Source: Tildeniella nuda ZEHNDER 1965/U140 (GTDB taxonomy: Bacteria; Cyanobacteriota; Cyanobacteriia; Leptolyngbyales; Leptolyngbyaceae). Taken from it: a stretch of 64,000 nucleotides of DNA. Location: positions 310,001-374,000 of the forward strand of contig JAHHIG010000001.1 in NCBI GenBank assembly GCA_019358895.1, in the 5' to 3' direction. Each line of letters starts with the position of its first letter. Positions within the stretch are counted from its first letter, which is position 1. This document shows positions 1 through 64,000 of the stretch, one piece after another. The position numbers and the translations under genes are program-made. Under the pieces are notes generated by a model, which was not told the origin of the DNA, made no database searches, and worked only from the letters and a program-made list of their open reading frames with translations.

Positions 1-156
1 GAGATCCCCGTTCGGCTCAATTTGCCCGTTGGTTGACATGGGACGGCTATGCAAGCTGCCATCTGCTGTAAGAGTGGTGAGCATACAAAAGTCAATCTCC
101 TTGATCAGCTCTCGCAATTTCGCTAATTGGGCATCATTTGTTGTTGCTGTAGCCAT
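1..156 (-). CDS. PNPOx-family (general stress protein 26-like) protein, partial
   Basis: The minus strand reads open from an ATG at 154-156 to the window edge, giving 52 N-terminal residues; the rest lies outside. It begins MATATTNDAQLAKLRELI, followed by a stretch with DFCMLTT and SRPMSTNGQ. This is the start of the pyridoxamine 5'-phosphate oxidase-like split-barrel fold seen in small flavin-binding general stress proteins (a helix, then the first strand and an SRPM motif). The family binds FMN or FAD and is linked to oxidative or salt stress; the substrate is unknown. The family call rests on the N-terminus only. Confidence 0.7.
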   Translation of the reverse strand, partial: MATATTNDAQLAKLRELIKEIDFCMLTTLTADGSLHSRPMSTNGQIEPNGDL

Positions 157-261
157 TTTGTCGGTCTCCCTTAACTGCTTACGCTCATTCGACTGCTTAA
201 TTTCCTGTCTTTTGATAACACCCCATTCCTTTACTGGTGTAATCACAACTTCGGTAACTCA

Positions 262-736
262 ATGCCCTATCTCGCCGCGCGTTTGAGCAGCAGTCGTTTC
301 AGACACGGGGATTTGATACGCTCGATGACTCAAATAAAGCTCACCTGCTTCAACTTGTTTCTTGATGCAACCAAATATCGGCAAGCTGCTCTGAACACAG
401 ATTCTATCGATCGCCTGATGTCTCTTTATCCCTCTCCAGACGTAATCGGGCGAAGCTAGCTTCTGCTCAATATGCCCGTAATGCTTTGCGTCTGTTGCTG
501 CAAACAGAAGCTGGACGTGAGCAACGATCGCCGGACAATGGTGCGGTTAAGCTTACCGACGATCTGATTCGATTGGAGCGAGAGGCATTTTATCGGGAGA
601 CATTTGGGAACGAGGTGCTCTTTACCGATATACGACCGGACGGGTGATGGAGGGCGCAACCAACATTGACATTCATTTAGGTGCGCTGCTTGCTCTAGCA
701 AGTAATGCCACCACCTCTTCCGTCAAACCGATGTGA
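262..736 (+). pseudogene. decayed cytochrome c-like electron transport protein gene
   Basis: Protein-like segments appear in three frames. Frame 262-459 ends with TDSIDRLMSLYPSPD. Frame 450-647 reads NRAKLASAQYARNALRLLLQ, then LTDDLIRLEREAFYRETFGN, and stops. Frame 641-736 reads VMEGATNIDIHLGALLALAS and stops. From memory these fit, in order, a large cyanobacterial c-type cytochrome-like protein, with an internal deletion between FTDI and VMEGA that would remove the CxxCH region. No start, full frame or haem motif remains. I infer a dead gene. Family assignment is from recall and unverified. Confidence 0.4.
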
Positions 737-1033
737 ATCCCAGCCGAATTCCATCGGATCGGCACACTTTGCGTACTTGCTGGCATTTTTAGAATATCCA
801 AGTGGGGAAACTCTCAACAGAGACAGTGGTGATCGAGTGATGCAACCTTTTTGTTTAGCTCACGATCGCTCACAGGAACTTCATGATGGGCTTACGGATT
901 TTCTCTGAAGACTGAGAACTTCTTAAACAGAACGTCCCTGGTGTGATCACGAGAGTTTTGCTTTGAGCTACATAGCACTGCACCCTTACTCTTGCTAACG
1001 CCACGAGAATGCCGAGTAATCGAGAAGAGAAAC

Positions 1034-1870
1034 ATGCATAAGTTTGTGTCTGCTGGGCTGGCTGGGTCGATCGCTTTGACAGTGGGTAGTTGCTCATCCA
1101 ATGCTGATAAGAATGTAGTAATCACGCTTCCTCCAGAACCCTTTAGCACAGCAGAAGCGCCTGCTACAGAACAACCTTTTGATGCAAAGACAGCGCCGTT
1201 GGTGCCTCAAGTGGCAGCCCCTGAATACATTCCAGGTCTTATCCAAGCGACCAACGGTGACGAGCGGGCAAGGCAAGTACAGAGAGGCATTGACAGTCAA
1301 AAAAGAAGTGATCCGTTTGCAAGCTTGCCACTAGAGCGACAACAACCAAGTACTGACACCTATCGTCCAAGTGCCCCTCCCATCAGGCGATCGCCAACGC
1401 AAACCAAGCGCATCCCACGCTTGATACAACAGCGACCGACTATTGCCTACAGACCGAATTTCCCCTTTAGCAGGCAGTTTCCAGTTAAACCTGATGTAAC
1501 TGTGCCCCCATTGACTCCCCGAACGCGCATTACTGCTGTGAAACCCAAGAGAACCACACCCTTGCTGCCAAACCAAAGCACTCCTTTTGTTCGCACATTG
1601 CCGCCATTACCATCGGCAAATTTAGCGAATGCGGTGGAAGTCAGTGGTGTTGTAGTGGTAGGAAGCGTGGTTCACGCGATCGTTAAAGCCCCAAATGAAG
1701 CAAATAGTCGCCATATTCGGGTGGGACAACGCCTTTCGGATGGACAGGTATTGGTCAAGCGCATTGAGCTAAACGCTCGCACTGAACCCGTTGTCATTTT
1801 TGAAGAAAATGGTGTTGAAGTTTCAAGAGCGATCGGGGAAAGTGGAACTTTCCCGTCAGCGATCCTTTAA
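1034..1870 (+). CDS. proline-rich exported lipoprotein, unknown function
   Basis: A 278-residue protein. I chose the ATG at 1034 because the lipoprotein signal then starts at once: MHKFVSAGLAGSIALTVGSC has a hydrophobic core and a lipobox-like VGSC. The middle (about residues 30-190) is rich in Pro, Arg, Thr and Gln, probably a disordered linker across the periplasm. The last 80 residues form a compact beta-rich domain (VEVSGVVVVGSVVHAIVKAP, then RVGQRLSDGQVLVKRIEL), which recalls PilP-like domains of type IV pilus assembly lipoproteins. That likeness is weak. It is the last gene before the transposon and has a hairpin terminator behind it. Confidence 0.65.
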   Translation: MHKFVSAGLAGSIALTVGSCSSNADKNVVITLPPEPFSTAEAPATEQPFDAKTAPLVPQVAAPEYIPGLIQATNGDERARQVQRGIDSQKRSDPFASLPLERQQPSTDTYRPSAPPIRRSPTQTKRIPRLIQQRPTIAYRPNFPFSRQFPVKPDVTVPPLTPRTRITAVKPKRTTPLLPNQSTPFVRTLPPLPSANLANAVEVSGVVVVGSVVHAIVKAPNEANSRHIRVGQRLSDGQVLVKRIELNARTEPVVIFEENGVEVSRAIGESGTFPSAIL

Positions 1871-1899
1871 CGCCTCAATACGTGGGTTAATAAGGGCGA

Positions 1900-1938
1900 A
1901 CTGTTTCTACGCTGACGTAAAGTCAGTGTAGAAACAGT
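1900..1938 (+). terminator. strong hairpin after the lipoprotein gene
   Basis: ACTGTTTCTAC and GTAGAAACAGT are perfect arms, and the stem continues inward as CTGAC/GTCAG through one G-T pair, with a GTAAA loop. There is no clear T-run, only GTTGTTCG, so it may end transcription weakly or be a repeat. It lies 30 bp behind a stop codon. Confidence 0.5.
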
Positions 1939-2029
1939 GTTGTTCGTCTCACTGCTACAAGTTGCCCTAAACTCTGTGTCAGGTTTATGTCAGTAAAGCT
2001 ATGCTTAGAGGCTAAAAGCCCTTAAAATG

Positions 2030-2233
2030 TGTACGTTCGCACATTAAATGTCGCAGTTCGCAAATCATTTTCGCTCGGTACAAGTAGCGAAAACAACGAT
2101 TCACCAAGACTCTGGAGGATTCTCACCAGGAAAGCGACATTTTAGCGAATTCGCAAGTTAAGAGTCGCAAAGTCAGATTCGCAAATTGGGCGTCGTTTTT
2201 CTGAACCAACTTGCCTCGCAAATTTCATGTCGC
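2030..2233 (+). repeat. CAST left end: terminal repeat plus internal TnsB-type sites
   Basis: Five related sites occur, each TTCGCA-A/C-ATT, a short spacer, then (T)GTCGC: 2030-2054 (terminal), 2055-2074, 2148-2168, 2175-2195 and 2214-2233. Two lie side by side at the tip, then there is a gap of about 70 bp, then three more. This resembles the multi-site ends bound by TnsB in Tn7-like elements. The last site ends 70 bp before the tnsB start, so TnsB binding could also repress its own promoter. Confidence 0.85.
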
Positions 2234-2302
2234 ATCTTCTAGCCGTATCAGGAGGATAGTGATACATTTTTACTATTCACGCCAGAAATACGGCAATCTA
2301 CT

Positions 2303-4177
2303 ATGGATGAAAGCCAAGCTGCTTGTTTAGATGCCGACCCCCAAGCCCTGGATGAGTTGGTATTAAGCGATCGCGCTTGCGATGCTGACCCATCCCAAAT
2401 CCTGCTTGAAGCATCAGATTCGCAAAAACTACGCTTTCGCCTCGTTGAGTGGTTGGCTGGGTCGCCCAATCGAAAGGTGAAATCTGAGCGGAAGCAGGCG
2501 ATCGCCCAAACGCTTGCTATCTCAACGCGTCAGGTTGAGCGGATGCTCAGTCAGTATCAAGAGGATCGGTTACGCGAAACAACAGGTAGTGAGCGTGCTG
2601 ACAAAGGACAACACCGGATTGATAACTACTGGCAAGACTATGTCCGAACGGTTTACGAGCAAAGCCTGAAGCATAAGCATCCTCTCAAGCCCGCTGACGT
2701 AGTGCGTGAGGTGAAGCGTCATGCTGTGATTGACTTGCGGCATGAAGACGGTGATTATCCACATCCAGCAACGATTTATCGGCTTTTGAAACCCCTGATT
2801 GAGCGGCAGAAACGGAGGCAAAAAATCCGCAATCCGGGGTCAGGTTCTTGGATGACGGTTGAGACACGGGATGGAAAATCACTGAAAGCTGAATTTAGTA
2901 ATCAGATTATTCAGTGCGATCATACGAAGTTGGATATCCGGATTGTTGATCAAGAAGGCAAGCTTCTGAGTTGGAGACCCTGGCTGACCACCGTTGTGGA
3001 TACCTTCTCAAGCTGCCTCATTGGCTATCACCTCTGGCACAAACAACCGGGGGCGCATGAAGTCGCTCTGACTCTCAGACATGCCGCCTTACCCAAGCAT
3101 TATCCACCAGAGTATGAGCTTGAAAAGCTCTGGGATATTTGTGGAATGCCGCTACAGTACTTCTTCACCGATGGTGGCAAAGATTTGAGTAAAGCAAAGC
3201 TCATCAAAGCAATGGGTAAAAAGTTGGGCTTTGCGTGTGAACTGCGCGATCGTCCTCCTCAAGGGGGCATTGTCGAGCGGCTCTTCAACACCGTTAACAC
3301 CGAGGTTTTGAAACCACTTCCCGGATACATATCAAAGGAAGACGGTGGGGCAGAACGGGCAGAGAAAGAAGCTTGTCTGACGATTGAGGATGTCGATAAG
3401 ATTCTCGCGAGTTACTTCTGTGACGACTACAATCACGGGTCTTATCCCAAAGACCCGCGTGATAGCCGCTTTGAGCGCTGGTTTAAAGGCATGGGTAACA
3501 AACTACCTAAACCACTGAATGAGCGTGAGTTGGACATTTGCCTGATGAAGGAGGAGCAACGGGTTGTGCAGGCACACGGGTCGGTTTACTTTGAAACCCT
3601 GACCTACCGTTGTGAAGAACTGCGATCGCGGCAAGGTCAGTATGTGACGTTGAGCTATGACCCCGACCACATTCTGACGTTGTATATCTACAGCCAAGCG
3701 ACAGGTGATGATGTCGGGGAGTTTATTGGCTTTGCTCATGCGATCAATATGGATACTCAAGACCTGAGCCTGGAGGAGCTGAAGCAACTGAACAAAGTCC
3801 GGAGCACGGCTAAGCGTGCCCATTCAAACTATGATGCGCTCCTGGCTTTGGATAAGCGCCAAAAGCTTGTAGAGGCACGGAAACAGGAGAAGAAAGAACG
3901 GCAGCGCTCAGAGCAGCGAAAGCTGCGAGGCAACAGTAAGCAGAACTCGAATGTGGTGGCCTTGCGGCAAGAGCGGGCAGGCAATGCTGCTGGCAGTAGC
4001 AAACCAATGGAACTCCTGCCTGAAAGGGTTACACCCGAACAAAGGAAGCCTCAAGCTCCTTTACCTCTCCCCGTAGCGACTCCACAGATCCTTGAACCTG
4101 CCGCGTCTGCTCCTCCACCCGAAGAGCGACACAAGCTTGTAGTTCCCAAAAATCAGACGTTGAAGAGGCTTTGGTAA
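2303..4177 (+). CDS. tnsB: TnsB, DDE transposase of type V-K CAST
   Basis: A 624-residue transposase that cuts the 3' ends of the element and joins them to target DNA. The N-terminal 170 residues hold helix-turn-helix DNA-binding regions (for example SERKQAIAQTLAISTRQVER). The RNase H-like core follows with a complete catalytic triad: D206 in IIQCDHTKLDI, D290 in YFFTDGGKD and E325 in GGIVERLFN. A beta-barrel region and a charged, proline-rich tail follow; the tail end (VPKNQTLKRLW) fits the TnsC-contacting hook of TnsB proteins. It is slightly longer than ShTnsB. It begins 70 bp inside the left end and is followed 3 bp later by tnsC. Type V-K systems lack tnsA, and none is seen here. Confidence 0.95.
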   Translation: MDESQAACLDADPQALDELVLSDRACDADPSQILLEASDSQKLRFRLVEWLAGSPNRKVKSERKQAIAQTLAISTRQVERMLSQYQEDRLRETTGSERADKGQHRIDNYWQDYVRTVYEQSLKHKHPLKPADVVREVKRHAVIDLRHEDGDYPHPATIYRLLKPLIERQKRRQKIRNPGSGSWMTVETRDGKSLKAEFSNQIIQCDHTKLDIRIVDQEGKLLSWRPWLTTVVDTFSSCLIGYHLWHKQPGAHEVALTLRHAALPKHYPPEYELEKLWDICGMPLQYFFTDGGKDLSKAKLIKAMGKKLGFACELRDRPPQGGIVERLFNTVNTEVLKPLPGYISKEDGGAERAEKEACLTIEDVDKILASYFCDDYNHGSYPKDPRDSRFERWFKGMGNKLPKPLNERELDICLMKEEQRVVQAHGSVYFETLTYRCEELRSRQGQYVTLSYDPDHILTLYIYSQATGDDVGEFIGFAHAINMDTQDLSLEELKQLNKVRSTAKRAHSNYDALLALDKRQKLVEARKQEKKERQRSEQRKLRGNSKQNSNVVALRQERAGNAAGSSKPMELLPERVTPEQRKPQAPLPLPVATPQILEPAASAPPPEERHKLVVPKNQTLKRLW

Positions 4178-4180
4178 AGC

Positions 4181-5047
4181 ATGGCACAATCACAACTAGC
4201 AATTCCGGTTCCGGTAGAGGTCTTGGCTCCTCAACTCGACTTAACCGATGTGCTCGCCAAAACGGCTGCGATCGAGGAACTATTCAAGACTGCCTTTATC
4301 CCAACCGATCGCGCCTTGCAGTATTTCCGATGGTTGGATGAATTACGCTTGCTGAAGCAGTGTGGTCGAGTCATTGGACCGAGAGATGTGGGCAAGAGCC
4401 GCTCGTCGGTACATTACCGAGAAGAGGATCGTAAACGGGTTTCCTGTGTCAAAGCATGGTCAAATTCAAGTTCTAAGCGGCTATTTTCCCAAATCCTCAA
4501 AGACATCAACCATGCAGCTCCAAGGGGCAGACGGCACGATTTACGCGCTCGCTTGGCTGGCTGTTTGGAGCCGTTTGGCATTGAACTTCTGCTCGTGGAC
4601 AATGCCGATAATCTGCAACGGGAGGCGTTGGTTGACCTGAAGCAGCTACATGAAGAGTCGGGAGTATCCATCATCCTCATCGGTGGGCAGGATCTCGATA
4701 GCAGTCTGCAAAACTTCGATTTACTGACCTGCTTTCCGACGCTGTTTGAGTTTGACAGACTGGAGTACGAAGACTTCCAGAAGACGCTGAGGACGATCGA
4801 ATTCGATCTTTTGGCACTGCCTCAAGCCTCCAATTTGGCAGAAGGGACTCTCTTTGAGATGCTGGCAGTCAGCACTCAAGCCCATATGGGTAGGTTGATT
4901 AAGCTTTTGACCAAGGCGGTCTTGCACTCGCTGAAAAAGGGGCATGGGAAGGTTGATGAGGTGATTTTGCACAACCTTGCCAGTCGTTATGGCCAGCGCT
5001 ATGTCCCTCCAGAAGCCAGAAAGAAGCCAGAGTTGGGTGAAGGCTGA
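4181..5047 (+). CDS. tnsC: TnsC, AAA+ ATPase regulator of the CAST
   Basis: A 288-residue AAA+ ATPase that forms ATP-dependent filaments on target DNA and links the Cas12k-TniQ target complex to TnsB. Walker A is GPRDVGKS (residues 66-73); the Walker B strand is IELLLVDNAD (134-143), with Asp-Asn in place of the usual Asp-Glu. The sequence looks far closer to the Anabaena cylindrica (AcCAST) TnsC type as I remember it, which shares GPRDVGKSR and LLVDNA-N, than to the ShCAST type. It starts 3 bp behind tnsB and ends 30 bp before tniQ, so it is translated as one operon. Confidence 0.93.
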   Translation: MAQSQLAIPVPVEVLAPQLDLTDVLAKTAAIEELFKTAFIPTDRALQYFRWLDELRLLKQCGRVIGPRDVGKSRSSVHYREEDRKRVSCVKAWSNSSSKRLFSQILKDINHAAPRGRRHDLRARLAGCLEPFGIELLLVDNADNLQREALVDLKQLHEESGVSIILIGGQDLDSSLQNFDLLTCFPTLFEFDRLEYEDFQKTLRTIEFDLLALPQASNLAEGTLFEMLAVSTQAHMGRLIKLLTKAVLHSLKKGHGKVDEVILHNLASRYGQRYVPPEARKKPELGEG

Positions 5048-5077
5048 GCACCGATCGTTTTGAGAGGAGAGTCTGCG

Positions 5078-5608
5078 ATGAGTCAGCTTGATGAAACGTT
5101 GCTCCGACTAGGGTCTGTGGAACCGTTGGAGCATGAGAGTCTTAGCCATTACCTGGGGCGGTTAAGACGGTTGAAGGCGAATAGTCTGCCCTCGGCTCAT
5201 GCGCTAGGGCAAGCGGCGGGGATTGGTGGCATCACGGCTCGATGGGAGAAGCTCTACTTCAATCCGTTTCCGACGGAGGCGGAGTTGGGGGCGATCTCCC
5301 GCTTAATTGGACTGGATACGGGACGACTGCAAGAGATGTTGCCGAACCGAGGGATGACATTGCAGCCTCGCCCCATTCGGCTCTGCGGTGCTTGTTATGC
5401 CGAGGTGCCCTGTCATCGGATGGCGTGGCAGCACAAGGATATTGCTGCGGTTTGTCCCCATCATCCGCTGCGTCTGCTGGAGCGCTGCCCTAGTTGCAAG
5501 AAGCCTTTTCAGATTCCGGCGTTGTGGACGGATGGGAAATGTTATCACTGTGAGATGCGGTTCACGTCGATGGTGAAGTATCAAGAGAGAAGCAAGAAAA
5601 CTAGCTGA
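5078..5608 (+). CDS. tniQ: TniQ, target-site adaptor with zinc fingers
   Basis: A 176-residue TniQ of the short type V-K form. I prefer the ATG at 5078, which has GAGAGGAG about 10 bases upstream, over an in-frame TTG at 5060. The N-terminal half is the TniQ core (ESLSHYLGRLRRLKANSLPS and a helical region). The C-terminal half has two zinc-ribbon sets: C103/C106 with C112/H113 and C126/H129, then C137/C140 and C155/C158. In V-K systems TniQ bridges the tracrRNA-Cas12k complex and the first TnsC subunit. It is the last gene of the tnsBC-tniQ operon. Confidence 0.92.
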   Translation: MSQLDETLLRLGSVEPLEHESLSHYLGRLRRLKANSLPSAHALGQAAGIGGITARWEKLYFNPFPTEAELGAISRLIGLDTGRLQEMLPNRGMTLQPRPIRLCGACYAEVPCHRMAWQHKDIAAVCPHHPLRLLERCPSCKKPFQIPALWTDGKCYHCEMRFTSMVKYQERSKKTS

Positions 5609-6020
5609 GACGGGCGATCGCCCCCCACTCTGTCTTCTCTCTAAATGCCTTCAATGTAAGGCAACTTTTCTAATGCCGTCTTTGGGGGCTAAGGGAACGT
5701 GTAAGAGCTGCTCTCTGCCTTTTGCCAAGACTATAACTGCCAGATGATGTTTGTAACAATGAAACAGCATCAAAAGGGAATGTGAGGGGTTATGTGTCTG
5801 AATAGGCTGCATTAACACAAGACATGGTTGGCAGCGTCCTATACCTTACCGGTAGCAGAGACGCGAAGAGGTAGGACGGCAAAGGTGGGGTAAGTATCCT
5901 CATACTAGAAGCCTATAAAAAACGGCCCTTTTTTGATACCCCTTCCATTCACACCAGCAACTGCTGCTGTAAGCCACTTTCAAACTGCCTCCATGTCATA
6001 CCCGTTTTTTGACACCCCCT
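5609..6020. other. non-coding stretch after tniQ
   Basis: No convincing gene. Right behind tniQ is GGGCGATCGCCC (5614-5625), a perfect palindrome that is a HIP1-type site and could be a weak hairpin. The rest has no long repeat or tRNA that I can see. It marks the change from transposition genes to cargo. Confidence 0.4.
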
Positions 6021-6314
6021 ATGCGATTACTCTTTGAAACCTCAGAGGCAGCCCGTGAGGTTGCCTTTATGCTGCGGTGCGAGTACGACGGATGCACCAT
6101 GATTAGGTTATCGCCGGTCCATGACACACTGGCGCTAAGGACAGCAATAGAACTGACTGGAGCCGATTTTTATTTTGACGGGGATTATTACCTACTGTTG
6201 CTGTCTTCAGTGGCTGACACACTGACTCAAGCGAGTGCTAACCAACGGGCTGAACGCAGTAGCCGGAAAGCAGAGTTGGCCAGGATGAAATTCCCTTCCG
6301 ATGTAATGCAGTAA
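6021..6314 (+). CDS. hypothetical protein
   Basis: A 97-residue protein read from the ATG at 6021 (MRLLFETSEAAREVAFMLRC); an in-frame TTG at 6009 would add four residues. It has no membrane segment or signal. The first 75 residues look like a small alpha/beta fold with alternating hydrophobic strands (FYFDGDYYLLLLSSVADTL). The tail is basic and charged (NQRAERSSRKAELARMK). I do not recognise the family. It stands alone between tniQ and a recombinase remnant, a position where CAST cargo genes accumulate. Confidence 0.5.
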   Translation: MRLLFETSEAAREVAFMLRCEYDGCTMIRLSPVHDTLALRTAIELTGADFYFDGDYYLLLLSSVADTLTQASANQRAERSSRKAELARMKFPSDVMQ

Positions 6315-6385
6315 CATTGCCAAGATAATGGTTGAGCCACTTCTTGTAGGGATGAACGACTCAGCAAATTGAAATAGGGTATCAG

Positions 6386-6520
6386 ATGATAATGGGGCGA
6401 TCGCTGGCTATAGACCCAAAACGAAGTGTGACCTCAATTTGTGCACATTTAGGTATTAGTCGTCCGACTTACTACCGCTACATCAATACCAATACAGCAC
6501 TAAATTGCCCCAAAATGTAG
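6386..6520 (+). pseudogene. 3' remnant of a serine recombinase / resolvase gene
   Basis: A 44-codon frame reads SLAIDPKRSVTSICAHLGIS followed by RPTYYRYI and a stop. This is the C-terminal helix-turn-helix of Hin/Tn3-resolvase-type serine recombinases (pattern: SVTDIC, short turn, LGISRxTxYRYL). The catalytic domain is absent; upstream sequence does not continue the frame. I infer a leftover of an earlier mobile element inside the cargo. Confidence 0.55.
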
Positions 6521-6541
6521 CTTCGCCAGGTTCAGGTGAAG

Positions 6542-7051
6542 CTACTCTACTTTAACGACACCGCGAAACATATTCATACCGCAGGTAAAAATGTATTCGC
6601 CTGGTTTGTCGGGTGTGAATTCGATCGCCGTTACCTGATTCAAAGCAAGATCAGCCGCAATCCGAAAATCAGGTAGCAGGACTCTCTCCAAGCAACTGCT
6701 GGGATCTTTGCGGAAGAAGTTGAGTTGCACAGGCTGTCCAGCTTTCACCACCACTTGACTGGGTTCATAGCCGCCATCGACTTGAATGGTTAGCTTTTGC
6801 ACTCCTTGATCTAGGGTGGACTGTTTGGCTTTCGGTTTGCTTAAAAGAAACCACCAAAGCTCCAACCCAATCAGGAACGCACCTCCCGCTGCAACACCAA
6901 GCTTCACTCCCAACGGTTGCTCGATCCGTTCAAATTGCCCTTGAGGTGCTGAATGTGACCCTGACATCTCAGCCGCTCCTATGCCAGATGTCGTTCCTAA
7001 AAGTAGCCCTACGCTAGCTAAACCGCCTATGATTCTGCGTTTATGCAGCAT
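6542..7051 (-). CDS. membrane-anchored cupredoxin-domain protein
   Basis: A 169-residue exported protein. It has a signal-like N-terminus (MLHKRRIIGGLASVGLLLGT), a transmembrane segment near residues 50-70 (GVAAGGAFLIGLELWWFLL), and a C-terminal cupredoxin-like domain with beta strands (LTIQVDGGYEPSQVVVKAGQ) ending in GEYIFTCGMNMFRGVVKVE. C and M in TCGMNM are copper-ligand positions of the family. It follows copA in the same direction, 27 bp behind it, so it probably handles exported copper. A close relative starts at 63683 beside the resident copA. Confidence 0.8.
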   Translation of the reverse strand: MLHKRRIIGGLASVGLLLGTTSGIGAAEMSGSHSAPQGQFERIEQPLGVKLGVAAGGAFLIGLELWWFLLSKPKAKQSTLDQGVQKLTIQVDGGYEPSQVVVKAGQPVQLNFFRKDPSSCLERVLLPDFRIAADLALNQVTAIEFTPDKPGEYIFTCGMNMFRGVVKVE

Positions 7052-7078
7052 TGAAGCACTCCTTTAGTTTGAAACAAG

Positions 7079-9340
7079 CTATGTCAGTGTCTTGGGTTGA
7101 AAGTTGCGTAACCGCAATGCATTGGTTACAACTGAAACGGAACTGAATGCCATCGCGGCTCCAGCAATAATCGGACTGAGCAACCAGCCAAACACGGGAT
7201 ACAGAATGCCTGCCGCGATCGGAATGCCTGCCACGTTGTAGATGAAAGCAAAGAAGAGGTTTTGGCGAATGTTCCGCATCGTGGCGCGGGAGAGTTGAAT
7301 CGCAGTGATGATGCCCTGCAAGTCGCCAGAAATGAGTGTGATGTCGCTAGCCGCGATCGCCACATCCGTTCCGGTGCCAATGGCAATACCCACTTGCGCT
7401 TGAGCCAATGCTGGCGCGTCGTTGATGCCATCCCCCACCATTGCCACAATCTTGCCTTCCGACTGAAGCTTGTACACCTGCGCCGCTTTCTGATCGGGGC
7501 GCACCTCGGCAAAGACGCGCTGGATGCCTACTTCACGGGCGATCGTTTCAGCGGTCTGACGATTATCGCCAGTCATCATCACCACTTCTAAGCCCAGGCG
7601 CTGCAAGGCTCGCACTGCTTGAGCCGAGGTGGGTTTAAGAGCATCGGCAATGCCCATCAAGCCTTGGAGTTCACCATCAACCGCAAGCAGAATGACAGTC
7701 TTGCCTAAAGCTTCCAGCCGCTCTTTGTCTCGTTGCAGCGCTTGAGTGTCAATGCCTAATTCCTGCATCCAGCGTTGGGTGCCGATTTGAATCAATTGGT
7801 CTGACACCTTGCCCTGCACGCCGCTACCGGCGTGCGCCTCGAAGTCCTGAACATTTACTAGCGTCACTTCTTGGGACTCGGCATAACGAACGACTGCTTC
7901 AGCCAAAGGGTGCTCAGAACTGCGTTCAACCGATGCTGCCAGTTGCAGGAGTTTGAGTTCATTGCCATTGGCGGTGCCTACAGTCGTCATGGAGTCTGTG
8001 ACGGTGGGCTGTCCTTGCGTGAGAGTACCCGTCTTGTCGAGCACGATCGTCTGAAGCTTGTGTGCCATCTCCAAACTTTCGGCTCCTTTGATCAAAATGC
8101 CATGCTCTGCCCCTTTGCCTGTGCCAACCATAACGGACGTTGGCGTTGCCAGTCCCAACGCGCAGGGGCAAGCAATAATCAGCACTTCCACCATCGTGAT
8201 CAGCGCCAGGGTGAAGTTGCCCATGACCATGAACCAGATGACGAAGGTGGCGATTGCAATGGCAATGACAGCAGGCACGAACCAACCTGTCACCTGGTCT
8301 GCCAGTCGTTGAATCGGGGCTTTGGAGCCTTGCGCCTGCTGCACCAGCGTGACGATTTGTGCCAGAAAGGTATCGCGACCGACACGGGTTGTCCGAAACT
8401 TGAAGCTACCCGTTTTGTTGATAGTGGCTCCAATCACTTCATCGCCTGCTTGCTTCTTGACCGCAACGCTTTCTCCCGTCACCATTGCCTCATCGATCGT
8501 TGAACTCCCTTCAATCACCTCCCCATCCACCGGAATCTTTTCACCGGGACGCACGACCACAACATCGCCTAACTGCACTTCCGCGATCAGGACTGCCATT
8601 TCTTGCCCGTTGCGAATGACACGAGCATCTCTCGCTTGCAGCCCCACCAACTTGCGAATGGCATCTGAGGTTTGTCCTCTAGCACGGTTCTCAAATAAGC
8701 GTCCGAGTAGAATCAGCGTGATGACGATCGCTGCTGTCTCGTAATACACGCTGGGCATCAACCCCTGAGCCGTGAGAAAGCCTGGATTGATAGTGATCAA
8801 CAGCGAGTAAAAATAAGCGGCACTGGTGCCTAAGGCAATCAACGTATCCATTGTGGCAGTGTGGCGCTTCAATGCTTTCCAGCCGTTGGTGTAGAACGAT
8901 CGACCGCACCAGAACTGCACCGGAGCCGTCAGTATGGCTTGAAACCAGAAGTTGTGCAGCCAGGCTGGAATCAAGGGTAAGTTCAGCCCGGTCATCATGG
9001 GCAGCGACCCCAGTAGCAACACTGTACTGATGCCTGCCCCTACCCAAACCTTGCGGTTTAAGTCGCGCGATTCTGCCAGCCGGACTACTTTTTCGGCATC
9101 GTCTTCACCCGTCACCATCGCTGACTCTTGTAGTGAGAAGGCTGAGTAACCTGCTTCCTCCACTGCGTCTTGAATTGCCTCTAAGTCTGTGAGCTGCGCG
9201 TCATAAGTGACGGTTGCTTGTGCGGCACCAAAGTTCACACTTGCTTGAGTGACTCCTGACACAGTCTGAATAGCTTGCTCGATGCTGCTGGCACAAGAGG
9301 CACAGCTCATGCCTCGCAGTTTCAGGGTTGTAGTGTCCAT
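7079..9340 (-). CDS. copA: CopA, copper-translocating P1B-type ATPase (CAST copy)
   Basis: A 753-residue P1B-1 ATPase that pumps Cu(I) across a membrane. It has one N-terminal HMA domain with metal-binding C13/C16 (GMSCASC), about eight membrane helices, the actuator motif TGE (288-290), the ion-channel CPC motif (391-393), the phosphorylation motif DKTGT from D435, SEHPLAEA (475-482) and GDGIND (636-641). All catalytic parts are present. It lies between the copZ-side genes and the cupredoxin gene, all on the minus strand. A second copA at 61384 has the same architecture and is very similar along its length, so this copy was probably captured from, or shares recent ancestry with, a resident cluster. 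Confidence 0.93.
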
Positions 9341-9450
9341 AGTGGTAAAAGCCGAGTAAAGGTATGTTTTGAGGCAGCGATCGCCGCCAGAAATTTCAAG
9401 GGTTTGAAGAGGAGTTCACGCATCAAGCCTGCAAACGTTTTTGAACTCAG

Positions 9451-9945
9451 TTACCTTTGCTCTGAGTTTTGATCGCTGACATGAGAAAGCTGACGTTTGA
9501 CAAGCCAAATCGTTAAGGGCGGCATCAGCAACCACATCGACAACGGCACTAGCCCAGTGCCCAAGAAAGGCATGGTTGGCATAGACTCGGCATACGTCCA
9601 CCGATCGAGTGGTCCAGTCGCCAAGGCTTCAAAAATAACTGTGATCACCACTCCCACAAGTATAAAAAGGCTGATTTGCTTGCGGCTGGGTCGCTGCATC
9701 CATTGACGCGACTTTGCTATTGCTGCAACGATCCAAAAAGAGATCAGCGAAATGCCAATATCTCCCACTGTGGCGAGGGTGCAGTTTCTAGTTCTGTCGA
9801 GGCATGAGAACTCATTTGAAACCTGGTAAAACGGCATTTGCTGAACTTCCCAAACGAAAGACAACAGAAAGGAGAACATAGCCACATTCCATTCGGGTAG
9901 ATTCAGCCAGTGCCGAGAGCCAATGATGTTCTGATGCTTTGACAT
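9451..9945 (-). CDS. multi-helix membrane protein of the copper cluster, unknown function
   Basis: A 164-residue protein from the ATG at 9945 (MSKHQNIIGSRHWLNLPEWN); a longer reading would overlap copZ. It has about four hydrophobic segments (VAMFSFLLSFVWEVQQM, VGDIGISLISFWIVAAI, ISLFILVGVVITVIFEALA and GLVPLSMWLLMPPLTIWLV). I do not recognise a family. Conserved-looking Trp/Glu/Gln in the first helix and the place between copZ and copA suggest a role tied to copper, but that is inference. It starts 8 bp behind copZ. Confidence 0.65.
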   Translation of the reverse strand: MSKHQNIIGSRHWLNLPEWNVAMFSFLLSFVWEVQQMPFYQVSNEFSCLDRTRNCTLATVGDIGISLISFWIVAAIAKSRQWMQRPSRKQISLFILVGVVITVIFEALATGPLDRWTYAESMPTMPFLGTGLVPLSMWLLMPPLTIWLVKRQLSHVSDQNSEQR

Positions 9946-9952
9946 AAGATTA

Positions 9953-10150
9953 CTAATCCACTGTGTACCCTGCAGCAACGATCGCTTGCTTGACAATCGT
10001 TTCAGGCTGTTGAGTCTCGATTTTGACCTGCTTTGTTTGAGGATCGGCTTCGACTTTTGCAGTTGGGTCGATCGCCGTTACTGCATTCGTAATCGTGGTA
10101 GCACAAGCAGAACACGCCATATTCGGAACGTTGAATTCGAGTGTCATCAT
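9953..10150 (-). CDS. copZ: CopZ-like heavy-metal-associated chaperone (CAST copy)
   Basis: A 65-residue single HMA domain: MMTLEFNVPNMACSACATTI has the MxCxxC copper-binding motif (MACSAC). The family fold is beta-alpha-beta-beta-alpha-beta and carries Cu(I) to CopA. It is first in the minus-strand order copZ, membrane protein, copA, cupredoxin. The copy at 61168 is nearly the same length and shares the tail QAIVAAGYTV. Confidence 0.88.
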   Translation of the reverse strand: MMTLEFNVPNMACSACATTITNAVTAIDPTAKVEADPQTKQVKIETQQPETIVKQAIVAAGYTVD

Positions 10151-10243
10151 GTCAATCCTTGAATCACTACATCAATCATGGAGTTTCCACTGAACAAGAG
10201 CGTCAGGTGCATAGCTCAACGATGCGGTAGAAACCTGCTTGCA

Positions 10244-10477
10244 TCACACACTGACTGCGGCTCGTTTACGGGCGAAATTGAATCGTTCAGTCTCTGCCCC
10301 AGTTTCCAAGTTGGGACAAATTGTTCGGGCTGCAAGCTCGGCTGGAGGCTGATCCTGCCAGCCTGACAACAACCCTTGCAGTTCAGAGCGCAAGAGTTGT
10401 AATGATTCAATCTGTTCGGTAGTCTGTTGCGCTTTCTGCTGGAGGTTCTGCTTCACCCTAGAGAGGTAGGCAAGCCA
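10244..10477 (-). pseudogene. C-terminal remnant of a MerR-family metal regulator
   Basis: The frame opens behind a stop and reads WLAYLSRVKQNLQQKAQQTT, then IESLQLLRSELQGLLSGWQD and ELAARTICPNLE. This is the dimerisation helix and end of a CueR/ZntR-like MerR regulator as found in cyanobacteria. No N-terminal winged helix precedes it. A GTG at 10454-10456 could start a 70-residue product, but it would not bind DNA. It sits upstream of copZ, where a copper-sensing MerR gene would be expected, so the cluster has probably lost its own regulator. Confidence 0.5.
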
Positions 10478-10529
10478 TTACCTCCCCCTTCCGAAAGGAA
10501 GATGCTCTCGTACTTTAGAGCGAGAGCGA

Positions 10530-10546
10530 TTTCATGCTGATTTCAT
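10530..10546 (+). promoter_or_regulatory. TTTCAT-N5-TTTCAT box upstream of the DUF305 gene
   Basis: TTTCATGCTGATTTCAT is a direct repeat with 11-bp period, the spacing bound by OmpR-family dimers. Near-identical boxes occur at 11429 and 17897, all in front of metal genes of the same cluster, which ends in a response regulator/kinase pair. This is the likely operator of that regulator. Confidence 0.6.
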
Positions 10547-10709
10547 AACTGCGTGCCACGGTAAAAGGGTGTGCCTCTTTAACTTTGGCTCACGCTTGCA
10601 AACGGTCTCTAGACTTGGAGACTTTGACTACTTGACCCTCCAGCCAACTGGAGCATCCAGAATCATAACACTACTCTTTCTAACCCTTTATTTCAGGCAC
10701 AACGAACGT

Positions 10710-11414
10710 ATGTCGCGCAATTTCTTCACAAAAACGGGTTCTCTGACTCTGGTGTTAGGAGCGATCGCCACTAGCAGCGTCCTTAGCGCCTGCTCCACTG
10801 CGGCTCAAAACCAGGCACAAGCCCCCAGCCCTGCTGCCACTAATGCCGGAGCCATGCAGGGCATGGATCACAGCAATATGGGCGGCATGAACCACGGCAG
10901 CAATATGTCGATGGATCTTGGTCCCGCCGATGCTGAATTCGACCTGCGCTTTGTCGATGCGATGACTCCACACCATCAGGGAGCCGTAGTCATGGCAAAG
11001 GAAGCACAGCAGAAATCCAAGCGTCCTGAGATCAAAAAACTGGCGGCTAACATCATCCAGGCACAAGACAAAGAACTGAACCAGATGAAGCAGTGGCGGC
11101 AAGCCTGGTATCCCAAAGCCAGTGCTGAACCGATCGCCTACAACGCTCAGATGAAACACTCCATGCCCATGTCGCAAGATCAGAGGCAAGGCATGATGAT
11201 GAGCATGGATCTGGGTGCAGCCGATGACCAATTCGACCTGCGGTTTCTCAACGGCATGATTCCCCACCATGAAGGCGCTGTGGTGATGGCAAAGGATGCA
11301 TTGGCGAAGTCAAAGCGCCCTGAAATCAAGAGACTGGCTCAAGAAATTATTGCCTCGCAGAACGCTGAAATCAAGCAAATGCAGCAGTGGAAGCAAGCCT
11401 GGTACAAACAATAG
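10710..11414 (+). CDS. lipoprotein with two DUF305 domains
   Basis: A 234-residue protein from the ATG at 10710, chosen because a lipoprotein signal follows (MSRNFFTKTGSLTLVLGAIA, lipobox LSAC). After a Met/His-rich linker (MDHSNMGGMNHGSNMSMDL) there are two tandem DUF305 units, at about residues 70-135 and 165-232. Each has FDLRF, an MxPHHxGAVVMAK motif and a final MxQWxxAWY. DUF305 proteins are ferritin-like helical bundles that gather in copper and other metal-resistance clusters; the His and Met residues suggest periplasmic metal binding. It heads the plus-strand efflux cluster and has a TTTCAT box 165 bp upstream. Confidence 0.85.
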   Translation: MSRNFFTKTGSLTLVLGAIATSSVLSACSTAAQNQAQAPSPAATNAGAMQGMDHSNMGGMNHGSNMSMDLGPADAEFDLRFVDAMTPHHQGAVVMAKEAQQKSKRPEIKKLAANIIQAQDKELNQMKQWRQAWYPKASAEPIAYNAQMKHSMPMSQDQRQGMMMSMDLGAADDQFDLRFLNGMIPHHEGAVVMAKDALAKSKRPEIKRLAQEIIASQNAEIKQMQQWKQAWYKQ

Positions 11415-11428
11415 TTCTGGTTGCATGA

Positions 11429-11445
11429 TTTCATGCTGCTTTCAT
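11429..11445 (+). promoter_or_regulatory. TTTCAT-N5-TTTCAT box upstream of the RND adaptor gene
   Basis: TTTCATGCTGCTTTCAT lies 50 bp before the adaptor start and 15 bp behind the DUF305 stop. It differs from the other two boxes only in the spacer (GCTGC for GCTGA). It suggests that the efflux genes have their own regulated promoter. Confidence 0.6.
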
Positions 11446-11493
11446 GCCTGCCTGAAACACTGGTGATTAAGTGCTGTGCCAAGGAACCTGTAA

Positions 11494-13158
11494 ATGACTC
11501 GCTCTCCAAAACACTCTACTGCCCGCCTCTCTGTCACTCTGCTGACATGGCTGTTACTATCAACGCCGCTGCGCGTTTTGGCTCATGCGGGACACGGCAA
11601 CGAATTTCAGGGCGGGAGCCAAGCGGCTCAGTCCGCAGATGCGATCCAGGTCGATGCGGAAACGACAAAACGATTGGGCTTAAAAGTTGAACCTGTCTCG
11701 CGTCAACGCTTGGCGTTTGGCATCAAAACCACTGGACAAATTGAAGCACTGCCCAACCAGCAGGTGGAAGTGACCACGCCAGTGAGAGGGACTGTAACGC
11801 GGCTACTGGTGCAGCCAGGAGACCAGGTGAGTGCAGGGCAAGCGGTTGCCATCATGACCAGTCCAGAATTGGCAGAACTGCGAACCACTGCCTTAGATCG
11901 TCGGACGGAGGCGATCGGCTCCACCCAACAGGCACAAGCCGATTTGCGGCTGGCACAGCAAAACTTTGCTCAACAACAGAAAATTGCCGCAACAGACGTG
12001 GCTCAAGCCCGTACCCAACTCAGCTTTGCTCAGGAGCGCTTTGACAAAGACCGGGAACTGGCTGCCAATGGTGCTATTCCCCGCCGCACCTTTCTAGAAT
12101 CGGAAACCAAACTGGCGGAGGCCAAAGCGGCGCTCACCAAAGCTGCCAGTCGTTTAGAGGTTTCGGCAGCAGCAGCACAATTGCGACGGGCTGAATCTGC
12201 TGTACAGGTGGCGCGATCGCGCGTGAGCTTAAGTGCAGAAACCTATCAAGCTCGCCTGCGACAACTGGGCGCGAGTGCAACCCAGGATGGCACCATCACG
12301 ATCACGGCTCCCATTGCAGGCATCGTTGCTGATCGTGAAACTACCACAGGCGAATCGGGCGAGGATGCTGGCAAAAAGGTGATGACGATCATCAACGGTA
12401 GCAGCGTTCAGGTGAACGCCAACATCTATGAGAAGGACATCGATCTGATTCAGACCGGGCAACGAATCCAGATGACCGTTGCCAGCTTGCCCAAGCGCAC
12501 GTTTCAAGGACGTATCAGCGTTATCGGTTCTACTGTGCAGGGAGAAACCCGTGTCGTCCCTGTGAAAGCCCAACTGGACAATCCGAATGGGGTGCTAAAA
12601 CCAGGGATGTTTGCGGAGTTGGAAGTGCTCACCGATCGCACTCCCGCTGCACTATTGGCAGTGCCTAAGTCTGCACTGGTGACAACAAACGATAAAAAGA
12701 CAATCGTCTTTGTCCAAAACGGCACTGCGTTTCAGCCCACAGAAGCCACCTTAGGCAGAGAAGCAGGCGAGTTTGTCGAGGTTAAAAACGGGTTGTTTGA
12801 TGGCGATCGGATTGTGACTCAACGCGCCAATCAGTTGTATGCTCAATCGCTACGCGGTGGGAGCAAGTCAGCCGCTGATCACGGGGAGGAAACGGAGTCT
12901 ACACCCGTTTCTAACTCACAACCTGCAATTCCCTGGTGGGTGGGAATTCCTGTGGGAGGAGCAATGATGGCAGGTGCATTTGCCGCTGGAATGGTGTGGG
13001 CAAAGCGCCACCGCAAAACATTCGTTTCACCATCCAATGGTCATACGACTCACGAATCTCTTGATGGCTTGAGTCCGACTGATTATGATGCTCACACTCC
13101 ACCAACGCTGCCCTCATTAAAGTCAGCATCCGATCGCTATCCTCATCAATCGAGGTAA
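11494..13158 (+). CDS. CusB/CzcB-type RND efflux periplasmic adaptor
   Basis: A 554-residue HlyD-family membrane fusion protein that links an RND pump to an outer-membrane channel. It has an N-terminal signal helix (LSVTLLTWLLLSTPLRVLAH), a His-containing start of the mature protein (AHAGHGNEF), a barrel-sandwich (VEVTTPVRGTVTRLLVQPGD), a long alpha-helical hairpin rich in Ala, Gln and Arg, a second lipoyl half (ITITAPIAGIVADRE) and a beta-barrel (VNANIYEKDIDLIQTGQRIQ). A late hydrophobic segment (WWVGIPVGGAMMAGAFAAGM) near residue 485 is unusual for the family and would anchor the C-terminus. It probably acts with the RND gene at 14210. Confidence 0.88.
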   Translation: MTRSPKHSTARLSVTLLTWLLLSTPLRVLAHAGHGNEFQGGSQAAQSADAIQVDAETTKRLGLKVEPVSRQRLAFGIKTTGQIEALPNQQVEVTTPVRGTVTRLLVQPGDQVSAGQAVAIMTSPELAELRTTALDRRTEAIGSTQQAQADLRLAQQNFAQQQKIAATDVAQARTQLSFAQERFDKDRELAANGAIPRRTFLESETKLAEAKAALTKAASRLEVSAAAAQLRRAESAVQVARSRVSLSAETYQARLRQLGASATQDGTITITAPIAGIVADRETTTGESGEDAGKKVMTIINGSSVQVNANIYEKDIDLIQTGQRIQMTVASLPKRTFQGRISVIGSTVQGETRVVPVKAQLDNPNGVLKPGMFAELEVLTDRTPAALLAVPKSALVTTNDKKTIVFVQNGTAFQPTEATLGREAGEFVEVKNGLFDGDRIVTQRANQLYAQSLRGGSKSAADHGEETESTPVSNSQPAIPWWVGIPVGGAMMAGAFAAGMVWAKRHRKTFVSPSNGHTTHESLDGLSPTDYDAHTPPTLPSLKSASDRYPHQSR

Positions 13159-13164
13159 AGCGTC

Positions 13165-13206
13165 ATGCTCAGTTCCATCATTCAATGGGCGATCTCTCGA
13201 TGCTGA
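13165..13206 (+). pseudogene. 14-codon stub of a duplicated RND gene start
   Basis: ATG at 13165 opens MLSSIIQWAISRC and stops. The intact pump at 14210 begins MLSAIIKWAIARRW. The stub lies 7 bp behind the adaptor gene, where the RND gene would normally start, with the CDF gene between stub and pump. This suggests that the CDF gene was inserted by recombination that left part of an old RND start. Confidence 0.65.
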
Positions 13207-13243
13207 ATCGCGGCAATAGGACAAGATTTTTGTAGAGGACTCC

Positions 13244-14194
13244 ATGCACATCCATAATCTCGAACAGTGGGAGCACACTCACGATTTCTCCGCCAACCAG
13301 TATGAAGCAGAAAAAAGCACCCAGAAGGTCATGCTGCTGACAGCCACCACGATGATTGTTGAAATTATCGCTGGCACTCTCTTTGGTTCAATGGCTTTGT
13401 TAGCCGATGGCTGGCACATGGCAACTCATACAGCCGCTTTTGGGATCGCTATCTTTGCTTATCGATATGCTCGTCGCTACTCAAGCAGTCCAAAATATAC
13501 CTTTGGCACTGGAAAAGTCAGCGCTCTTGGTGGTTTTGCGAGTGCGACCGCGCTTGCCGTAATTGCGCTGGTGATGGCGCTGGAGTCGATCTCCCGCTTC
13601 TTTCAACCTCAGGTCATCCAGTTTAATGAAGCGATCGGGGTCGCGATCTTTGGACTGGTGATCAATCTAATCAGTGGTTTTCTACTTCAGGAACACCATG
13701 ATCATTCTCATGGTCACGACCACCCTCATGATTACAATCTGCGGGCGGCTTACATTCATGTCTTGGCGGATGCGCTTACCTCTGTTTTTGCCATCGTTGC
13801 GTTGCTGGCAGGAAAACTCCTTGCCTGGAATTGGTTAGACCCGGCGATGGGTTTGGTCGGCGCAGCATTGATCACCCGATGGGCGTTCGGCTTGCTCCAA
13901 GATACCAGTTCAGTATTACTGGACGGAGCCTCTGATCGAAAAACAAGAGCAGCCGTTACATCCGCAATTGAAGAGGACTCTGATAGCCGCGTTGTTGACC
14001 TTCATCTGTGGTCTGTTGGTCAAGATCACTTGGCAGCGATCGTCTCACTGGTAACGCATTACCCCAAAGCCCCAGAGCATTACAAAAAATTGCTGACTAA
14101 CATCGAGCATCTTGCTCACGTTGTTGTGGAGGTCAACCCGTGTCATGGGCAACCCTGTGCCCCTTCTCTGTCTGGCAGTAATAGAACCACTTAA
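13244..14194 (+). CDS. CDF-family divalent metal transporter (DmeF/ZitB-like)
   Basis: A 316-residue cation diffusion facilitator that exchanges Zn, Co, Ni or similar ions for protons across the membrane. It has six hydrophobic helices; the first pairs include GSMALLADGWHMATHTAAFG (the HxxxD-type site: D and H in ADGWHMATH), and the second site is YIHVLADALTSVFAIVALLA. A His-rich loop (EHHDHSHGHDHPHDYN, about residues 148-163) lies between helices 4 and 5, and a short cytoplasmic ferredoxin-like domain follows. The His at the N-terminus (MHIHNLEQWEHTHDF) fits DmeF-type Co/Ni exporters. The metal is not certain. It lies inside the adaptor-RND gene pair. Confidence 0.88.
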   Translation: MHIHNLEQWEHTHDFSANQYEAEKSTQKVMLLTATTMIVEIIAGTLFGSMALLADGWHMATHTAAFGIAIFAYRYARRYSSSPKYTFGTGKVSALGGFASATALAVIALVMALESISRFFQPQVIQFNEAIGVAIFGLVINLISGFLLQEHHDHSHGHDHPHDYNLRAAYIHVLADALTSVFAIVALLAGKLLAWNWLDPAMGLVGAALITRWAFGLLQDTSSVLLDGASDRKTRAAVTSAIEEDSDSRVVDLHLWSVGQDHLAAIVSLVTHYPKAPEHYKKLLTNIEHLAHVVVEVNPCHGQPCAPSLSGSNRTT

Positions 14195-14209
14195 TTTTTT
14201 AATTCGCTT

Positions 14210-17200
14210 ATGCTGAGTGCCATTATTAAGTGGGCGATCGCCCGCCGCTGGTTGGTGATTTTGGGTGCCATGATCCTGACCATCTGGATTGTTCGCACCA
14301 TCAGCCAAATGCCGCTGGATGTCTTTCCCACCTTTGCACCACCGCAAGTGGAAATTCAGACGGAAGCACCCGGACTCGCGCCTGAAGAGGTGGAATCGCT
14401 GGTGACGCTGCCGATCGAGAGTGCCATCAATGGTACACCAGGAGTTTCAGCCGTGCGGTCTTCCAGTGCCGCCAGTATCTCGGTGGTGCGCGTGGTGTTT
14501 AACTGGGGCACCGACATTTATCAAGCTCGACAGCTTGTGACGGAACGGTTACAGTCCGCTCAAAGTAAACTGCCAGAAGGCATTGAGACTCCACAAATTG
14601 CGCCCATCAGTTCACCGATTGGCACGATCGTCACCTACGCCTTCACCTCTCAAACCACTGACTTGATGGACGTGCGGCGCATTGTCGATTGGCAGGTGAC
14701 AAACCGCTTGCTGGCAGTGCCAGGAGTCACGCAAGTGATCGTCTTTGGTGGCGATGTGCGGCAGTATCAAGTGCTGGTTGCGCCTGAGAAATTGCAGGCG
14801 TTCAACGTCTCCCTCCAAGATGTATCAGAAGCCGTGGCAGCAGCAAACGTGAATGCGCCAGGCGGCTATTTGATCACACCCGATCGCGAGAAGCTGATCC
14901 GAGGCATCGGGCGGATTGAAGACATTGAAGCCTTGAAGCAATCCGTGATTACGGCTCGTAATGGTACACCCGTCAGCATTACAGACGTTGCTGAGGTCAA
15001 AATCGGGGCCGCCGTGAAGCGTGGGGATGCCAGTGTCAACGCCCAAAAAGCGGTCGTTGCGATCGTCAATAAACAGCCACAAGCCGATACACCCACTGTC
15101 ACCCGCGCTGTGGAAGCTGCAATGGCAGAGGTGAAAGCAGGCTTGCCAGAAGGGATTCAGGTGGCAACAACCTTTCGCCAGGAAACTTATATTGATGCGT
15201 CGATTGAGAATGTGCGGGAAGCCTTAGTCGAAGGCAGCATTATCGTTGCCTTGATCCTGATTCCGTTCTTGATGAACTGGCGCAACTTAGCGGTGTGTTT
15301 GGCGGCTTTGCCCCTGTCCTTGTTGATCGGTGTGTTGGCGCTCAACTGGCTCGGACAAGGCTTGAACACCATGACGCTGGGAGGTTTGGCAGTGGCGATC
15401 GGCTCTGCGGTGGATGATGCGATCGTCGATGCTGAAAACGTCTACCGCTGTCTGCGAGAAAACAAATATGCTCCCAAGCCCCGCCCTGTTTTAGAAGTCG
15501 TTTTTGAAGGGTGTCAGGAAGTGCGCGATTCGGTGTTTGGAGCCACGATTATTACCGTCGTTGTCTTCTCGCCCATCTTTGCGCTCACGGGTGTCGAAGG
15601 CAGTATTTTCATCCCAATGGGCTTGGGCTACCTGGCGGCAGTGTTAGCGTCTAGCGTCGTCGCCTTGACCGTCACGCCTGCTCTGTGCGCGCTTTTGCTG
15701 CCCTATGGTCGCTTGCCCGAACGAGAACCGTGGGTTGCCCGGTTTTTCAAAAGACTGTATCTACCGCTGCTCACGTTTGCGATGCGACGATCGACTGTTA
15801 TTTTCGGCATCGCGGCAGCAAGTTTAGTAGCGGCGGTAATCGTGGTGCCGTCGTTTGGGCGCACCTTTCTCCCAGAGTTTCAGGAGCAATCGCTGGTTAA
15901 CACGCTGCTGCTCTACCCTGGCTCATCGCTGGAAGCAACAAATAGCGCTGCTTCCGTGCTGGAACACAAGCTGAAAGACAATCCCCGCTTTCAAAGCATT
16001 CAAGTGCGATCGGGACGAGCAGCAGGTGATGCGGATGCCGCAGGTGTGAATCTGGCTCACCTGGATGTGGAGTTGAGCGAGACGGGCATGAAAGACCGCA
16101 AAGCCAGCGTGGAACTGTTACGCGAGGAGTTTAGCAAAGTGCCAGGAGCCGCACCAAATGTCGGTGGCTTCATTTCGCACCGGATGGATGAAGTGCTGTC
16201 CGGGGTGCGAAGCGCGATCGCCGTCAAAATCTTCGGTCCTGAACTGGAACAACTCCGCACTCTGGGACAGCAGGTGAATGATGCCATGCAGTCAGTTGAA
16301 GGCATTGTCGATCTCCAGTTGGAACCGCAAATTCCAGTCGAGCAGATTCAGCTTCAGTTCGATCGCGTTGCCGCTGCTCGCTATGGTTTAACGATCGGGC
16401 AACTGTCAGAAACGATTGAAACCGCGCTGAATGGACGAGTGGTGTCGCAAGTGTTGGAGCAACAGCAAACCTTCGACCTGGTGGTGTGGCTAGAACCAGA
16501 AGCCCGTCAAAGCTTAGACACCATTGGCAACTTAAGGGTTGATACGCCCAGTGGCAATAAGATTCCACTGGCACAGGTGGCAACGGTTAAGGACGGCACG
16601 GGACCAAACACGATTAACCGGGAAAATGTCTCTCGCTTGCTGGTAGTCGCTGCTAACGCCCAGGGGCGAGACTTGCGCTCGGTCGTGAATAATATTCAAG
16701 CCAACGTCAAACAACAGGTGCAGCTTCCTGCTGGTTACTACATCCAGTACGCGGGGCAATTTGAAGCGGAGGAACGCGCCAGCCAAAACATTGTGCTCTT
16801 TAGTGCGATCGCCTTCGTTGTCATCACGATCATCATGTATCTCTCGGTGAAATCGGTTGCGTCCACCGTCATGATTATGATCAATCTGCCTCTAGCGTTG
16901 GTCGGTGGCGTAATTGCAGTGGCAATGACGGGCGGCATTTTGTCTATCGCCTCACTCGTGGGCTTTGTCACGCTGTTTGGGGTTGCCACCCGCAATGGTT
17001 TGCTGCTGGTAGACAACTACAACACCAAATTTGCCGCTGGCATACCGTTGAAAGATTTGCTCATCCAAGGGTCGATGGAACGACTTAACGCGATCCTGAT
17101 GACAGCGTTTACCTCAGCCTTAGGATTAGCGCCTCTGGTTGTGGCTGGTGGACCTGGGAAAGAGTTACTACAGCCGTTGTCGATCGTTGTTCTAGGTGGA

Positions 17201-17344
17201 CTCTTCACCTCTACCGCCCTGACGCTGCTGATCTTACCTGCGCTCTACGCCAAGTTCGGCAAGTATCTCTTTCCCAAACGGTCAATCGTTGAGAACGGCA
17301 AAGTCTCCCAATCAGAGATGGAACGTTTGTCAGGAAAGGCTTAA
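14210..17344 (+). CDS. heavy-metal RND efflux pump (CusA/CzcA family)
   Basis: A 1044-residue inner-membrane proton-driven pump of the HME-RND class, full length for the family. It has the usual two repeats of one helix, a large periplasmic loop and a group of membrane helices. Helix 4 carries the family signature (GLAVAIGSAVDDAIVDAENV), whose acidic residues serve proton transfer. Later hydrophobic groups include IAFVVITIIMYLSVKSVAST and LVGFVTLFGVATRNGLLLVD. With the adaptor upstream it should make a tripartite exporter; no outer-membrane partner gene is nearby. The metal (Cu/Ag or Co/Zn/Ni) cannot be read safely from the sequence. Confidence 0.92.
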   Translation: MLSAIIKWAIARRWLVILGAMILTIWIVRTISQMPLDVFPTFAPPQVEIQTEAPGLAPEEVESLVTLPIESAINGTPGVSAVRSSSAASISVVRVVFNWGTDIYQARQLVTERLQSAQSKLPEGIETPQIAPISSPIGTIVTYAFTSQTTDLMDVRRIVDWQVTNRLLAVPGVTQVIVFGGDVRQYQVLVAPEKLQAFNVSLQDVSEAVAAANVNAPGGYLITPDREKLIRGIGRIEDIEALKQSVITARNGTPVSITDVAEVKIGAAVKRGDASVNAQKAVVAIVNKQPQADTPTVTRAVEAAMAEVKAGLPEGIQVATTFRQETYIDASIENVREALVEGSIIVALILIPFLMNWRNLAVCLAALPLSLLIGVLALNWLGQGLNTMTLGGLAVAIGSAVDDAIVDAENVYRCLRENKYAPKPRPVLEVVFEGCQEVRDSVFGATIITVVVFSPIFALTGVEGSIFIPMGLGYLAAVLASSVVALTVTPALCALLLPYGRLPEREPWVARFFKRLYLPLLTFAMRRSTVIFGIAAASLVAAVIVVPSFGRTFLPEFQEQSLVNTLLLYPGSSLEATNSAASVLEHKLKDNPRFQSIQVRSGRAAGDADAAGVNLAHLDVELSETGMKDRKASVELLREEFSKVPGAAPNVGGFISHRMDEVLSGVRSAIAVKIFGPELEQLRTLGQQVNDAMQSVEGIVDLQLEPQIPVEQIQLQFDRVAAARYGLTIGQLSETIETALNGRVVSQVLEQQQTFDLVVWLEPEARQSLDTIGNLRVDTPSGNKIPLAQVATVKDGTGPNTINRENVSRLLVVAANAQGRDLRSVVNNIQANVKQQVQLPAGYYIQYAGQFEAEERASQNIVLFSAIAFVVITIIMYLSVKSVASTVMIMINLPLALVGGVIAVAMTGGILSIASLVGFVTLFGVATRNGLLLVDNYNTKFAAGIPLKDLLIQGSMERLNAILMTAFTSALGLAPLVVAGGPGKELLQPLSIVVLGGLFTSTALTLLILPALYAKFGKYLFPKRSIVENGKVSQSEMERLSGKA

Positions 17345-17389
17345 CCGTTTGAGTCAAACAGTTTTGTTCATTCAATCAGGAGAAACATC

Positions 17390-17884
17390 ATGCAATTGAA
17401 AATGAATGTGATGACAATGACGGCGATCGGACTGCTCTTCTTGGGCGCTTGCAGCAGTGGCAACCAATCAACCGCTCCTACCAGTAGCCCTGCGGCTTCT
17501 GCGCCTGTAGCAACTCAACCTTCTACTGCCGCTGCTCCTGCTGCTAAAGCTGAGACTGGTGAGAATCACGGTGGGCAGGGCGGACAAGTCATTGAGTCAG
17601 GTGTCTATCATCTAGAGCTCGTAACTGCAAAAGAAGCAACAGCGACTCACATCGACTTCTTCTTGCAAAAAGGCGACAACCACGAACCGATTCCCAATGC
17701 AAAGGTCACGGCTCAACTACAATTACCCGACGGCAGTCAGAAAGCGTTACCCATGAAGTATGACGCTGGCGATAAGCATTACACGGCAATCCTGCCCAGT
17801 GCTGCTGCAGGAGAGTACAAAGTTGCCATTCTGTCAGACATCAACGGCGAGAAGGTGAATGGGCGCTTCAGCTTTAAGCAATAA
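17390..17884 (+). CDS. small exported lipoprotein of the metal cluster
   Basis: A 164-residue protein with a lipoprotein signal (MNVMTMTAIGLLFLGACSSG, lipobox LGAC), an Ala/Pro/Ser-rich linker, and a beta-rich domain from about residue 65 (GVYHLELVTAKEATATHIDF ... YKVAILSDINGEKVNGRFSF). The domain looks immunoglobulin-like, as in periplasmic proteins of efflux clusters. A His pair near ENHGGQGG could bind metal. It is 45 bp behind the RND gene with AGGAG before its start, so it is probably in the same transcript. No specific family recognised. Confidence 0.7.
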   Translation: MQLKMNVMTMTAIGLLFLGACSSGNQSTAPTSSPAASAPVATQPSTAAAPAAKAETGENHGGQGGQVIESGVYHLELVTAKEATATHIDFFLQKGDNHEPIPNAKVTAQLQLPDGSQKALPMKYDAGDKHYTAILPSAAAGEYKVAILSDINGEKVNGRFSFKQ

Positions 17885-17896
17885 GACTGAGTTTCA

Positions 17897-17913
17897 TTTC
17901 ATGCTGATTTCAT
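17897..17913 (+). promoter_or_regulatory. TTTCAT-N5-TTTCAT box upstream of the Cys/Met-rich gene
   Basis: TTTCATGCTGATTTCAT is identical to the box at 10530; an extra overlapping TTTCAT starts at 17892. It is 80 bp before the start of the small exported gene that precedes the response regulator, so it may also drive the regulator genes (autoregulation). Confidence 0.6.
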
Positions 17914-17992
17914 TTCTCAGCCTTAAGCTGGAAATAGGGCTGCTCTGAAAGAGCCTTTGATAGTCTGTTTAATGATTCAGTTAGGAGCAAAC

Positions 17993-18244
17993 ATGAACAA
18001 ATTACACGGAATTAAGGTTGCTGCTGCTGGCGTGATCGCCCTACTGTCCATTGCAACGATCGCGGTTGGTAGTGGTTTGGCTCAAGAGAATCAGAAACCT
18101 GTTGCTCCAGAGAATCAGAAACCTGCCGCTCAGACTGAGCAAATGAGCGGTTGTGAGTGCTGCAAAAAAATGATGGAGAAAAAGATGAACGACAGTGAGA
18201 ACAAAATGCCTGGAATGAATCCCCCAGCGCCATCAGGAAAGTAG
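17993..18244 (+). CDS. small exported Cys/Met-rich protein, putative metal binder
   Basis: An 83-residue protein; the ATG at 17993 has TAGGAGC just upstream. It has a signal peptide (VAAAGVIALLSIATIAVGSG, then LAQ), a short direct repeat (ENQKPVAPENQKPAAQ) and a dense metal-ligand patch, GCECCKKMMEKKM, followed by NKMPGMNPP. Three Cys and several Met in 20 residues of an exported protein beside a copper/silver efflux system suggest a periplasmic Cu(I)/Ag(I) sponge or chaperone. I do not recognise a named family. Confidence 0.65.
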   Translation: MNKLHGIKVAAAGVIALLSIATIAVGSGLAQENQKPVAPENQKPAAQTEQMSGCECCKKMMEKKMNDSENKMPGMNPPAPSGK

Positions 18245-18368
18245 GTGTCGTTAGTCTCCTTGGACTGATTGATTGAGCTTTTCCTAACCATCGGAGGTGT
18301 TTCAATGAACACCTCTGGTTCAGAGCACAGCGTTGCCAGACAGGTACGGCTGTTTATCAAGCGATCGT

Positions 18369-19073
18369 ATGCGAGTGTTACTGGTGGAAGATGAACCCGA
18401 TTTAGGTACCGCAATTCATCGTGTCCTGCATCGAGAAAGGTACGTGGTGGACTGGGTTCAAGATGGCAGCGAAGCTTGGGCTTACCTTGATAACTCCAGC
18501 GTTCACTATACTTTAGCCATTTTAGACTGGATGCTACCCGGACTGACTGGTGTAGAGTTGTGCCAACGGCTCCGCCGTCAGCATAACCCACTCCCCATTC
18601 TGCTGCTGACTGCGAGAGATCGCATGGAAGATAAAGTCGCTGGACTCGATGCCGGAGCCGATGATTATCTGGTCAAGCCGTTTGGTATGGCAGAACTTTT
18701 GGCACGCCTGCGGGCGCTGCAAAGGCGATCGCCCGAACTTCACCCCCAACAACTTCAAGTCGGTAAGCTGATGCTCGACTACGGCGCACACACGGTTTCC
18801 TGGCAAGATTCTAAGGGTCAACAAGCCCCGATTGCTCTAACCGCAAAAGAGTTTCAGACACTGGAATACTTTATGAAACATCCCAGCCAGGTGGTAACGA
18901 GCCAGCAAATCATGAATCAACTCTGGGAAGTCGGCGCAGAGCCAACCAACAACGCGGTAGCTGCTCAAATTCGGCTACTGCGACGTAAGCTTGCGGAAGT
19001 CGGATGTGACGGGCTCATTGAAACGATGCATGGCATTGGCTACCGATTCAACGTTCCTTATGCGCCAAAATAA
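18369..19073 (+). CDS. OmpR-family response regulator (CopR/NrsR-like)
   Basis: A 234-residue regulator from the ATG at 18369 (MRVLLVEDEPDLGTAIHRVL). The receiver domain has acidic E7/D8, phospho-acceptor D53 (AILDWMLPG), T81 and K103 (YLVKPFG). A winged-helix DNA-binding domain follows (residues 130-230, ending GIGYRFNVPY). It overlaps the kinase gene by 14 bp. As the only intact regulator beside the efflux genes it probably binds the TTTCAT boxes at 10530, 11429 and 17897. In cyanobacteria such pairs sense copper (CopRS) or nickel (NrsRS). Confidence 0.9.
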   Translation: MRVLLVEDEPDLGTAIHRVLHRERYVVDWVQDGSEAWAYLDNSSVHYTLAILDWMLPGLTGVELCQRLRRQHNPLPILLLTARDRMEDKVAGLDAGADDYLVKPFGMAELLARLRALQRRSPELHPQQLQVGKLMLDYGAHTVSWQDSKGQQAPIALTAKEFQTLEYFMKHPSQVVTSQQIMNQLWEVGAEPTNNAVAAQIRLLRRKLAEVGCDGLIETMHGIGYRFNVPYAPK

Positions 19074-20391
19074 GCTGTTCAACCGCACTCGTGCTCAACT
19101 TGCAGGCTGTTATGCCGGAGTCATGGGCTTAATCTTAAGCTTGAGCGGACTGTGCACCCACCAAATGTTAGCCGTTGCTCATTGGCAAGCGGTTGAACAA
19201 GAACTGGAATCGATTTCGGGGACGCTGCACGACACTCTGGAACCAAAGCTCAAACAACCCGATCACCTTGAGCCTGCGAGCACGCAAGCCTTACCAGGAT
19301 TGTGTCTTGCCGAAACGGATTGCTCCAATGACGCTCAAAATCGGCATATCCTCGGCATTGTGCAACAAGGCAGCTACTACATCCGCTTCTTTACGCAGTC
19401 TGGACAACTGTTGGCGAGTTTGGGCAGTCAGCCAGATGGGTTGCCACCACCAGCCACCAAAGAGGGCTGGAACACGTTACGCAACCAGAGCGGCACGCGC
19501 TATCACCAAACGACGCTGTTGCTAAAAACTGCCACTGGGTCTGCTTGGGGCTACATGCAAATCGGGCGATCACTAAAAGAGTATGACGACTATCTCACCA
19601 CGCTGCGACTATTACTGGCAGTTGGGCTACCGCTCTCCATGCTGGCGGTTGCAGGCGCAGGGTGGTGGCTGGCTGGGCTGGCGATGCGACCCGTCTACCA
19701 GTCCTATCAACAAATGCAACAGTTCACCGCTGACGCTGCCCACGAACTCCGCACTCCCATAGCTGCCATCCGTGCCACTGTTGAGTCGGTTCAGGATGAG
19801 GATGATCTGTCAACTGAAGAAATGCAGGAAACATTAGCGGTAGTCGATCGCCAAAACAATCGCCTAGCAAGCCTAGTACAAGATCTCTTGTTGCTGTCTC
19901 GGATAGATCAAAAGGTTTTGGCAGAAAAACGTCAAACCTGTTGCCTCAACGACTTGCTTTCTGATTTAGTAGAAAGCTTATTAGTGTTAGAAATTGCCGC
20001 TTCCATCAAGCTATTAACGCAGTTTCGAGTCAAGGAGCCGCTGTATGTCATGGGTGATGAAAATCAACTGGGACGCTTATTTTCTAACCTCATCGTCAAC
20101 GCCCTGCAATACACTCCCCCTGGTGGAATCGTAACAGTGATTTTAGAGCGAGATGAATCCCACGCGTTGATCCAGGTTCAAGACAATGGCATTGGCATCG
20201 CCTCAGTAGACCAATCCCGTATTTTCGATCGCTTTTACCGAGTGAGTTCTGATCGCTCTCGCCAAACTGGAGGAGTAGGGTTGGGACTGGCAATTGCAAA
20301 GGCGACCGCCCAATCGCATCATGGCAGCATTACAGTCGAGAGTGAGTTGAGCAGGGGCAGCACATTCACTGTACGCTTGCCCTTAATTTAG
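19060..20391 (+). CDS. metal-sensing sensor histidine kinase
   Basis: A 443-residue membrane kinase, read from the ATG at 19060 inside the end of the regulator gene. It has two membrane helices (about residues 14-40 and 184-208) around a 140-residue periplasmic sensor domain that holds a CLAETDCSND motif with two Cys. The HisKA box has H228 (DAAHELRTPIAA). The ATPase domain has the N box (NLIVNALQYTP), G1 (VQDNGIGIA) and G2 (GGVGLGLAIAK). It partners the upstream regulator; a metal as signal is inferred from the neighbours. Confidence 0.88.
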   Translation: MRQNKLFNRTRAQLAGCYAGVMGLILSLSGLCTHQMLAVAHWQAVEQELESISGTLHDTLEPKLKQPDHLEPASTQALPGLCLAETDCSNDAQNRHILGIVQQGSYYIRFFTQSGQLLASLGSQPDGLPPPATKEGWNTLRNQSGTRYHQTTLLLKTATGSAWGYMQIGRSLKEYDDYLTTLRLLLAVGLPLSMLAVAGAGWWLAGLAMRPVYQSYQQMQQFTADAAHELRTPIAAIRATVESVQDEDDLSTEEMQETLAVVDRQNNRLASLVQDLLLLSRIDQKVLAEKRQTCCLNDLLSDLVESLLVLEIAASIKLLTQFRVKEPLYVMGDENQLGRLFSNLIVNALQYTPPGGIVTVILERDESHALIQVQDNGIGIASVDQSRIFDRFYRVSSDRSRQTGGVGLGLAIAKATAQSHHGSITVESELSRGSTFTVRLPLI

Positions 20392-20416
20392 GGAATGAAA
20401 TGAGGACTGTTATACG

Positions 20417-21078
20417 TTACATCTTTTTTAGCTCAACACTATGGGGAGTGTCGGCTGAAGCCGCTCCCTTAGCTGCCTTCTCCTTCAGTTCGCTGTAGCG
20501 ATCGGTCAGATAATCCATCTGCTCTCGTAGCAGCAGGGTGAATTTGTAGAGTTCTTCCATCACATCAACCACGCGATCGCGGTAGGGCGAGTCCTTCATC
20601 GTGCCGTCTTCATGGAATTCCTGATAGGCTTCGCCACTGAGGATTGATTGGGAATAGTGAACATCCGCATCCAGCGACCGAGAAGACGGAGAGTATTAAC
20701 AGCATTGAAGGATTGAGAGCCACCAGAGACTTGCATGACCGCTAATGTTCTGCCTTGTGTCGGTCTGACTGCGCCAAGGCTGAGGGGAATCCAATCAAGC
20801 TGGTTCTTGATGATGCCTGTAATTTGACCGTGCATCTCTGGGCTGGACCAGACTTGTCCCTCAGACCACAGACTCAACTCGCGCAGTTCTTGCACTTTGG
20901 GATGGGTATCAGGGACGCTGCCGTAAATTGGCAACTCACGCGGATCGAAAAACTTCACCTCTGCCCCAAACTCCTGCATGATACGTGCCGCTTCTTCTGC
21001 CACCAAGCGACTGTAGGAACGCTCTCGTAGAGAGCCGTAGAGGAACAGAATGCGGGGTGGATGATCAAAGGTCATCAT
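20417..21078 (-). pseudogene. arsH: arsH-like NADPH-dependent FMN reductase, frameshifted
   Basis: The first part (21078 down to about 20630) reads [20 protein letters not shown], the flavodoxin-like FMN-binding loop of ArsH, and [20 protein letters not shown], with full conservation. At about 20627-20631 the frame slips: ArsH-like sequence ([20 protein letters not shown] and a coiled tail to 20417) continues in another frame. Adding one base restores about 220 residues, the usual ArsH length. ArsH oxidises trivalent organoarsenicals and reduces quinones and metals. One lost base may be true inactivation or an assembly error. The C-terminal part has its own ATG at 20597-20599. Confidence 0.75.
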
Positions 21079-21144
21079 AGTAGCAGTCAGTCGTAAGGTT
21101 CAGTCGTGAGGTTATAAAACTATGTAGCTTGAAAGCTCAGGAGC

Positions 21145-21468
21145 TTACAAGTCACCCGCTGTTGCATCAGCTAAATCAGTTTCTAATTGCTTCAGTGCTT
21201 GAGTTTCTTGCAGGAAAAGTTGATGACGAGTAATCGAATCATCTAGCGACTTGATGCTACTCTCGCTGACTTGAAGAGCTTGGGTGTAAGCAGCGATCGC
21301 GCCCTGATAGTCGCCTCGCTTCGCCTTTGCTTGTCCCTGGTTGAGCAAGTCCGCAGCGCTCGCTTGAACCGAGAAGGATGGCACGCTTTGAGCTTGGACA
21401 AGCAATGCTGACCCACTAAGTACTGTACTGATGCCGAAGACTGCTAGAGCTTGACGCATAGAACGCAT
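21145..21468 (-). CDS. exported TPR-like small protein
   Basis: A 107-residue protein with a signal peptide (ALAVFGISTVLSGSALLVQA then Q) and one clear tetratricopeptide unit (ADLLNQGQAKAKRGDYQGAIAAYTQALQV, about residues 39-67) followed by a helical Leu/Gln/Glu-rich tail. TPR units bind other proteins; a single one cannot define a role. It is on the minus strand behind the arsH-like gene. Confidence 0.6.
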   Translation of the reverse strand: MRSMRQALAVFGISTVLSGSALLVQAQSVPSFSVQASAADLLNQGQAKAKRGDYQGAIAAYTQALQVSESSIKSLDDSITRHQLFLQETQALKQLETDLADATAGDL

Positions 21469-21862
21469 AGCTTTCTCGCCTCTTTACTATCTATGAGCAT
21501 ACATTCAGCTAGCTTCGTCAGCAGCACCCAATGGTAACAACCGGAGCAAGCTGAGCGGAGATTGTGTTGGTCTCTTGCCCCTTTCTCAGCGCGAATGAGT
21601 CCAAGCCTGCTCCAGAGCCGCTTGTACACTCTCTAATCACTATCTTCTTGGTCACGCTCAATTCATCTGTTCGCCGCACTGCTCCGCAGAAGGTCAAGCT
21701 GCGATAGTCAGCCCTATAATTCAGCATTGAAGTTGGGCAAAGCTAAGCAAGCAGCGCAGCAAGCTTCCTTGTAATATCCACACGTTCCCTGGAAAAACGA
21801 ATAGATCTCTTGAGTGGCATTTCCTGATCCAAGAAATTACGAGATGTGCTTGAACCTACTTT
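21469..21862. other. non-coding stretch in the CAST cargo
   Basis: I see no gene with a recognisable product here. A 69-codon minus-strand frame (21518-21727) lacks a good ribosome site and family. No long inverted repeat is evident. Confidence 0.35.
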
Positions 21863-22315
21863 TCACTTCTTGTAACTCTGACCACAGTATGGACAGAATC
21901 GAAATTTGAGGGATTCAACGGGCTTGTGGCAATCTGGACAGCGATCACACAATGCACTGCTACAGGCAAAGCAATATTTAGAACGAGTTGTCGTCCACAT
22001 GGGGTCGGGTGGGGTTCCAGGTACCCAGCAGCGGGGGCAGAACTTGAGTGAGGCGATCGCCTCTACTGCTACTCCCTTACAGACCGCATCCAAATACTCC
22101 ACAGGGACACCCAATGCATAAGCCAAGCCGCTTTTAGGTGCTTGCTTCAATCGAGTCGTCTGCCCACGCTCGATTTTGCCTACACTTTGTAGGTGAACCC
22201 CTGCGCGTCCTGCCAGTTCTTTCTGGCTCAGCCCCAGGCTCATCCGCACCCGCCTGACGTAATTTGCCAGGGTTTCTTCAGGGTTTGGAGCCAGTTCTTG
22301 CTGTAAAAGTGGCAT
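21863..22315 (-). CDS. XRE-type HTH regulator with C-terminal zinc ribbons
   Basis: A 150-residue protein. Residues 17-75 are a classic XRE helix-turn-helix (VRMSLGLSQKELAGRAGVHL, then QSVGKIERGQ). The C-terminal half holds paired Cys motifs C93-C96 (CPRC), C115-C118 (CFAC), C123-C126/C129 and C141-C144 (CPYC), forming one or two zinc ribbons. It is divergent from the integrase gene at 22399 with 83 bp between them, so it probably regulates that promoter and its own. Confidence 0.75.
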   Translation of the reverse strand: MPLLQQELAPNPEETLANYVRRVRMSLGLSQKELAGRAGVHLQSVGKIERGQTTRLKQAPKSGLAYALGVPVEYLDAVCKGVAVEAIASLKFCPRCWVPGTPPDPMWTTTRSKYCFACSSALCDRCPDCHKPVESLKFRFCPYCGQSYKK

Positions 22316-22398
22316 TAAAGTGTACGTAAATCTATTTCTCTTAAGACTATATTATTTGTTCAGTTTCGCTGTCATTTCGACTACCCTCATTAAGGTAA

Positions 22399-23289
22399 AT
22401 GACTACTTCACTCGCTACAGTCACCATCGCCTTTTTGCAACGCCCCGGTTTGGCTCATACGACCTTGCGTTCCTATGAATCGACGCTGATGCCCCTGCTG
22501 CAAGAATACGGGCGATTACCGATCGAAATCTTGACTCGCCAAACGTTACAGGACTATCTCAACAACCTGACTGAGATTTCCTACACCACTCATCACCGTC
22601 ATCAAGCGATTATCCAGGCATTGTTCAACTTCGCCGTAGAGCAAGGCTATCTGAAAGCCAACCCGATCGCTCAGCTGAAACGGCGAAAACCAGACCAGGC
22701 GAAAGGTGAACATCGGAGCGATGCCGTCATTCGTTATCTGACACCAGAGCAGCTTGCAGTGTTGTATCGTACGATCGCCTCTGATCTGCGCCTGAATGCG
22801 CTCGTGCATCTCCTGCATCATACAGGCGCAAGAATTGCCGAAATCCTAGCGCTCGACTTGCAAGACCTGAATCTGGAGCAACGGAAGTTTCAGGTCTTGG
22901 GCAAAGGCAACAAGCAACGCTGGTGTTTCTACAGTGAAGATGCCGCAAAAGCATTAGAACGCTACTGTCGCTATCAAAGGCATTCCAGCAGTGTGGCATT
23001 ATTTACAGCACAGCAACCCTTTACTTTGGAAGTCAGTCGTCTGAGCTACCGTATGGCACATCAAGACTGGACTGACTTCATTGCCCAAGAAGCAACCCTG
23101 AAAAGCATTCGGATTCACGACCTGCGCCACACCTTCGCGACCGAACGGGTGGGCTTGATGGGCATTGAGGAACTGCGAGCGTTAATGGGACATCAGAACA
23201 TTCAGACAACTTTGCGTTACCAAAAGGTAACATCACAGCGAGCCGAAACGGTTGCCAAGAAAGCCTTTGAATCACTCACTAAAAAGTGA
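22399..23289 (+). CDS. tyrosine recombinase (phage integrase family)
   Basis: A 296-residue site-specific recombinase. The N-terminal SAM-like core-binding domain covers residues 5-95; the catalytic domain follows. All catalytic residues are visible: R145 (HTGARIAEIL), a Lys in the KGNKQR beta-hairpin, H240-x-x-R243 (IHDLRHTFAT), H265 (LMGHQNIQTT) and Y274 (LRYQKV). It looks active. The family joins or resolves DNA at short inverted sites; here it could serve a nested integron-like or plasmid-like unit within the CAST. A perfect 11-bp hairpin lies 48 bp behind it. Confidence 0.88.
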   Translation: MTTSLATVTIAFLQRPGLAHTTLRSYESTLMPLLQEYGRLPIEILTRQTLQDYLNNLTEISYTTHHRHQAIIQALFNFAVEQGYLKANPIAQLKRRKPDQAKGEHRSDAVIRYLTPEQLAVLYRTIASDLRLNALVHLLHHTGARIAEILALDLQDLNLEQRKFQVLGKGNKQRWCFYSEDAAKALERYCRYQRHSSSVALFTAQQPFTLEVSRLSYRMAHQDWTDFIAQEATLKSIRIHDLRHTFATERVGLMGIEELRALMGHQNIQTTLRYQKVTSQRAETVAKKAFESLTKK

Positions 23290-23336
23290 TTATAGAAAGT
23301 GTACATGTAGTAACAATTTACCCCATTGAGTCTTTT

Positions 23337-23365
23337 GATGCAGAGTATGGACGGTACTCTGCATC
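23337..23365. terminator. perfect hairpin downstream of the integrase
   Basis: GATGCAGAGTA and TACTCTGCATC are perfect 11-bp arms around a 7-base loop, with TTTT before and AGTAAAA behind. It can act as a terminator, but inverted arms of 11 bp with a central 7-bp spacer are also the layout of a tyrosine recombinase core site. Confidence 0.5.
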
Positions 23366-23468
23366 AGTAAAATGAGTGTTCCTGCTGCCAGCGCCGTTAT
23401 CCCTGCATCCCAATCGGTGGCACCAACAAAGAAGGCTTGCTAGCGGAAACAGCAGGTAATCGGTCAGG

Positions 23469-23591
23469 TTAATGGTGATAGTTGCTCCTGCCAACTAGCG
23501 CGATCGCCAACTTAGATTCTGCTTCCACGACACGGAAAACATTCGAGGAGATGCCTTCGTCATACAAATTGGTAATCGGAAAAAGTGGCAT
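23469..23591 (-). pseudogene. truncated small conserved protein
   Basis: A 40-codon frame reads MPLFPITNLYDEGISSNVFR and VVEAESKLAIA, then diverges and stops. The opening looks like a well-kept start of a longer cyanobacterial protein that I have seen but cannot name. It lies 15 bp behind the 103-residue gene on the same strand. Confidence 0.35.
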
Positions 23592-23606
23592 AACGGCTTC
23601 CTGGTA

Positions 23607-23918
23607 CTACTCTGGAAGAGGAGCGTCTAACTGCAAAGATTGGGCAATCAAGTAAGCTTCCTCGGCAGTGAACTGAGTCATCCCACCATCCGGACTAACG
23701 TGAATGGACTCCCGGATTTGCTCATCGGTTTTCTCTAGCGCAATGGCTTGGGCAAGATCGCTTTTGAGATCCTTGAAGAGCGATCTCACGCCATAGGTTT
23801 TCCGCAGGGTGACACTCCAGGCACTACAGTCTCTATATTGCAAGGCGGCAAAGCGACGAGCCGCAAACTCTGCTTTCTGGAACGGGGTCAGCGTACTTAT
23901 TTCAGTTGGTTCGTTCAT
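23607..23918 (-). CDS. hypothetical protein
   Basis: A 103-residue soluble protein, mixed helical (TPFQKAEFAARRFAALQYRD; LFKDLKSDLAQAIALEKTDE). The C-terminus has FTAEEAYLIAQSLQLDAPLP, which resembles a short helical binding tail. It overlaps the upstream 66-residue gene by 4 bp (ATGA), so the two are translated together. Family not recognised. Confidence 0.55.
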   Translation of the reverse strand: MNEPTEISTLTPFQKAEFAARRFAALQYRDCSAWSVTLRKTYGVRSLFKDLKSDLAQAIALEKTDEQIRESIHVSPDGGMTQFTAEEAYLIAQSLQLDAPLPE

Positions 23919-24115
23919 GATTCGTCTAAGTGAGGCGATGGATCAAAGATGATGGTGAAATCAGCGGCGGTTTGCTGATGCAGCAGTTTGAGATGGGCTT
24001 CCGCATCGCCTCGACGACGGCAACGAGCGACTGTGAGCCGTTTCAAATTTGGCAGGAGTCGGACAATGCACCACGGATGTAACTGCTGCTGATAGTTCAC
24101 ACTGGTCTGACTCAT
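23915..24115 (-). CDS. hypothetical small protein
   Basis: A 66-residue protein with a basic middle (RLLPNLKRLTVARCRRRGDA) and an end strand DFTIIFDPS. It has no membrane segment. It heads a small operon with the 103-residue gene, overlapping it by 4 bp. The form (short, one Cys, Arg-rich, ending with an acidic tail) occurs in cyanobacterial plasmid and island genes, but I cannot name it. Confidence 0.5.
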   Translation of the reverse strand: MSQTSVNYQQQLHPWCIVRLLPNLKRLTVARCRRRGDAEAHLKLLHQQTAADFTIIFDPSPHLDES

Positions 24116-24204
24116 CGGCTTTCCAAGCTTTCAAAACACTCCAACCACCTTATAAAGAGTGAGTTGTGTAAAACAGGTCAGGGTGGTATTGACTTTCAGA
24201 CCAT

Positions 24205-24516
24205 TTAGGCATCTGTTTTGTCCTGCTGGGGTGGACAGAGTGCCATTACGAGGTCTGGAGGCATTTGCTCAAAGTGTTCCAGCAGGAAGTCCATGAGGGC
24301 GAGATGACGCAGGTCGATCGCGGTGGGACGCCGATAGCTGCGACCGCGACGGAACCAGCAGCGCACGGTAGAAGTAGAGCGCGAACAGATCGCCGCGATC
24401 GCTTCCTGACTGACGTGCCACTTGGCGTAGAAGGTCTGCGGTGTCATGCCAAGCTGACAGTAGCTGTAGCGGTCAATCAGGTGGTGTTCGCGGTCAGTCA
24501 GAGAGCGGGGATTCAC
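24205..24516 (-). CDS. small helix-turn-helix protein, paralogue of the CAST repressor candidate
   Basis: A 103-residue protein. I chose the GTG at 24514-24516: it overlaps the upstream stop as GTGA and has GAGGAG before it. Residues 24-62 (MTPQTFYAKWHVSQEAIAAI, then STSTVRCWFRRGRSYRRP) form an HTH with WF at the end of the recognition helix. The same layout (F..xWxVSxExxAxIC, then TxVxxWF, then RR.P, then LALxxxxxE) is in the 82-residue protein at 32781 beside cas12k. The two are relatives within one transposon. Confidence 0.7.
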   Translation of the reverse strand: MNPRSLTDREHHLIDRYSYCQLGMTPQTFYAKWHVSQEAIAAICSRSTSTVRCWFRRGRSYRRPTAIDLRHLALMDFLLEHFEQMPPDLVMALCPPQQDKTDA

Positions 24517-25127
24517 AGGGACTCCTCTGCTGTCATTGGTTCGAGGTCGCCTTCCCAGGCAATGTCCGCTTGCACCCATGCGGCGCTGGGTGAGTTGGCA
24601 TCCAGCCAGATGAGGTAGCACCAGTCCCAACAGCAGCAATGGGGCGCAAAACTGTAGAATCTGCCGATCGCGATGCCCCAGTCAGTGGGTTCACCATTGG
24701 AAAGCCAACGGAGGCGATCGCCGTAGAGGAACCGAGGCATTTCGACATCGGGGAAAGTGGTCGGTAGGTCAGTTGCTGGGGGTGGGAGTTGCAGGTTGGA
24801 CAGAGCGTTCGATGTGTCGAGGGTGCTGCTCCGTAAGGCATCTAAATAGGCAGCGAGAAGTCTACCGTTGAGATTGGCGGTCAGGGTTTGGATGAGGATG
24901 GCAGCGAGGGGTTCGGCTTCCTGTGATTTGAGCGCGACCCAAGTGGTGTCGAAGCTGGCATCGGAGTAAGTTTTGAGGCGGCAAAGTAAATCAGCAATGG
25001 CAAAGTCAGCTAATGCTTGCTGATAGCCTGTCTGGTAAGCCCCTGTAGATACGATGGCAGGGTTAGGAGTGCGGCAAGGTGGTGTTTGACGACACCACAG
25101 TCGAGTTGCCTTGGAACGATTTGGCAT
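24513..25127 (-). CDS. hypothetical protein
   Basis: A 204-residue protein from the ATG at 25127 (MPNRSKATRLWCRQ); a longer frame reaches 25238. It has a helical N-terminal part (GYQQALADFAIADLLCRLKT ... LAAILIQTLTANLNGRLLAA) and a beta-rich C-terminal part with many aromatic residues (RFLYGDRLRWL, GIAIGRFYSFAPHCCCWDWC, YLIWLDANS). The end recalls small domains that probe size and position of strands, and could bind nucleic acid. The stop overlaps the start of the HTH gene, so the two are coupled. Family unknown. Confidence 0.6.
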   Translation of the reverse strand: MPNRSKATRLWCRQTPPCRTPNPAIVSTGAYQTGYQQALADFAIADLLCRLKTYSDASFDTTWVALKSQEAEPLAAILIQTLTANLNGRLLAAYLDALRSSTLDTSNALSNLQLPPPATDLPTTFPDVEMPRFLYGDRLRWLSNGEPTDWGIAIGRFYSFAPHCCCWDWCYLIWLDANSPSAAWVQADIAWEGDLEPMTAEESL

Positions 25128-25321
25128 AGGATTGAAACTGCTCCTAGTGAAGTGGGAGTGAGTGCCAGACCCCGTGCCGACCAAAGCTGTGGGTCTGGCC
25201 TTTGACGTTAGTTTAGAAGCTTTAAGACGATAGGGCAATAGGGCATAGTGACAATTGCCCTTTATACATCTTGCGATAAGGGAGAATAGCCCTAGAGGAG
25301 ATGTTTAGCCCTGACTCCGTA

Positions 25322-25516
25322 ATGGCAGAGAAAAAAGCTCAAATCCGCGTTTACTTGCCGACTGATACCGACAAGATTCTCAAAATTTTGGCAGCGGTGA
25401 AGGAGTCATCTGTCAATGCTCTAGTGAATGAAGCGATCGAGCATTGGTTGGAGGAGGCAGAGCAAAAGGAAATTGTGGAGAAGTTTAACCTCGATCAGTT
25501 AGATGAGATCGGCTAG
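25322..25516 (+). CDS. ribbon-helix-helix (CopG-like) small protein
   Basis: A 64-residue protein read from the ATG at 25322; an in-frame ATG at 25301 is directly behind GAGGAG and is too close to it, so the start is not certain. AQIRVYLPTDTDKILKILAA then ESSVNALVNEAIEHWLEE is a beta-strand and two helices as in Arc/MetJ/CopG repressors. These control antitoxin or plasmid genes. No toxin gene is adjacent. RHH proteins are also found as regulators in some V-K CASTs. Confidence 0.65.
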   Translation: MAEKKAQIRVYLPTDTDKILKILAAVKESSVNALVNEAIEHWLEEAEQKEIVEKFNLDQLDEIG

Positions 25517-25601
25517 GAAATCCTTCCAACAGCAATTTTCACCTAACGGCAATGGGCTCGCTAGAAATGATTCCTTGATGACTGGGAGCAATCGCTTTCT
25601 C

Positions 25602-26831
25602 TCAAGCAAACAAGCTCTCTAAAAATGTCTCTCCTGCCTGCTGCAAGTCTCCATCAACAGCGAAGGTCAGAGTGCGGACGCGAATCTGCTGCACTCTGGT
25701 ATACAGAGGCTTTTCTAGCAGTTGCGGATAGATGAGAATTGCTTCGGAACAGCCTTGAGTGGTTGCATAGGCGATGATTTGCGCCACATCATCTGTTCCA
25801 GGGGCGGTCGGAGTTTTGTATTTAGTATCCAGCACATAGCGGGTTTGTCCCGTAGTGATATCAACAAGCACAAGATCGATGCTGAAAGACAGCGAACCCT
25901 CCTGGTTGATGTGAACCTGATGCTGGGCTTTAACATCCAGGTTCTGAGGCAGCAGTTTTGTCGCCCGGTGGGCTTTGAGCCACTCTGCAACAAACAGTTC
26001 GTAGAGTCGAGCCATGCTGACGAGGAACGGCAACATTTTGCGATCGCCCTCGGTATGGCTGGGACCACTCTGCTCTAGAAAAAAGTGACAGAGAGCGTGA
26101 AGCGGTTGATAGTCTTCATTGAGACGATGATAGAGGCGCTTAATGCAGGCTTGAGCCGTATGGGATTCGAGTGAGACGGTGCCCTGAAGAGCGTGGTAAG
26201 CCTGCCTCACGTTCGGGAGGACTTCTGGGCTACAGGCTCCGCAAGCGGCAATTTTGCGGAGTGTCCAAAGCAGAATTTGGTTGTCCTCAATGTCAGGTGT
26301 GTGCTCTTTGTAGTGGCACTTGATTTTGACTTCCCACGGTCGTTGTACCAATTGCCGCGCGTCCATGCGTCCTCGCACGAAGGTCATCCGATCGCTCTTG
26401 GGGATGTAAGTACGATACAGACCTTGCTTAGCGCGATCGCGGATACGCCGTGCCAGGATGTTTGCCAAGTAATTGTAGAAGTCTTCCAGTTTGTCGAAAT
26501 TGCTTAAGCCATCGAGAAAATGAAAGCTCTTGAGTTGGTAGGCGTATTCCAACATGCCAAAGATGTTTGCCAGTCCTACTTTGGGCTGAAGCCGAAAGCC
26601 TATTGCGTCTGACAGCGGAATATAGCCAACCCATCCGTGAGACGTTAGTCGCCACTGTCTGCCTGTGATGGGCGTAGGGAATTCCACTTCAACCACCCCT
26701 TTTCGCAGGGCACCGTTTGCACCATACGACTGCCAGAGCAGCGTTCCCAGTTCTAAAGAGATGAGGTCTTCGGCGAAAAGCTTTGAGGCGTACTCAGTCA
26801 GTTCGTAAACGATGGGATGGGTAGCATTCAT
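25602..26831 (-). CDS. mcrC: McrC-like nuclease subunit of a McrBC restriction system
   Basis: A 409-residue protein. The N-terminal half is the McrC connector that stimulates the McrB GTPase. The C-terminal half is a PD-(D/E)xK nuclease: SIDLVLVDITTGQTRYVLDT followed by KYK gives the D...DxK catalytic pattern. Its start overlaps the end of the McrB gene by 4 bp. McrBC systems cut DNA with modified cytosine, so they block phage and incoming methylated DNA. Confidence 0.85.
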   Translation of the reverse strand: MNATHPIVYELTEYASKLFAEDLISLELGTLLWQSYGANGALRKGVVEVEFPTPITGRQWRLTSHGWVGYIPLSDAIGFRLQPKVGLANIFGMLEYAYQLKSFHFLDGLSNFDKLEDFYNYLANILARRIRDRAKQGLYRTYIPKSDRMTFVRGRMDARQLVQRPWEVKIKCHYKEHTPDIEDNQILLWTLRKIAACGACSPEVLPNVRQAYHALQGTVSLESHTAQACIKRLYHRLNEDYQPLHALCHFFLEQSGPSHTEGDRKMLPFLVSMARLYELFVAEWLKAHRATKLLPQNLDVKAQHQVHINQEGSLSFSIDLVLVDITTGQTRYVLDTKYKTPTAPGTDDVAQIIAYATTQGCSEAILIYPQLLEKPLYTRVQQIRVRTLTFAVDGDLQQAGETFLESLFA

Positions 26832-29389
26832 GGGCGTAATTGCCCCTCAACCTGTGCCCATCTCAAGTTTTTCATCTTGTCGGACTGGTCAAAAAAGAAT
26901 TCTTCCAGATACGGCTCAATTTCCAGTTGCCAGATGCTTTTGAGTTCTGTGTCGAGGTTTTCTCGCAGAAAGAAGCTGGTGCCAAGCTGATAGTGCGGAT
27001 CACCAATTTGAGCGTTGATGTGCTGCAATACATTGACGAGGTTTTCCGTGGCATAACCAGTGGCTTGGTGGTACTTTCGCAGACCTTCGTAGTTGGGCGG
27101 GACGTAGAGAAAGGCAAAACGGCGACGTAGCGCGTGATCAACCAGGGCAATGGAGCGATCGGCAGTATTCATCGTACAAATGATCCGAACGTTTTTAGGA
27201 ATACTAAATGTTTCACCACTTGCCAAGTACGCTTTTTCATCCCGGTATTCCAGGAGATACATTAACTCCCCAAAAACTTGAGAGATGTTAGCACGGTTGA
27301 ATTCATCGATGATGAGGACGCAACTATGCTCACCGCAAAGTTGAGCCTTTTTACAGAACTCTAGAAAACGACCTGGAACGATCGGATAATCTAATCCTCC
27401 TTCAGTTCGCTTAGGACGAATACCCTGAATAAAATCTTCGTAGGTGTAAGCAGGATGAAACTGAACCATATCGACAAAACCATTCCCCCCACCGATTAAA
27501 TGTTGAGCAAGGTGACGAGCCAGGAAGGTTTTTCCAGTACCAGGCGGTCCATACAGAACCGCTTGTCGCTTACGATCGAGCGCCTTTACCCAATCGTGCA
27601 ATAAACTCTCATCCAGTTGGGTTGCCTCCGCGCAATCAGATAATGTGAATGTTGGAGCGACTGTTATAGGCAAGACAGTTGGATCATCTTTTAGAGAATT
27701 GATGTACTCACGTATTGCTTGAGCTGGGTCATCTAAAGTGGCAAGCAAAACCAGTGGAAAAGCTTGCTTAAATGTTTTTACAATATGATCACTTAATTGT
27801 TCATCTGAGCTTTGTAAAACTAATTCTGCTGGAATAACTGAGGTGGGTGAACTGTCGCAGAGATCCCATAAGAGTATTTCCTGATACTTCTGATAATTTC
27901 GTTGAAATCGTTGATTGTATTCGTCTAAAGCTTGGAAATAAGGGCTAGAAATCTGAAAACCAAACTGCAACCCAGTGCTAGTAATTCGGATAAACAGAAA
28001 GCCAAGAAAACCAAAGCGTCCTTCCAGTGATGCTGTACCCCATGTTGTACCTGCTTGAGTTGTTATCTGTGCTGAGGGGCGGGTTGCAATCAAACGCAGA
28101 AGTTTATTAAATGGTTCTTGAACATGCTCGCGAAGCTCGTCCTGATGCTGGTAATAGAAGGTCAGTTCTGGATTATCTTGCCATTTCGCGAGCAAAGCGA
28201 ACGTTGCTGGAGTAAAGAAATTAGTGGTTTTTGCTGGTGAGTGAGAAGGAACAGCATTACCACCTAATTCATCAAACTGCTCTGAAGTTAGACCTAGCAA
28301 GGTTCTTTGCCAATTTTTCTGATTAACTTTTTTAGGTGTTAGGTCGTGCCAATGAACTGGAAGACGGTGTTTGTATTTGGGAGCATTTGGCTCGAAGTAA
28401 TAGGTCCCTGTAACCGTTCCAATCCCAAGCACTTCTGTTTTACCCTTGTTGGCAACAATATAATCACCGGGCTTAATCTGTGCGAAGGTATGAACTTGGT
28501 TGACTCCAGATTTCTTCCATTTCAACTCTGGATGTTGGGTAATTAATTGGTCGCGACGCTTATAAAAATCTATGATGTCTAACTTGGAAATATCACCGAG
28601 TTCATCCCACTCGACCGCAATGAAACCCTGGTCACGGCATTCTTCCCACTGCCATGCGTTTTCACCCGGTGCAATCTTCCAGTAGTGCACATCGAAGGTA
28701 TATTTCTTCACCGCTACCAACCAGTGGCAGAACATATCAAACAGGTCATCATCATGCAAAGCCACATTAGGGCAGATTTGGCGCATTTCGGGCGCGATCG
28801 CCTGAATCATCTGTCGTAGCCCTGTATTGATTTGCGGATAGCCAGTCAGAAGCGCGTTATAGGACGTGTCCTCAAAGTAGTTAATGACGCGCCAGGGTTT
28901 CTTATTGACCAGCAAAAACTCGTCTGGGCGGAGGGCATTGAGAATAGGGGTTAGCATTCCCACCTGAAAGCCTTTACTGCAAGTGAGGCTGGAGAATTCA
29001 AGGCAGGCATCTTTTAGCTCAGTGGGGTCGGTGTCACAGCGTTGCACAAAGTTGAAAATCGCTTGGGCGATCGCTGTCCAGTCGTAGCTTTTGCCGTCAC
29101 TCTCGTACCACTTCTTCAAGTTCCCCGAAATTGAAGGAGCATGGTGAGCCCAGGCTCCTCTCGCCTCATTACTGTCTGTCTCAGCATGGGGCAGTAGCTT
29201 CAGCAATACGAGGTCGGTGATATCTTCACCACGAGCTACGGCAGCTTGAATCTTCTGAAAGTTTTGGCGACCTGTTTGACGATTTTCGTCGTAAAGGCTG
29301 ATGTGCTTTTGCCCTTCCGGCGTGGATACAAAAGCGTCTGCAAATTCTTGAAAGAGACGGATGAATTCAACCTTTTTGCTGCCAAACAT
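26828..29389 (-). CDS. mcrB: McrB-like GTP-dependent motor with long N-terminal modules
   Basis: About 853 residues from an ATG at 29389. A longer reading to 29710 runs antisense-like through the neighbouring methyltransferase tail and looks spurious. From the N-terminus: a helical region (FIRLFQEFADAFVSTPEGQK ... KGFQVGMLTPILNALRPDEF), an EVE-like beta domain (GFIAVEWDELGDISKL ... KPGDYIVANKGKTEVLGIGT), a DUF3578-type McrB N-domain (FNKLLRLIATRPSAQ), then an AAA+ core near residues 590-853 with Walker A GPPGTGKT (about 612), Walker B VLIIDEFNRAN and the McrB signature MNTADRSIALVD. The N-terminal parts read modified DNA in the family. It forms an operon with mcrC. Confidence 0.82.
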   Translation of the reverse strand: MFGSKKVEFIRLFQEFADAFVSTPEGQKHISLYDENRQTGRQNFQKIQAAVARGEDITDLVLLKLLPHAETDSNEARGAWAHHAPSISGNLKKWYESDGKSYDWTAIAQAIFNFVQRCDTDPTELKDACLEFSSLTCSKGFQVGMLTPILNALRPDEFLLVNKKPWRVINYFEDTSYNALLTGYPQINTGLRQMIQAIAPEMRQICPNVALHDDDLFDMFCHWLVAVKKYTFDVHYWKIAPGENAWQWEECRDQGFIAVEWDELGDISKLDIIDFYKRRDQLITQHPELKWKKSGVNQVHTFAQIKPGDYIVANKGKTEVLGIGTVTGTYYFEPNAPKYKHRLPVHWHDLTPKKVNQKNWQRTLLGLTSEQFDELGGNAVPSHSPAKTTNFFTPATFALLAKWQDNPELTFYYQHQDELREHVQEPFNKLLRLIATRPSAQITTQAGTTWGTASLEGRFGFLGFLFIRITSTGLQFGFQISSPYFQALDEYNQRFQRNYQKYQEILLWDLCDSSPTSVIPAELVLQSSDEQLSDHIVKTFKQAFPLVLLATLDDPAQAIREYINSLKDDPTVLPITVAPTFTLSDCAEATQLDESLLHDWVKALDRKRQAVLYGPPGTGKTFLARHLAQHLIGGGNGFVDMVQFHPAYTYEDFIQGIRPKRTEGGLDYPIVPGRFLEFCKKAQLCGEHSCVLIIDEFNRANISQVFGELMYLLEYRDEKAYLASGETFSIPKNVRIICTMNTADRSIALVDHALRRRFAFLYVPPNYEGLRKYHQATGYATENLVNVLQHINAQIGDPHYQLGTSFFLRENLDTELKSIWQLEIEPYLEEFFFDQSDKMKNLRWAQVEGQLRP

Positions 29390-29426
29390 TGGAGAAGATG
29401 TCCTGTTTTTGGAAATGAAGGGAGGG

Positions 29427-29850
29427 TCAGGCACTCTGTTGAAGTTCAGCAAACTGCCACCGTTTAGTGTGCCCATCTTCACGGCAGAGGAGGACGCCAA
29501 ACCATTCGAGGCGTTCCAGGTTTTCGGCGATCGCACCCTTATACCGTCCACCCCCTTTGAACTGAGCAGCGATTTGTGCCACTGTCCATTCGCCGCCACT
29601 GGTGCGGAGGAGATCACGGATGGTGGCAAGTTGTTCTTTGGGTTGTTTGGGGAAGGGCTTTTGCTCGACCGGGGCGATAACGGCTTCTTCGGCTTCGACG
29701 ACTCCGGCAATTACCTGTTGGGTCTGCACTTCGTTGGGTGCCTGGTAGTCGGGACGGAGCCAGCGAATGATGCCGTTGCGCTCCTCTTCGGCACGATCGG
29801 CGTTGAGGGCAACGAGTCGTTCACCCAAATCCAGGTTTTTGGAAGAAGTT
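29427..29850 (-). pseudogene. C-terminal remnant of a class I DNA methyltransferase
   Basis: The frame reads LGERLVALNADRAEEERNGI then IRWLRPDYQAP, and ends with TVAQIAAQFKGGGRYKGAIA and WFGVLLCREDGHTKRWQ, a winged-helix-like tail. This looks like the end of the same type of MmeI-like methyltransferase whose N-terminus is at 31278-32309. The junction is near 29850; upstream codons look like chance sequence. The methylase core is missing, so this cannot work by itself. Confidence 0.6.
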
Positions 29851-29917
29851 AATTTGAGTAGCCTACAACCTTTGCTTATGCTCATTTTTCTTAAATTCAA
29901 ATGGCTAAAGGATGTAG

Positions 29918-31186
29918 TCAAATGGATAAAGGATCTGGATTCGGTGGGACAAGAAAATCAATTGGCTGATTAATAAACCCATGTTTTGAGTACAATCTAA
30001 ATCTAATAAAAGGAGGTACTAAATACCAGTTTTCACGTAAATTAGATTGCTTTAAAATATACTTTTGAGAGAAGTCCCTTAATATCTGAATAGTTTTATC
30101 CTCTCCAAGGAATGCTATTGCCGTAAGCTCAGCCATTGATGCATAGAAAAAGCACAAAAGAGCCAGATTTTTATATAGAAAATATAGCAAATGCCCCTCT
30201 TCTATTTCTATAATTGTGTTAATTCCAAGATAATTAGCCCAGACGCGAAATCTATATATGAAATCAAGGAAGTTACCATGTTCAGACACAAACTTGATGT
30301 ACAGATCCTCAAGATCATATATTGTTTTTTCGGGGAAACGAGGACACTTGCTGTACTTGTATTTCCAGAACTCTTTATCAACCCCTCTTAAATTCAGCAT
30401 TGAATCTTTACACGGAATAGTAATATTAAAGGGATAAAAGACAGTAGTTCCATTCAATTTAGAGAGCAAATTGTTATTAAAAAAATTAGTGCTCTTTCTA
30501 TGCTGTTCGGTGTTGAGGTTGTCATTGTTTGTAAAAACTATCGAATTTGTATATTCATATATTGAGTAATACGTTTGAATAATATTCCATGATGGAGATT
30601 TTCCAATATAACTAGAGGCATTTAGTCTAGTACCTACTTCAAGGAAGTCCGAAGGGACAGGAACAAGTCTTACTAGCTCGTTGTACCACCCCTTTGTTAG
30701 GTGAAAAATAAATCTCTCTTGAGAAAAATTTTTACCCACACTATTACGGATTTTGTTTGTCGAAATTTTATTTTCTTTTAAGAAATTATCTAAAAGAGTA
30801 TCGATTCTATATTTTTTCTTCTTGATGGAATCTTTAGAGGAATATCGTAGCTTCAACAACCAGCAAACAATATCAATGGTGTCATGAAAAAATAAGTACT
30901 CTGTGATTTTTGGATAGTGTTCGTACAGGTAGAAGTCGTCAAGAGAACCAACCTTTTCCAAGATTTTAGGCTTCTCCATGACAAGGTATAACTTATTTAA
31001 GTGATGGCTTAAAATATAATCTTTGCTGTTTTGTTTGAATATTTGAATTGAGACACGATCACAGATTCTCTTCAAGTCTTCAATTGAGTAGGCTGTTTCT
31101 AAAGATATTTCCTCTAGTAATTTAAAGGGCTTAAATTGATTTGATTCATAAAACGTGTTGCGGCTTTGAGAAGAAATAATTGCCAT
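29918..31186 (-). CDS. unknown AT-rich gene inside the split methyltransferase
   Basis: A 422-residue protein of no family that I recognise. The DNA is visibly richer in A and T than either side, with AAA/AAT/TTT codons, which points to recent acquisition. The protein is rich in Lys, Asn, Ile, Tyr and Phe. Middle residues about 195-255 (SWNIIQTYYSIYEYTNSIVF ... LNTEQHRKSTNFF) resemble the HEPN-type pattern of an aromatic helix, YxS, then a later H; this is weak. The C-terminal half has hydrophobic helices (HLLYFLYKNLALLCFFYASM). Its place next to McrBC and methylase parts suggests defence. Confidence 0.6.
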   Translation of the reverse strand: MAIISSQSRNTFYESNQFKPFKLLEEISLETAYSIEDLKRICDRVSIQIFKQNSKDYILSHHLNKLYLVMEKPKILEKVGSLDDFYLYEHYPKITEYLFFHDTIDIVCWLLKLRYSSKDSIKKKKYRIDTLLDNFLKENKISTNKIRNSVGKNFSQERFIFHLTKGWYNELVRLVPVPSDFLEVGTRLNASSYIGKSPSWNIIQTYYSIYEYTNSIVFTNNDNLNTEQHRKSTNFFNNNLLSKLNGTTVFYPFNITIPCKDSMLNLRGVDKEFWKYKYSKCPRFPEKTIYDLEDLYIKFVSEHGNFLDFIYRFRVWANYLGINTIIEIEEGHLLYFLYKNLALLCFFYASMAELTAIAFLGEDKTIQILRDFSQKYILKQSNLRENWYLVPPFIRFRLYSKHGFINQPIDFLVPPNPDPLSI

Positions 31187-31277
31187 TTAGAATCAACCCT
31201 GTCTACTATAAATAGCCATTACAAACTTCAATTTTACTCTTCATACACTTGAAGAACATATTTCTACAATCTGAACA

Positions 31278-32309
31278 TTACTTTATGTAAGATGTCGGCG
31301 TGTAGTGTGCTCTTAGGCGGCTCCGCTCCTTCTTGTCCAGCGCCCGCTCTAGCAGCGTCCCAAAAATGGCAGGTTCCACCTCCGCCCAGTCCTTCTCCGC
31401 TGCCTCATACAGCGTTTCTAGCCGTGCTTTTGGCAGGTCAAACGCCGCTGCATCCGCAAAAAAGCTCCCGTTGAACCGCAAAATGCGCTCAAACCCAAAA
31501 CTGCCGCCCGTGTTCATCGTTTGCCAGAGGCTCTCAATCTCTGGCTGAAACAGTTTTGGGTCAGTCAGCCACCGATCCTTCAACGCCTTCGTAAAAACCT
31601 CACCTCGCAGCAGATCCACATCTTCCGCAAACATCGTGAAGATGCAGCGCATCAAGAAGTTGGCAACCTCCTGCCGCTCATTGCCCTGCTCCTCCAGCCA
31701 CCGCGCCAGCTTCGCCAACGTAGCGGCAACTTCCCGCGTCACTTTTGCCCGATACTTTTCCGGGTTCAGGCTTTGCGGATCGTTGAAGATGGCAACAAAG
31801 CGATCGAAGACCTTCTCATCCAGCAGGCGATCGATCGCAATGGTTTCCCGTGCCCCATAGCCGCCATAGTTGCCGCTAAAACTCATCCACACTTCAAAGT
31901 GAGAGCCAATATCGTAGGTCATCACAAAGGGTGGCTTTTGCGTCAAAAACGGCGTGTAGCTGAGTGCCTGATAAAAGGCTTTCTCCATCGCCGTGTCGTA
32001 GGTCTTCGTACCCCGCTTCGCCGTGCCCTTGTTAGAAGCACTCCCGCCCTGTTTCGCCTCAATCAGAAAATGCCCTTCCTTGTAGAAATCGGCATAGTTC
32101 GTGCTGAAGCCGTCTTTATGAATGACGCGAATATCCTTGTCAAAGGCATACGGATCGCTGGGGATATTGCCCTTTGGCGGTGGGCGATCGACTCCCAACG
32201 CATCACACAGATCACGAAAGAAGCCCTGATAGTTGGCTCGCTCATTGCCCTGAGAGCCTTGCCACGTTTTCAGAAAGTGCTGGACTCGTTGCCGATCTGA
32301 GTCGTCCAT
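31278..32309 (-). pseudogene. N-terminal part of an MmeI-like restriction-methyltransferase, truncated
   Basis: The 343-codon frame begins MDDSDRQRVQHFLKTWQGSQ and holds a nuclease-like segment (YADFYKEGHFLIEAKQGG, with D and ExK), then a helical connector with CIFTMFAEDVDLLRG. It ends AHYTPTSYIK and a stop, exactly where the methyltransferase domain should begin (the family continues after HYTP). The full family has 900 or more residues. The tail is found at 29427-29850, with an unrelated gene between. The product could persist as a stand-alone nuclease domain, but loss of modification makes this unlikely. Confidence 0.7.
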
Positions 32310-32780
32310 CCGGTATTCCTAAGCTTGCAGGGGGCAGCATCACGATGGGAGCACGTTCTACTACCTTAGCTCCCCATACAGTGTTGCCACAGCCACAGCC
32401 GGATCAAACACATTCTTTAAAGAGTCATTACAGTCCGCTTAAAAAGGCTCTGCGCGTCAGCAATTACAGCACTCACGCTCAAAAGAAAGCATGGTCATTT
32501 AAGCGCTCATCCGGTGGCTTTTCCACTCTTTCTGGACCGCATGACGTTGAAAGAGCGCAAAACCGATACGCCTGAAAACTGGGCACTTTACGGGCTGGTG
32601 CGGGATGGCTAAGGGTGGCGATCGCTTCGTCCAACTGAGCTTAAATCCAGCATTCACTTACTCGCCAGAACGTTGATGTCGCTATGCCGCTACAGAGGCA
32701 CAACTGAAAAACGGACAGCTTCAGGCAACAACAACGAATCCTCGATAACATGACAAAAAATACTTGCCATCTGACAAGCC
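32310..32780. other. gap between restriction island and CAST right module
   Basis: No intact gene seen. A short plus-strand frame from ATG at 32540 reads MTLKERKTDTPENWALYGLV and stops soon; it looks like a scrap of a coding gene, source unknown. The rest shows no long repeat. Confidence 0.35.
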
Positions 32781-33029
32781 TTAAAGAGTAATTCTCCGTG
32801 GCTTCTTGTGATACATTTCCCGCAAAACCCTTAAGTACTCTGGTTCTGTCTCGATCGTTGTCCAGATATGGTGAGCCAGCGCCAACTTCTGCTGATGCTT
32901 CTCACTGGGAAACCGACGGTGTTCTCCCTGTGAAAACCAGTGGTTAACCGTTGTCAAGGAGCAGTCGCAGATGAACGCAAGTTCCTCCCGTGACACAGCC
33001 CAAAGCCGTAGAAATGCCTCAAGTTCCAT
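32781..33029 (-). CDS. small HTH regulator beside cas12k (CvkR-type role)
   Basis: An 82-residue protein from the ATG at 33029 (MELEAFLRLWAVSREELAFI); an upstream start would add 14 residues. An HTH spans about residues 8-40 (VSREELAFICDCSLTTVNHW then F) with a basic wing-like RRFP. It is divergent from cas12k, the place where V-K CASTs carry a repressor of cas12k (CvkR, a MerR-type protein in Anabaena). This protein is shorter than what I recall of CvkR, and is related to the gene at 24205. Role as repressor of cas12k is inferred from position. Confidence 0.7.
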   Translation of the reverse strand: MELEAFLRLWAVSREELAFICDCSLTTVNHWFSQGEHRRFPSEKHQQKLALAHHIWTTIETEPEYLRVLREMYHKKPRRITL

Positions 33030-33097
33030 CAATTCGCTATACACCAGAGCCGATAAAGCCGTGACGCACACCAGTGTGTATGAGACGGAGTTCGCGG

Positions 33098-33135
33098 GGC
33101 AAGAGTCTTGCCAACTATCTTGTCACAGCGACAAG
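33098..33135. promoter_or_regulatory. two inverted repeats in the cas12k-regulator gap
   Basis: GGCAAGAGTCTTGCC (33098-33112) is a 7+1+7 perfect palindrome. CTTGTC (33119-33124) and GACAAG (33130-33135) form a second inverted pair with a 5-bp spacer. Both lie between the divergent starts at 33029 and 33235 and are good operator candidates for the small HTH protein. Confidence 0.45.
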
Positions 33136-33234
33136 CTTTAGAGTATGATACCTCACAGAATAAAAGTACATCTGAACTACTAGCGGATAGCCTAAAACGT
33201 TCAAGTAGCTTGCTACCCTGGGTCGTTGCTAAGT

Positions 33235-35193
33235 ATGAGCATCATTACCATTCATTGCCGCCTTGTCGCCTCTGAGCCTGTTCGTCGCCACCTCTGGCAC
33301 CTCATGACCGAGAGCAATACCCCCCTGGTTAACGACCTGCTGACGCAAGTCAGCCAACATCCCGATTTTGAAACCTGGCAACGCCGAGGGACTGTCCCAG
33401 AAAAAGTCGTTAGAGAACTTTGTGAACCACTCAAAGCCATTTACCCAGGTCAGCCTGCACGCTGCTACGCTTCGGCAATCTTGATGGTGACTTATACTTA
33501 TGAATCATGGTTAGCACTCCAGCAGAACCGCCGCCGCCGTCTGGATGGCAAACAAAAGTGGCTGAATGTAGTGAAGAGTGATCCGGCACTACTTGAACTC
33601 AGCAGCACCACTCTCGAAGCGATCAAAGAGAGGGCACAAACCGTTCTGAAGCAACTCAATATAGAGCCTGAAACTCAAGCAGCTTCCAACCCCAAGAAGC
33701 GTCAGGCTGCACAACAGCAGACTCAGTCTGCCAACAAAGCAAGTCCCATGACGCGTTTGTTTGAAGCTTATGACGCGACAGACGAGACCTTGAACCGTTG
33801 CGCGATCGCCTATCTGATCAAAAATGGCTTCAAAATCCCTGAAACTGAGGAAGACCCAGAAAAATTTGCCCACCGCCTTCGCCGCAAGCAGAAAGAGGTC
33901 GAGCAACTTGAGGCTCAGCTTCAGGCTCGCCTACCGAAAGGACGGGATCTAACCGGGGAAGAGTTTATGGAGACATTGGCGATCGCCACACAGCAGATTT
34001 CCGAAAGCGTTGCCCAAGCACGCGAATGGCAAGCCAAACTGCTTACCCGACCCGCCTCTCTGCCCTATCCCATCATCTACGGCAGTTCCACGGATGTCCG
34101 CTGGGGTAAGACCGCAAAGAGAATTACCGTCAACTTTAGTGGCATCGATAAGTATCTCAAAGCAACTGATCCTGACCTTGAAGCATGGTTCAAGACCACC
34201 AAAGCATCTCCTTTCCAGGTGTACTGCGACCAACGGCAATTGACCTTCTTCCAACGCTTTTTGGACGATTGGCAAGCCTATCAAGCGAATAAAGCTACCT
34301 ATCCAGCAGGCTTACTCACCCTCAGTTCAGCCATGCTGGCTTGGAGAGAAGGCGAGGGTAAGGGTGAACCCTGGCATGTAAATCATCTCGCCCTTTACTG
34401 CTCGTTCGATACTCGCTTGATGACCGCAGAGGGCACTCTGGAAGTTCAGCAGGAGAAGCTAGCTAAAGCTACCAGGAACCAGACTCTTGAAACCTCTGAC
34501 CACGAGTTGACAGAACACCAGCAAAAGTTCCATCAGCGCAATACCTCCACTCTTAGCCGCCTGACAAATTTGCCCCATCGCCCCAGCCAGCAACCTTATC
34601 GGGGCAAGCCAGAAATTTTGGTAGGACTCAGTCTTGGGTTGGCTCATCCCGTCACAGCCGCCGTTATCAATGCCAGCACAGGCGATGCACTGACCTATTG
34701 CATGCCTCGCACCTTGCTGGGCGATGACTACCACCTGCTCAACCGTCAGCGCCAGCAGCAGCAGCAACATGCTCTACAACGTCACAAAAATCAGCGGCGG
34801 GGTGTGGCGTACCAACCTTCAGAAGCAGAACTGGGTCAGTACGTTGATCGCCTACTGGCAAAGGCAATCATCCAACTCGCCCAAACCTATCAAGCAGGCA
34901 GCATCGTGATTCCAAACCTGACACACCTGCAAGAATTACTAGCCAGTGAGATTACGGCAAGGGCTGAACAGAAGTCGAGCGTAGTTGAGGTTCAAAACAA
35001 GTACGCCAAAGAGTACCGCCAGAACATCCATCGCTGGAGCTACAACCGACTCATTGAAGCGATCCGTAGTAAAGCGCAGCAACTTGGCATCACCGTTGAG
35101 TCAGGCTTTCAGCCGCTCCAAGGCAAACTCCAAGCACAAGCACAAGAGATGGCGATCGCTGCCTATCACGCCCGTGCGATCGCTACAAAGTAA
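33235..35193 (+). CDS. cas12k: Cas12k, guide-RNA-binding effector of the CAST
   Basis: A 652-residue effector from the ATG at 33235 (MSIITIHCRLVASEPVRRHL), a few codons inside a longer frame. The length and order fit Cas12k: N-terminal LWHLMTESNTPLVNDLL, a basic Arg/Lys segment (QNRRRRLDGKQKW), LPKGRDLTGEEFMETL, GEGKGEPWHVNHLALYC, then a degenerate RuvC fold (ILVGLSLGLAHPVTAAVINA) and YAKEYRQNIHRWSYNRLIEA. Cas12k binds DNA through a GTN PAM but does not cut it; catalytic RuvC acids are missing in the family. It is followed by tracrRNA and the array, and is divergent from a regulator. Confidence 0.95.
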   Translation: MSIITIHCRLVASEPVRRHLWHLMTESNTPLVNDLLTQVSQHPDFETWQRRGTVPEKVVRELCEPLKAIYPGQPARCYASAILMVTYTYESWLALQQNRRRRLDGKQKWLNVVKSDPALLELSSTTLEAIKERAQTVLKQLNIEPETQAASNPKKRQAAQQQTQSANKASPMTRLFEAYDATDETLNRCAIAYLIKNGFKIPETEEDPEKFAHRLRRKQKEVEQLEAQLQARLPKGRDLTGEEFMETLAIATQQISESVAQAREWQAKLLTRPASLPYPIIYGSSTDVRWGKTAKRITVNFSGIDKYLKATDPDLEAWFKTTKASPFQVYCDQRQLTFFQRFLDDWQAYQANKATYPAGLLTLSSAMLAWREGEGKGEPWHVNHLALYCSFDTRLMTAEGTLEVQQEKLAKATRNQTLETSDHELTEHQQKFHQRNTSTLSRLTNLPHRPSQQPYRGKPEILVGLSLGLAHPVTAAVINASTGDALTYCMPRTLLGDDYHLLNRQRQQQQQHALQRHKNQRRGVAYQPSEAELGQYVDRLLAKAIIQLAQTYQAGSIVIPNLTHLQELLASEITARAEQKSSVVEVQNKYAKEYRQNIHRWSYNRLIEAIRSKAQQLGITVESGFQPLQGKLQAQAQEMAIAAYHARAIATK

Positions 35194-35236
35194 GTGCGTG
35201 ATCTAGTACGTTTGAACCTAGACAAGTTAATATACG

Positions 35237-35810
35237 GAACAATAGCGCCTCAGTTCAAGCTTTTTGAGCCGCTGAACTGTGAAAAATGAGGGTCAGTTTG
35301 GTCGTCGCAAGACGACTGTGCTTTCCGACCCTGGTAGCTGTCCGCTCACTGACTGCCATCTTGGCACAGACTTCATTTTGAGGCTTGTATGGGGATGGGA
35401 AGCTGCATTCGTTGGTTCATTCTTCAAATGTAGCGCAGGTGCGCACCCAGCAGAAGTGAGTTCAGCCTTCACTGTGTGAAGGTACGGGAGCATCATCGCT
35501 TCAATTTATTGAAGCAAATGGTGTGACTGAAGTGTCACTGGCGTGACAGCGGTGCATAACTTAAAGTGGGGAAAATTTAGCCCCCAGATCGGCTGAAACC
35601 CTTACGGGCTAGAAGTGCCGTTCTGGAAGGCTTCCCGCCTTAAAATATACGCCGTGGCAGCTACTGCTGATACGGAACCCGCTTTGTTGCTCTCACTGGC
35701 AGGGCGAAAAGCTGTTCACGGGTGAACAGCGATCTCTCAAGAAAGAGGGTATCTGAATCGGATTCCGTATCAATCGCCTCCGAGCAAGGAGGAGTCCTCC
35801 ATCATTTTTC
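35237..35810 (+). ncRNA. tracrRNA of the type V-K CAST (ends approximate)
   Basis: The region behind cas12k matches the ShCAST tracrRNA as I remember it: CTGTGAAAAAT (from 35276), GGGTCAGTTTGG, a hairpin GTCGTC-GCAA-GACGAC, CTTTCCGACCCTGGTAGCTG, TGCCATCT and AGGTGCGCACCCAGCA (near 35438). The 3' part is longer than usual. A CCCGCC at 35634-35639 can pair with GGCGGG of the repeat. A later block (CCTCC-GAGCAA-GGAGG-AGT-CCTCC, near 35776-35800, then ATCATTTTT) looks like the ShCAST 3' end and a terminator. The length, about 570 nt if both belong together, is provisional. Confidence 0.75.
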
Positions 35811-35854
35811 TGGCAAACCGAAGCGGGGTCAAAAACCCCTGGAGGTTTGCCAGA
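35809..35854. repeat. 46-bp hairpin between tracrRNA and CRISPR array
   Basis: TCTGGCAAACC (35809-35819) and GGTTTGCCAGA (35844-35854) are perfect arms; inside them GGGG and CCCC can pair further around TCAAAAA. It lies directly behind the T-run that may end the tracrRNA. Variants of GGTTTGCCA recur near 35944. Confidence 0.55.
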
Positions 35855-35998
35855 ATCCAAAATCCCTCTGCTGGCGCGACTTTCATCCCTTTGAAAGCAC
35901 CAAAGCGATCCTTAAAGGAAGGTAGCAAGACAGTTTGTTAGCAGGTTTGCCAAAACCTACTTTGGAAAGCTTGCAGGACAAGGGTTTTGGCTTTGGGA

Positions 35999-36182
35999 GT
36001 CGCCATCGCCCTTCCAGAGATGGGCGGGCTGAAAGTACCACCAGATTCCTTCAAAGAAACCTGCGAGGGGAGTCGCCATCGCCCTTCCAGAGATGGGCGG
36101 GCTGAAAGCGATCGAACTCGGTTGATTTAATCGTGGTTGATTTAGGTCGCCATCGCCCTCCCAGAGATGGGCGGGCTGAAAG
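35999..36182 (+). CRISPR. short CRISPR array of three repeats
   Basis: Three 37-nt repeats at 35999-36035, 36072-36108 and 36146-36182 begin GTCGCCATCGCCC and end GGGCGGGCTGAAAG; the third differs by one base (CTCCC for CTTCC). Two spacers of 36 and 37 nt lie between them, and a third follows at 36183-36223. The CTGAAAG ending is typical of V-K repeats. No match to the full spacers is seen elsewhere in the window. No cas1/cas2 is present, so new spacers would need other help. Confidence 0.93.
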
Positions 36183-36223
36183 AAAAGGCGAACATTCGAG
36201 GCTTCCAGGATCGGCTCTCCATC

Positions 36224-36260
36224 GTCGCCACCGCCTCCTAAGAGATAGTCGGGTTTACCT
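36224..36260 (+). repeat. degenerate fourth CRISPR repeat
   Basis: GTCGCCACCGCC, then AAGAGAT and CGGG keep the repeat register, but the 3' part is TTTACCT in place of CTGAAAG. It defines a 41-nt third spacer at 36183-36223. The lost 3' end should impair crRNA formation downstream of it. Confidence 0.65.
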
Positions 36261-36300
36261 AACTATGGAACGGGAAGTACTGCACTCTGCCTATTGGTTT

Positions 36301-36354
36301 AAAGGAATAGAGCTTGAATTTTGAGGGGGACTGAAAGGAGCACACCCTTGGTAA
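36301..36354 (+). CRISPR. delocalised repeat with tRNA-Thr homing spacer
   Basis: A degenerate repeat ends GGGGGACTGAAAG (36325-36337). The next 17 bases, GAGCACACCCTTGGTAA (36338-36354), are identical to the tRNA-Thr(GGU) gene strand 36554 down to 36538. The match stops at 17 bases (TCA here, GGG in the tRNA). Short spacers behind an atypical repeat that match a tRNA are the known homing guides of type V-K CASTs. Confidence 0.92.
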
Positions 36355-36357
36355 TCA

Positions 36358-36489
36358 GCGACATTAACTCGCGAAAAGCAAGGATGTATTCATTAACGAC
36401 GTTAATTTGCGAAATCATTACTAAAAGAAGTAAATTCGCCGAAAACGACATTAATTTGCGAATCGCGACATTTAATGTGCGAACGTACA
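36358..36489 (+). repeat. CAST right end: TnsB-type sites and terminal repeat
   Basis: Four sites in inverse orientation to the left end: 36358-36375 (GCGACATTAACTCGCGAA), 36395-36415, 36443-36462 (CGACATTAATTTGCGAA) and the 25-bp terminal repeat 36465-36489. The last two sit side by side, as do the outer two of the left end. The right end is more compact than the left (132 against 204 bp). The homing spacer ends only 3 bp before it. Confidence 0.88.
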
Positions 36490-36502
36490 CCTTGAAATGC
36501 AG

Positions 36503-36574
36503 AGCCCGTGACGAGGATTGAACTCGTGACCTCACCCTTACCAAGGGTGTGCTCTACCACTGAGCCACACGGGC
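36503..36574 (-). tRNA. tRNA-Thr (GGU)
   Basis: A 72-nt cloverleaf on the minus strand: acceptor GCCCGTG pairs with CACGGGC, D-arm GGCTCAGTGGTAGAGC, anticodon stem CACCC/GGGTG with loop TTGGTAA (anticodon GGT), T-arm ACGAGTTCAATCCTCGT, discriminator T, CCA not encoded. The CAST lies 13 bp from its 3' end and its homing guide matches the D-arm/anticodon part. The gene is intact after insertion. Confidence 0.95.
36538..36557 (-). other. CAST attachment target: protospacer and GTA PAM in tRNA-Thr
   Basis: On the minus strand GTA (36557-36555) is followed by GAGCACACCCTTGGTAA (36554-36538), identical to the homing spacer. From PAM to the transposon end at 36489 there are 65 bp (36490-36554), within the 60-66 bp reported for ShCAST insertion. 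Confidence 0.9.
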
Positions 36575-36672
36575 AGTTTTGATTTGAAAGGATAAATACT
36601 TAAGGATGAAGGCTTAAAAATACTTTCTTTTATCCTTTATCACTCATACTTTATCCTTTCTCTTGTCGTGGA

Positions 36673-36754
36673 TGGGCCGAGCTGGATTTGAACCAGCGTA
36701 GGCGTAGCCAGCGGATTTACAGTCCGCCCCCATTAACCACTCGGGCATCGACCC
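36673..36754 (-). tRNA. tRNA-Tyr (GUA)
   Basis: An 82-nt tRNA on the minus strand with a long variable arm: acceptor GGGTCGA...TCGGCCC, anticodon arm GCGGACTGTAAATCCGC (anticodon GTA), variable arm near GGCTACGCCTACG, T-arm CTGGTTCAAATCCAG. CCA is not encoded. It lies about 100 bp upstream of tRNA-Thr on the same strand; the two may be one transcript. Confidence 0.93.
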
Positions 36755-37028
36755 ACTTCACCCACGGAAATTGATCCTAGCACAACAGCGTCCACGAGAT
36801 TCAAAGTCGTTTAGATTTTAGTCGGTCGATCACTTAGTGTTTCCCTGCCATTCTGCTCGGTTGGCATACAGTTGTTCGTGTGGCGTATTTCGCTATCTGA
36901 GCTTCAGCAGGGATGGGTCGATCGCACAGTCAGATCAAGAATCTGTGCGAATGGGCAAACCTTCACTATAATCAACGCGAACGGCATTCCTTCTGCTGCT
37001 CGGCGCTGTCATCACCCTTTGCCATCGT

Positions 37029-38519
37029 ATGACCTTCATCTCCATCACCTACGGACTGTTCCTGCTGAGCGTGATTGGTATTTACTGGTCGGTGCAACAG
37101 CAGTGGCTCCGCATGTGGGCATTGTTGGCTGCCAGTATTGTCTTCTACTCATCCTTTCAAGTGCAGTACATTCCGCTGCTGCTGGCTGGTACGTGGGTTA
37201 CCTTTCAGTTGGGGCAGGCGATCGCGGTGCCGCCCGATTGGCGCATTGAAGACTGGCAGTTTGCCCAACAGGACTGGCATCGACAGCGCTTAAGGCTGCT
37301 ATGGTTGGGCATTGTCGTCAATGTTTTACTGTTATTGGGCTTTAAGTACATTCCTTTTTTGCTATCCACGATCGGGGCATTGATAGGAAACCCGGCACTG
37401 CAACAACAAGCAGTGTGGACGCGCTCTAATCTCATTGCACCGTTGGGACTGAGCTTTTTCTGCTTTGAGTGCATCGCGTATCTGGTCGATGTTTATCGTG
37501 GAGCACCCGCAGCACAGCGGTTTCTTAGCTTCTCTGCTTACAAGCTGTTTTTTGCCAAGCTGATCAGTGGTCCCATTACTCGGTATCATCCATTCGCGGC
37601 GCAAGTCCAGGCGCAGACCTTTCCTACCATCGATCGCCTTGTGGAAGGGTTGTGGCTCATTGCCTGTGGTGCAGTTAAAAAAGGACTCCTGGCAGACAAT
37701 CTAGGCGTGTTAGTTGATTTGAGCTTTCAAAACTTACAGCGGGCAGGCAGTGCAGATTTATGGCTGGCGATCGTGGCGTACGGGCTACAGCTTTACCTTG
37801 ACTTCAGCGGTTATGTGGACATGGCGCGGGGTAGTGCCGTGCTGCTGGGCTTTGACCTGCCGCAAAACTTTGACTTCCCCTATTTCAGCACGAACATTGC
37901 AGACTTTTGGCGACGCTGGCACATGACGCTAGGCGACTGGTTACGCAACTATCTTTACTTCCCGCTCGGTGGTTCACGTCAAGGGTTGCTACGTACCTGT
38001 GCGAATCTCATGATCATCATGGCGATCGCGGGTATCTGGCACGGTGCCGCGTGGGGCTTTATCGTTTGGGGATTGCTGCACGGCATCGCGCTGGTGATGC
38101 ATCGGCTCACAGATGCACTCTCCAATCAGGTCACGTGGTTAAAGAGCGCATGGCAGAGTTTACCGGGCGTTGTGCTGGCATGGATGTTGACACAAAGTTT
38201 AGTATTCACGACCTGGATTTTCTTTCGCTTACCCGATCTAAAGGATTCCTGGTTGGTGGTGCAGCGCTTATGGGGGCATCCGGCTGACGCGCAGTTTGCC
38301 CAAAAGGTTTATTTGGAAGCGATCGGGCTGGCACCGTTCCAAATTGCGCTACTGCTGTGGGCGATCGTGCTTTTGATGGGCGTTGCTTATCTGTGCGATC
38401 GCGCGTTCAAACTACAGCTCAACTGGCACATCAAGTTAATGCTGGTGCCGCTGTGCCTGTTTGCGGTTTGGGTTCTGGCTCCCAAAGGCTCCCTGCCTTA
38501 CATTTACTTCGATTTCTAA
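37029..38519 (+). CDS. MBOAT-family O-acyltransferase (AlgI/DltB-like)
   Basis: A 496-residue polytopic membrane protein with about ten helices from the N-terminus (FISITYGLFLLSVIGIYWSV). The MBOAT core is clear: LQLYLDFSGYVDMARGSAVL, NFDFPYFSTNIADFWRRWHM, LRNYLYFPLGGSRQ and AGIWHGAAWGFIVWGLLHG, where the His in IWHG is the catalytic residue. Such proteins move acyl groups to exported polysaccharides such as alginate or to lipoteichoic acid; the substrate in cyanobacteria is unknown. No partner AlgJ/AlgX-like gene follows in this window. Confidence 0.88.
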   Translation: MTFISITYGLFLLSVIGIYWSVQQQWLRMWALLAASIVFYSSFQVQYIPLLLAGTWVTFQLGQAIAVPPDWRIEDWQFAQQDWHRQRLRLLWLGIVVNVLLLLGFKYIPFLLSTIGALIGNPALQQQAVWTRSNLIAPLGLSFFCFECIAYLVDVYRGAPAAQRFLSFSAYKLFFAKLISGPITRYHPFAAQVQAQTFPTIDRLVEGLWLIACGAVKKGLLADNLGVLVDLSFQNLQRAGSADLWLAIVAYGLQLYLDFSGYVDMARGSAVLLGFDLPQNFDFPYFSTNIADFWRRWHMTLGDWLRNYLYFPLGGSRQGLLRTCANLMIIMAIAGIWHGAAWGFIVWGLLHGIALVMHRLTDALSNQVTWLKSAWQSLPGVVLAWMLTQSLVFTTWIFFRLPDLKDSWLVVQRLWGHPADAQFAQKVYLEAIGLAPFQIALLLWAIVLLMGVAYLCDRAFKLQLNWHIKLMLVPLCLFAVWVLAPKGSLPYIYFDF

Positions 38520-38553
38520 CAAGACTCAACCGCTACTGCTAAGACTGACCCAC

Positions 38554-41500
38554 TTAACGAACCTGCCGCGTCGGAATTTCAATCACAAAGGTTGCGCCCT
38601 GCTCTGGACGTGAGAGGCACTTCAAGCGTCCCTTATGGCGTTCGGTGACAACTTGGTGGCTGATAGACATACCCATACCTGTGCCTTTGCCCACGGCTTT
38701 GGTGGTGAAGAATGGATCGAAGAGACGTTTTTGAACCGCTTCGGGAATCCCTGGACCGTTGTCAGTAATGTGAATCGCAACCGTCTCGTCATCGATCGCC
38801 GTCGTCTGAATGGTGATCACACTGGGATGCGCGGCAACCTCGGCTGGCGATCGCTGCTGATTCTGCTCATCTAGCGCATCGATTGCATTGCTGAGAATAT
38901 TCATGAAAACCTGGTTAAGCTGTCCGGCATAGCACTCAATTTTAGGCAAAATGCCATACTCCTTCACAATCTGGATGGCAGGATACTCTGATTTTGACTT
39001 CAGCCGATTGTGCAAAATCATCAGCGTACTGTCGATACCTTCGTGGATGTCAACATCTTTAACTTCTGCCTCATCCAACCGCGAGAACGATCGCAGCGAT
39101 GCCACAATTTTTTGAATGCGATCGGCACCGACTTTCATGGAAGTCAAAAGTTTGGGAAGATCTGCCATCAAAAAATCGAGGTCGATCGCGTCAATCTCAT
39201 CCCGAATAGCAGCGTCTGGATTGGGATAGTGCTGTTGATAGAGTGCCAGCAGACTGAGTAAATCTTGGGTGTATTCATTAGCGTGCAGCAAGTTGCCGTA
39301 AATAAAATTGACGGGATTGTTGATTTCGTGCGCCACACCTGCAACCAGTTGTCCCAAACTCGACATCTTCTCGCTCTGCACCATCTGCGTTTGGGTGCGC
39401 TGTAGCTCTTGCAGGGCATGTTCTAAGTCCACTGCTTGTTGTTTGAGCTGTGCCTCCGCTTGCTTTAGCTCGTTGATGTTGAAACTGGTGCCAACAATAC
39501 GATGCACGTGACCGTCTTGGTCGATCAGTGGGTTAAACGTGGTCATCACCCAGATTGTTTTGCCGCCAAAGGTCAAGATTTCTTCTGTTGTTAGAGCTGT
39601 TCTGATGGCAACACAGCGGTCTAAAACCTGACAGACGAGCGCACCTTCAGTAGCACCAAACAGGTCGGCTGGCGTTTTGCCTTCTACTTCAGCACTCAAG
39701 CGACCCATAAGGTTTTCGGAAATGTGATTATGGCTGGCGTAATAGTATTCGCCGTTCTCACATCGATCGATGACAAAAATGGAGCAGTTAACGCCGTCAT
39801 AAATGCTGCGGAGAAACTGCTCTTGTTCTTGCAGTTGTGCCTCGGCTTGTTCGCGATCGCGTTGGGCTGTAATGTCGTGCATTGCCACAACCGCGCCAAG
39901 TTTATGACCGTTCTGATCAAAAAATGCCTGCCCACTTGCCAGTAGAGTGCGCGTTTCACCGTATTCGGGTGCAATCACCATCTCAACGTTGTGGACAATT
40001 TCGCCTTCAAACGCCCGCAGCAGAGGAATGTCTTGCGTTTGCATAGGGGTTTTCCCATCGGCGTGGTAGAGACTGAAGTAAGGTGCCCACTGATCAGCAG
40101 GCAGAGCGGCTTCAGAGACACCGTGAAATTCTCGCGTCGCGCGGTTGAAGAGGGTCAATCGCCCTGTTTCATCACAGGCAACGATACCGTCAGCTAAATG
40201 ATCAAGAACGGTTTTAAGGAATACTTGCTCTTTTTGCAAGGCGGCTTCAGCTTCTTTGCGATCGCTAATGTCCCGCAAAATGCCCTGATAGCCTGTAATA
40301 GCGTCTGCAACACCTCTAATGGGAGATAAATTGCTGATCACCCAACGCCAGCTACCGTCTTTGCATTGATGCCGGAACTCCAGCCCAGCTTCATTTTGTC
40401 CAGTTTCAATCAGCCGTTGGTAAGCGGCACTACAGAGAGCTAAATCATTGGGATGTACCAGCGGCGTAAATGGTTTGCCGAGAAACTCGTCTGGTTCATA
40501 GCCAAAAAACCGTGTGAACTGAGGTGAGATGTATGTAAAGGTGCCTTCTGTTGAGATCGCAAAAATATAGTCGCTGGCATCTTCTACCAAACGGCGAAAC
40601 TTGGCTTCACTTTCGGCAAGGGCAATCTGTGCTTGTTTATAATCAGTAATATCTTCATACGTGCCAAACACCCCGACGATCGCGCCTGTTTCATCACGTA
40701 GGGGAGTTTTACTGGTTCTCACCCAGTTCACCACACCGTCTTCTTTAATCAGCGATTCTTCATAGTTAATGCGAGAAAGATTGTTTTGGATCACAGCCGT
40801 GTCATCGGTGCGGTAGAGATGAGCGATATCCTTCCAGATAAGCTCAAAGTCGTCTTTGCCAATAATGTGCTCTGGTGACTCTAGCTGTGCATCTTGGGCA
40901 AACAGTTTATTGCAGCCCAGATAGCGAAAATCCCGATCTTTCCAAAACACCCGCTGGGGCAGTAAGTCAAAGACCAGTTGGAGGAGTCGTTTGGACTCCC
41001 GTAATTCTCGCTCAGCCTGTTCACGATCGCGCAAAGCAGCATGACGCTCCCAAATTTCTTGCTGTAACTGTTCGATGGTTTGTTCTAGTTCAGCATTGCG
41101 GGCTTTGATACGAGCCTCCAGTTCAGCGTTCGCTTGCTGTAATGCCAGTGCTCGTTGCTTTTGCTCTGTAATGAGTTCCGCAAAAATGATGATCCCACCG
41201 ATTGCCCCAGCGCGATCGTGCCACGGGCGTACTTCCCACTTGAGCCAGTCAATAGTGCCCTCGGCGTTAGTCACCGCTTCTTCGTCAGAACGCTCGATCG
41301 CACCCGCCAGACAGCGCTGATGAATGGCTTTCCAATGCTGTGGCAGATCGGGAAAAAGGTTGTAGTGAGACTGCCCAATGATGGCGCGATCGACCAAACC
41401 GTAGTCTTCAAGCCAACGACGACTTGCCAGCAGGTAGTGCACATTGCGATCGAACATGGCGATCGCGGCGGGACTGTGCTCAACAAACGATCGCAACAGT

Positions 41501-41565
41501 GCGGTTTGATCGGTTCCCTCACCGTTTGACTCCAGGTTCAGCTCGGTGGACTGCATTCGCGTCAA
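38554..41565 (-). CDS. multi-PAS sensor histidine kinase
   Basis: A 1003-residue soluble kinase. It has five PAS/PAC sensor domains in tandem (first about residues 25-140, then about 195-310, 320-435, 445-570 and 585-710) joined by coiled-coil linkers (for example LALQQANAELEARIKARNAE). The HisKA box is LGQLVAGVAHEINNPVNFIY and the ATPase has N box NILSNAIDALDE, G1 ITDNGPGIPE and G2 GKGTGMGMSISHQVV. There is no membrane helix, so it senses cytosolic cues; no haem or flavin ligand is plain. No regulator gene is adjacent. Confidence 0.9.
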   Translation of the reverse strand: MTRMQSTELNLESNGEGTDQTALLRSFVEHSPAAIAMFDRNVHYLLASRRWLEDYGLVDRAIIGQSHYNLFPDLPQHWKAIHQRCLAGAIERSDEEAVTNAEGTIDWLKWEVRPWHDRAGAIGGIIIFAELITEQKQRALALQQANAELEARIKARNAELEQTIEQLQQEIWERHAALRDREQAERELRESKRLLQLVFDLLPQRVFWKDRDFRYLGCNKLFAQDAQLESPEHIIGKDDFELIWKDIAHLYRTDDTAVIQNNLSRINYEESLIKEDGVVNWVRTSKTPLRDETGAIVGVFGTYEDITDYKQAQIALAESEAKFRRLVEDASDYIFAISTEGTFTYISPQFTRFFGYEPDEFLGKPFTPLVHPNDLALCSAAYQRLIETGQNEAGLEFRHQCKDGSWRWVISNLSPIRGVADAITGYQGILRDISDRKEAEAALQKEQVFLKTVLDHLADGIVACDETGRLTLFNRATREFHGVSEAALPADQWAPYFSLYHADGKTPMQTQDIPLLRAFEGEIVHNVEMVIAPEYGETRTLLASGQAFFDQNGHKLGAVVAMHDITAQRDREQAEAQLQEQEQFLRSIYDGVNCSIFVIDRCENGEYYYASHNHISENLMGRLSAEVEGKTPADLFGATEGALVCQVLDRCVAIRTALTTEEILTFGGKTIWVMTTFNPLIDQDGHVHRIVGTSFNINELKQAEAQLKQQAVDLEHALQELQRTQTQMVQSEKMSSLGQLVAGVAHEINNPVNFIYGNLLHANEYTQDLLSLLALYQQHYPNPDAAIRDEIDAIDLDFLMADLPKLLTSMKVGADRIQKIVASLRSFSRLDEAEVKDVDIHEGIDSTLMILHNRLKSKSEYPAIQIVKEYGILPKIECYAGQLNQVFMNILSNAIDALDEQNQQRSPAEVAAHPSVITIQTTAIDDETVAIHITDNGPGIPEAVQKRLFDPFFTTKAVGKGTGMGMSISHQVVTERHKGRLKCLSRPEQGATFVIEIPTRQVR

Positions 41566-41644
41566 ACACTCCGTATGAGAACAAAAGCGGCTGTAAGCGC
41601 CATACTCAATGTTCCCTAATCAACGGATGCGTTAACGCAAATTG

Positions 41645-42733
41645 CTACAGCACCCCGCACTGCCCTTGCTGACGCAACAGGTGATCGCATAGCACTAGCG
41701 CCATCATTGCTTCAACCATCGGCACAGCACGAGGCAACACGCAGGGATCATGACGACCTTTGGCTGCCAGCGTGACGGCTTCACCATCGTTCGTCACCGT
41801 ACGCTGCTCTTTGCGAATGGTGGCAGTGGGCTTGAAGGCAACCCGAATGATAATGTTCTCGCCGTTGGAGATGCCGCCCTGCACCCCGCCCGATCGATTG
41901 GTGACGGTGCGAATGGTGCCGCGATCGTCCGTATAAAATTCGTCGTTATGCTCACTGCCCGTCATCAAGGTGCCTGCAAAGCCAGAGCCGATCTCAAAGC
42001 CTTTGGTTGCTGGAAGTGACATCACACCTTTCGCTAAATCTGCCTCTAGCTTGTCGAAAACGGGCATTCCCAGGCTTTTGGGCACATGACGAGCCACGCA
42101 TTCGACCACACCACCGATCGAGTCCCCTTCCTTCCGCACCTGCTCAATCAAATCAATCATGCGATCGGCTGCGTCTGAATCAGGACAGCGGACAATATTG
42201 CTCTCGACCTGTTCCAGCGTCACCGTTTCTGGATCAACCACGCCTTCAAGATCTTTAATGCGCTTGACATAGCCGACGATTTCAACCCCTGCCACCTGCT
42301 GGAGAATTTTTTTGGCGATCGCCCCTGCTGCCACGCGTCCAATGGTTTCCCGTGCAGACGATCGTCCCCCACCCTGCCAGTTGCGGATACCGTACTTCTC
42401 GTCATACGTGGCATCCGCATGAGAGGGACGATACTTCACCGCCATTTCGTCGTAATCCTGCGATCGCTGGTCTTTGTTGCGAACCAGAAGGGCGATCGGG
42501 GTGCCTGTCGTTTTGCCGTCAAAGATGCCGGAGAGAATTTCACACTGATCGGCTTCATTACGCGGCGTAGTAATCTTGCTCTGCCCCGGTCTGCGCCGAT
42601 TCAGCTCTGCCTGAATTTCCTCAACTGAAATTTCTAACCTGGGCGGACACCCATCAATGACGACACCCACCCCGCCACCATGCGATTCGCCAAAGGTGGT
42701 AATGCGAAAGAGATGTCCGAAGGTATTGCCCAT
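41645..42733 (-). CDS. aroC: chorismate synthase
   Basis: A 362-residue enzyme that makes chorismate from EPSP using reduced FMN, last step of the shikimate pathway. I chose the ATG at 42733 ([20 protein letters not shown]); a longer frame adds 16 codons not in the family. Signatures: [53 protein letters not shown] and GSEHND...[12 protein letters not shown]. Length is normal. Confidence 0.96.
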
Positions 42734-42879
42734 TGCGCTTGTTGGAGAGAGTGAGATTGCGATCGTAGCGGAAAACGACATGCTACCGTCAAAATCACGA
42801 AGATGAAACGCCTATGAGCCAATTCCTGTCAGAGAATTTGTAGGAGCGTAATTTCTGTGCCATCAGCCTTCTTGTTGCC

Positions 42880-43257
42880 ATGCCAACGAATGACTCTGAA
42901 CTACAAGCCCAAGCACGGAGCATTCTGGATGCGATCGCCTTTATCTCCTTCGAGCAATGCCAACCCCTAAGTCGAGAGTTTAACCATATTCCTGCCCGTC
43001 CTGGCATCTATGCTATCAGGCACAGAACGGAGGGGCTACTCTACATCGGCAAAACAAAGAGTCTACGAGGGCGCTTCACGGGTGGGCATAAAGCATTTTT
43101 ATGGGCATGGCTCGATCAATACAATGATGCAGACGTTCGGATTGCAGCGCAGCTCATTGATCACTGGGAAAACCCTAAGTTACTATTAGAGCTAGAAGCT
43201 ATTATCCTCAGAGCGACCGACCCCCCCTACAACGTCCAAATTCCAACCGAGCGGTGA
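42880..43257 (+). CDS. GIY-YIG domain protein
   Basis: A 125-residue protein with a GIY-YIG nuclease fold: GIYAIRHRTEGLLYIGKTKS has the two motifs (GIY, YIG), then LRGRF with the catalytic Arg, and LLLELEAIILRATDPPYN with the metal-binding Glu and the final Asn. Such small single-domain proteins may be endonucleases or repair-like factors. It is followed 4 bp later by a 68-residue gene, probably one operon. Confidence 0.78.
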   Translation: MPTNDSELQAQARSILDAIAFISFEQCQPLSREFNHIPARPGIYAIRHRTEGLLYIGKTKSLRGRFTGGHKAFLWAWLDQYNDADVRIAAQLIDHWENPKLLLELEAIILRATDPPYNVQIPTER

Positions 43258-43261
43258 AGCG

Positions 43262-43468
43262 ATGCAAGCCAACCTTCAAGAGCAGCTTTCTCTATCTGAT
43301 GCTGAAGTCATTTTGGGTCGCTTGCCTGAGCGCATTCGAGAGGCTCTCATTGCTCGTGCGGCTGACATTGAGTATCCCATTGAAGCCGTCATTGAAATGG
43401 CGATCGCCAGTTTTCTCGATACCGAGGCATTAGGCTTTGCTGATTGTAAGCCAGGACGTGGACAGTAA
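43262..43468 (+). CDS. hypothetical small protein
   Basis: A 68-residue acidic helical protein (SLSDAEVILGRLPERIREAL, then IEYPIEAVIEMAIASFLD). It starts 4 bp behind the GIY-YIG gene and a hairpin terminator follows. The pattern of two helices with EAVIEMAIASFL is reminiscent of RHH-like antitoxin helices, but no strand is plain. Family not known. Confidence 0.55.
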   Translation: MQANLQEQLSLSDAEVILGRLPERIREALIARAADIEYPIEAVIEMAIASFLDTEALGFADCKPGRGQ

Positions 43469-43504
43469 ACCCGTAAGCTTGATTAGAAAACTGACTTATA
43501 AAAA

Positions 43505-43536
43505 TGATCCCTTAGCTCAAAAGAATTAAGGGATCA
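43505..43536. terminator. bidirectional hairpin terminator
   Basis: TGATCCCTTA and TAAGGGATCA are perfect 10-bp arms around GCTCAAAAGAAT, between a plus-strand gene ending at 43468 and a minus-strand small frame ending at 43581. AAAA precedes it (a T-run for the minus strand). Confidence 0.6.
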
Positions 43537-43580
43537 CAAGTATTTGCTCAAAAGACGTTATTCACTAATAACGCCCAAAA

Positions 43581-43730
43581 CTATTCCTCAGCCTTTTCTC
43601 CTTTGACACTATTATTCCTATTACAGTTTTTTAACGAACGATCAGATGATTCGCCACTAATGTAACCCTCAGAATCTGTTCGTACAAAATAGTTTCTACA
43701 ATTTAGGTCAACCATATCTTCATCCATCAT
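43581..43730 (-). CDS. possible 49-residue small protein
   Basis: ATG at 43728-43730 with AGAAGGAAATAAAATT upstream, a good ribosome site. The product is acidic then Asn/Lys-rich: MMDEDMVDLNCRNYFVRTDS, then EGYISGESSDRSLKN with two Cys (C11, C36). No family known. It is flanked by a hairpin at its 3' end. Supported only by ribosome site and position. Confidence 0.35.
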   Translation of the reverse strand: MMDEDMVDLNCRNYFVRTDSEGYISGESSDRSLKNCNRNNSVKGEKAEE

Positions 43731-43944
43731 AATTTTATTTCCTTCTTAAAAAACAAATGTAACCGTTATTCATTTATCATAGCGTGCTGCTTTATTGAGT
43801 TGCAGCGCTCAACTAAACTAATCCAGCTCGGTAAGAATTGACGAGTGACAAAATCATGCAATCTTAAGCTTTCTGGGGTGCCTGGACAAAACCAAATCGC
43901 ATTAAAAAGCCTCAGTGCGGTGCAGTGATAGAGTTCCTAGCTAT

Positions 43945-44244
43945 TCATTCGGGAGTACAGTGTTCACGCGCAATGGTGTCGTATATATACAAAATTTCCT
44001 CTGTTAGCTTACGAGCTTCCTCATACGTCAAGTGGCTCAGACTTTCTTTAGTAGTGCCTTCATCTCCAGAACGGTAAACAAACGGTACTCTATTTCGCAA
44101 TTCTTCTGGAAACTCCTCTGCCTTAAGAGCAGAAAGAACTACAAAAGCGTTTTGGAGTCTCTCTTGAATGTCGCCAGATCCCACAGCAAGAGCACCTACA
44201 GCGCTGTAAAGCCTTTCCCAAGTTGTATGTCTGGTGTAACTCAT
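43945..44244 (-). CDS. hypothetical protein
   Basis: A 99-residue helical protein from the ATG at 44244 (MSYTRHTTWERLYSAVGALA); a start 14 codons upstream is possible. The last part EEARKLTEEILYIYDTIAREH is amphipathic. This form (helical bundle of about 100 residues with ERLQNAFVVLSALKAEEFPE) is not one I can name. It lies between psbA and the small frame, same strand as psbA but separated by a terminator. Confidence 0.55.
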   Translation of the reverse strand: MSYTRHTTWERLYSAVGALAVGSGDIQERLQNAFVVLSALKAEEFPEELRNRVPFVYRSGDEGTTKESLSHLTYEEARKLTEEILYIYDTIAREHCTPE

Positions 44245-44326
44245 AAAGAAATTTCTCAATGTGTTTCTATACCGTAGCATCGACAAAATAGGATTGCCTT
44301 ATGAAAATGACATATTGCTTATCAAA

Positions 44327-44360
44327 CCAAAAGCGCCCCCTTGTAAGAGAGCGCTTTTGG
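44327..44360 (-). terminator. psbA terminator
   Basis: CCAAAAGCGC (44327-44336) and GCGCTTTTGG (44351-44360) form a perfect 10-bp stem 20 bp behind the psbA stop; on the minus strand the stem ends in GCGCTTTTGGTTT, with T-rich 3' side. Confidence 0.75.
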
Positions 44361-44379
44361 TTAGCGAGAGACGAGTGAA

Positions 44380-45462
44380 TTAACCGTCGATCGCGGGAGC
44401 CTGCATTGAAACGAGGGTTGCGTCACCAGAGGCGAGGTCAAGCGGGAAGTTGTGAGCATTGCGCTCGTGCATCACTTCCATCCCCAGGTTGGCGCGGTTC
44501 AGCACGTCTGCCCAGGTGTTCACAACGCGACCTTGAGAATCCAGCACCGATTGGTTGAAGTTAAACCCGTTGAGGTTAAACGCCATCGTGCTGATGCCTA
44601 GAGCCGTCAGCCAGATACCTACTACGGGCCATGCACCCAGGAAGAAGTGCAGGGAGCGTGAGTTGTTGAAGCTGGCATATTGGAAGATCAACCGACCGAA
44701 GTAGCCGTGTGCCGCGACGATGTTGTAGGTCTCTTCTTCTTGCCCAAACTTATAGCCAGCATTCGCAGACTCGTTCTCGCTGGTTTCACGGACAAGTGAG
44801 GAGGTCACTAGCGAACCGTGCATGGCGCTGAACAAGCTGCCGCCGAAGACACCAGCCACACCCAACATGTGGAAGGGGTGCATCAGGATATTGTGCTCAG
44901 CCTGAAACACAAACATGAAGTTGAACGTACCAGAGATGCCGAGGGGCATCCCGTCGGAGAAGGAACCTTGTCCGATCGGGTAGATCAACAGCACGGATGT
45001 AGCCGCAGCCAGAGGTGCCGAGTAAGCCACACAGATCCAGGGGCGCATACCGAGGCGGTAGGACAGTTCCCACTGGCGACCCATGTAGGCGAAGATGCCG
45101 ATCAGGAAGTGGAAGACAACGAGTTGATACGGACCACCGTTGTATAGCCACTCATCTAAGGAAGCCGCTTCCCAGATGGGGTACATGTGCAAGCCGATCG
45201 CATTGCTGGAAGGCACAACCGCACCAGAAATGATGTTGTTGCCGTACATCAAGGAGCCAGCCACAGGCTCGCGAATGCCATCGATATCGACAGGAGGCGC
45301 AGCGATGAAGGCGATGATGAAGCAGATGGTTGCAGCCAGTAAGGTAGGGATCATCAAGACACCGAACCAGCCTACATACAGGCGGTTATCGGTACTGGTA
45401 ACCCAGTTGCAGAAACGATCCCATGTGCTGCCGCTTTCGCGTCTTTGAATGGTTGTTGCCAT
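44380..45462 (-). CDS. psbA: photosystem II D1 protein
   Basis: A 360-residue D1 protein of the photosystem II core in the thylakoid membrane, with full-length hallmark sequence ([80 protein letters not shown]). Residue 130 is Gln, the low-light D1:1 form, where high-light forms have Glu. The Mn-cluster ligands at the C-terminus ([13 protein letters not shown]) and the 16-residue extension cut after Ala344 are present. Cyanobacteria usually have several psbA genes; this is one. Confidence 0.98.
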
Positions 45463-45557
45463 AGTGGTAATAATTGCTAGAAACTACAGGAAAATCCGTA
45501 GCCAAGAATGAATGTTTAGCAAGCACCGCCTAATTTAGGTATTGCTTGCCTACCCTC

Positions 45558-45586
45558 ATAGTATTGAGATTCGCTTTGCTTTTTCA
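45558..45586 (-). promoter_or_regulatory. candidate psbA promoter
   Basis: On the minus strand TGAAAA (45586-45581), 17 bp, then TACTAT (45563-45558), about 95 bp before the psbA start. The -10 is good and the -35 is weak, as in many light-regulated genes. Purely from sequence. Confidence 0.35.
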
Positions 45587-45894
45587 GCGCCGTTTGTGAA
45601 TATTTATCAACACGATCGCAATTATTGGGAACCGGCTGAAAAGCCCAGCTAGAAAGCTTTAGGGCATAATTAGTAGGTGTTTAACTAAGGGTACGACACT
45701 CTGCAATTTAAGTTCCGTAAAGAGAGCAAAAGCGCTGCGTAGACCATCAAAAAGTCTACAATTTCTGCCGAATAAGCGTTTGGGTTAACTGTATTGAGTG
45801 AAACTTTAATTGGCTCAATGGTTTACTTTCTAACGCGATCGCAACGATTAGCAATCTTTCTTCACTTCAGAACGTCAAAAACCAGCTTGAACAG

Positions 45895-46077
45895 GTATCG
45901 CGGTTTCTGATCCAGTGAAGTAAAGTCGCAAAGAGGCAGAAGGCAGAGGGCAGAGGGGCGCAAAGAGGCAGAAGGCAGAGGGCAGAAGTGAAAGAGAACG
46001 GCGGCTCTCCTTCTGCCTCCTGCCTTCTGCCTTCAAACCGCAGCCCTCATACCGCACTCTGATGGGAACTGCTATAT
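45895..46077. repeat. MITE-like element, copy 1
   Basis: The ends resemble inverted GCGGTTTCTGAT / ATGGGAACTGCTATA; the interior has AGTCGCAAAGAGGCAGAAGG and many GGCAGAGG units that pair with CTGCCTCCTGCC. A second copy is at 46951-47101. No gene inside. It fills the gap between psbA and the 68-residue gene. Confidence 0.55.
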
Positions 46078-46099
46078 CGCACTCATGGCGATCGCCTAG

Positions 46100-46306
46100 T
46101 TAGTCCAACTTCAGCGCATTAGCGGGCACTTCGTCCCACGAATTGACGATGCGGAGTCGAGCAATCCAGCCTGCGGCAACCTGGTTGGCGGTCAAGTTGT
46201 CCTGAAAGGATTTGTGACAATCCTGTGCGTGGTCTTCATCGCAACAGGCAATGCAGGAGTAGAGGATGCCGGATGGATCAAGCTGTTCGTTTACCCAAAT
46301 AGACAC
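46100..46306 (-). CDS. conserved small cysteine-containing protein
   Basis: A 68-residue protein: MSIWVNEQLDPSGILYSCIA then CCDEDHAQDCHKSFQ has four Cys and two His in 20 residues, maybe a metal site. The rest (AAGWIARLRIVNSWDEVPAN) is one small domain. This looks like a cyanobacterial conserved unknown. A good start is uncertain but no other ATG fits. Confidence 0.55.
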   Translation of the reverse strand: MSIWVNEQLDPSGILYSCIACCDEDHAQDCHKSFQDNLTANQVAAGWIARLRIVNSWDEVPANALKLD

Positions 46307-46406
46307 GATCGCGCCCTCCTGAGAAATTTTGACCTTTAGGCTATTAATTTTAGGGGTTTATAGCAGTCATCAAGTGAACAATACTCAATTATTTAGCTAT
46401 CAGCTA

Positions 46407-46904
46407 TCAGCTTTCAGCATTCGCTTGAGCCATTAAGGTCAGCGCATCTCCGGTGACGCGGCAAATGCGCCAATCGGGTAGAACGGTAGCTCCCATTTTC
46501 TCGTAAAAGGCGATCGCAGGTGTATTCCAATCCAGCACGCTCCATTCTAAGCGTCCACAATCTTCTGCGATCGCCCGTTGAGCGAGATAAATCAGCAGCG
46601 CCTCGCCAATGCCCAGCCGTCGATACTCTGGCAGCACAAACAGATCTTCTAAATACAGCCCTGGCTTAGTTAAAAAGGTGGAGTAGTTGTAGAAGAAGAG
46701 TGCAAACCCTGCAATGCTACCTGCCGTCTCTGCTAAAACAACTTCAGCATAGCGACGGAAACCAAATAAATGCTCGTGCAGTGCCTCTGGTGTGCCTGTA
46801 ACCGCATGAGAGAGGTGTTCGTACTCTGCTAACGCCTGAATGAGCGCAAAGATGGTTGGTACATCGTCGGCAGTCGCTACACGAAGATGGATTGCTTCAG
46901 GCAT
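46407..46904 (-). CDS. GNAT-family N-acetyltransferase
   Basis: A 165-residue single-domain acetyltransferase. Acetyl-CoA binding motif A is YLEDLFVLPEYRRLGIGEAL (R/Q-x-x-G-x-G/A form RRLGIG), then CGRLEWSVLDWNTPAIAFYE is motif B. This subset (LEDLFV...W.VLDWN.PAI.FY) is close to the diamine/thialysine acetyltransferase group (SSAT-like), so a polyamine-type amine is a possible substrate, unproven. Confidence 0.85.
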   Translation of the reverse strand: MPEAIHLRVATADDVPTIFALIQALAEYEHLSHAVTGTPEALHEHLFGFRRYAEVVLAETAGSIAGFALFFYNYSTFLTKPGLYLEDLFVLPEYRRLGIGEALLIYLAQRAIAEDCGRLEWSVLDWNTPAIAFYEKMGATVLPDWRICRVTGDALTLMAQANAES

Positions 46905-46950
46905 GAGTTGCTAGTGGTTGGGGTCGACACTGGAAGGTCTTCTGTAGGAA

Positions 46951-47101
46951 TATACAGCGGTTCCCAATCCGGTGAAGTACAGTCGCAAAGAGGCAGAAGG
47001 CAGAAGGCAGAAGTGAAAGAGCACGGCGGCTTTACTCCTGCCTCCTGCCTCCTGCCTTAAAACCTCAGTCCTTGTACCGCACTCTCATGGGAACCGCTAT
47101 A
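46951..47101. repeat. MITE-like element, copy 2
   Basis: AGCGGTTCCCA at the left (46956-46966) and TGGGAACCGCT at the right (about 47089-47099) are inverted. The interior is again AGTCGCAAAGAGGCAGAAGG, tandem GGCAGAA units, then CTGCCTCC units, as in copy 1. Confidence 0.6.
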
Positions 47102-47169
47102 ACGTGCGATCGCTCTACCGGAAACAACGGCTTTAAACCAACGCTGATCCTAAAAAGGGTGACAGAACA

Positions 47170-47439
47170 TCAGCTTGCTAGTGCAAGAGGAGCGGGTTCT
47201 GGCTGATGCGTAGCGCGATCGGGATGAATGCGATCGCTTAAATAACTGTACATCCCTTCGCACGCATCAAAATAAATGGTGACGTTCTCTCTACCTTGCT
47301 CAGCAAAGATAATCTGCGCCCCGTAATGAGGAGAGGTTAAAAAGTTCAGCCATCGGGCGAGTTGAATATAGGGTACAGCAAGCTTACCCAAGCGTTCACC
47401 ATCAACAATTTCGAGCGAGAATTTGAGCGCTGGTTGCAT
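47170..47439 (-). CDS. hypothetical protein
   Basis: An 89-residue soluble protein (MQPALKFSLEIVDGERLGKL then QLARWLNFLTSPHYGAQIIF). It looks like a small single domain with beta strands then a helix; the tail is Pro/Ala-rich. I do not know the family. It stands alone. Confidence 0.55.
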   Translation of the reverse strand: MQPALKFSLEIVDGERLGKLAVPYIQLARWLNFLTSPHYGAQIIFAEQGRENVTIYFDACEGMYSYLSDRIHPDRATHQPEPAPLALAS

Positions 47440-47593
47440 AGGGGGTTCCTCAACGTTCTGCTGTGAGTATTCTACACATAAATCAGTATATTTGTACTAT
47501 TAAGAATTTCTAAATATCAAGCTTTCTCAGAAATGGGCTAAAAAGGCTGACCGCTGACCGCTGATCACTGACCGCTGATCACCCAACATCACT

Positions 47594-48673
47594 CTACTCA
47601 TGCTGAAATTCGTCCAGAAGTGCCTGGAGCGAGGCTTTCATCTCGGTTGGCGTTGTCGGTGTAGTGCCAAACTGTCGAACGACGATACTGGCTGCGAGGT
47701 TGCCTAAGACGGTTGCCTCCCAGGTGGTTGCTCCAGCGATGAGTCCTAATGTGAAGGCAGCGACGACAGTATCACCTGCGCCCGTCACATCAAAGACATC
47801 AGTGCGATTGAAAGCAGGGATGTGGTGCTGGGTGCCATCACGATCGAACAAGCTCATACCTTCTTCACCGCGAGTGATTAATGCCTGCTTTGCCTGCGTC
47901 AATTGCAAGAGATCGCGTCCACCTTGCTGAAGCTGCGTCAGGTCAGCCGGATTGCCCGATGGACTGACGAGCGAATAGCCAACGGCTTGCTCTGCTTCGG
48001 GTAGATTGGGCGTGAAGACAGTCGCTCCCTGGTAGCGATCGAGCTTTGTCTGAGCATCTACAACACTCAGCGAATGGTTCAGCGCTGCTTGAATGACAGG
48101 TTGCGTCAGGGTGCCATCGCCGTAATCGGAACATATGACGGCATCGACGGTGCCAACGTGCTGCTGAATATAGTCGGCAAGCTGGAATTGTAAGGACTCA
48201 TCGGGCAGATGATCGGACTTGCGATCGACCCGCACAATTTGCTGTGTAACGGACTGACGCGCATGACCAGAGATGCGGGTTTTGGTGACGGTGGGGCGAT
48301 CGACATCCAGCAAAATCCCCTGCGTGTCAATGCCTGCTGCTTCAAAAATGCCCCGCAGCGTCTTGCCCTGATCGTCTTTGCCCAGCAGCCCAACCGCTTT
48401 CACTTGTGCGCCCAGCTTTGCAAAGTTATAGACTGCATTTGCGCCACCACCGGGCACCTGTCGCGTATGCTCATGACGAATGATCAGTACAGGCGCTTCG
48501 CGCGATAAACGCTCAACCTGTCCCGTGAGAAATTCATCCAGCGTCAAGTCACCGACGACTAAAACCTTCGCTTCGTAAAAGCGATCGATCAGGTCAAACA
48601 GCCGCTCAGCCGACGCGGCAAGCTGGGCTGCAAAGGACGCATCAAATGCCATAGACGATCGCGCGTTGCTCAA
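47594..48673 (-). CDS. PfkB-family heptose 7-phosphate kinase (HldE N-domain type)
   Basis: A 359-residue ribokinase-fold sugar kinase. VLVVGDLTLDEFLTGQVERL is the N-terminal motif and GGGANAVYNFAKLGAQVKAV the substrate side. The catalytic end is FDVTGAGDTVVAAFTLGLIA with Asp in GAGD. The whole pattern (LDEFL...SREAPVLIIRHE...PGGGANAVYNFA) is that of D-glycero-beta-D-manno-heptose-7-phosphate 1-kinase, without the adenylyltransferase half. It should feed ADP-heptose for surface polysaccharide. An ATG eight codons inside is an alternative start. Confidence 0.85.
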   Translation of the reverse strand: MSNARSSMAFDASFAAQLAASAERLFDLIDRFYEAKVLVVGDLTLDEFLTGQVERLSREAPVLIIRHEHTRQVPGGGANAVYNFAKLGAQVKAVGLLGKDDQGKTLRGIFEAAGIDTQGILLDVDRPTVTKTRISGHARQSVTQQIVRVDRKSDHLPDESLQFQLADYIQQHVGTVDAVICSDYGDGTLTQPVIQAALNHSLSVVDAQTKLDRYQGATVFTPNLPEAEQAVGYSLVSPSGNPADLTQLQQGGRDLLQLTQAKQALITRGEEGMSLFDRDGTQHHIPAFNRTDVFDVTGAGDTVVAAFTLGLIAGATTWEATVLGNLAASIVVRQFGTTPTTPTEMKASLQALLDEFQHE

Positions 48674-48778
48674 CGCGCCAACAACTTCACCTCAGCCAGA
48701 GTAGCGCATTCGGGTATTCACACATGCACCGAAGCCAAAGAAGGTGACTTGGTTGCACGTGTGCTAGCAGCCAAACGC

Positions 48779-49840
48779 TTAAGCAGGCTTGTCAGGGTTA
48801 GAACAGGCTGCTTTGGGATCAAAAAGAAAATCAAACCGGATGAGTTGAAATTTGCCACCGTCACCAAATTTTTTATTTTTGACTGTGTTGGTAATGTCGT
48901 CGATCGCAACCTGATCTAAGCCTTTGAAACCAGAAGTCAGCAATACTGTTGGCGATTCTGCCAGGGTGCCATCAGGCTTTACGATCGCGCCAAAGGACGC
49001 ATTTCGCACTCCTCTAACGAACGGACACGCCTCTTTAGGAACGCTAGCAGTCACCCGTTCTGGCTTATAAAGGCGGCTGTCGTCAGCCTCTCCACCCGTT
49101 ATCTTCTTTGCCAATTCTATAAAATCGACTCCATTTGCGTTCAAGGCTCCAGTTGCCTTCTCTAGAGTATCTGGACCATTAAAGGTGTATAAGGCTCGCA
49201 ACTGACCCGATCGCTCTCCCTGTTGCCGTAGTGCAGTGAGTTGCTCAGGCGATAGCTTGTCTGATCTCACAGGCGCAGTTGGATCGACAGGTGCTTTAGG
49301 GGTATTGGGGGTGCCTGTACCTGTCGTTGTTGTGTCTGTTTTCTCAGGTGGCTTGGGCGTTTTTAATGCCTGGTCAGTTGACTTTGGCTGCGGTGCTTTT
49401 TTCGCTGGAGACGGTCTGATGTCAAATGTAGGAGGCAACCCAAAAGAAGGAAACACGATGGGTGGTGGCGGCGCTAGAAGCGGAAAGTTGTAGAGCGATG
49501 GATCGTTGTAAAGCTTAGGATCGGGTAGCTTTGTGGCGGATTGCAACGGTTTTGAGGGCTTTGTCGGCAAAAGCGTTTGCGGCACTTGCTCAATGCCAAA
49601 CGACGGCAGTTGGCTTTGCTCAGCGGGAGACAGTTCTACAGTCCGAATGAGTTGCTTCGCGTCTGGTTCTGCTTCCGTGCCTGCCAGCATGTTAGGCAGC
49701 GCTGCCCACAGCAAGCCATGTGCGCCCAAGGACGCTAAAACAGCGATCGAGAACGGTTGACGCAAGGCTGCCAGCACTCTCTCTAGCGTCTCCTGAGTGA
49801 AGACGTTGGACGTGTTTTTAGGCGACCAGGAGTTAGACAT
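48779..49840 (-). CDS. TonB-like proline-rich membrane-anchored protein
   Basis: A 353-residue protein from the ATG at 49840 (MSNSWSPKNTSNVF). It has a cytoplasmic start, one membrane helix (PFSIAVLASLGAHGLLWAAL, about residues 29-48), a long Pro/Lys/Thr linker (TPKPPEKTDTTTTGTGTPNT), and a C-terminal domain (ACPFVRGVRNASFGAIVKPD ... KFQLIRFDFLFDPKAAC) that fits a TonB C-terminal fold with Cys at both ends. It may transmit energy to outer-membrane receptors. ExbB/D genes are not in the window. Confidence 0.65.
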   Translation of the reverse strand: MSNSWSPKNTSNVFTQETLERVLAALRQPFSIAVLASLGAHGLLWAALPNMLAGTEAEPDAKQLIRTVELSPAEQSQLPSFGIEQVPQTLLPTKPSKPLQSATKLPDPKLYNDPSLYNFPLLAPPPPIVFPSFGLPPTFDIRPSPAKKAPQPKSTDQALKTPKPPEKTDTTTTGTGTPNTPKAPVDPTAPVRSDKLSPEQLTALRQQGERSGQLRALYTFNGPDTLEKATGALNANGVDFIELAKKITGGEADDSRLYKPERVTASVPKEACPFVRGVRNASFGAIVKPDGTLAESPTVLLTSGFKGLDQVAIDDITNTVKNKKFGDGGKFQLIRFDFLFDPKAACSNPDKPA

Positions 49841-49968
49841 AGCAGATAAGTTCAGTCGTGGGGCAATGGACACGTGCGATCGAGAGCAAACCCTGCTCAA
49901 ATCTTAGCGCTCATGGCTGGATGGTTAGCGTTCTGTTGCCAGTTTAGAAACCGTAGGGCAGTGAAGAG

Positions 49969-50091
<123 letters not shown>

Positions 50092-50141
50092 ATTGTGAGC
50101 AAAAACGCTTTAGATTTTAGGAGAGCCATCAATCTTTAAGC

Positions 50142-50843
50142 TTGCCCATGCCACGACCGATCGTTATTTTGCCAGGTTATCTCGCGGGTGCGGTAGAGTA
50201 CCGCGTTCTGGAAAAGACGCTACAAGCGTTAGGTTTCCCAACCGTGACCGTGCCACTCCGCTGGCAAGACTGGGTGCCGACGATCGGCGGTCGATCGGTT
50301 GCGCCTATTCTGCGAATCCTGGACACGGCAGTCCAGCAAGTGCTCCAGCAGTATGACGCATCCAAAGTGACGCTGATTGGACATTCGGCAGGCGGTTGGC
50401 TCGCGCGTATTTATTTGGGCGAAAAACCTTACTGTGTGCATCCCAGTGATGCGAATGCTTGCGCCTGGTCTGCCCGCGATCGCGTAGCGACACTCATCAC
50501 ACTTGGCACACCCCACACCAGCCTGGAACGCTGGACGCGGAAAAACCTCGACTTTGTGAATCTGAGCTATCCCGGTGCGTTTTATGCTGACGTGCGCTAT
50601 GTCTGCGTTGCAGGGAAAGCAGTGTACGGGGATCGCTGGCGAAGTTGGTTGGCATTCAGCAGCTATAAGCTTACCTGTGGACAAGGCAATACCTGGGGCG
50701 ATGGCATTACGCCGATCGAGGCTGCTCATCTTAAAGGTGCTGAAAATCTCACCCTTGAGGGCGCGATGCATTCTCCTAGAGGCAATCGGACTTGGTACGG
50801 CTCGCCTGACTTGTTGGAACACTGGACACCGTATCTTGTGTAG
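50142..50843 (+). CDS. alpha/beta hydrolase, lipase-like esterase
   Basis: A 233-residue hydrolase of the PGAP1/LipA-like type. [12 protein letters not shown] is the oxyanion strand and [20 protein letters not shown] has the nucleophile Ser in [26 protein letters not shown] is the TPH motif of lipases of this group. An acid ([10 protein letters not shown]) and the late His (EGAMHSPR) complete the triad. No signal peptide, so cytosolic. Confidence 0.85.
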
Positions 50844-50848
50844 ATATT

Positions 50849-50925
50849 AGAAGGCAGAGGGCAGAAGGCAGAAGGCAGAAGGCAGAAGGCAGAGGGCAGA
50901 AGGCAGAAGGCAGAGGGCAGTAGCC
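50849..50925. repeat. GGCAGAA tandem repeat
   Basis: About ten units of GGCAGAA/GGCAGAG (7-bp period) fill the gap behind the hydrolase gene. The same unit fills the MITE-like copies at 45895 and 46951. Confidence 0.75.
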
Positions 50926-50978
50926 AGAAGTAACCTCTCAACCTCCTCACTCCTCTCCCCTCACTCTCATTAGGCAAA

Positions 50979-51593
50979 TCACTCCAACGCACACTGCCGC
51001 GTTAGTGCCTGTTTCAAAAGCGCTGTGTATTGCCTGCTGCCAATGACATGGGCACCAAACCGTTCTAAGTGAGGATTCATCATCTGGGCATCGAAAAGGA
51101 TAAATTGACGATCGCGCAACCGTTCCACCAGTTTCACCATCGCCACCTTCGAGCCATCGGGAATCCGAAAGAACATGGATTCGCCGATAAAGGCACCCCC
51201 GATCGTCAATCCCAAAATGCCCCCTGCCAGCTCGTCACCCTGCCAGGTTTCAAAGCTGTGTGCCCATCCAGCAGCGTGCAGCGATCGATAAATAGCTTTC
51301 AGTTCGGCTGAAATCCACGTCGTTTCGCGGTTAGCGCAGCCATCAACGACTGCCTCAAAGTCTCGATTGACGGCTACCGTAAAGCGCTCCTGATTGAGCA
51401 CTCGCTGGAGCGATCGGGGATAGCGAAACCGCTCATCCAGAGGAATCAGTGTCCGCTCTCGACTGGAGTACCAACCCAGCGACTCTCCAGCGTCATCCGC
51501 CATGAGGAAATAACCCTGGGTATACCCCTGGATAATTGAGGCGACATCAAAGCGGCTCTCTGTCAATCGTGCAACGCCCCACTCAGTAGACAT
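50979..51593 (-). CDS. aat: leucyl/phenylalanyl-tRNA-protein transferase
   Basis: A 204-residue enzyme that adds Leu or Phe to proteins with basic N-termini, marking them for ClpSAP degradation. Family signature: [20 protein letters not shown], then [43 protein letters not shown] (spaced here), and [21 protein letters not shown] chose the ATG at 51593; longer frames add 6 or 17 codons. Confidence 0.92.
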
Positions 51594-51695
51594 CTGACAC
51601 AAGCATCTCATAATCAGAGCCTCTCCGAAAAGAGCCGTCAGCACTCAGAAGTCAGGAGTCAAACAATGGGCGATCGATCGGATACCCACAGAGAC

Positions 51696-51992
51696 TCAGC
51701 GATTGTAGTGACCCCACTGTATAAACGTCATCACCACATAAATGATGATGGCGCAGCCCAGAATGGATGGCACCGCTGGAACGCCACCAATGCCCCAGTA
51801 AAGAAAGGGGTAGTTTAGCCCATGCTGAGCTTTCAGCAGTCTAAAAACCGCTTCTCCAAGCCAAACCCCTACCAACCCAGTCAACACAAAGCCCAAAAAT
51901 TTACCGGGAATCTGACGCGGAATCAACATATTGGCAATACCAGCACAGACGATCGCAGCCAGTAACTGCACCGCCACATGAGACAGGTTCAT
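51696..51992 (-). CDS. GlsB/YeaQ/YmgE-family membrane protein
   Basis: A 98-residue protein with three hydrophobic segments (VQLLAAIVCAGIANMLIPRQ, FLGFVLTGLVGVWLGEAVFR, SILGCAIIIYVVMTFIQWG). The ATG at 51992 has AAAGGAGGC just before it, a near-ideal ribosome site, so longer frames are rejected. Family name derives from a stress/transglycosylase-associated group; function unknown. Confidence 0.78.
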   Translation of the reverse strand: MNLSHVAVQLLAAIVCAGIANMLIPRQIPGKFLGFVLTGLVGVWLGEAVFRLLKAQHGLNYPFLYWGIGGVPAVPSILGCAIIIYVVMTFIQWGHYNR

Positions 51993-52221
51993 TTTGCCTC
52001 CTTTGAAGGCTGAAAATTTTAAGGCAAAAATTTCATACCGGATAAGAGTCAACGGCAGTTCACTCTTGCAAGAATCGGTTACAAGCAACGATCGAAGGGG
52101 TATGAAAGCTAAAAACGTGGTAGCTATACGACGCTACATTGATCCTTATACGGAGGATCAGGACACTCCACCGGACGTTTTGCCAAAAGAAGGAACACGC
52201 CTGAGCAACGCTGAGACACGC

Positions 52222-52351
52222 TAGGGGCTGTCGTCAATTACAATCAGAGTCCTGATGATGGCAAGTCTACAGCCCCTAGCCTGCTTTACTGGGGCGGGCG
52301 CGGTCAGGCTGATGCCGTAGGCTTTTGATCGTTAATTGATGACGCGCCCTA
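52222..52351. repeat. 130-bp MITE with 19-bp inverted ends
   Basis: TAGGGGCTGTCGTCAATTA (52222-52240) and the reverse complement of 52333-52351, TAGGGCGCGTCATCAATTA, match at 15 of 19 positions. CTA(G) at both borders may be the target duplication. An inner hairpin (AGGGGCTGT/ACAGCCCCT) lies at the left. Ends like these belong to IS families with TIRs near GGGCGCGTCATCAA in cyanobacteria, so a non-autonomous derivative. Confidence 0.6.
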
Positions 52352-52400
52352 GTTGAAGAGCAGCCTGTCTCTGAGCAAAATCATCACGCTTTGTGTTTTT

Positions 52401-53210
52401 TTAGCGTCCCAACTCTTGCGATCGCCCATAGGCAGCCAGCACCGCTTCAATCAACGCTGACCGCAAGCCAGCACGTTCAAGCGCCGCAACACCTGCGATC
52501 GTCGTACCACCGGGACTGGTTACCTGGTCTTTCAGTTGTCCTGGATGCTGCCCTGTCTCTTGCAGCAGTTGAGCCGTACCTTTAACGGTTTGGAGCGCCA
52601 GTTGGAGCGCGATCGCCCGTGGTAAGCCTGCGGCGACTCCACCATCTGCCAGCGCTTCAATCACCAATGCCACGTAGCCAGGACCTGACCCAGACAATCC
52701 TGTGACGGCATCCATTGCAGTTTCAGGCACTTCTACCACCTCACCGACTGCCTCAAAGATTTGTCGTGCCTGTACCAGGTGATGAGCCAGCGTATGCGTA
52801 CCGGGAGCGATCGCCGTGATACCTGCGCCCACGGTTGCAGGTGTATTCGGCATCGCTCTCACGATTGGCTGTTGAGGAAACGCGGCTTCCAGTTTGCTCA
52901 GCGGTATCCCAGCCAAAATCGAGAGTACTAATAGAGGCGATGTTCGGGTGTCAAAAAGACCTGACACTGCCGTTGCGACTGCACTAAAAATCTGTGGTTT
53001 GATCGCCAGTAACAACACGTCAGCTTCAGCGGCTGCTCGATTATCAGTTGTTACCTGGACACCATACGTCTGTGCCAAAAAATCTCGCCGAGCTGCCTGC
53101 GGTTCACTGATCAAAACGTCGTTTGGCAGATAAATGCCGCGATCGACAAGGCGGGATAAGAGAGCTTCTCCCATTACCCCGCCGCCAATCATACCGAGTT
53201 TGATACTCAA
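52401..53210 (-). CDS. proC: pyrroline-5-carboxylate reductase
   Basis: A 269-residue enzyme for the last step of proline synthesis, using NADPH. I set the start at TTG (53208-53210; LSIKLGMIGGGVMG), with GGAGA upstream; the longer frame carries linker-like codons, and the next ATG cuts the Rossmann strand. GGGVMGEAL binds the nucleotide; ILAGIPLSKLEAAFP, VRAMPNTPATVGAGITAIAP and AVTGLSGSGPGYVALVIEAL are family motifs. It follows sepF. Confidence 0.9.
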   Translation of the reverse strand: MSIKLGMIGGGVMGEALLSRLVDRGIYLPNDVLISEPQAARRDFLAQTYGVQVTTDNRAAAEADVLLLAIKPQIFSAVATAVSGLFDTRTSPLLVLSILAGIPLSKLEAAFPQQPIVRAMPNTPATVGAGITAIAPGTHTLAHHLVQARQIFEAVGEVVEVPETAMDAVTGLSGSGPGYVALVIEALADGGVAAGLPRAIALQLALQTVKGTAQLLQETGQHPGQLKDQVTSPGGTTIAGVAALERAGLRSALIEAVLAAYGRSQELGR

Positions 53211-53303
53211 TTGAACTGTCTCCAAGACGTTTTTAGTTTTTGGTTGTTGGTTTTTAGAGAAAAGCCAATTTACTCTCCGTCTAACAACTAACAACTAACA
53301 ACT

Positions 53304-53909
53304 CTATTGCGCCATTCTCATTTGCTCGTTTGCCCAGGCGGGTGCGGGTGCTGCCTGACGGGTTGTACGAGCTTGGGGCTGTTGTGCCTGGGGCGCTTCA
53401 TACCCTGGAACGCCTTGTGTGCTGACCTGCACACAGCTTGGAGTGAAGAGAAAAATGCTTTCGCCGATGCGCTCTTGATGACCGTCGATCGCATAAGTAC
53501 CGCCTGCCACAAAATCAACCGCACGTTGCGCTTGATCAGGATCCATAATCGTCAGATTGAGCACGACCGACTTCCGTTCGCGCAATGCCTGGATCGCCTG
53601 AGGCATTTCTTCAAACGATCGCGGCTCCATCACCACCACTTCAGATACGCCATTCACACCGGGCATCCCAATCACATTACCCATTGGCGAGGCTCCCATT
53701 GCTCCGACTTCGCCGCCTAACGGGGCACGATCGCGCAAGCGGCTAGGGCGACGAGTGCGGGCATCTTCCTGCGGTGCAGCGGGTTGAGCGTGCTCCTGCT
53801 GGTAGAGGTTTTGGTACTCATCGCCATCCATTTCGTCGTACTCGTATTCGTAGTCCATAGGTTCGTTAAATCCAACAAAGTCCCGTAGCTTGGTAAAGAT
53901 GTTGCTCAC
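53304..53909 (-). CDS. sepF: cell division protein SepF
   Basis: A 201-residue protein that tethers and shapes FtsZ at the septum. It has an amphipathic membrane-targeting N-terminus ([14 protein letters not shown]), an acidic/Gln linker, the SepF (DUF552) domain at about 85-160 ([40 protein letters not shown]) and a Pro/Gln tail. It is on the same strand as pipXY and proC as in other cyanobacteria. Confidence 0.92.
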
Positions 53910-54387
53910 TGTTCACGCTCCGTCACGATCAGGTTGAAATCGAAAAATATATAGCGACCAGATCTGCAAAAAGATTGCTCAATCTAGTTTGTGATATCGA
54001 AAACATCGGCAAGAGGAATGCCTCTGGAAACTTTTAGTAAAAGCCCAATCGATGAAGGCTTATCCGAGAGCAAATCGCTCAGGCACCCTGCTTAGTTTGA
54101 CTAACCTACTTTGACCGAATTGAAAGAATAGTATACATCTAGATCCCAAAATAGAAGCATGTCACCAAAAGTTTTTCCGATCAGATGTTTAAATCGCTGG
54201 CATAACCATGAAGTCGGTAGGCTTATGTCGCCTCACTTCCTAAAGCTGGAACTCTAGCACTCAAGATACTCTATCTTTTGAAAAGCGCTTCACTTTTCTC
54301 TAAATTCTTACGCCTTCATTTTTGCTGCAATTGCTACGCTCGATCGCGACGGCAGCTAAGCGATGTTTGAGTTGGGTTGGGAAAAGG
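53910..54387. other. gap upstream of sepF
   Basis: No gene. It holds AT-rich sequence with sepF promoter parts. No tRNA or long repeat seen. Confidence 0.3.
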
Positions 54388-55077
54388 CTATGTCGGACGA
54401 TCGCCAAAGAGAATGCGCCCCAGACGAATCATTGTCGCCCCTGCCTGCACTGCCAAAGCATAGTCATTCGACATACCCATCGACAGTGTGTGCATTTGCA
54501 GATAAGGCAGATTCTGTTGTTGAATGGTATTAGCTAATACGGCTGTCTTTTGAAATGCCGCGCTTGCCTCTGACGCTGGTAAGCCATACGGAAGAATGGT
54601 CATCAACCCCTGAATGCTGAGATTTTTACATTGATTTAATGTTGAAAGATCATCTAAAAGATCCTCTACTGCCCAGCCGTGTTTTGTTGGATCAGGCAAC
54701 AGCTTCACTTGCAGCAGTGACTTTGGTTTTTGAGGCAGCGGTGCGGCTAAGCGATCGAGTCGTTGGGCAAGCTTCAAATCGTCGATCGAATGAAGCCATT
54801 GAAAGCACTCCAACGCTTTTTGCGCTTTGTTGCTTTGGAGATGCCCAATCAAATGCCAGGTAATATCAGTTAGATCACAAAGCTGAGCCTGTTTTGCTTC
54901 TGCTTCTTGAACGCGGCTCTCTGCGAAATCGCGCACTCCAGAGGCATAAGCGGTACGCATTGCTTCGATCGAAACCTGCTTCGTGACGGCAATCAACCGC
55001 ACTGTCTCTGGCAATGTTTCACGAACCTGGTCAATTCGTTCTGCGATTGTACCGCTAAGTTGAGAGAACGCTGTCAT
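54388..55077 (-). CDS. pipY: PLP-binding protein YggS/PipY
   Basis: A 229-residue TIM-barrel PLP protein that keeps vitamin B6 and amino-acid pools in balance. VRLIAVTKQVSIEAMRTAYA holds the PLP Lys (VTKQ), HLIGHLQSNKAQKALECFQW the conserved middle, and HTLSMGMSNDYALAVQAGAT followed by MIRLGRILFG the phosphate site. It overlaps the pipX stop by 4 bp (ATGA), the usual pipX-pipY coupling. Confidence 0.93.
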   Translation of the reverse strand: MTAFSQLSGTIAERIDQVRETLPETVRLIAVTKQVSIEAMRTAYASGVRDFAESRVQEAEAKQAQLCDLTDITWHLIGHLQSNKAQKALECFQWLHSIDDLKLAQRLDRLAAPLPQKPKSLLQVKLLPDPTKHGWAVEDLLDDLSTLNQCKNLSIQGLMTILPYGLPASEASAAFQKTAVLANTIQQQNLPYLQMHTLSMGMSNDYALAVQAGATMIRLGRILFGDRPT

Positions 55078-55343
55078 TGAAACGTTTGTTTATAAATCAC
55101 CTGAAGCTGATTGTAGTCTTGCTGCTGCCCCTGCCGACGCAGTACCCGCATACGGTTCTCGACGAGAATGCGGGCATCCGTTCGGGTCAGCGGCTCAAAT
55201 TCTAAGCCGTCGTCTCCATTGGCGACCAGAAAAAACAAGCGCTGTGCGTAGAGTGTCGTAAACAACTCACGCGTTGCATCAATGAGACAGACTCTGAAAA
55301 GCAAGCCAAAATTCGGATGGTTTAAGTAATTTTCGTTGCTCAT
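55074..55343 (-). CDS. pipX: PipX, PII-interacting co-activator of NtcA
   Basis: An 89-residue protein of cyanobacterial nitrogen control: it binds NtcA when 2-oxoglutarate is high and PII when low. MSNENYLNHPNFGLLFRVCL begins the Tudor-like domain; ELFTTLYAQRLFFLVAN and LEFEPLTRTDARILVENRMR hold the contact residues, followed by two helices. Length and sequence are typical. Confidence 0.95.
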   Translation of the reverse strand: MSNENYLNHPNFGLLFRVCLIDATRELFTTLYAQRLFFLVANGDDGLEFEPLTRTDARILVENRMRVLRRQGQQQDYNQLQVIYKQTFQ

Positions 55344-55435
55344 TCAGATCTAAGCTGGACGACGATGAAATAGTACACCTTAACGCAGGTATGCCATCAC
55401 TTTACGTGATAACGCTGTCTCTGCATGAGTTTTAT

Positions 55436-55597
<162 letters not shown>

Positions 55598-56590
55598 CTA
55601 AAGTTCCCACCCCCAGACCAAACGGGCACTCCACAGCCCGACCAAACTTCCGATCGCCAGCCAATCACTCAATCTAAGGTGAAACTGGTGCCATTGCACC
55701 TGATGCTCGTTAGGGCTGGTGAAGCCTCGTACCTTCATCGCGCTGGCGATCTGCTCTGCCCGCAGCAGTAAGTTATTGAGTAGTCGTTCAGCCACAGTTA
55801 ACCAGACTTGTAGTGCGCTCCGCCAGCCCAGCTTGCGCCAATTAATCGCACGAGTACTAACCGATCGCACCAAATTTTGCACTTCTTCAAGCACCAGGGG
55901 AATGAAGCGGAGCGAGAGGGTCAGCGTCAGGGCAACTTCTGTGATCGGCAGGTTGAAGCGGCGTAAGGGAGCCATCCAATCTTCGATCGCGGCGGTAATT
56001 TCTTCGGGAGCTGTCACTAATAAGAAAAGATTGGTGCTGTAGATCAAGGTGAATAGCAGAGTGCTGTAGCGAATGGCTAAATCCACCGATCGCGTTGTAA
56101 CGGTGATCGAGCCGCGCTTGAATAGTACATAGCGGTAAGCAGTCGGTTGGGGTAGAGCAACGGTTGAGGCTGTGCTGGCTGATGGCACAGTAGGTTTACC
56201 CAAGCCAAACGGGTTGTACCAGGGATTCGGCGCAGGCGCGGGTGGTAGTGTCTTTGGCTGCTGCGAAAACGCCAGTTCATCTGAGGGCATACGGGGCTGG
56301 TGGCGTGCTTTGAGTCCATCGGGGATCACTGTTGTTAACGCAAACACCATGAAGCTAAGCACCAGCAACCAACCCATTTGCTGCCGCCAGACCCGCAGGG
56401 GAATCATTGCAAAAACAGTGACAGCAATCAGCAACCCTGCCAGCAAGATGCGCCAGGCTGGATTTGCCAGCAGTGGCGCTGCTAAAAACGTCATCAACCA
56501 GGCGAGTTTGATGCGTGGGTCGAGACGATGTAACCAGGTGACAGGTTGTTCTAAATAAAGCCCTAAAGGGAGGGAGCGCAGTAAATCCAT
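55598..56590 (-). CDS. EcfT/CbiQ-like transporter membrane protein
   Basis: A 330-residue protein with hydrophobic helices (VTWLHRLDPRIKLAWLMTFL, AWRILLAGLLIAVTVFAMIP, WLLVLSFMVFALTTVIPDG), a long Pro-rich insertion (about 100-155), and the coupling helices of EcfT (LTLSLRFIPLVLEEVQNLVR, AQIASAMKVRGF as A-R-G). EcfT joins an S component to ATPases for vitamin or metal uptake. The insertion and the lack of ATPase genes nearby are unusual, but common in cyanobacterial versions. Confidence 0.82.
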   Translation of the reverse strand: MDLLRSLPLGLYLEQPVTWLHRLDPRIKLAWLMTFLAAPLLANPAWRILLAGLLIAVTVFAMIPLRVWRQQMGWLLVLSFMVFALTTVIPDGLKARHQPRMPSDELAFSQQPKTLPPAPAPNPWYNPFGLGKPTVPSASTASTVALPQPTAYRYVLFKRGSITVTTRSVDLAIRYSTLLFTLIYSTNLFLLVTAPEEITAAIEDWMAPLRRFNLPITEVALTLTLSLRFIPLVLEEVQNLVRSVSTRAINWRKLGWRSALQVWLTVAERLLNNLLLRAEQIASAMKVRGFTSPNEHQVQWHQFHLRLSDWLAIGSLVGLWSARLVWGWEL

Positions 56591-56637
56591 TGTTGCTCTG
56601 AGCGTTTGGCTTCTAGATTGAAGTTGTCATCTGCAAT

Positions 56638-58008
56638 CTAAAACTCTTTGACGCGTGTCGCTCGGTTTGCGGTGACGCGTTCGACTTCTCTCGTTTTCTT
56701 GCCGCGCCAAAAGAGACGAATGGGTGTGCCAGTAAAGCCGAGCGATTTACGAAACTGACCTTCAATATAGCGACGGTAGTTGTCGTTAAAGAGGGCGGGA
56801 TCGTTGACGAAAAGGGCGATCGCAGGTGGACGACTGCTTACCTGAGTGCCATAGTAAATCTTACCCTGACGACCCTGACGCGTGGTCGGTGGCGAGTGCC
56901 AGCCCACCGCTTCTTCCAGCACTTCGTTAATGACCGAAGTCGTCACACGTCGTTTCTGCTGCTCTGCGGCAATATTGACCATATCCAGAATTTTTTCCAC
57001 GCGCTGCCCTGTTTTGGCGCTGATAAAGATCACGTCTGCCCATTCGGTGAAGTGGAGGCGATCGCGCACCAGTTTTTCGTGATCATAAATGGTGTAAGAG
57101 TCTTTCTCCACTGCGTCCCACTTATTGACGACAATGACGCAGCCGCGACCTTCGTCCGCAACGCGCCCCGCCAGTTTCTGGTCTTGTTCAGTCACACCAT
57201 CCAGCGCATCTACAACAAGCAACACCACATCGGCACGATTAATTGCTTTGAAGGCACGGTTGATGCCAAAGAATTCCGGTCCATACTCGACCTGCTTCTT
57301 TTTACGAATGCCCGCCGTGTCAATTAAACGATAGGTCTGCTCACCGTGCTGAACAACCATGTCGATCGCGTCGCGCGTGGTGCCTGAAATGGGACTCACA
57401 ATCGATCGCGTCTCACCGACAAACGCATTTAGCAAGCTGGACTTACCCACATTCGGTCGTCCTGCGATCGCTACCTTAATCTCATCGGATTCTTCAATCT
57501 CATTCGCGGGTGGCAAATGAGTAATCAACTGATCCAGCAGTTCACCAGTCCCATTGCCGTGAATGCCCGAAATCGGAAACGGTTCGCCCAAGCCCAACGA
57601 CCAGAAATCTGCCGCTTGCGCTGCACCTTGATCGACCGACTCACATTTGTTGACCGCCAATAAGACAGGTACTGACTGTTGCCGCAGCCAGGTCGCAATT
57701 TCTTCATCGGACGGCATCAGCCCCATCATGCCATCCACTACAAAAATCGCGGCGCTCGATTCTGCCAGCGCTGCCATTGCCTGTTCACGAATGAACGGCA
57801 GAAACTCGGTATCGTCATCAAACACCAAACCGCCCGTATCGACGACCTGAAATTCACGATCGCGCCAGAAGGCAGGCTTGTAGGTGCGATCGCGGGTCAC
57901 GCCGGGTTCATCAAACACAATGGCATCCTGCAACGCTGACAGCCGATTGACGACTGTAGACTTGCCCACGTTAGGACGACCGATAATAGCAACAATAGGC
58001 AAGGGCAT
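56638..58008 (-). CDS. der: ribosome-biogenesis GTPase Der (EngA)
   Basis: A 456-residue protein with two tandem GTPase domains for 50S assembly. I chose the ATG at 58008 ([20 protein letters not shown]); the upstream 46 codons are not in the family. G1 motifs GRPNVGKS occur at the start and again ([20 protein letters not shown]); G3 DTGG and DTAGIRKK; G4 NKCE and NKWD. A KH-like end follows ([18 protein letters not shown]). Confidence 0.95.
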
Positions 58009-58182
58009 AGGAGTGAGAATGAAAGGATGAGGTCTACAAGGATGAATGAAGTTCGTTCCAGGCGACCATTCATCACTTAAGTCTCTTATTCTAGCGATAA
58101 GTCGTTCACTCGTATGCTTCGCAGTTGACCAACAGCAATCTTGCACTCGCTAGGATGAAGCAGAACGTCTCAGTCACGATCG

Positions 58183-58872
58183 ATGTTGATTTTACTGGTG
58201 GAGGATGATCCGGCACAGTTAGAGCCTTTACAGGCAGTCCTTTTACAGGCAGGGCATATTGTCGATGCGATCGACGATAGCGAAACCGCACAGTGGCTGA
58301 TCGCTCAAAAAGAGTATGACCTACTGATTCTGGATTGGATGTTGCCCAAAATCAGCGGTATTGCCCTTTGCCGACAGTATCGTCGGTCTGGTAAAACTGC
58401 ACCTGTGCTGATGCTGACTGCTAAAGATACGATCGCTGATAAAGTCACTGGACTGGATGCCGGAGCCGATGACTACTTAGTCAAACCGGTTGATGTGGTG
58501 GAACTACTGGCACGAGTGCGGGCACTGCGGCGGCGATCGCCTCTCTGGCAAGGCGATTTACTGTCTTTAGACGCATTGCGCTTACATCTGAGCACCTTAA
58601 CGCTAGAGTGCCATCAGATGACGACCCAACTCTCCAGCCGAGAATTTCAGTTGATGGAATATCTCATGCGTCACCCACGCCAGGTTCTCTCCCACGAGCA
58701 AATTGAGCAGGCTCTGTGGGGTTGGGGTACCGAACCCGAAAGCAACGCCGTCACAACGCTCGTCCGTCGGCTTCGACAACGCCTGCAAGCCGTGAGTGCT
58801 AAAGATTGGTTAGAAACGATCTATGGCATGGGATATCGATTGCAGCCGCCGGAAAGGGGGATGAGGGGCTAG
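58183..58872 (+). CDS. OmpR-family response regulator (RppA-like)
   Basis: A 229-residue regulator (MLILLVEDDPAQLEPLQAVL). The receiver has D51 (LILDWMLPK) and K101 (YLVKPVD); the winged helix ends with YGMGYRLQPP. It resembles RppA of the cyanobacterial RppAB redox/nickel type. The kinase gene follows after a 180-bp repeat-rich gap. Confidence 0.88.
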   Translation: MLILLVEDDPAQLEPLQAVLLQAGHIVDAIDDSETAQWLIAQKEYDLLILDWMLPKISGIALCRQYRRSGKTAPVLMLTAKDTIADKVTGLDAGADDYLVKPVDVVELLARVRALRRRSPLWQGDLLSLDALRLHLSTLTLECHQMTTQLSSREFQLMEYLMRHPRQVLSHEQIEQALWGWGTEPESNAVTTLVRRLRQRLQAVSAKDWLETIYGMGYRLQPPERGMRG

Positions 58873-59055
58873 GGAAGCAGGGGAGGCAGAGGAGGCAGAA
58901 AGATATCTAAGGATAAAGAGCAGTGTGCATCCGTTCTTCCCCTATCTTCCAACTCAAAATTCAACACTCCCCCGCCTCCCTTACTCCCCCTGCCCCTCTA
59001 CTCCCCCTGCCCCACTAATAACTAACAACCAACAACCAACAACTTTCGCTCTTCC

Positions 59056-60336
59056 ATGTTCACCCGCAGTCGCCGCAATTTAGCCTACTGGTTTGCTCTT
59101 TCAATGGGGAGCATTCTCGTTTTGTTTGCAGGTGTGAGCTATTACTTGAGTGTTGAAGATCAGCTACAGGCATTTGATCAGGCGCTGTACAAGAAGAGTA
59201 AAGCGATCGCGTCGGGTGCAAGGATTCAGGTTCAACAGGGACAATGGCAGATTGAGCCAGAAGAGGCACCCTGGATGGGGGGCGATCGCTCACGCAACAG
59301 CGAGTTGGTCTACGTTCGCTGGTATAACGCGAAAGGCTATTTGGTACGGTTCATTGGCTTGCCTGCACCGATCCGCTTGACCGCAGTACCAGAGTTTCAA
59401 ACGATCGCGATCGCGGATGCTCAGAATGGCGGCGAACCGTCGAGTCAACGGCTGCGTCAAATCACACTACCCCTCCTTCAGAATCAACAATTGGTGGGCT
59501 ATCTTCAGATGGCTGAACCGCTCACACCGATTCAAGAAAGCCTCGATCGTGTGCGGCTGTTTTTGGCATTGGGAGTACCCGCAACGTTAGGCATCATCGG
59601 CATGACAGGCTGGTTTTTGGGCGGCATAGCCATGCAGCCAACGCGGCGAGCATACGACCAACTTCAGCGCTTTACAGCCGATGCGTCCCATGAGCTGCGG
59701 GCACCCCTGGCGGCAGTGTTGAGCAATGCCCAGGTTGGGTTAATGTCGCCCGACGACAATGCCCAACAGCGATTGCGGCTAGAAAAGATTGTGGATACAG
59801 CCAAGTCAATGAGTACGTTAATTGGCAATCTGCTGTTTCTCTCTCGACGCGAAGGCGCGCTCGATTTAGCCAGTCTAAAGCGTGTAGATCTGGTAGCACT
59901 GCTGCGATCGCTCACAGACGACCAAACGGCGCAGGCGATCGCACAAGGGCTAGCCTTCACCAGTCAGTTACCGGATCACGCTGTCACCCTCAACGCCGAT
60001 CCAGATCTGCTGAAACAAGCAGTGACAAACCTCCTCAGCAATGCGTTCAAGTACACGGCTCCCGGCGGCAGTATCCAGCTAAGTCTTTCCACCTCATCCC
60101 GCTACGCCCTGATCCAGGTTGAAGACAATGGCATCGGCATTCCCGCAGCGGATCTGCCCCACATTTTTGAGCGCTTCTACCGCGTCGATACAGCCCGATC
60201 GCGACAGACAGGTGGCTTTGGCTTGGGGTTAGCGATCGCTCAACAAATCATCATCGCCCATCGGGGACGCATCACCGCCACCAGCACTCTAGAAAAAGGA
60301 TCAACGTTTCAGATTGAGTTGCCTCTAAAAGGATAA
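59056..60336 (+). CDS. membrane sensor histidine kinase (RppB-like)
   Basis: A 426-residue kinase with two membrane helices (about 12-32 and 168-192) and a 135-residue extracytoplasmic domain with no Cys. The HisKA His is H212 (DASHELRAPLAA), N box NLLSNAFKYTA, G1 VEDNGIGIPA and G2 GGFGLGLAIAQ. It pairs with the upstream regulator and is a paralogue of the CAST-borne kinase at 19060. Confidence 0.87.
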   Translation: MFTRSRRNLAYWFALSMGSILVLFAGVSYYLSVEDQLQAFDQALYKKSKAIASGARIQVQQGQWQIEPEEAPWMGGDRSRNSELVYVRWYNAKGYLVRFIGLPAPIRLTAVPEFQTIAIADAQNGGEPSSQRLRQITLPLLQNQQLVGYLQMAEPLTPIQESLDRVRLFLALGVPATLGIIGMTGWFLGGIAMQPTRRAYDQLQRFTADASHELRAPLAAVLSNAQVGLMSPDDNAQQRLRLEKIVDTAKSMSTLIGNLLFLSRREGALDLASLKRVDLVALLRSLTDDQTAQAIAQGLAFTSQLPDHAVTLNADPDLLKQAVTNLLSNAFKYTAPGGSIQLSLSTSSRYALIQVEDNGIGIPAADLPHIFERFYRVDTARSRQTGGFGLGLAIAQQIIIAHRGRITATSTLEKGSTFQIELPLKG

Positions 60337-60359
60337 ACACTCCCCAAAAGCAATGTAAC

Positions 60360-60501
60360 GCGATGTGCGACTTTCCTGAAATGCCTGCCGACTGCCCTCA
60401 CCCTAGCCCTCTCCCGATGGGAGAGGGAACCGGAACGGTCTGGAAGCCCTTCTCCCTGGGGAGAAGGGTGGGGATGAGGGCGAATTAGTTGCACATCGCG
60501 T
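60360..60501. repeat. MITE-like element with 8-bp flank duplication
   Basis: CGCGATGTGCGAC at the left and its inverse (GTTGCACATCGCG) at the right form the ends. The direct repeat AATGTAAC flanks it (60352-60359 and 60502-60509). The inside has CCCTCACCCTAGCCCTCTCC and inverted GGGAGAAGG/CCTTCTCCC. It sits just behind the kinase gene. Confidence 0.65.
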
Positions 60502-60530
60502 AATGTAACCTCATCCCGCAACTGCACAGA

Positions 60531-60602
60531 AGCCGATGGGGGGATTTGAACCCCCGACCGCTCGATTACGAATCGAGTGCTCTACCACTGAGCCACATCG
60601 GC
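60531..60602 (-). tRNA. tRNA-Thr (CGU)
   Basis: A 72-nt cloverleaf on the minus strand: acceptor GCCGATG/CATCGGC, D-arm GGCTCAGTGGTAGAGC, anticodon arm CTCGATTCGTAATCGAG (anticodon CGT), T-arm GGGGGTTCAAATCCCCC. CCA not encoded. Its D-arm equals that of the CAST target tRNA, but its anticodon arm breaks the homing match after GAGCAC. Confidence 0.95.
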
Positions 60603-60694
60603 ATAACAATGGATCAGTATAACAGGCTTGGCGTTTTCACAGCGTATGGGGTGTAGGGTAAAGAGTATAAGGCTTGCAAGGATTGAGAGAGCAA

Positions 60695-60994
60695 ATGACA
60701 AACAAGCGATCGGATGGGGCTGAAAAGCGTCTCACGCTCAAGCAAACAGACCCTGAAAAATATGCCTTCTTGAAAGCAGAGGCGCAGGCTCCTTATCGCA
60801 GTTTGCGAAAATTTGTTTATGTGGGCTTTGCTGCTTCTGGAGCGATCGGTGCGTTCATTTTCTTCACACAACTGCTTGCTGGACAAGATGTTGGTACGAT
60901 CTTGCCCAATTTAGCTGTACAGATTGGAGTCATCGCGTTGATGGTTTGGCTGTTTCGCCTTGAAGGCAAAGCAGAACGCAAATCAGACTCCTAA
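60695..60994 (+). CDS. DUF3493 membrane protein (LPA3-like)
   Basis: A 99-residue protein from the ATG at 60695. A soluble start (RLTLKQTDPEKYAFLKAEAQ, APYRSLRKFVY) leads into two membrane helices (GFAASGAIGAFIFFTQLLAG, LAVQIGVIALMVWLFRLEG). DUF3493 proteins relate to plant LPA3, a factor for photosystem II accumulation. Confidence 0.82.
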   Translation: MTNKRSDGAEKRLTLKQTDPEKYAFLKAEAQAPYRSLRKFVYVGFAASGAIGAFIFFTQLLAGQDVGTILPNLAVQIGVIALMVWLFRLEGKAERKSDS

Positions 60995-61167
60995 TGACTG
61001 TACTTGCGTTGAAGCATTCATTCATGCCGAACCCTGCAATCGGCTGGTACGTTTGAAACGGTCACCGTTTGGGAGTAGCGACCGATCGCATCGGAGGATC
61101 ACGCTTGACTCTCTAGTGAACTGGAGACTCCAAAATAGAAGCAGAACGTAATTGAAGCAGTGACTGT

Positions 61168-61362
61168 ATGGCTCTCGAATTTAAGATTCCCGATCTGGCG
61201 TGTTCTGCCTGTGTAACCACGGTCACCAATGCTGTAATGGCGATCGACCCGGTAGCAAAAGTGGAGGCAGACCCCAAAACAAAGCACGCCAAAATTGAAA
61301 CCCAACAGCCTGAAGCGACCGTAAGACAGGCGATCGTTGCCGCCGGATACACCGTTGCTTAA
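61168..61362 (+). CDS. copZ: CopZ-like copper chaperone (resident copy)
   Basis: A 64-residue HMA domain (MALEFKIPDLACSACVTTVT) with CSAC metal site; Leu replaces Met before Ala in the MxCxxC motif. It is followed 21 bp later by copA. It is close to the CAST copy at 9953 (same VEADPKTK, ETQQPE and QAIVAAGYTV parts). Confidence 0.88.
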   Translation: MALEFKIPDLACSACVTTVTNAVMAIDPVAKVEADPKTKHAKIETQQPEATVRQAIVAAGYTVA

Positions 61363-61383
61363 TCTCTATCACTGCGGTTAACT

Positions 61384-63642
61384 GTGGAAACGACCATACT
61401 GAAACTGAGGGGCATGAGTTGTGTCGCTTGCGCCAACAATATTGAGTCAGCTATTCGGACTGTGCCAGGAGTGACCGTCGCCAGCGTGAACTTTGGTGCG
61501 GAACAGGCAACTGTAACGTATGACTCGCAACGCGCAGATTTAGAAGCGATCCAACACGCTGTCAGTGAAGCGGGTTATGCTGCTTTCTCACTGCAAGAAA
61601 CGGCAATGGCAACGGGCGAGGACGATGCTGCAACAGCAACGCAGCTAGCAGAATCCCAGTCGCTCATCCGCAAAGTGTGGGTAGGAGGAAGCATCAGTGC
61701 GGTATTGCTGCTTGGGTCATTGCCAATGATGACCGGGCTGAGTCTGCCATTCATACCAACCTGGCTGCACAATTTTTGGCTACAGGCAATGCTTACGGCT
61801 CCAGTGCAATTCTGGTGTGGCGGCTCATTCTACATTAACGGCTGGAAAGCGTTGAAGCGCCACACTGCCACGATGGACACGTTGATCGCGTTGGGCACCA
61901 GCGCGGCTTATTTCTACTCACTGTTTGCCACTGTTAATCCAGACTTTTTCACGGCTCAGGGGTTGATGCCCAGTGTTTACTACGAGACAGCCGCGATCGT
62001 CGTCACGCTGATTCTGCTCGGACGCTTGTTTGAGCACCGTGCGAGAGGGCAAACCTCTGACGCAATTCGCAAACTGATCGGTCTACAAGCGAAAGATGCC
62101 CGCATCATTCGCGATGGGCAAGAAATGGCAGTATCGATCGCCGACGTGCAGCTAAACGACGTTGTGGTCGTGCGTCCCGGCGAAAAGATTCCGGTTGATG
62201 GCGAAATCATCGAAGGCATTTCCACGATCGACGAGTCAATGGTGTCTGGGGAAAGTGTTGCGGTCAAAAAGCAGGCTGGCGATGAAGTGATTGGAGCCAC
62301 GATCAACCAAACAGGGAGCTTTAAGCTTCGGGCAACGCGCGTCGGTCGAGACACCTTCCTGGCACAAATCGTCAGGTTGGTGCAGCAGGCGCAAGGGTCG
62401 AAAGCACCGATTCAACGACTGGCAGATCAGGTGACAGGCTGGTTTGTACCTGCTGTCATTGCCATTGCGATCGCCACTTTTATCATCTGGTTCACAGTCG
62501 TGGGGAACATCACCCTGGCGCTGATTACGATGGTGGAAGTGCTGATTATTGCCTGTCCCTGTGCGCTCGGCTTGGCAACGCCGACATCCGTCATGGTAGC
62601 CACAGGGAAAGGGGCAGAGCATGGCATCTTGATCAAAGGGGCAGAAAGTCTGGAACTGGCACACCAGCTTCAGACGATCGTCCTTGACAAAACGGGCACT
62701 CTGACGCAAGGTCAACCCACCGTCACAGATTTCATCACAACTGTAGGCAACGCCCCTGAGAATGAACTCAAGCTTTTGCAACTAGCAGCCTCGGTTGAAC
62801 GCAATTCTGAACATCCGTTGGCTGAAGCAGTCGTCCGCTATGCTCAGTCTCAAGAAGTCACGCTCATCGACGTGCAAGACTTCGAGGCGATCGCGGGTAG
62901 TGGCGTGCAAGGCAGGGTGTCAAACACAGTGATCCACATCGGCACTCAGCGCTGGCTGCAAGAATTAGGCATTGATACCCAGGCATTACAACAAGACAGG
63001 GAACGTTTAGAGTCTTCAGGCAAGACTGCCATTCTCATCGCCATTGATGGTGCTCAGGGCTTGATGGGGATTGCCGATGCCCTTAAACCATCATCGGCTC
63101 AAGCAGTACGAGCCTTACAGCGTTTGGGCTTAGAAGTGGTCATGCTGACTGGCGACAACCGTCAGACTGCCGAGGCAATCGCCCGTGAAGTCGGTATCGA
63201 TCGCGTGTTTGCAGAGGTGCGACCCGACCAGAAAGTAGCTCAGATCGACAAGCTCCAGGCAGAAGGCAAAATCGTGGCAATGGTGGGGGATGGCATTAAT
63301 GATGCGCCTGCGTTGGCTCAAGCTCAAGTGGGCATTGCCCTTGGCACTGGCACTGATGTGGCGATCGCTGCCAGCGATATCACGCTCATCGCTGGCGACT
63401 TGCAGGGGATCGTCACCGCGATCCAACTCTCCCGCGCCACCATGCGCAACATTCGCCAAAATCTCTTCTTTGCCTTTATCTACAACGCGGCTGGCATTCC
63501 GATCGCGGCTGGCATTCTGTATCCCGTGTTTGGCTGGTTGCTCAGTCCTATCTTCGCTGGAGCCGCAATGGCACTCAGTTCCCTTTCCGTTGTGACCAAT
63601 GCTTTACGACTGCGGCACTTTCATCCCAAACCGTTGACATAG
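61384..63642 (+). CDS. copA: CopA copper ATPase (resident copy)
   Basis: A 752-residue P1B ATPase with GTG start at 61384 ([20 protein letters not shown]). It has the same elements as the CAST copy: HMA CVAC, CPC in [34 protein letters not shown] and [12 protein letters not shown]. It is about 85-90% identical by eye. The order copZ, copA, cupredoxin is tight; the membrane protein found between copZ and copA in the CAST is missing here. Confidence 0.93.
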
Positions 63643-63682
63643 CTTGTTTCAAACCAGTGTTTCAAAACAAAGGAGTGCATCA

Positions 63683-64000
63683 ATGCGGCACAAACGTAAG
63701 ATCGGAGGCAGTTGTGCGATCGTGGGGCTACTTTTAGGGACAGCATCTGGACTCGTCGCTGCCGAGATGCCTATGCAACATCCAGCCTCTCAGGAAAAAT
63801 TTGAACGGCTTGAGCAACCGTTAGAGGTCAAGCTCGGTGTCGTGACAGGCGGACTGTTCCTGATTGGGCTGGAGCTTTGGTGGTTTCTCCTGAGCCAGCC
63901 AAAAGCGAAACAATCCACTCTAGACGAGGGCGTGCAAATGCTAACCATTCAAGTAGACGGGGGTTATCTACCTAGTCAAGTGGTGGTAAAAGCTGGACAG
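63683..64000 (+). CDS. membrane-anchored cupredoxin protein (resident copy, partial)
   Basis: 106 codons run to the window edge. AAAGGAG lies before the ATG at 63683. MRHKRKIGGSCAIVGLLLGT is a signal, VTGGLFLIGLELWWFLLSQP a membrane helix, LTIQVDGGYLPSQVVVKAGQ the start of the cupredoxin domain. It is close to the CAST copy at 6542. The copper-ligand end is outside. Confidence 0.85.
   Translation, partial: MRHKRKIGGSCAIVGLLLGTASGLVAAEMPMQHPASQEKFERLEQPLEVKLGVVTGGLFLIGLELWWFLLSQPKAKQSTLDEGVQMLTIQVDGGYLPSQVVVKAGQ

Follow-up and report, generated by a model that had tools for sequence, protein, structure and literature searches.

A 34.5 kb element lies directly beside a gene for tRNA-Thr(GGU) in the window, the whole 64,000-nucleotide stretch of cyanobacterial DNA analyzed here, and the locus raises the question of how the element came to that position. 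A sequence-only reading had proposed that 17 bases near one of its ends serve as a homing guide to the tRNA gene. RNA-guided homing of type V-K CRISPR-associated transposons (CASTs), in which a dedicated guide directs the element to a tRNA gene, was reportedly described by Saito et al. in 2021 (Cell 184:2441). Judging from sequence comparison, the window almost certainly holds a V-K transposon that homes by a 17-base anchor spacer to tRNA-Thr(GGU).

The element and its probable 17-base guide

The element occupies positions 2030-36489 and contains the parts of a type V-K CAST, namely Cas12k, TnsB, TnsC, TniQ, a short CRISPR array and matching ends (Table 1). Its inverted ends at 2030 and 36489 enclose the genes and agree over 22 bases with no mismatch. 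The order tnsB-tnsC-tniQ, found at 2303-5608 and pointing away from the far end, is that of V-K elements. Cas12k, TnsB, TnsC and TniQ are open frames, and each aligns over most of its length with chains of known structure from ShCAST (Tn7747). A Pfam scan of TniQ gave no match, and no match to TnsA was obtained in the ORFs scanned, which were part of the element's ORFs.

Table 1. Features of the element and its surroundings, in window positions
Feature	Position	Strand	Basis or remark
tnsB-side transposon end, TGTACGTTCGCACATTAAATGTCGC...	2030-2056	+	first 22 bases are the reverse complement of the other end; 2 mismatches in 30
TnsB transposase	2303-4177	+	phmmer to TnsB (7svw), E 1.6e-114; Mu-transpos_C
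TnsC ATPase	4181-5047	+	phmmer to ShTnsC (7m99), E 1.6e-28
TniQ	5060-5608	+	phmmer to TniQ (8rdu, 7n6i, 7oxd), best E 2.6e-53
Cas12k	33226-35193	+	NF038191, 846.7 bits against a cut-off of 150; Cas12k 7n3o, E 1.7e-179
Putative tracrRNA anti-repeat region, GGAGTCCTCCATC...	35791-35816	+	prediction only
CRISPR array, repeats 35999-36035, 36072-36108, 36146-36182	35999-36182	+	repeat search; downstream of cas12k
Degenerate fourth repeat, without GAAAG end	36224-36260	+	read by eye; approximate
Repeat-like tail GGGGGACTGAAAG (R*) preceding the guide	36325-36337	+	sequence and predicted pairing
17-base putative homing guide (anchor spacer)	36338-36354	+	match, survey, genome search
CRISPR-side transposon end, containing three 19-base repeats that may be TnsB sites	36357-36489	+	
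Flanking CCTTGAAATG, recurring as CCTTAAAATG at 2020-2029 (9/10)	36490-36499	.	
tRNA-Thr(GGU), left intact by the insertion	36502-36574	-	ARAGORN
Protospacer within tRNA-Thr(GGU), tRNA positions 21-37	36538-36554	-	
PAM GTA	36555-36557	-	
tRNA-Tyr	36669-36755	-	ARAGORN
tRNA-Thr(CGU)	60531-60602	-	ARAGORN

The 17 bases at 36338-36354 (GAGCACACCCTTGGTAA) follow the repeat-like GACTGAAAG and, read as the reverse complement, match part of the tRNA-Thr(GGU) gene exactly (17/17), as had been claimed from the sequence alone. Within the window the + strand contains them a single time, and their reverse complement is likewise found once, at 36538-36554. A GTA PAM precedes the target on the tRNA strand, separated by 65 bases (36490-36554) from the transposon end at 36489; both had been read earlier and are confirmed by the coordinates. 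When the whole genome (96% complete) was searched for target plus PAM with up to three mismatches, three places were found: the target itself, the spacer, which counts two mismatches because it lacks the PAM, and one site with three mismatches. Target plus PAM is unique in the genome. The match is far beyond chance, since the second-longest exact inverted repeat in the 8.1 kb from 34894 measures 14 bases and guides of the loci surveyed below, when compared with tRNAs of other kinds, came within two mismatches in 2 of 2556 comparisons; the earlier statement that chance is very unlikely thus holds.

Two further claims of the sequence-only reading stood in part. The guide had been placed behind a degenerate repeat, and the last ~13 bases before it are indeed repeat-like, but over the 37 bases starting at 36301 only 18 positions agree with the last array repeat. 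The spacer had also been said to avoid tRNA-Thr(CGU), matching it in the first six bases alone. Those six bases are contiguous from the PAM, yet by hand count 13 of 17 positions agree overall and the same GTA precedes them, so that 'avoids' is too strong a word. No transposon end of the window element's type lies beside the tRNA-Thr(CGU) gene of the window, which, taken with the 13/17 agreement, fits selectivity without proving it.

According to the parts of PMC9938897 drawn on here, the anchor spacer of V-K CASTs is usually 17 nt long and follows a truncated repeat adjacent to the CRISPR-side end, which is named 'left' there, whereas here the ends are named by their neighboring genes. The protospacer is usually found in a tRNA gene just outside the element, with a GTN PAM and a PAM-to-end distance of 46-82 nt, apart from one exception of 147. 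The window agrees in all these traits, its 65 nt falling within the range. The same source describes the truncated repeat as usually clearly separated from the array, whereas in the window the start-to-start distance from the last good repeat is 155 bases and a degenerate repeat intervenes. Nothing essential distinguishes the window guide from a published anchor spacer. The homing of V-K elements is in print in the portion of PMC11406308 used here, and background on CASTs was taken from portions of PMC10293859 and PMC9876797. The window element is an ordinary and very clear member of the kind described, and its targeting trick is already known.

Under the homing reading, a guide RNA together with the tracrRNA in Cas12k would bind the tRNA-Thr(GGU) gene from the D arm through the anticodon, beside the GTA PAM. 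Insertion by TniQ, TnsC and TnsB would follow at a distance of 65 bases, immediately beyond the 3' end of the tRNA gene, and would leave that gene intact. Transcription and processing of the guide, its pairing with the tracrRNA and the transposition itself are steps that we infer. The predicted duplexes of the putative tracrRNA region with the R* tail (-18.6 kcal/mol) and with the array repeats (-20.5) are close. The idea that R* is the better tracrRNA partner was not supported, R* being stronger in 16 of the 30 loci with both values (one of them, L023, is a duplicate; other loci gave no motif or no array repeat). Nor did the comparison support a guide in register with the array. Measured between the starts of the last repeat and of R*, the spacing is 155 bases in the window; of six relatives, five gave ~62, 88, 112, 176 and 252 and L139 yielded no repeat, the repeat starts being approximate. 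None of the three array spacers matched in a search restricted to plasmids.

Guide and tRNA pairs among Cas12k loci

The search for Cas12k covered 386 genomes of the phylum, of which 35 gave a match, and 42 genomes of the order, of which 21 did, with G000 and G008 in both sets. The 95 resulting rows comprised 92 distinct ones, or 91 without the window, from which 67 were taken and 24 fragments were dropped; six of these fragments extend to model position 600 or beyond. Together with seven named loci and the window, the survey set comprised 75 sequences. Nineteen could not be scored because their first 3.2 kb contained no right-strand tRNA, in some cases owing to a contig end. For each remaining locus the best 17-mer over all upstream positions was scored against a GTN protospacer of the nearest right-strand tRNA. 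This scoring required a GTN PAM but not a GAAAG-like tail.

In 53 of the 56 scorable loci, window included, the best 17-base match stands directly behind a GAAAG-like tail with zero (32 loci), one (18) or two (3) mismatches. These loci cover 19 kinds of tRNA; L023 among them duplicates L137, leaving 52 distinct. PAMs, within the GTN condition, were GTA in 38, GTT in eight, GTG in six and GTC in one. The PAM-to-end distance, based on the end motif, ranged from 41 to 72 in 42 of the 52 distinct loci, with the larger value used where two were possible. The test failed in L126, L145 and L151. The recurrence of the same anatomy in 52 of the 55 other scorable loci, along with position, PAM, distance, genome uniqueness and the empty site described below, supports the homing-guide reading proposed from the sequence alone. 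For programmable insertion, natural 17-base guides, which differ from their targets at 0-2 positions, offer useful points of reference.

Some guide-like matches were observed outside this scoring. In L126 an 18-base match to tRNA-Cys lies at 905-922 behind a GAAA tail, with a non-GTN PAM. L091 (oriented, 1350-1367), L146 (1327-1342) and L154 (1154-1169) contain inverted matches of 16-18 bases behind GAAA or GAAAG tails; no right-strand tRNA was called in these loci, and the matches are possibly homing guides to other targets.

Many elements adjoin tRNA genes and carry fragments of them, and the 17-base match could on that ground be no guide at all but the relic of a past capture of a tRNA fragment, as at integrase attachment sites. 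A relic of this kind is very unlikely here: the match is inverted, directly behind a GAAAG tail and paired with a GTN PAM, the arrangement recurs in 53 of 56 loci across 19 kinds of tRNA, and the tyrosine recombinase of the cargo is 13 kb away. Chance agreement with the tRNA, after untargeted transposition or recombination had brought the element, is an exceedingly improbable account. V-K elements do show much off-site insertion in experiments, as stated in the part of PMC11406308 used here, but the exact match, the PAM, the distance, the uniqueness of the target and the swapped-guide control all contradict a chance match. A decayed remnant, that is, a guide that once brought the element and is no longer expressed or active, is also unlikely, though less so than these two. 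Several related Cas12k genes are broken by stops or reduced to fragments, which favors decay, while the window's Cas12k, TnsB, TnsC and TniQ are open and its guide equals its target; this counter-argument is weak, as a recent loss would look alike. Homing by the anchor spacer is the best explanation.

The empty site and the flank repeats

The sequence-only reading had looked to an empty-site genome as a check on the insertion position. In G002, a genome of the same genus, the match to window 1912-2027 ends one base short of where the right-flank match (from 36500) starts, and left and right flanks adjoin at this very tRNA-Thr gene without an intervening element. The check thus came out in favor of the homing reading. 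The left-flank match is short (118 aligned bases, 74.6%). Beside the tRNA-Thr genes of G001, G005 and G006 no transposon end is present in the adjoining 150-170 bases, and the end motif, allowing up to four mismatches, was not found in these loci. Given the empty site in G002 and these end-free loci, the element most likely entered at its present place, beside the tRNA matched by its own guide. The ORF at 992-1870 was not found in four same-genus loci. This, the short left-flank match, the three failing and 19 unscorable loci of the survey and the missing exact 5-base target duplication count against the homing reading. Address, target, PAM, insertion distance and empty site are all readable from the sequence, which makes the locus an unusually clean natural case.

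CAST transposition gives a 5-bp duplication, according to the part of PMC9527255 used here, whereas the window flanks at 2020-2029 and 36490-36499 have 9 of 10 bases in common, against five expected. The pentamers directly adjacent to the ends, AAATG and CCTTG, differ. The lack of an exact 5-bp duplication does not exclude the element from the V-K group, because 16 of 20 scored V-K end pairs lack one. These 20 were kept from 29 elements tried (best end mismatch of at most 9/30) and nine were dropped; for L132 the second-best end alignment was used (4 mismatches, not 3). L098, L126, L135, L150 and L151 were tried for ends separately, outside the 20, and L098 gave a fair end pair (3/22) with no flank repeat.

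Among the 20, exact flank repeats of 5 bp were found in four (G383, G395, G141 and G431), of 8 in G100 (L244/L102) and of 10 in G074 (L165/L096), with none in 13. The elements with the 10-bp and 8-bp repeats, like the window element with its 9/10 repeat, all have TGTAC[AG]TTCGC-type ends. Seven of the pairs have ends of this general type; their repeats are 10, 9/10, 8 and 5, with three showing none. Unmatched left-right pairs, used as a control, shared at least 5 in 2 of 380 cases and at least 9 with one mismatch in none. When the window flanks are joined with a 10-base overlap they align without gaps to the empty site of G002, the 10 bases themselves being poorly conserved there. It could be, though we consider it rather unlikely, that some V-K transposons leave target repeats of 8-10 bases instead of 5, either through a wider TnsB stagger or through recombination of neighboring insertions on sister chromosomes through the element.

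Other end arrangements were noted as well. In the single genome G216 (L106, L278, L279) there are two V-K elements whose Cas12k and TnsB scores are equal. One has a right flank starting with CGTGG and the other a left flank that finishes in CGTGG, a pattern suggestive of recombination between the copies. The far junction of the second copy was not found in the stretch examined. L246 (G343:C62:106998-107606) has two inverted V-K-type ends 609 bases apart, possibly a miniature non-autonomous element, and its flanks contain no shared repeat.

Change of address and cargo

Whether other CASTs of this type also home to tRNA-Thr had been raised by the earlier reading. tRNA-Thr is the target in 11 of the 53 loci, window included (GGU in five, UGU in five, CGU in one). 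Ten others thus do so. The nearest same-genus elements target tRNA-Ala. In G025, from another genus of the family, GAGCACACCCTTGGTA precedes tRNA-Thr(GGU) with one mismatch in 17 and a distance of 64 bases, and is nearly the guide of the window. In L094, L100 and L116 another guide is directed at a more 3' part of tRNA-Thr(GGU), and G033 (L149) has its own guide for tRNA-Thr(CGU).

A Cas12k tree was built from 43 proteins, representing 43 of the 75 loci. In it the window groups with G005 and G006 (99/97), the nearest same-genus relatives with 71-72% Cas12k identity, both of which use tRNA-Ala(CGC). G025 is outermost in a clade of seven (99/96), its placement and that of L149 being less sure, as both belong to the three rows filled to less than half. 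Other members of the clade sit at tRNA-Thr(UGU) or (CGU). tRNA-Thr as a fixed target of the window's transposon type is contradicted by this tree. As the closest tree neighbors use tRNA-Ala(CGC), guide and target switch together within the window's Cas12k clade, and the address is switched rather than fixed. The window and 51 other distinct guide-tRNA pairs show that V-K elements change address, a change stated for V-K elements in general in the part of PMC11406308 used here. The term tRNA-Thr does not occur in the text of PMC9938897 or PMC11406308, supplements aside; because the supplements lie outside the literature covered, tRNA-Thr is not claimed as a new V-K site.

The cargo of the window element is varied. 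The genes at 6542-20391 are likely concerned with metal handling and include a cupredoxin, a P-type ATPase, a DUF305 protein, a membrane-fusion protein, a cation efflux protein, an AcrB-type pump and a two-component system. A restriction-type group at 25602-32309 consists of a McrB/McrC-like pair and an MmeI N-terminal part. The tyrosine recombinase gene lies at 22399-23289; according to the part of PMC11406308 used here, V-K elements do not have a separate site-specific recombinase. Another contig of the same genome carries one more transposon end of the window element's type (G000:C28:9923-9958, L276), perhaps a remnant.
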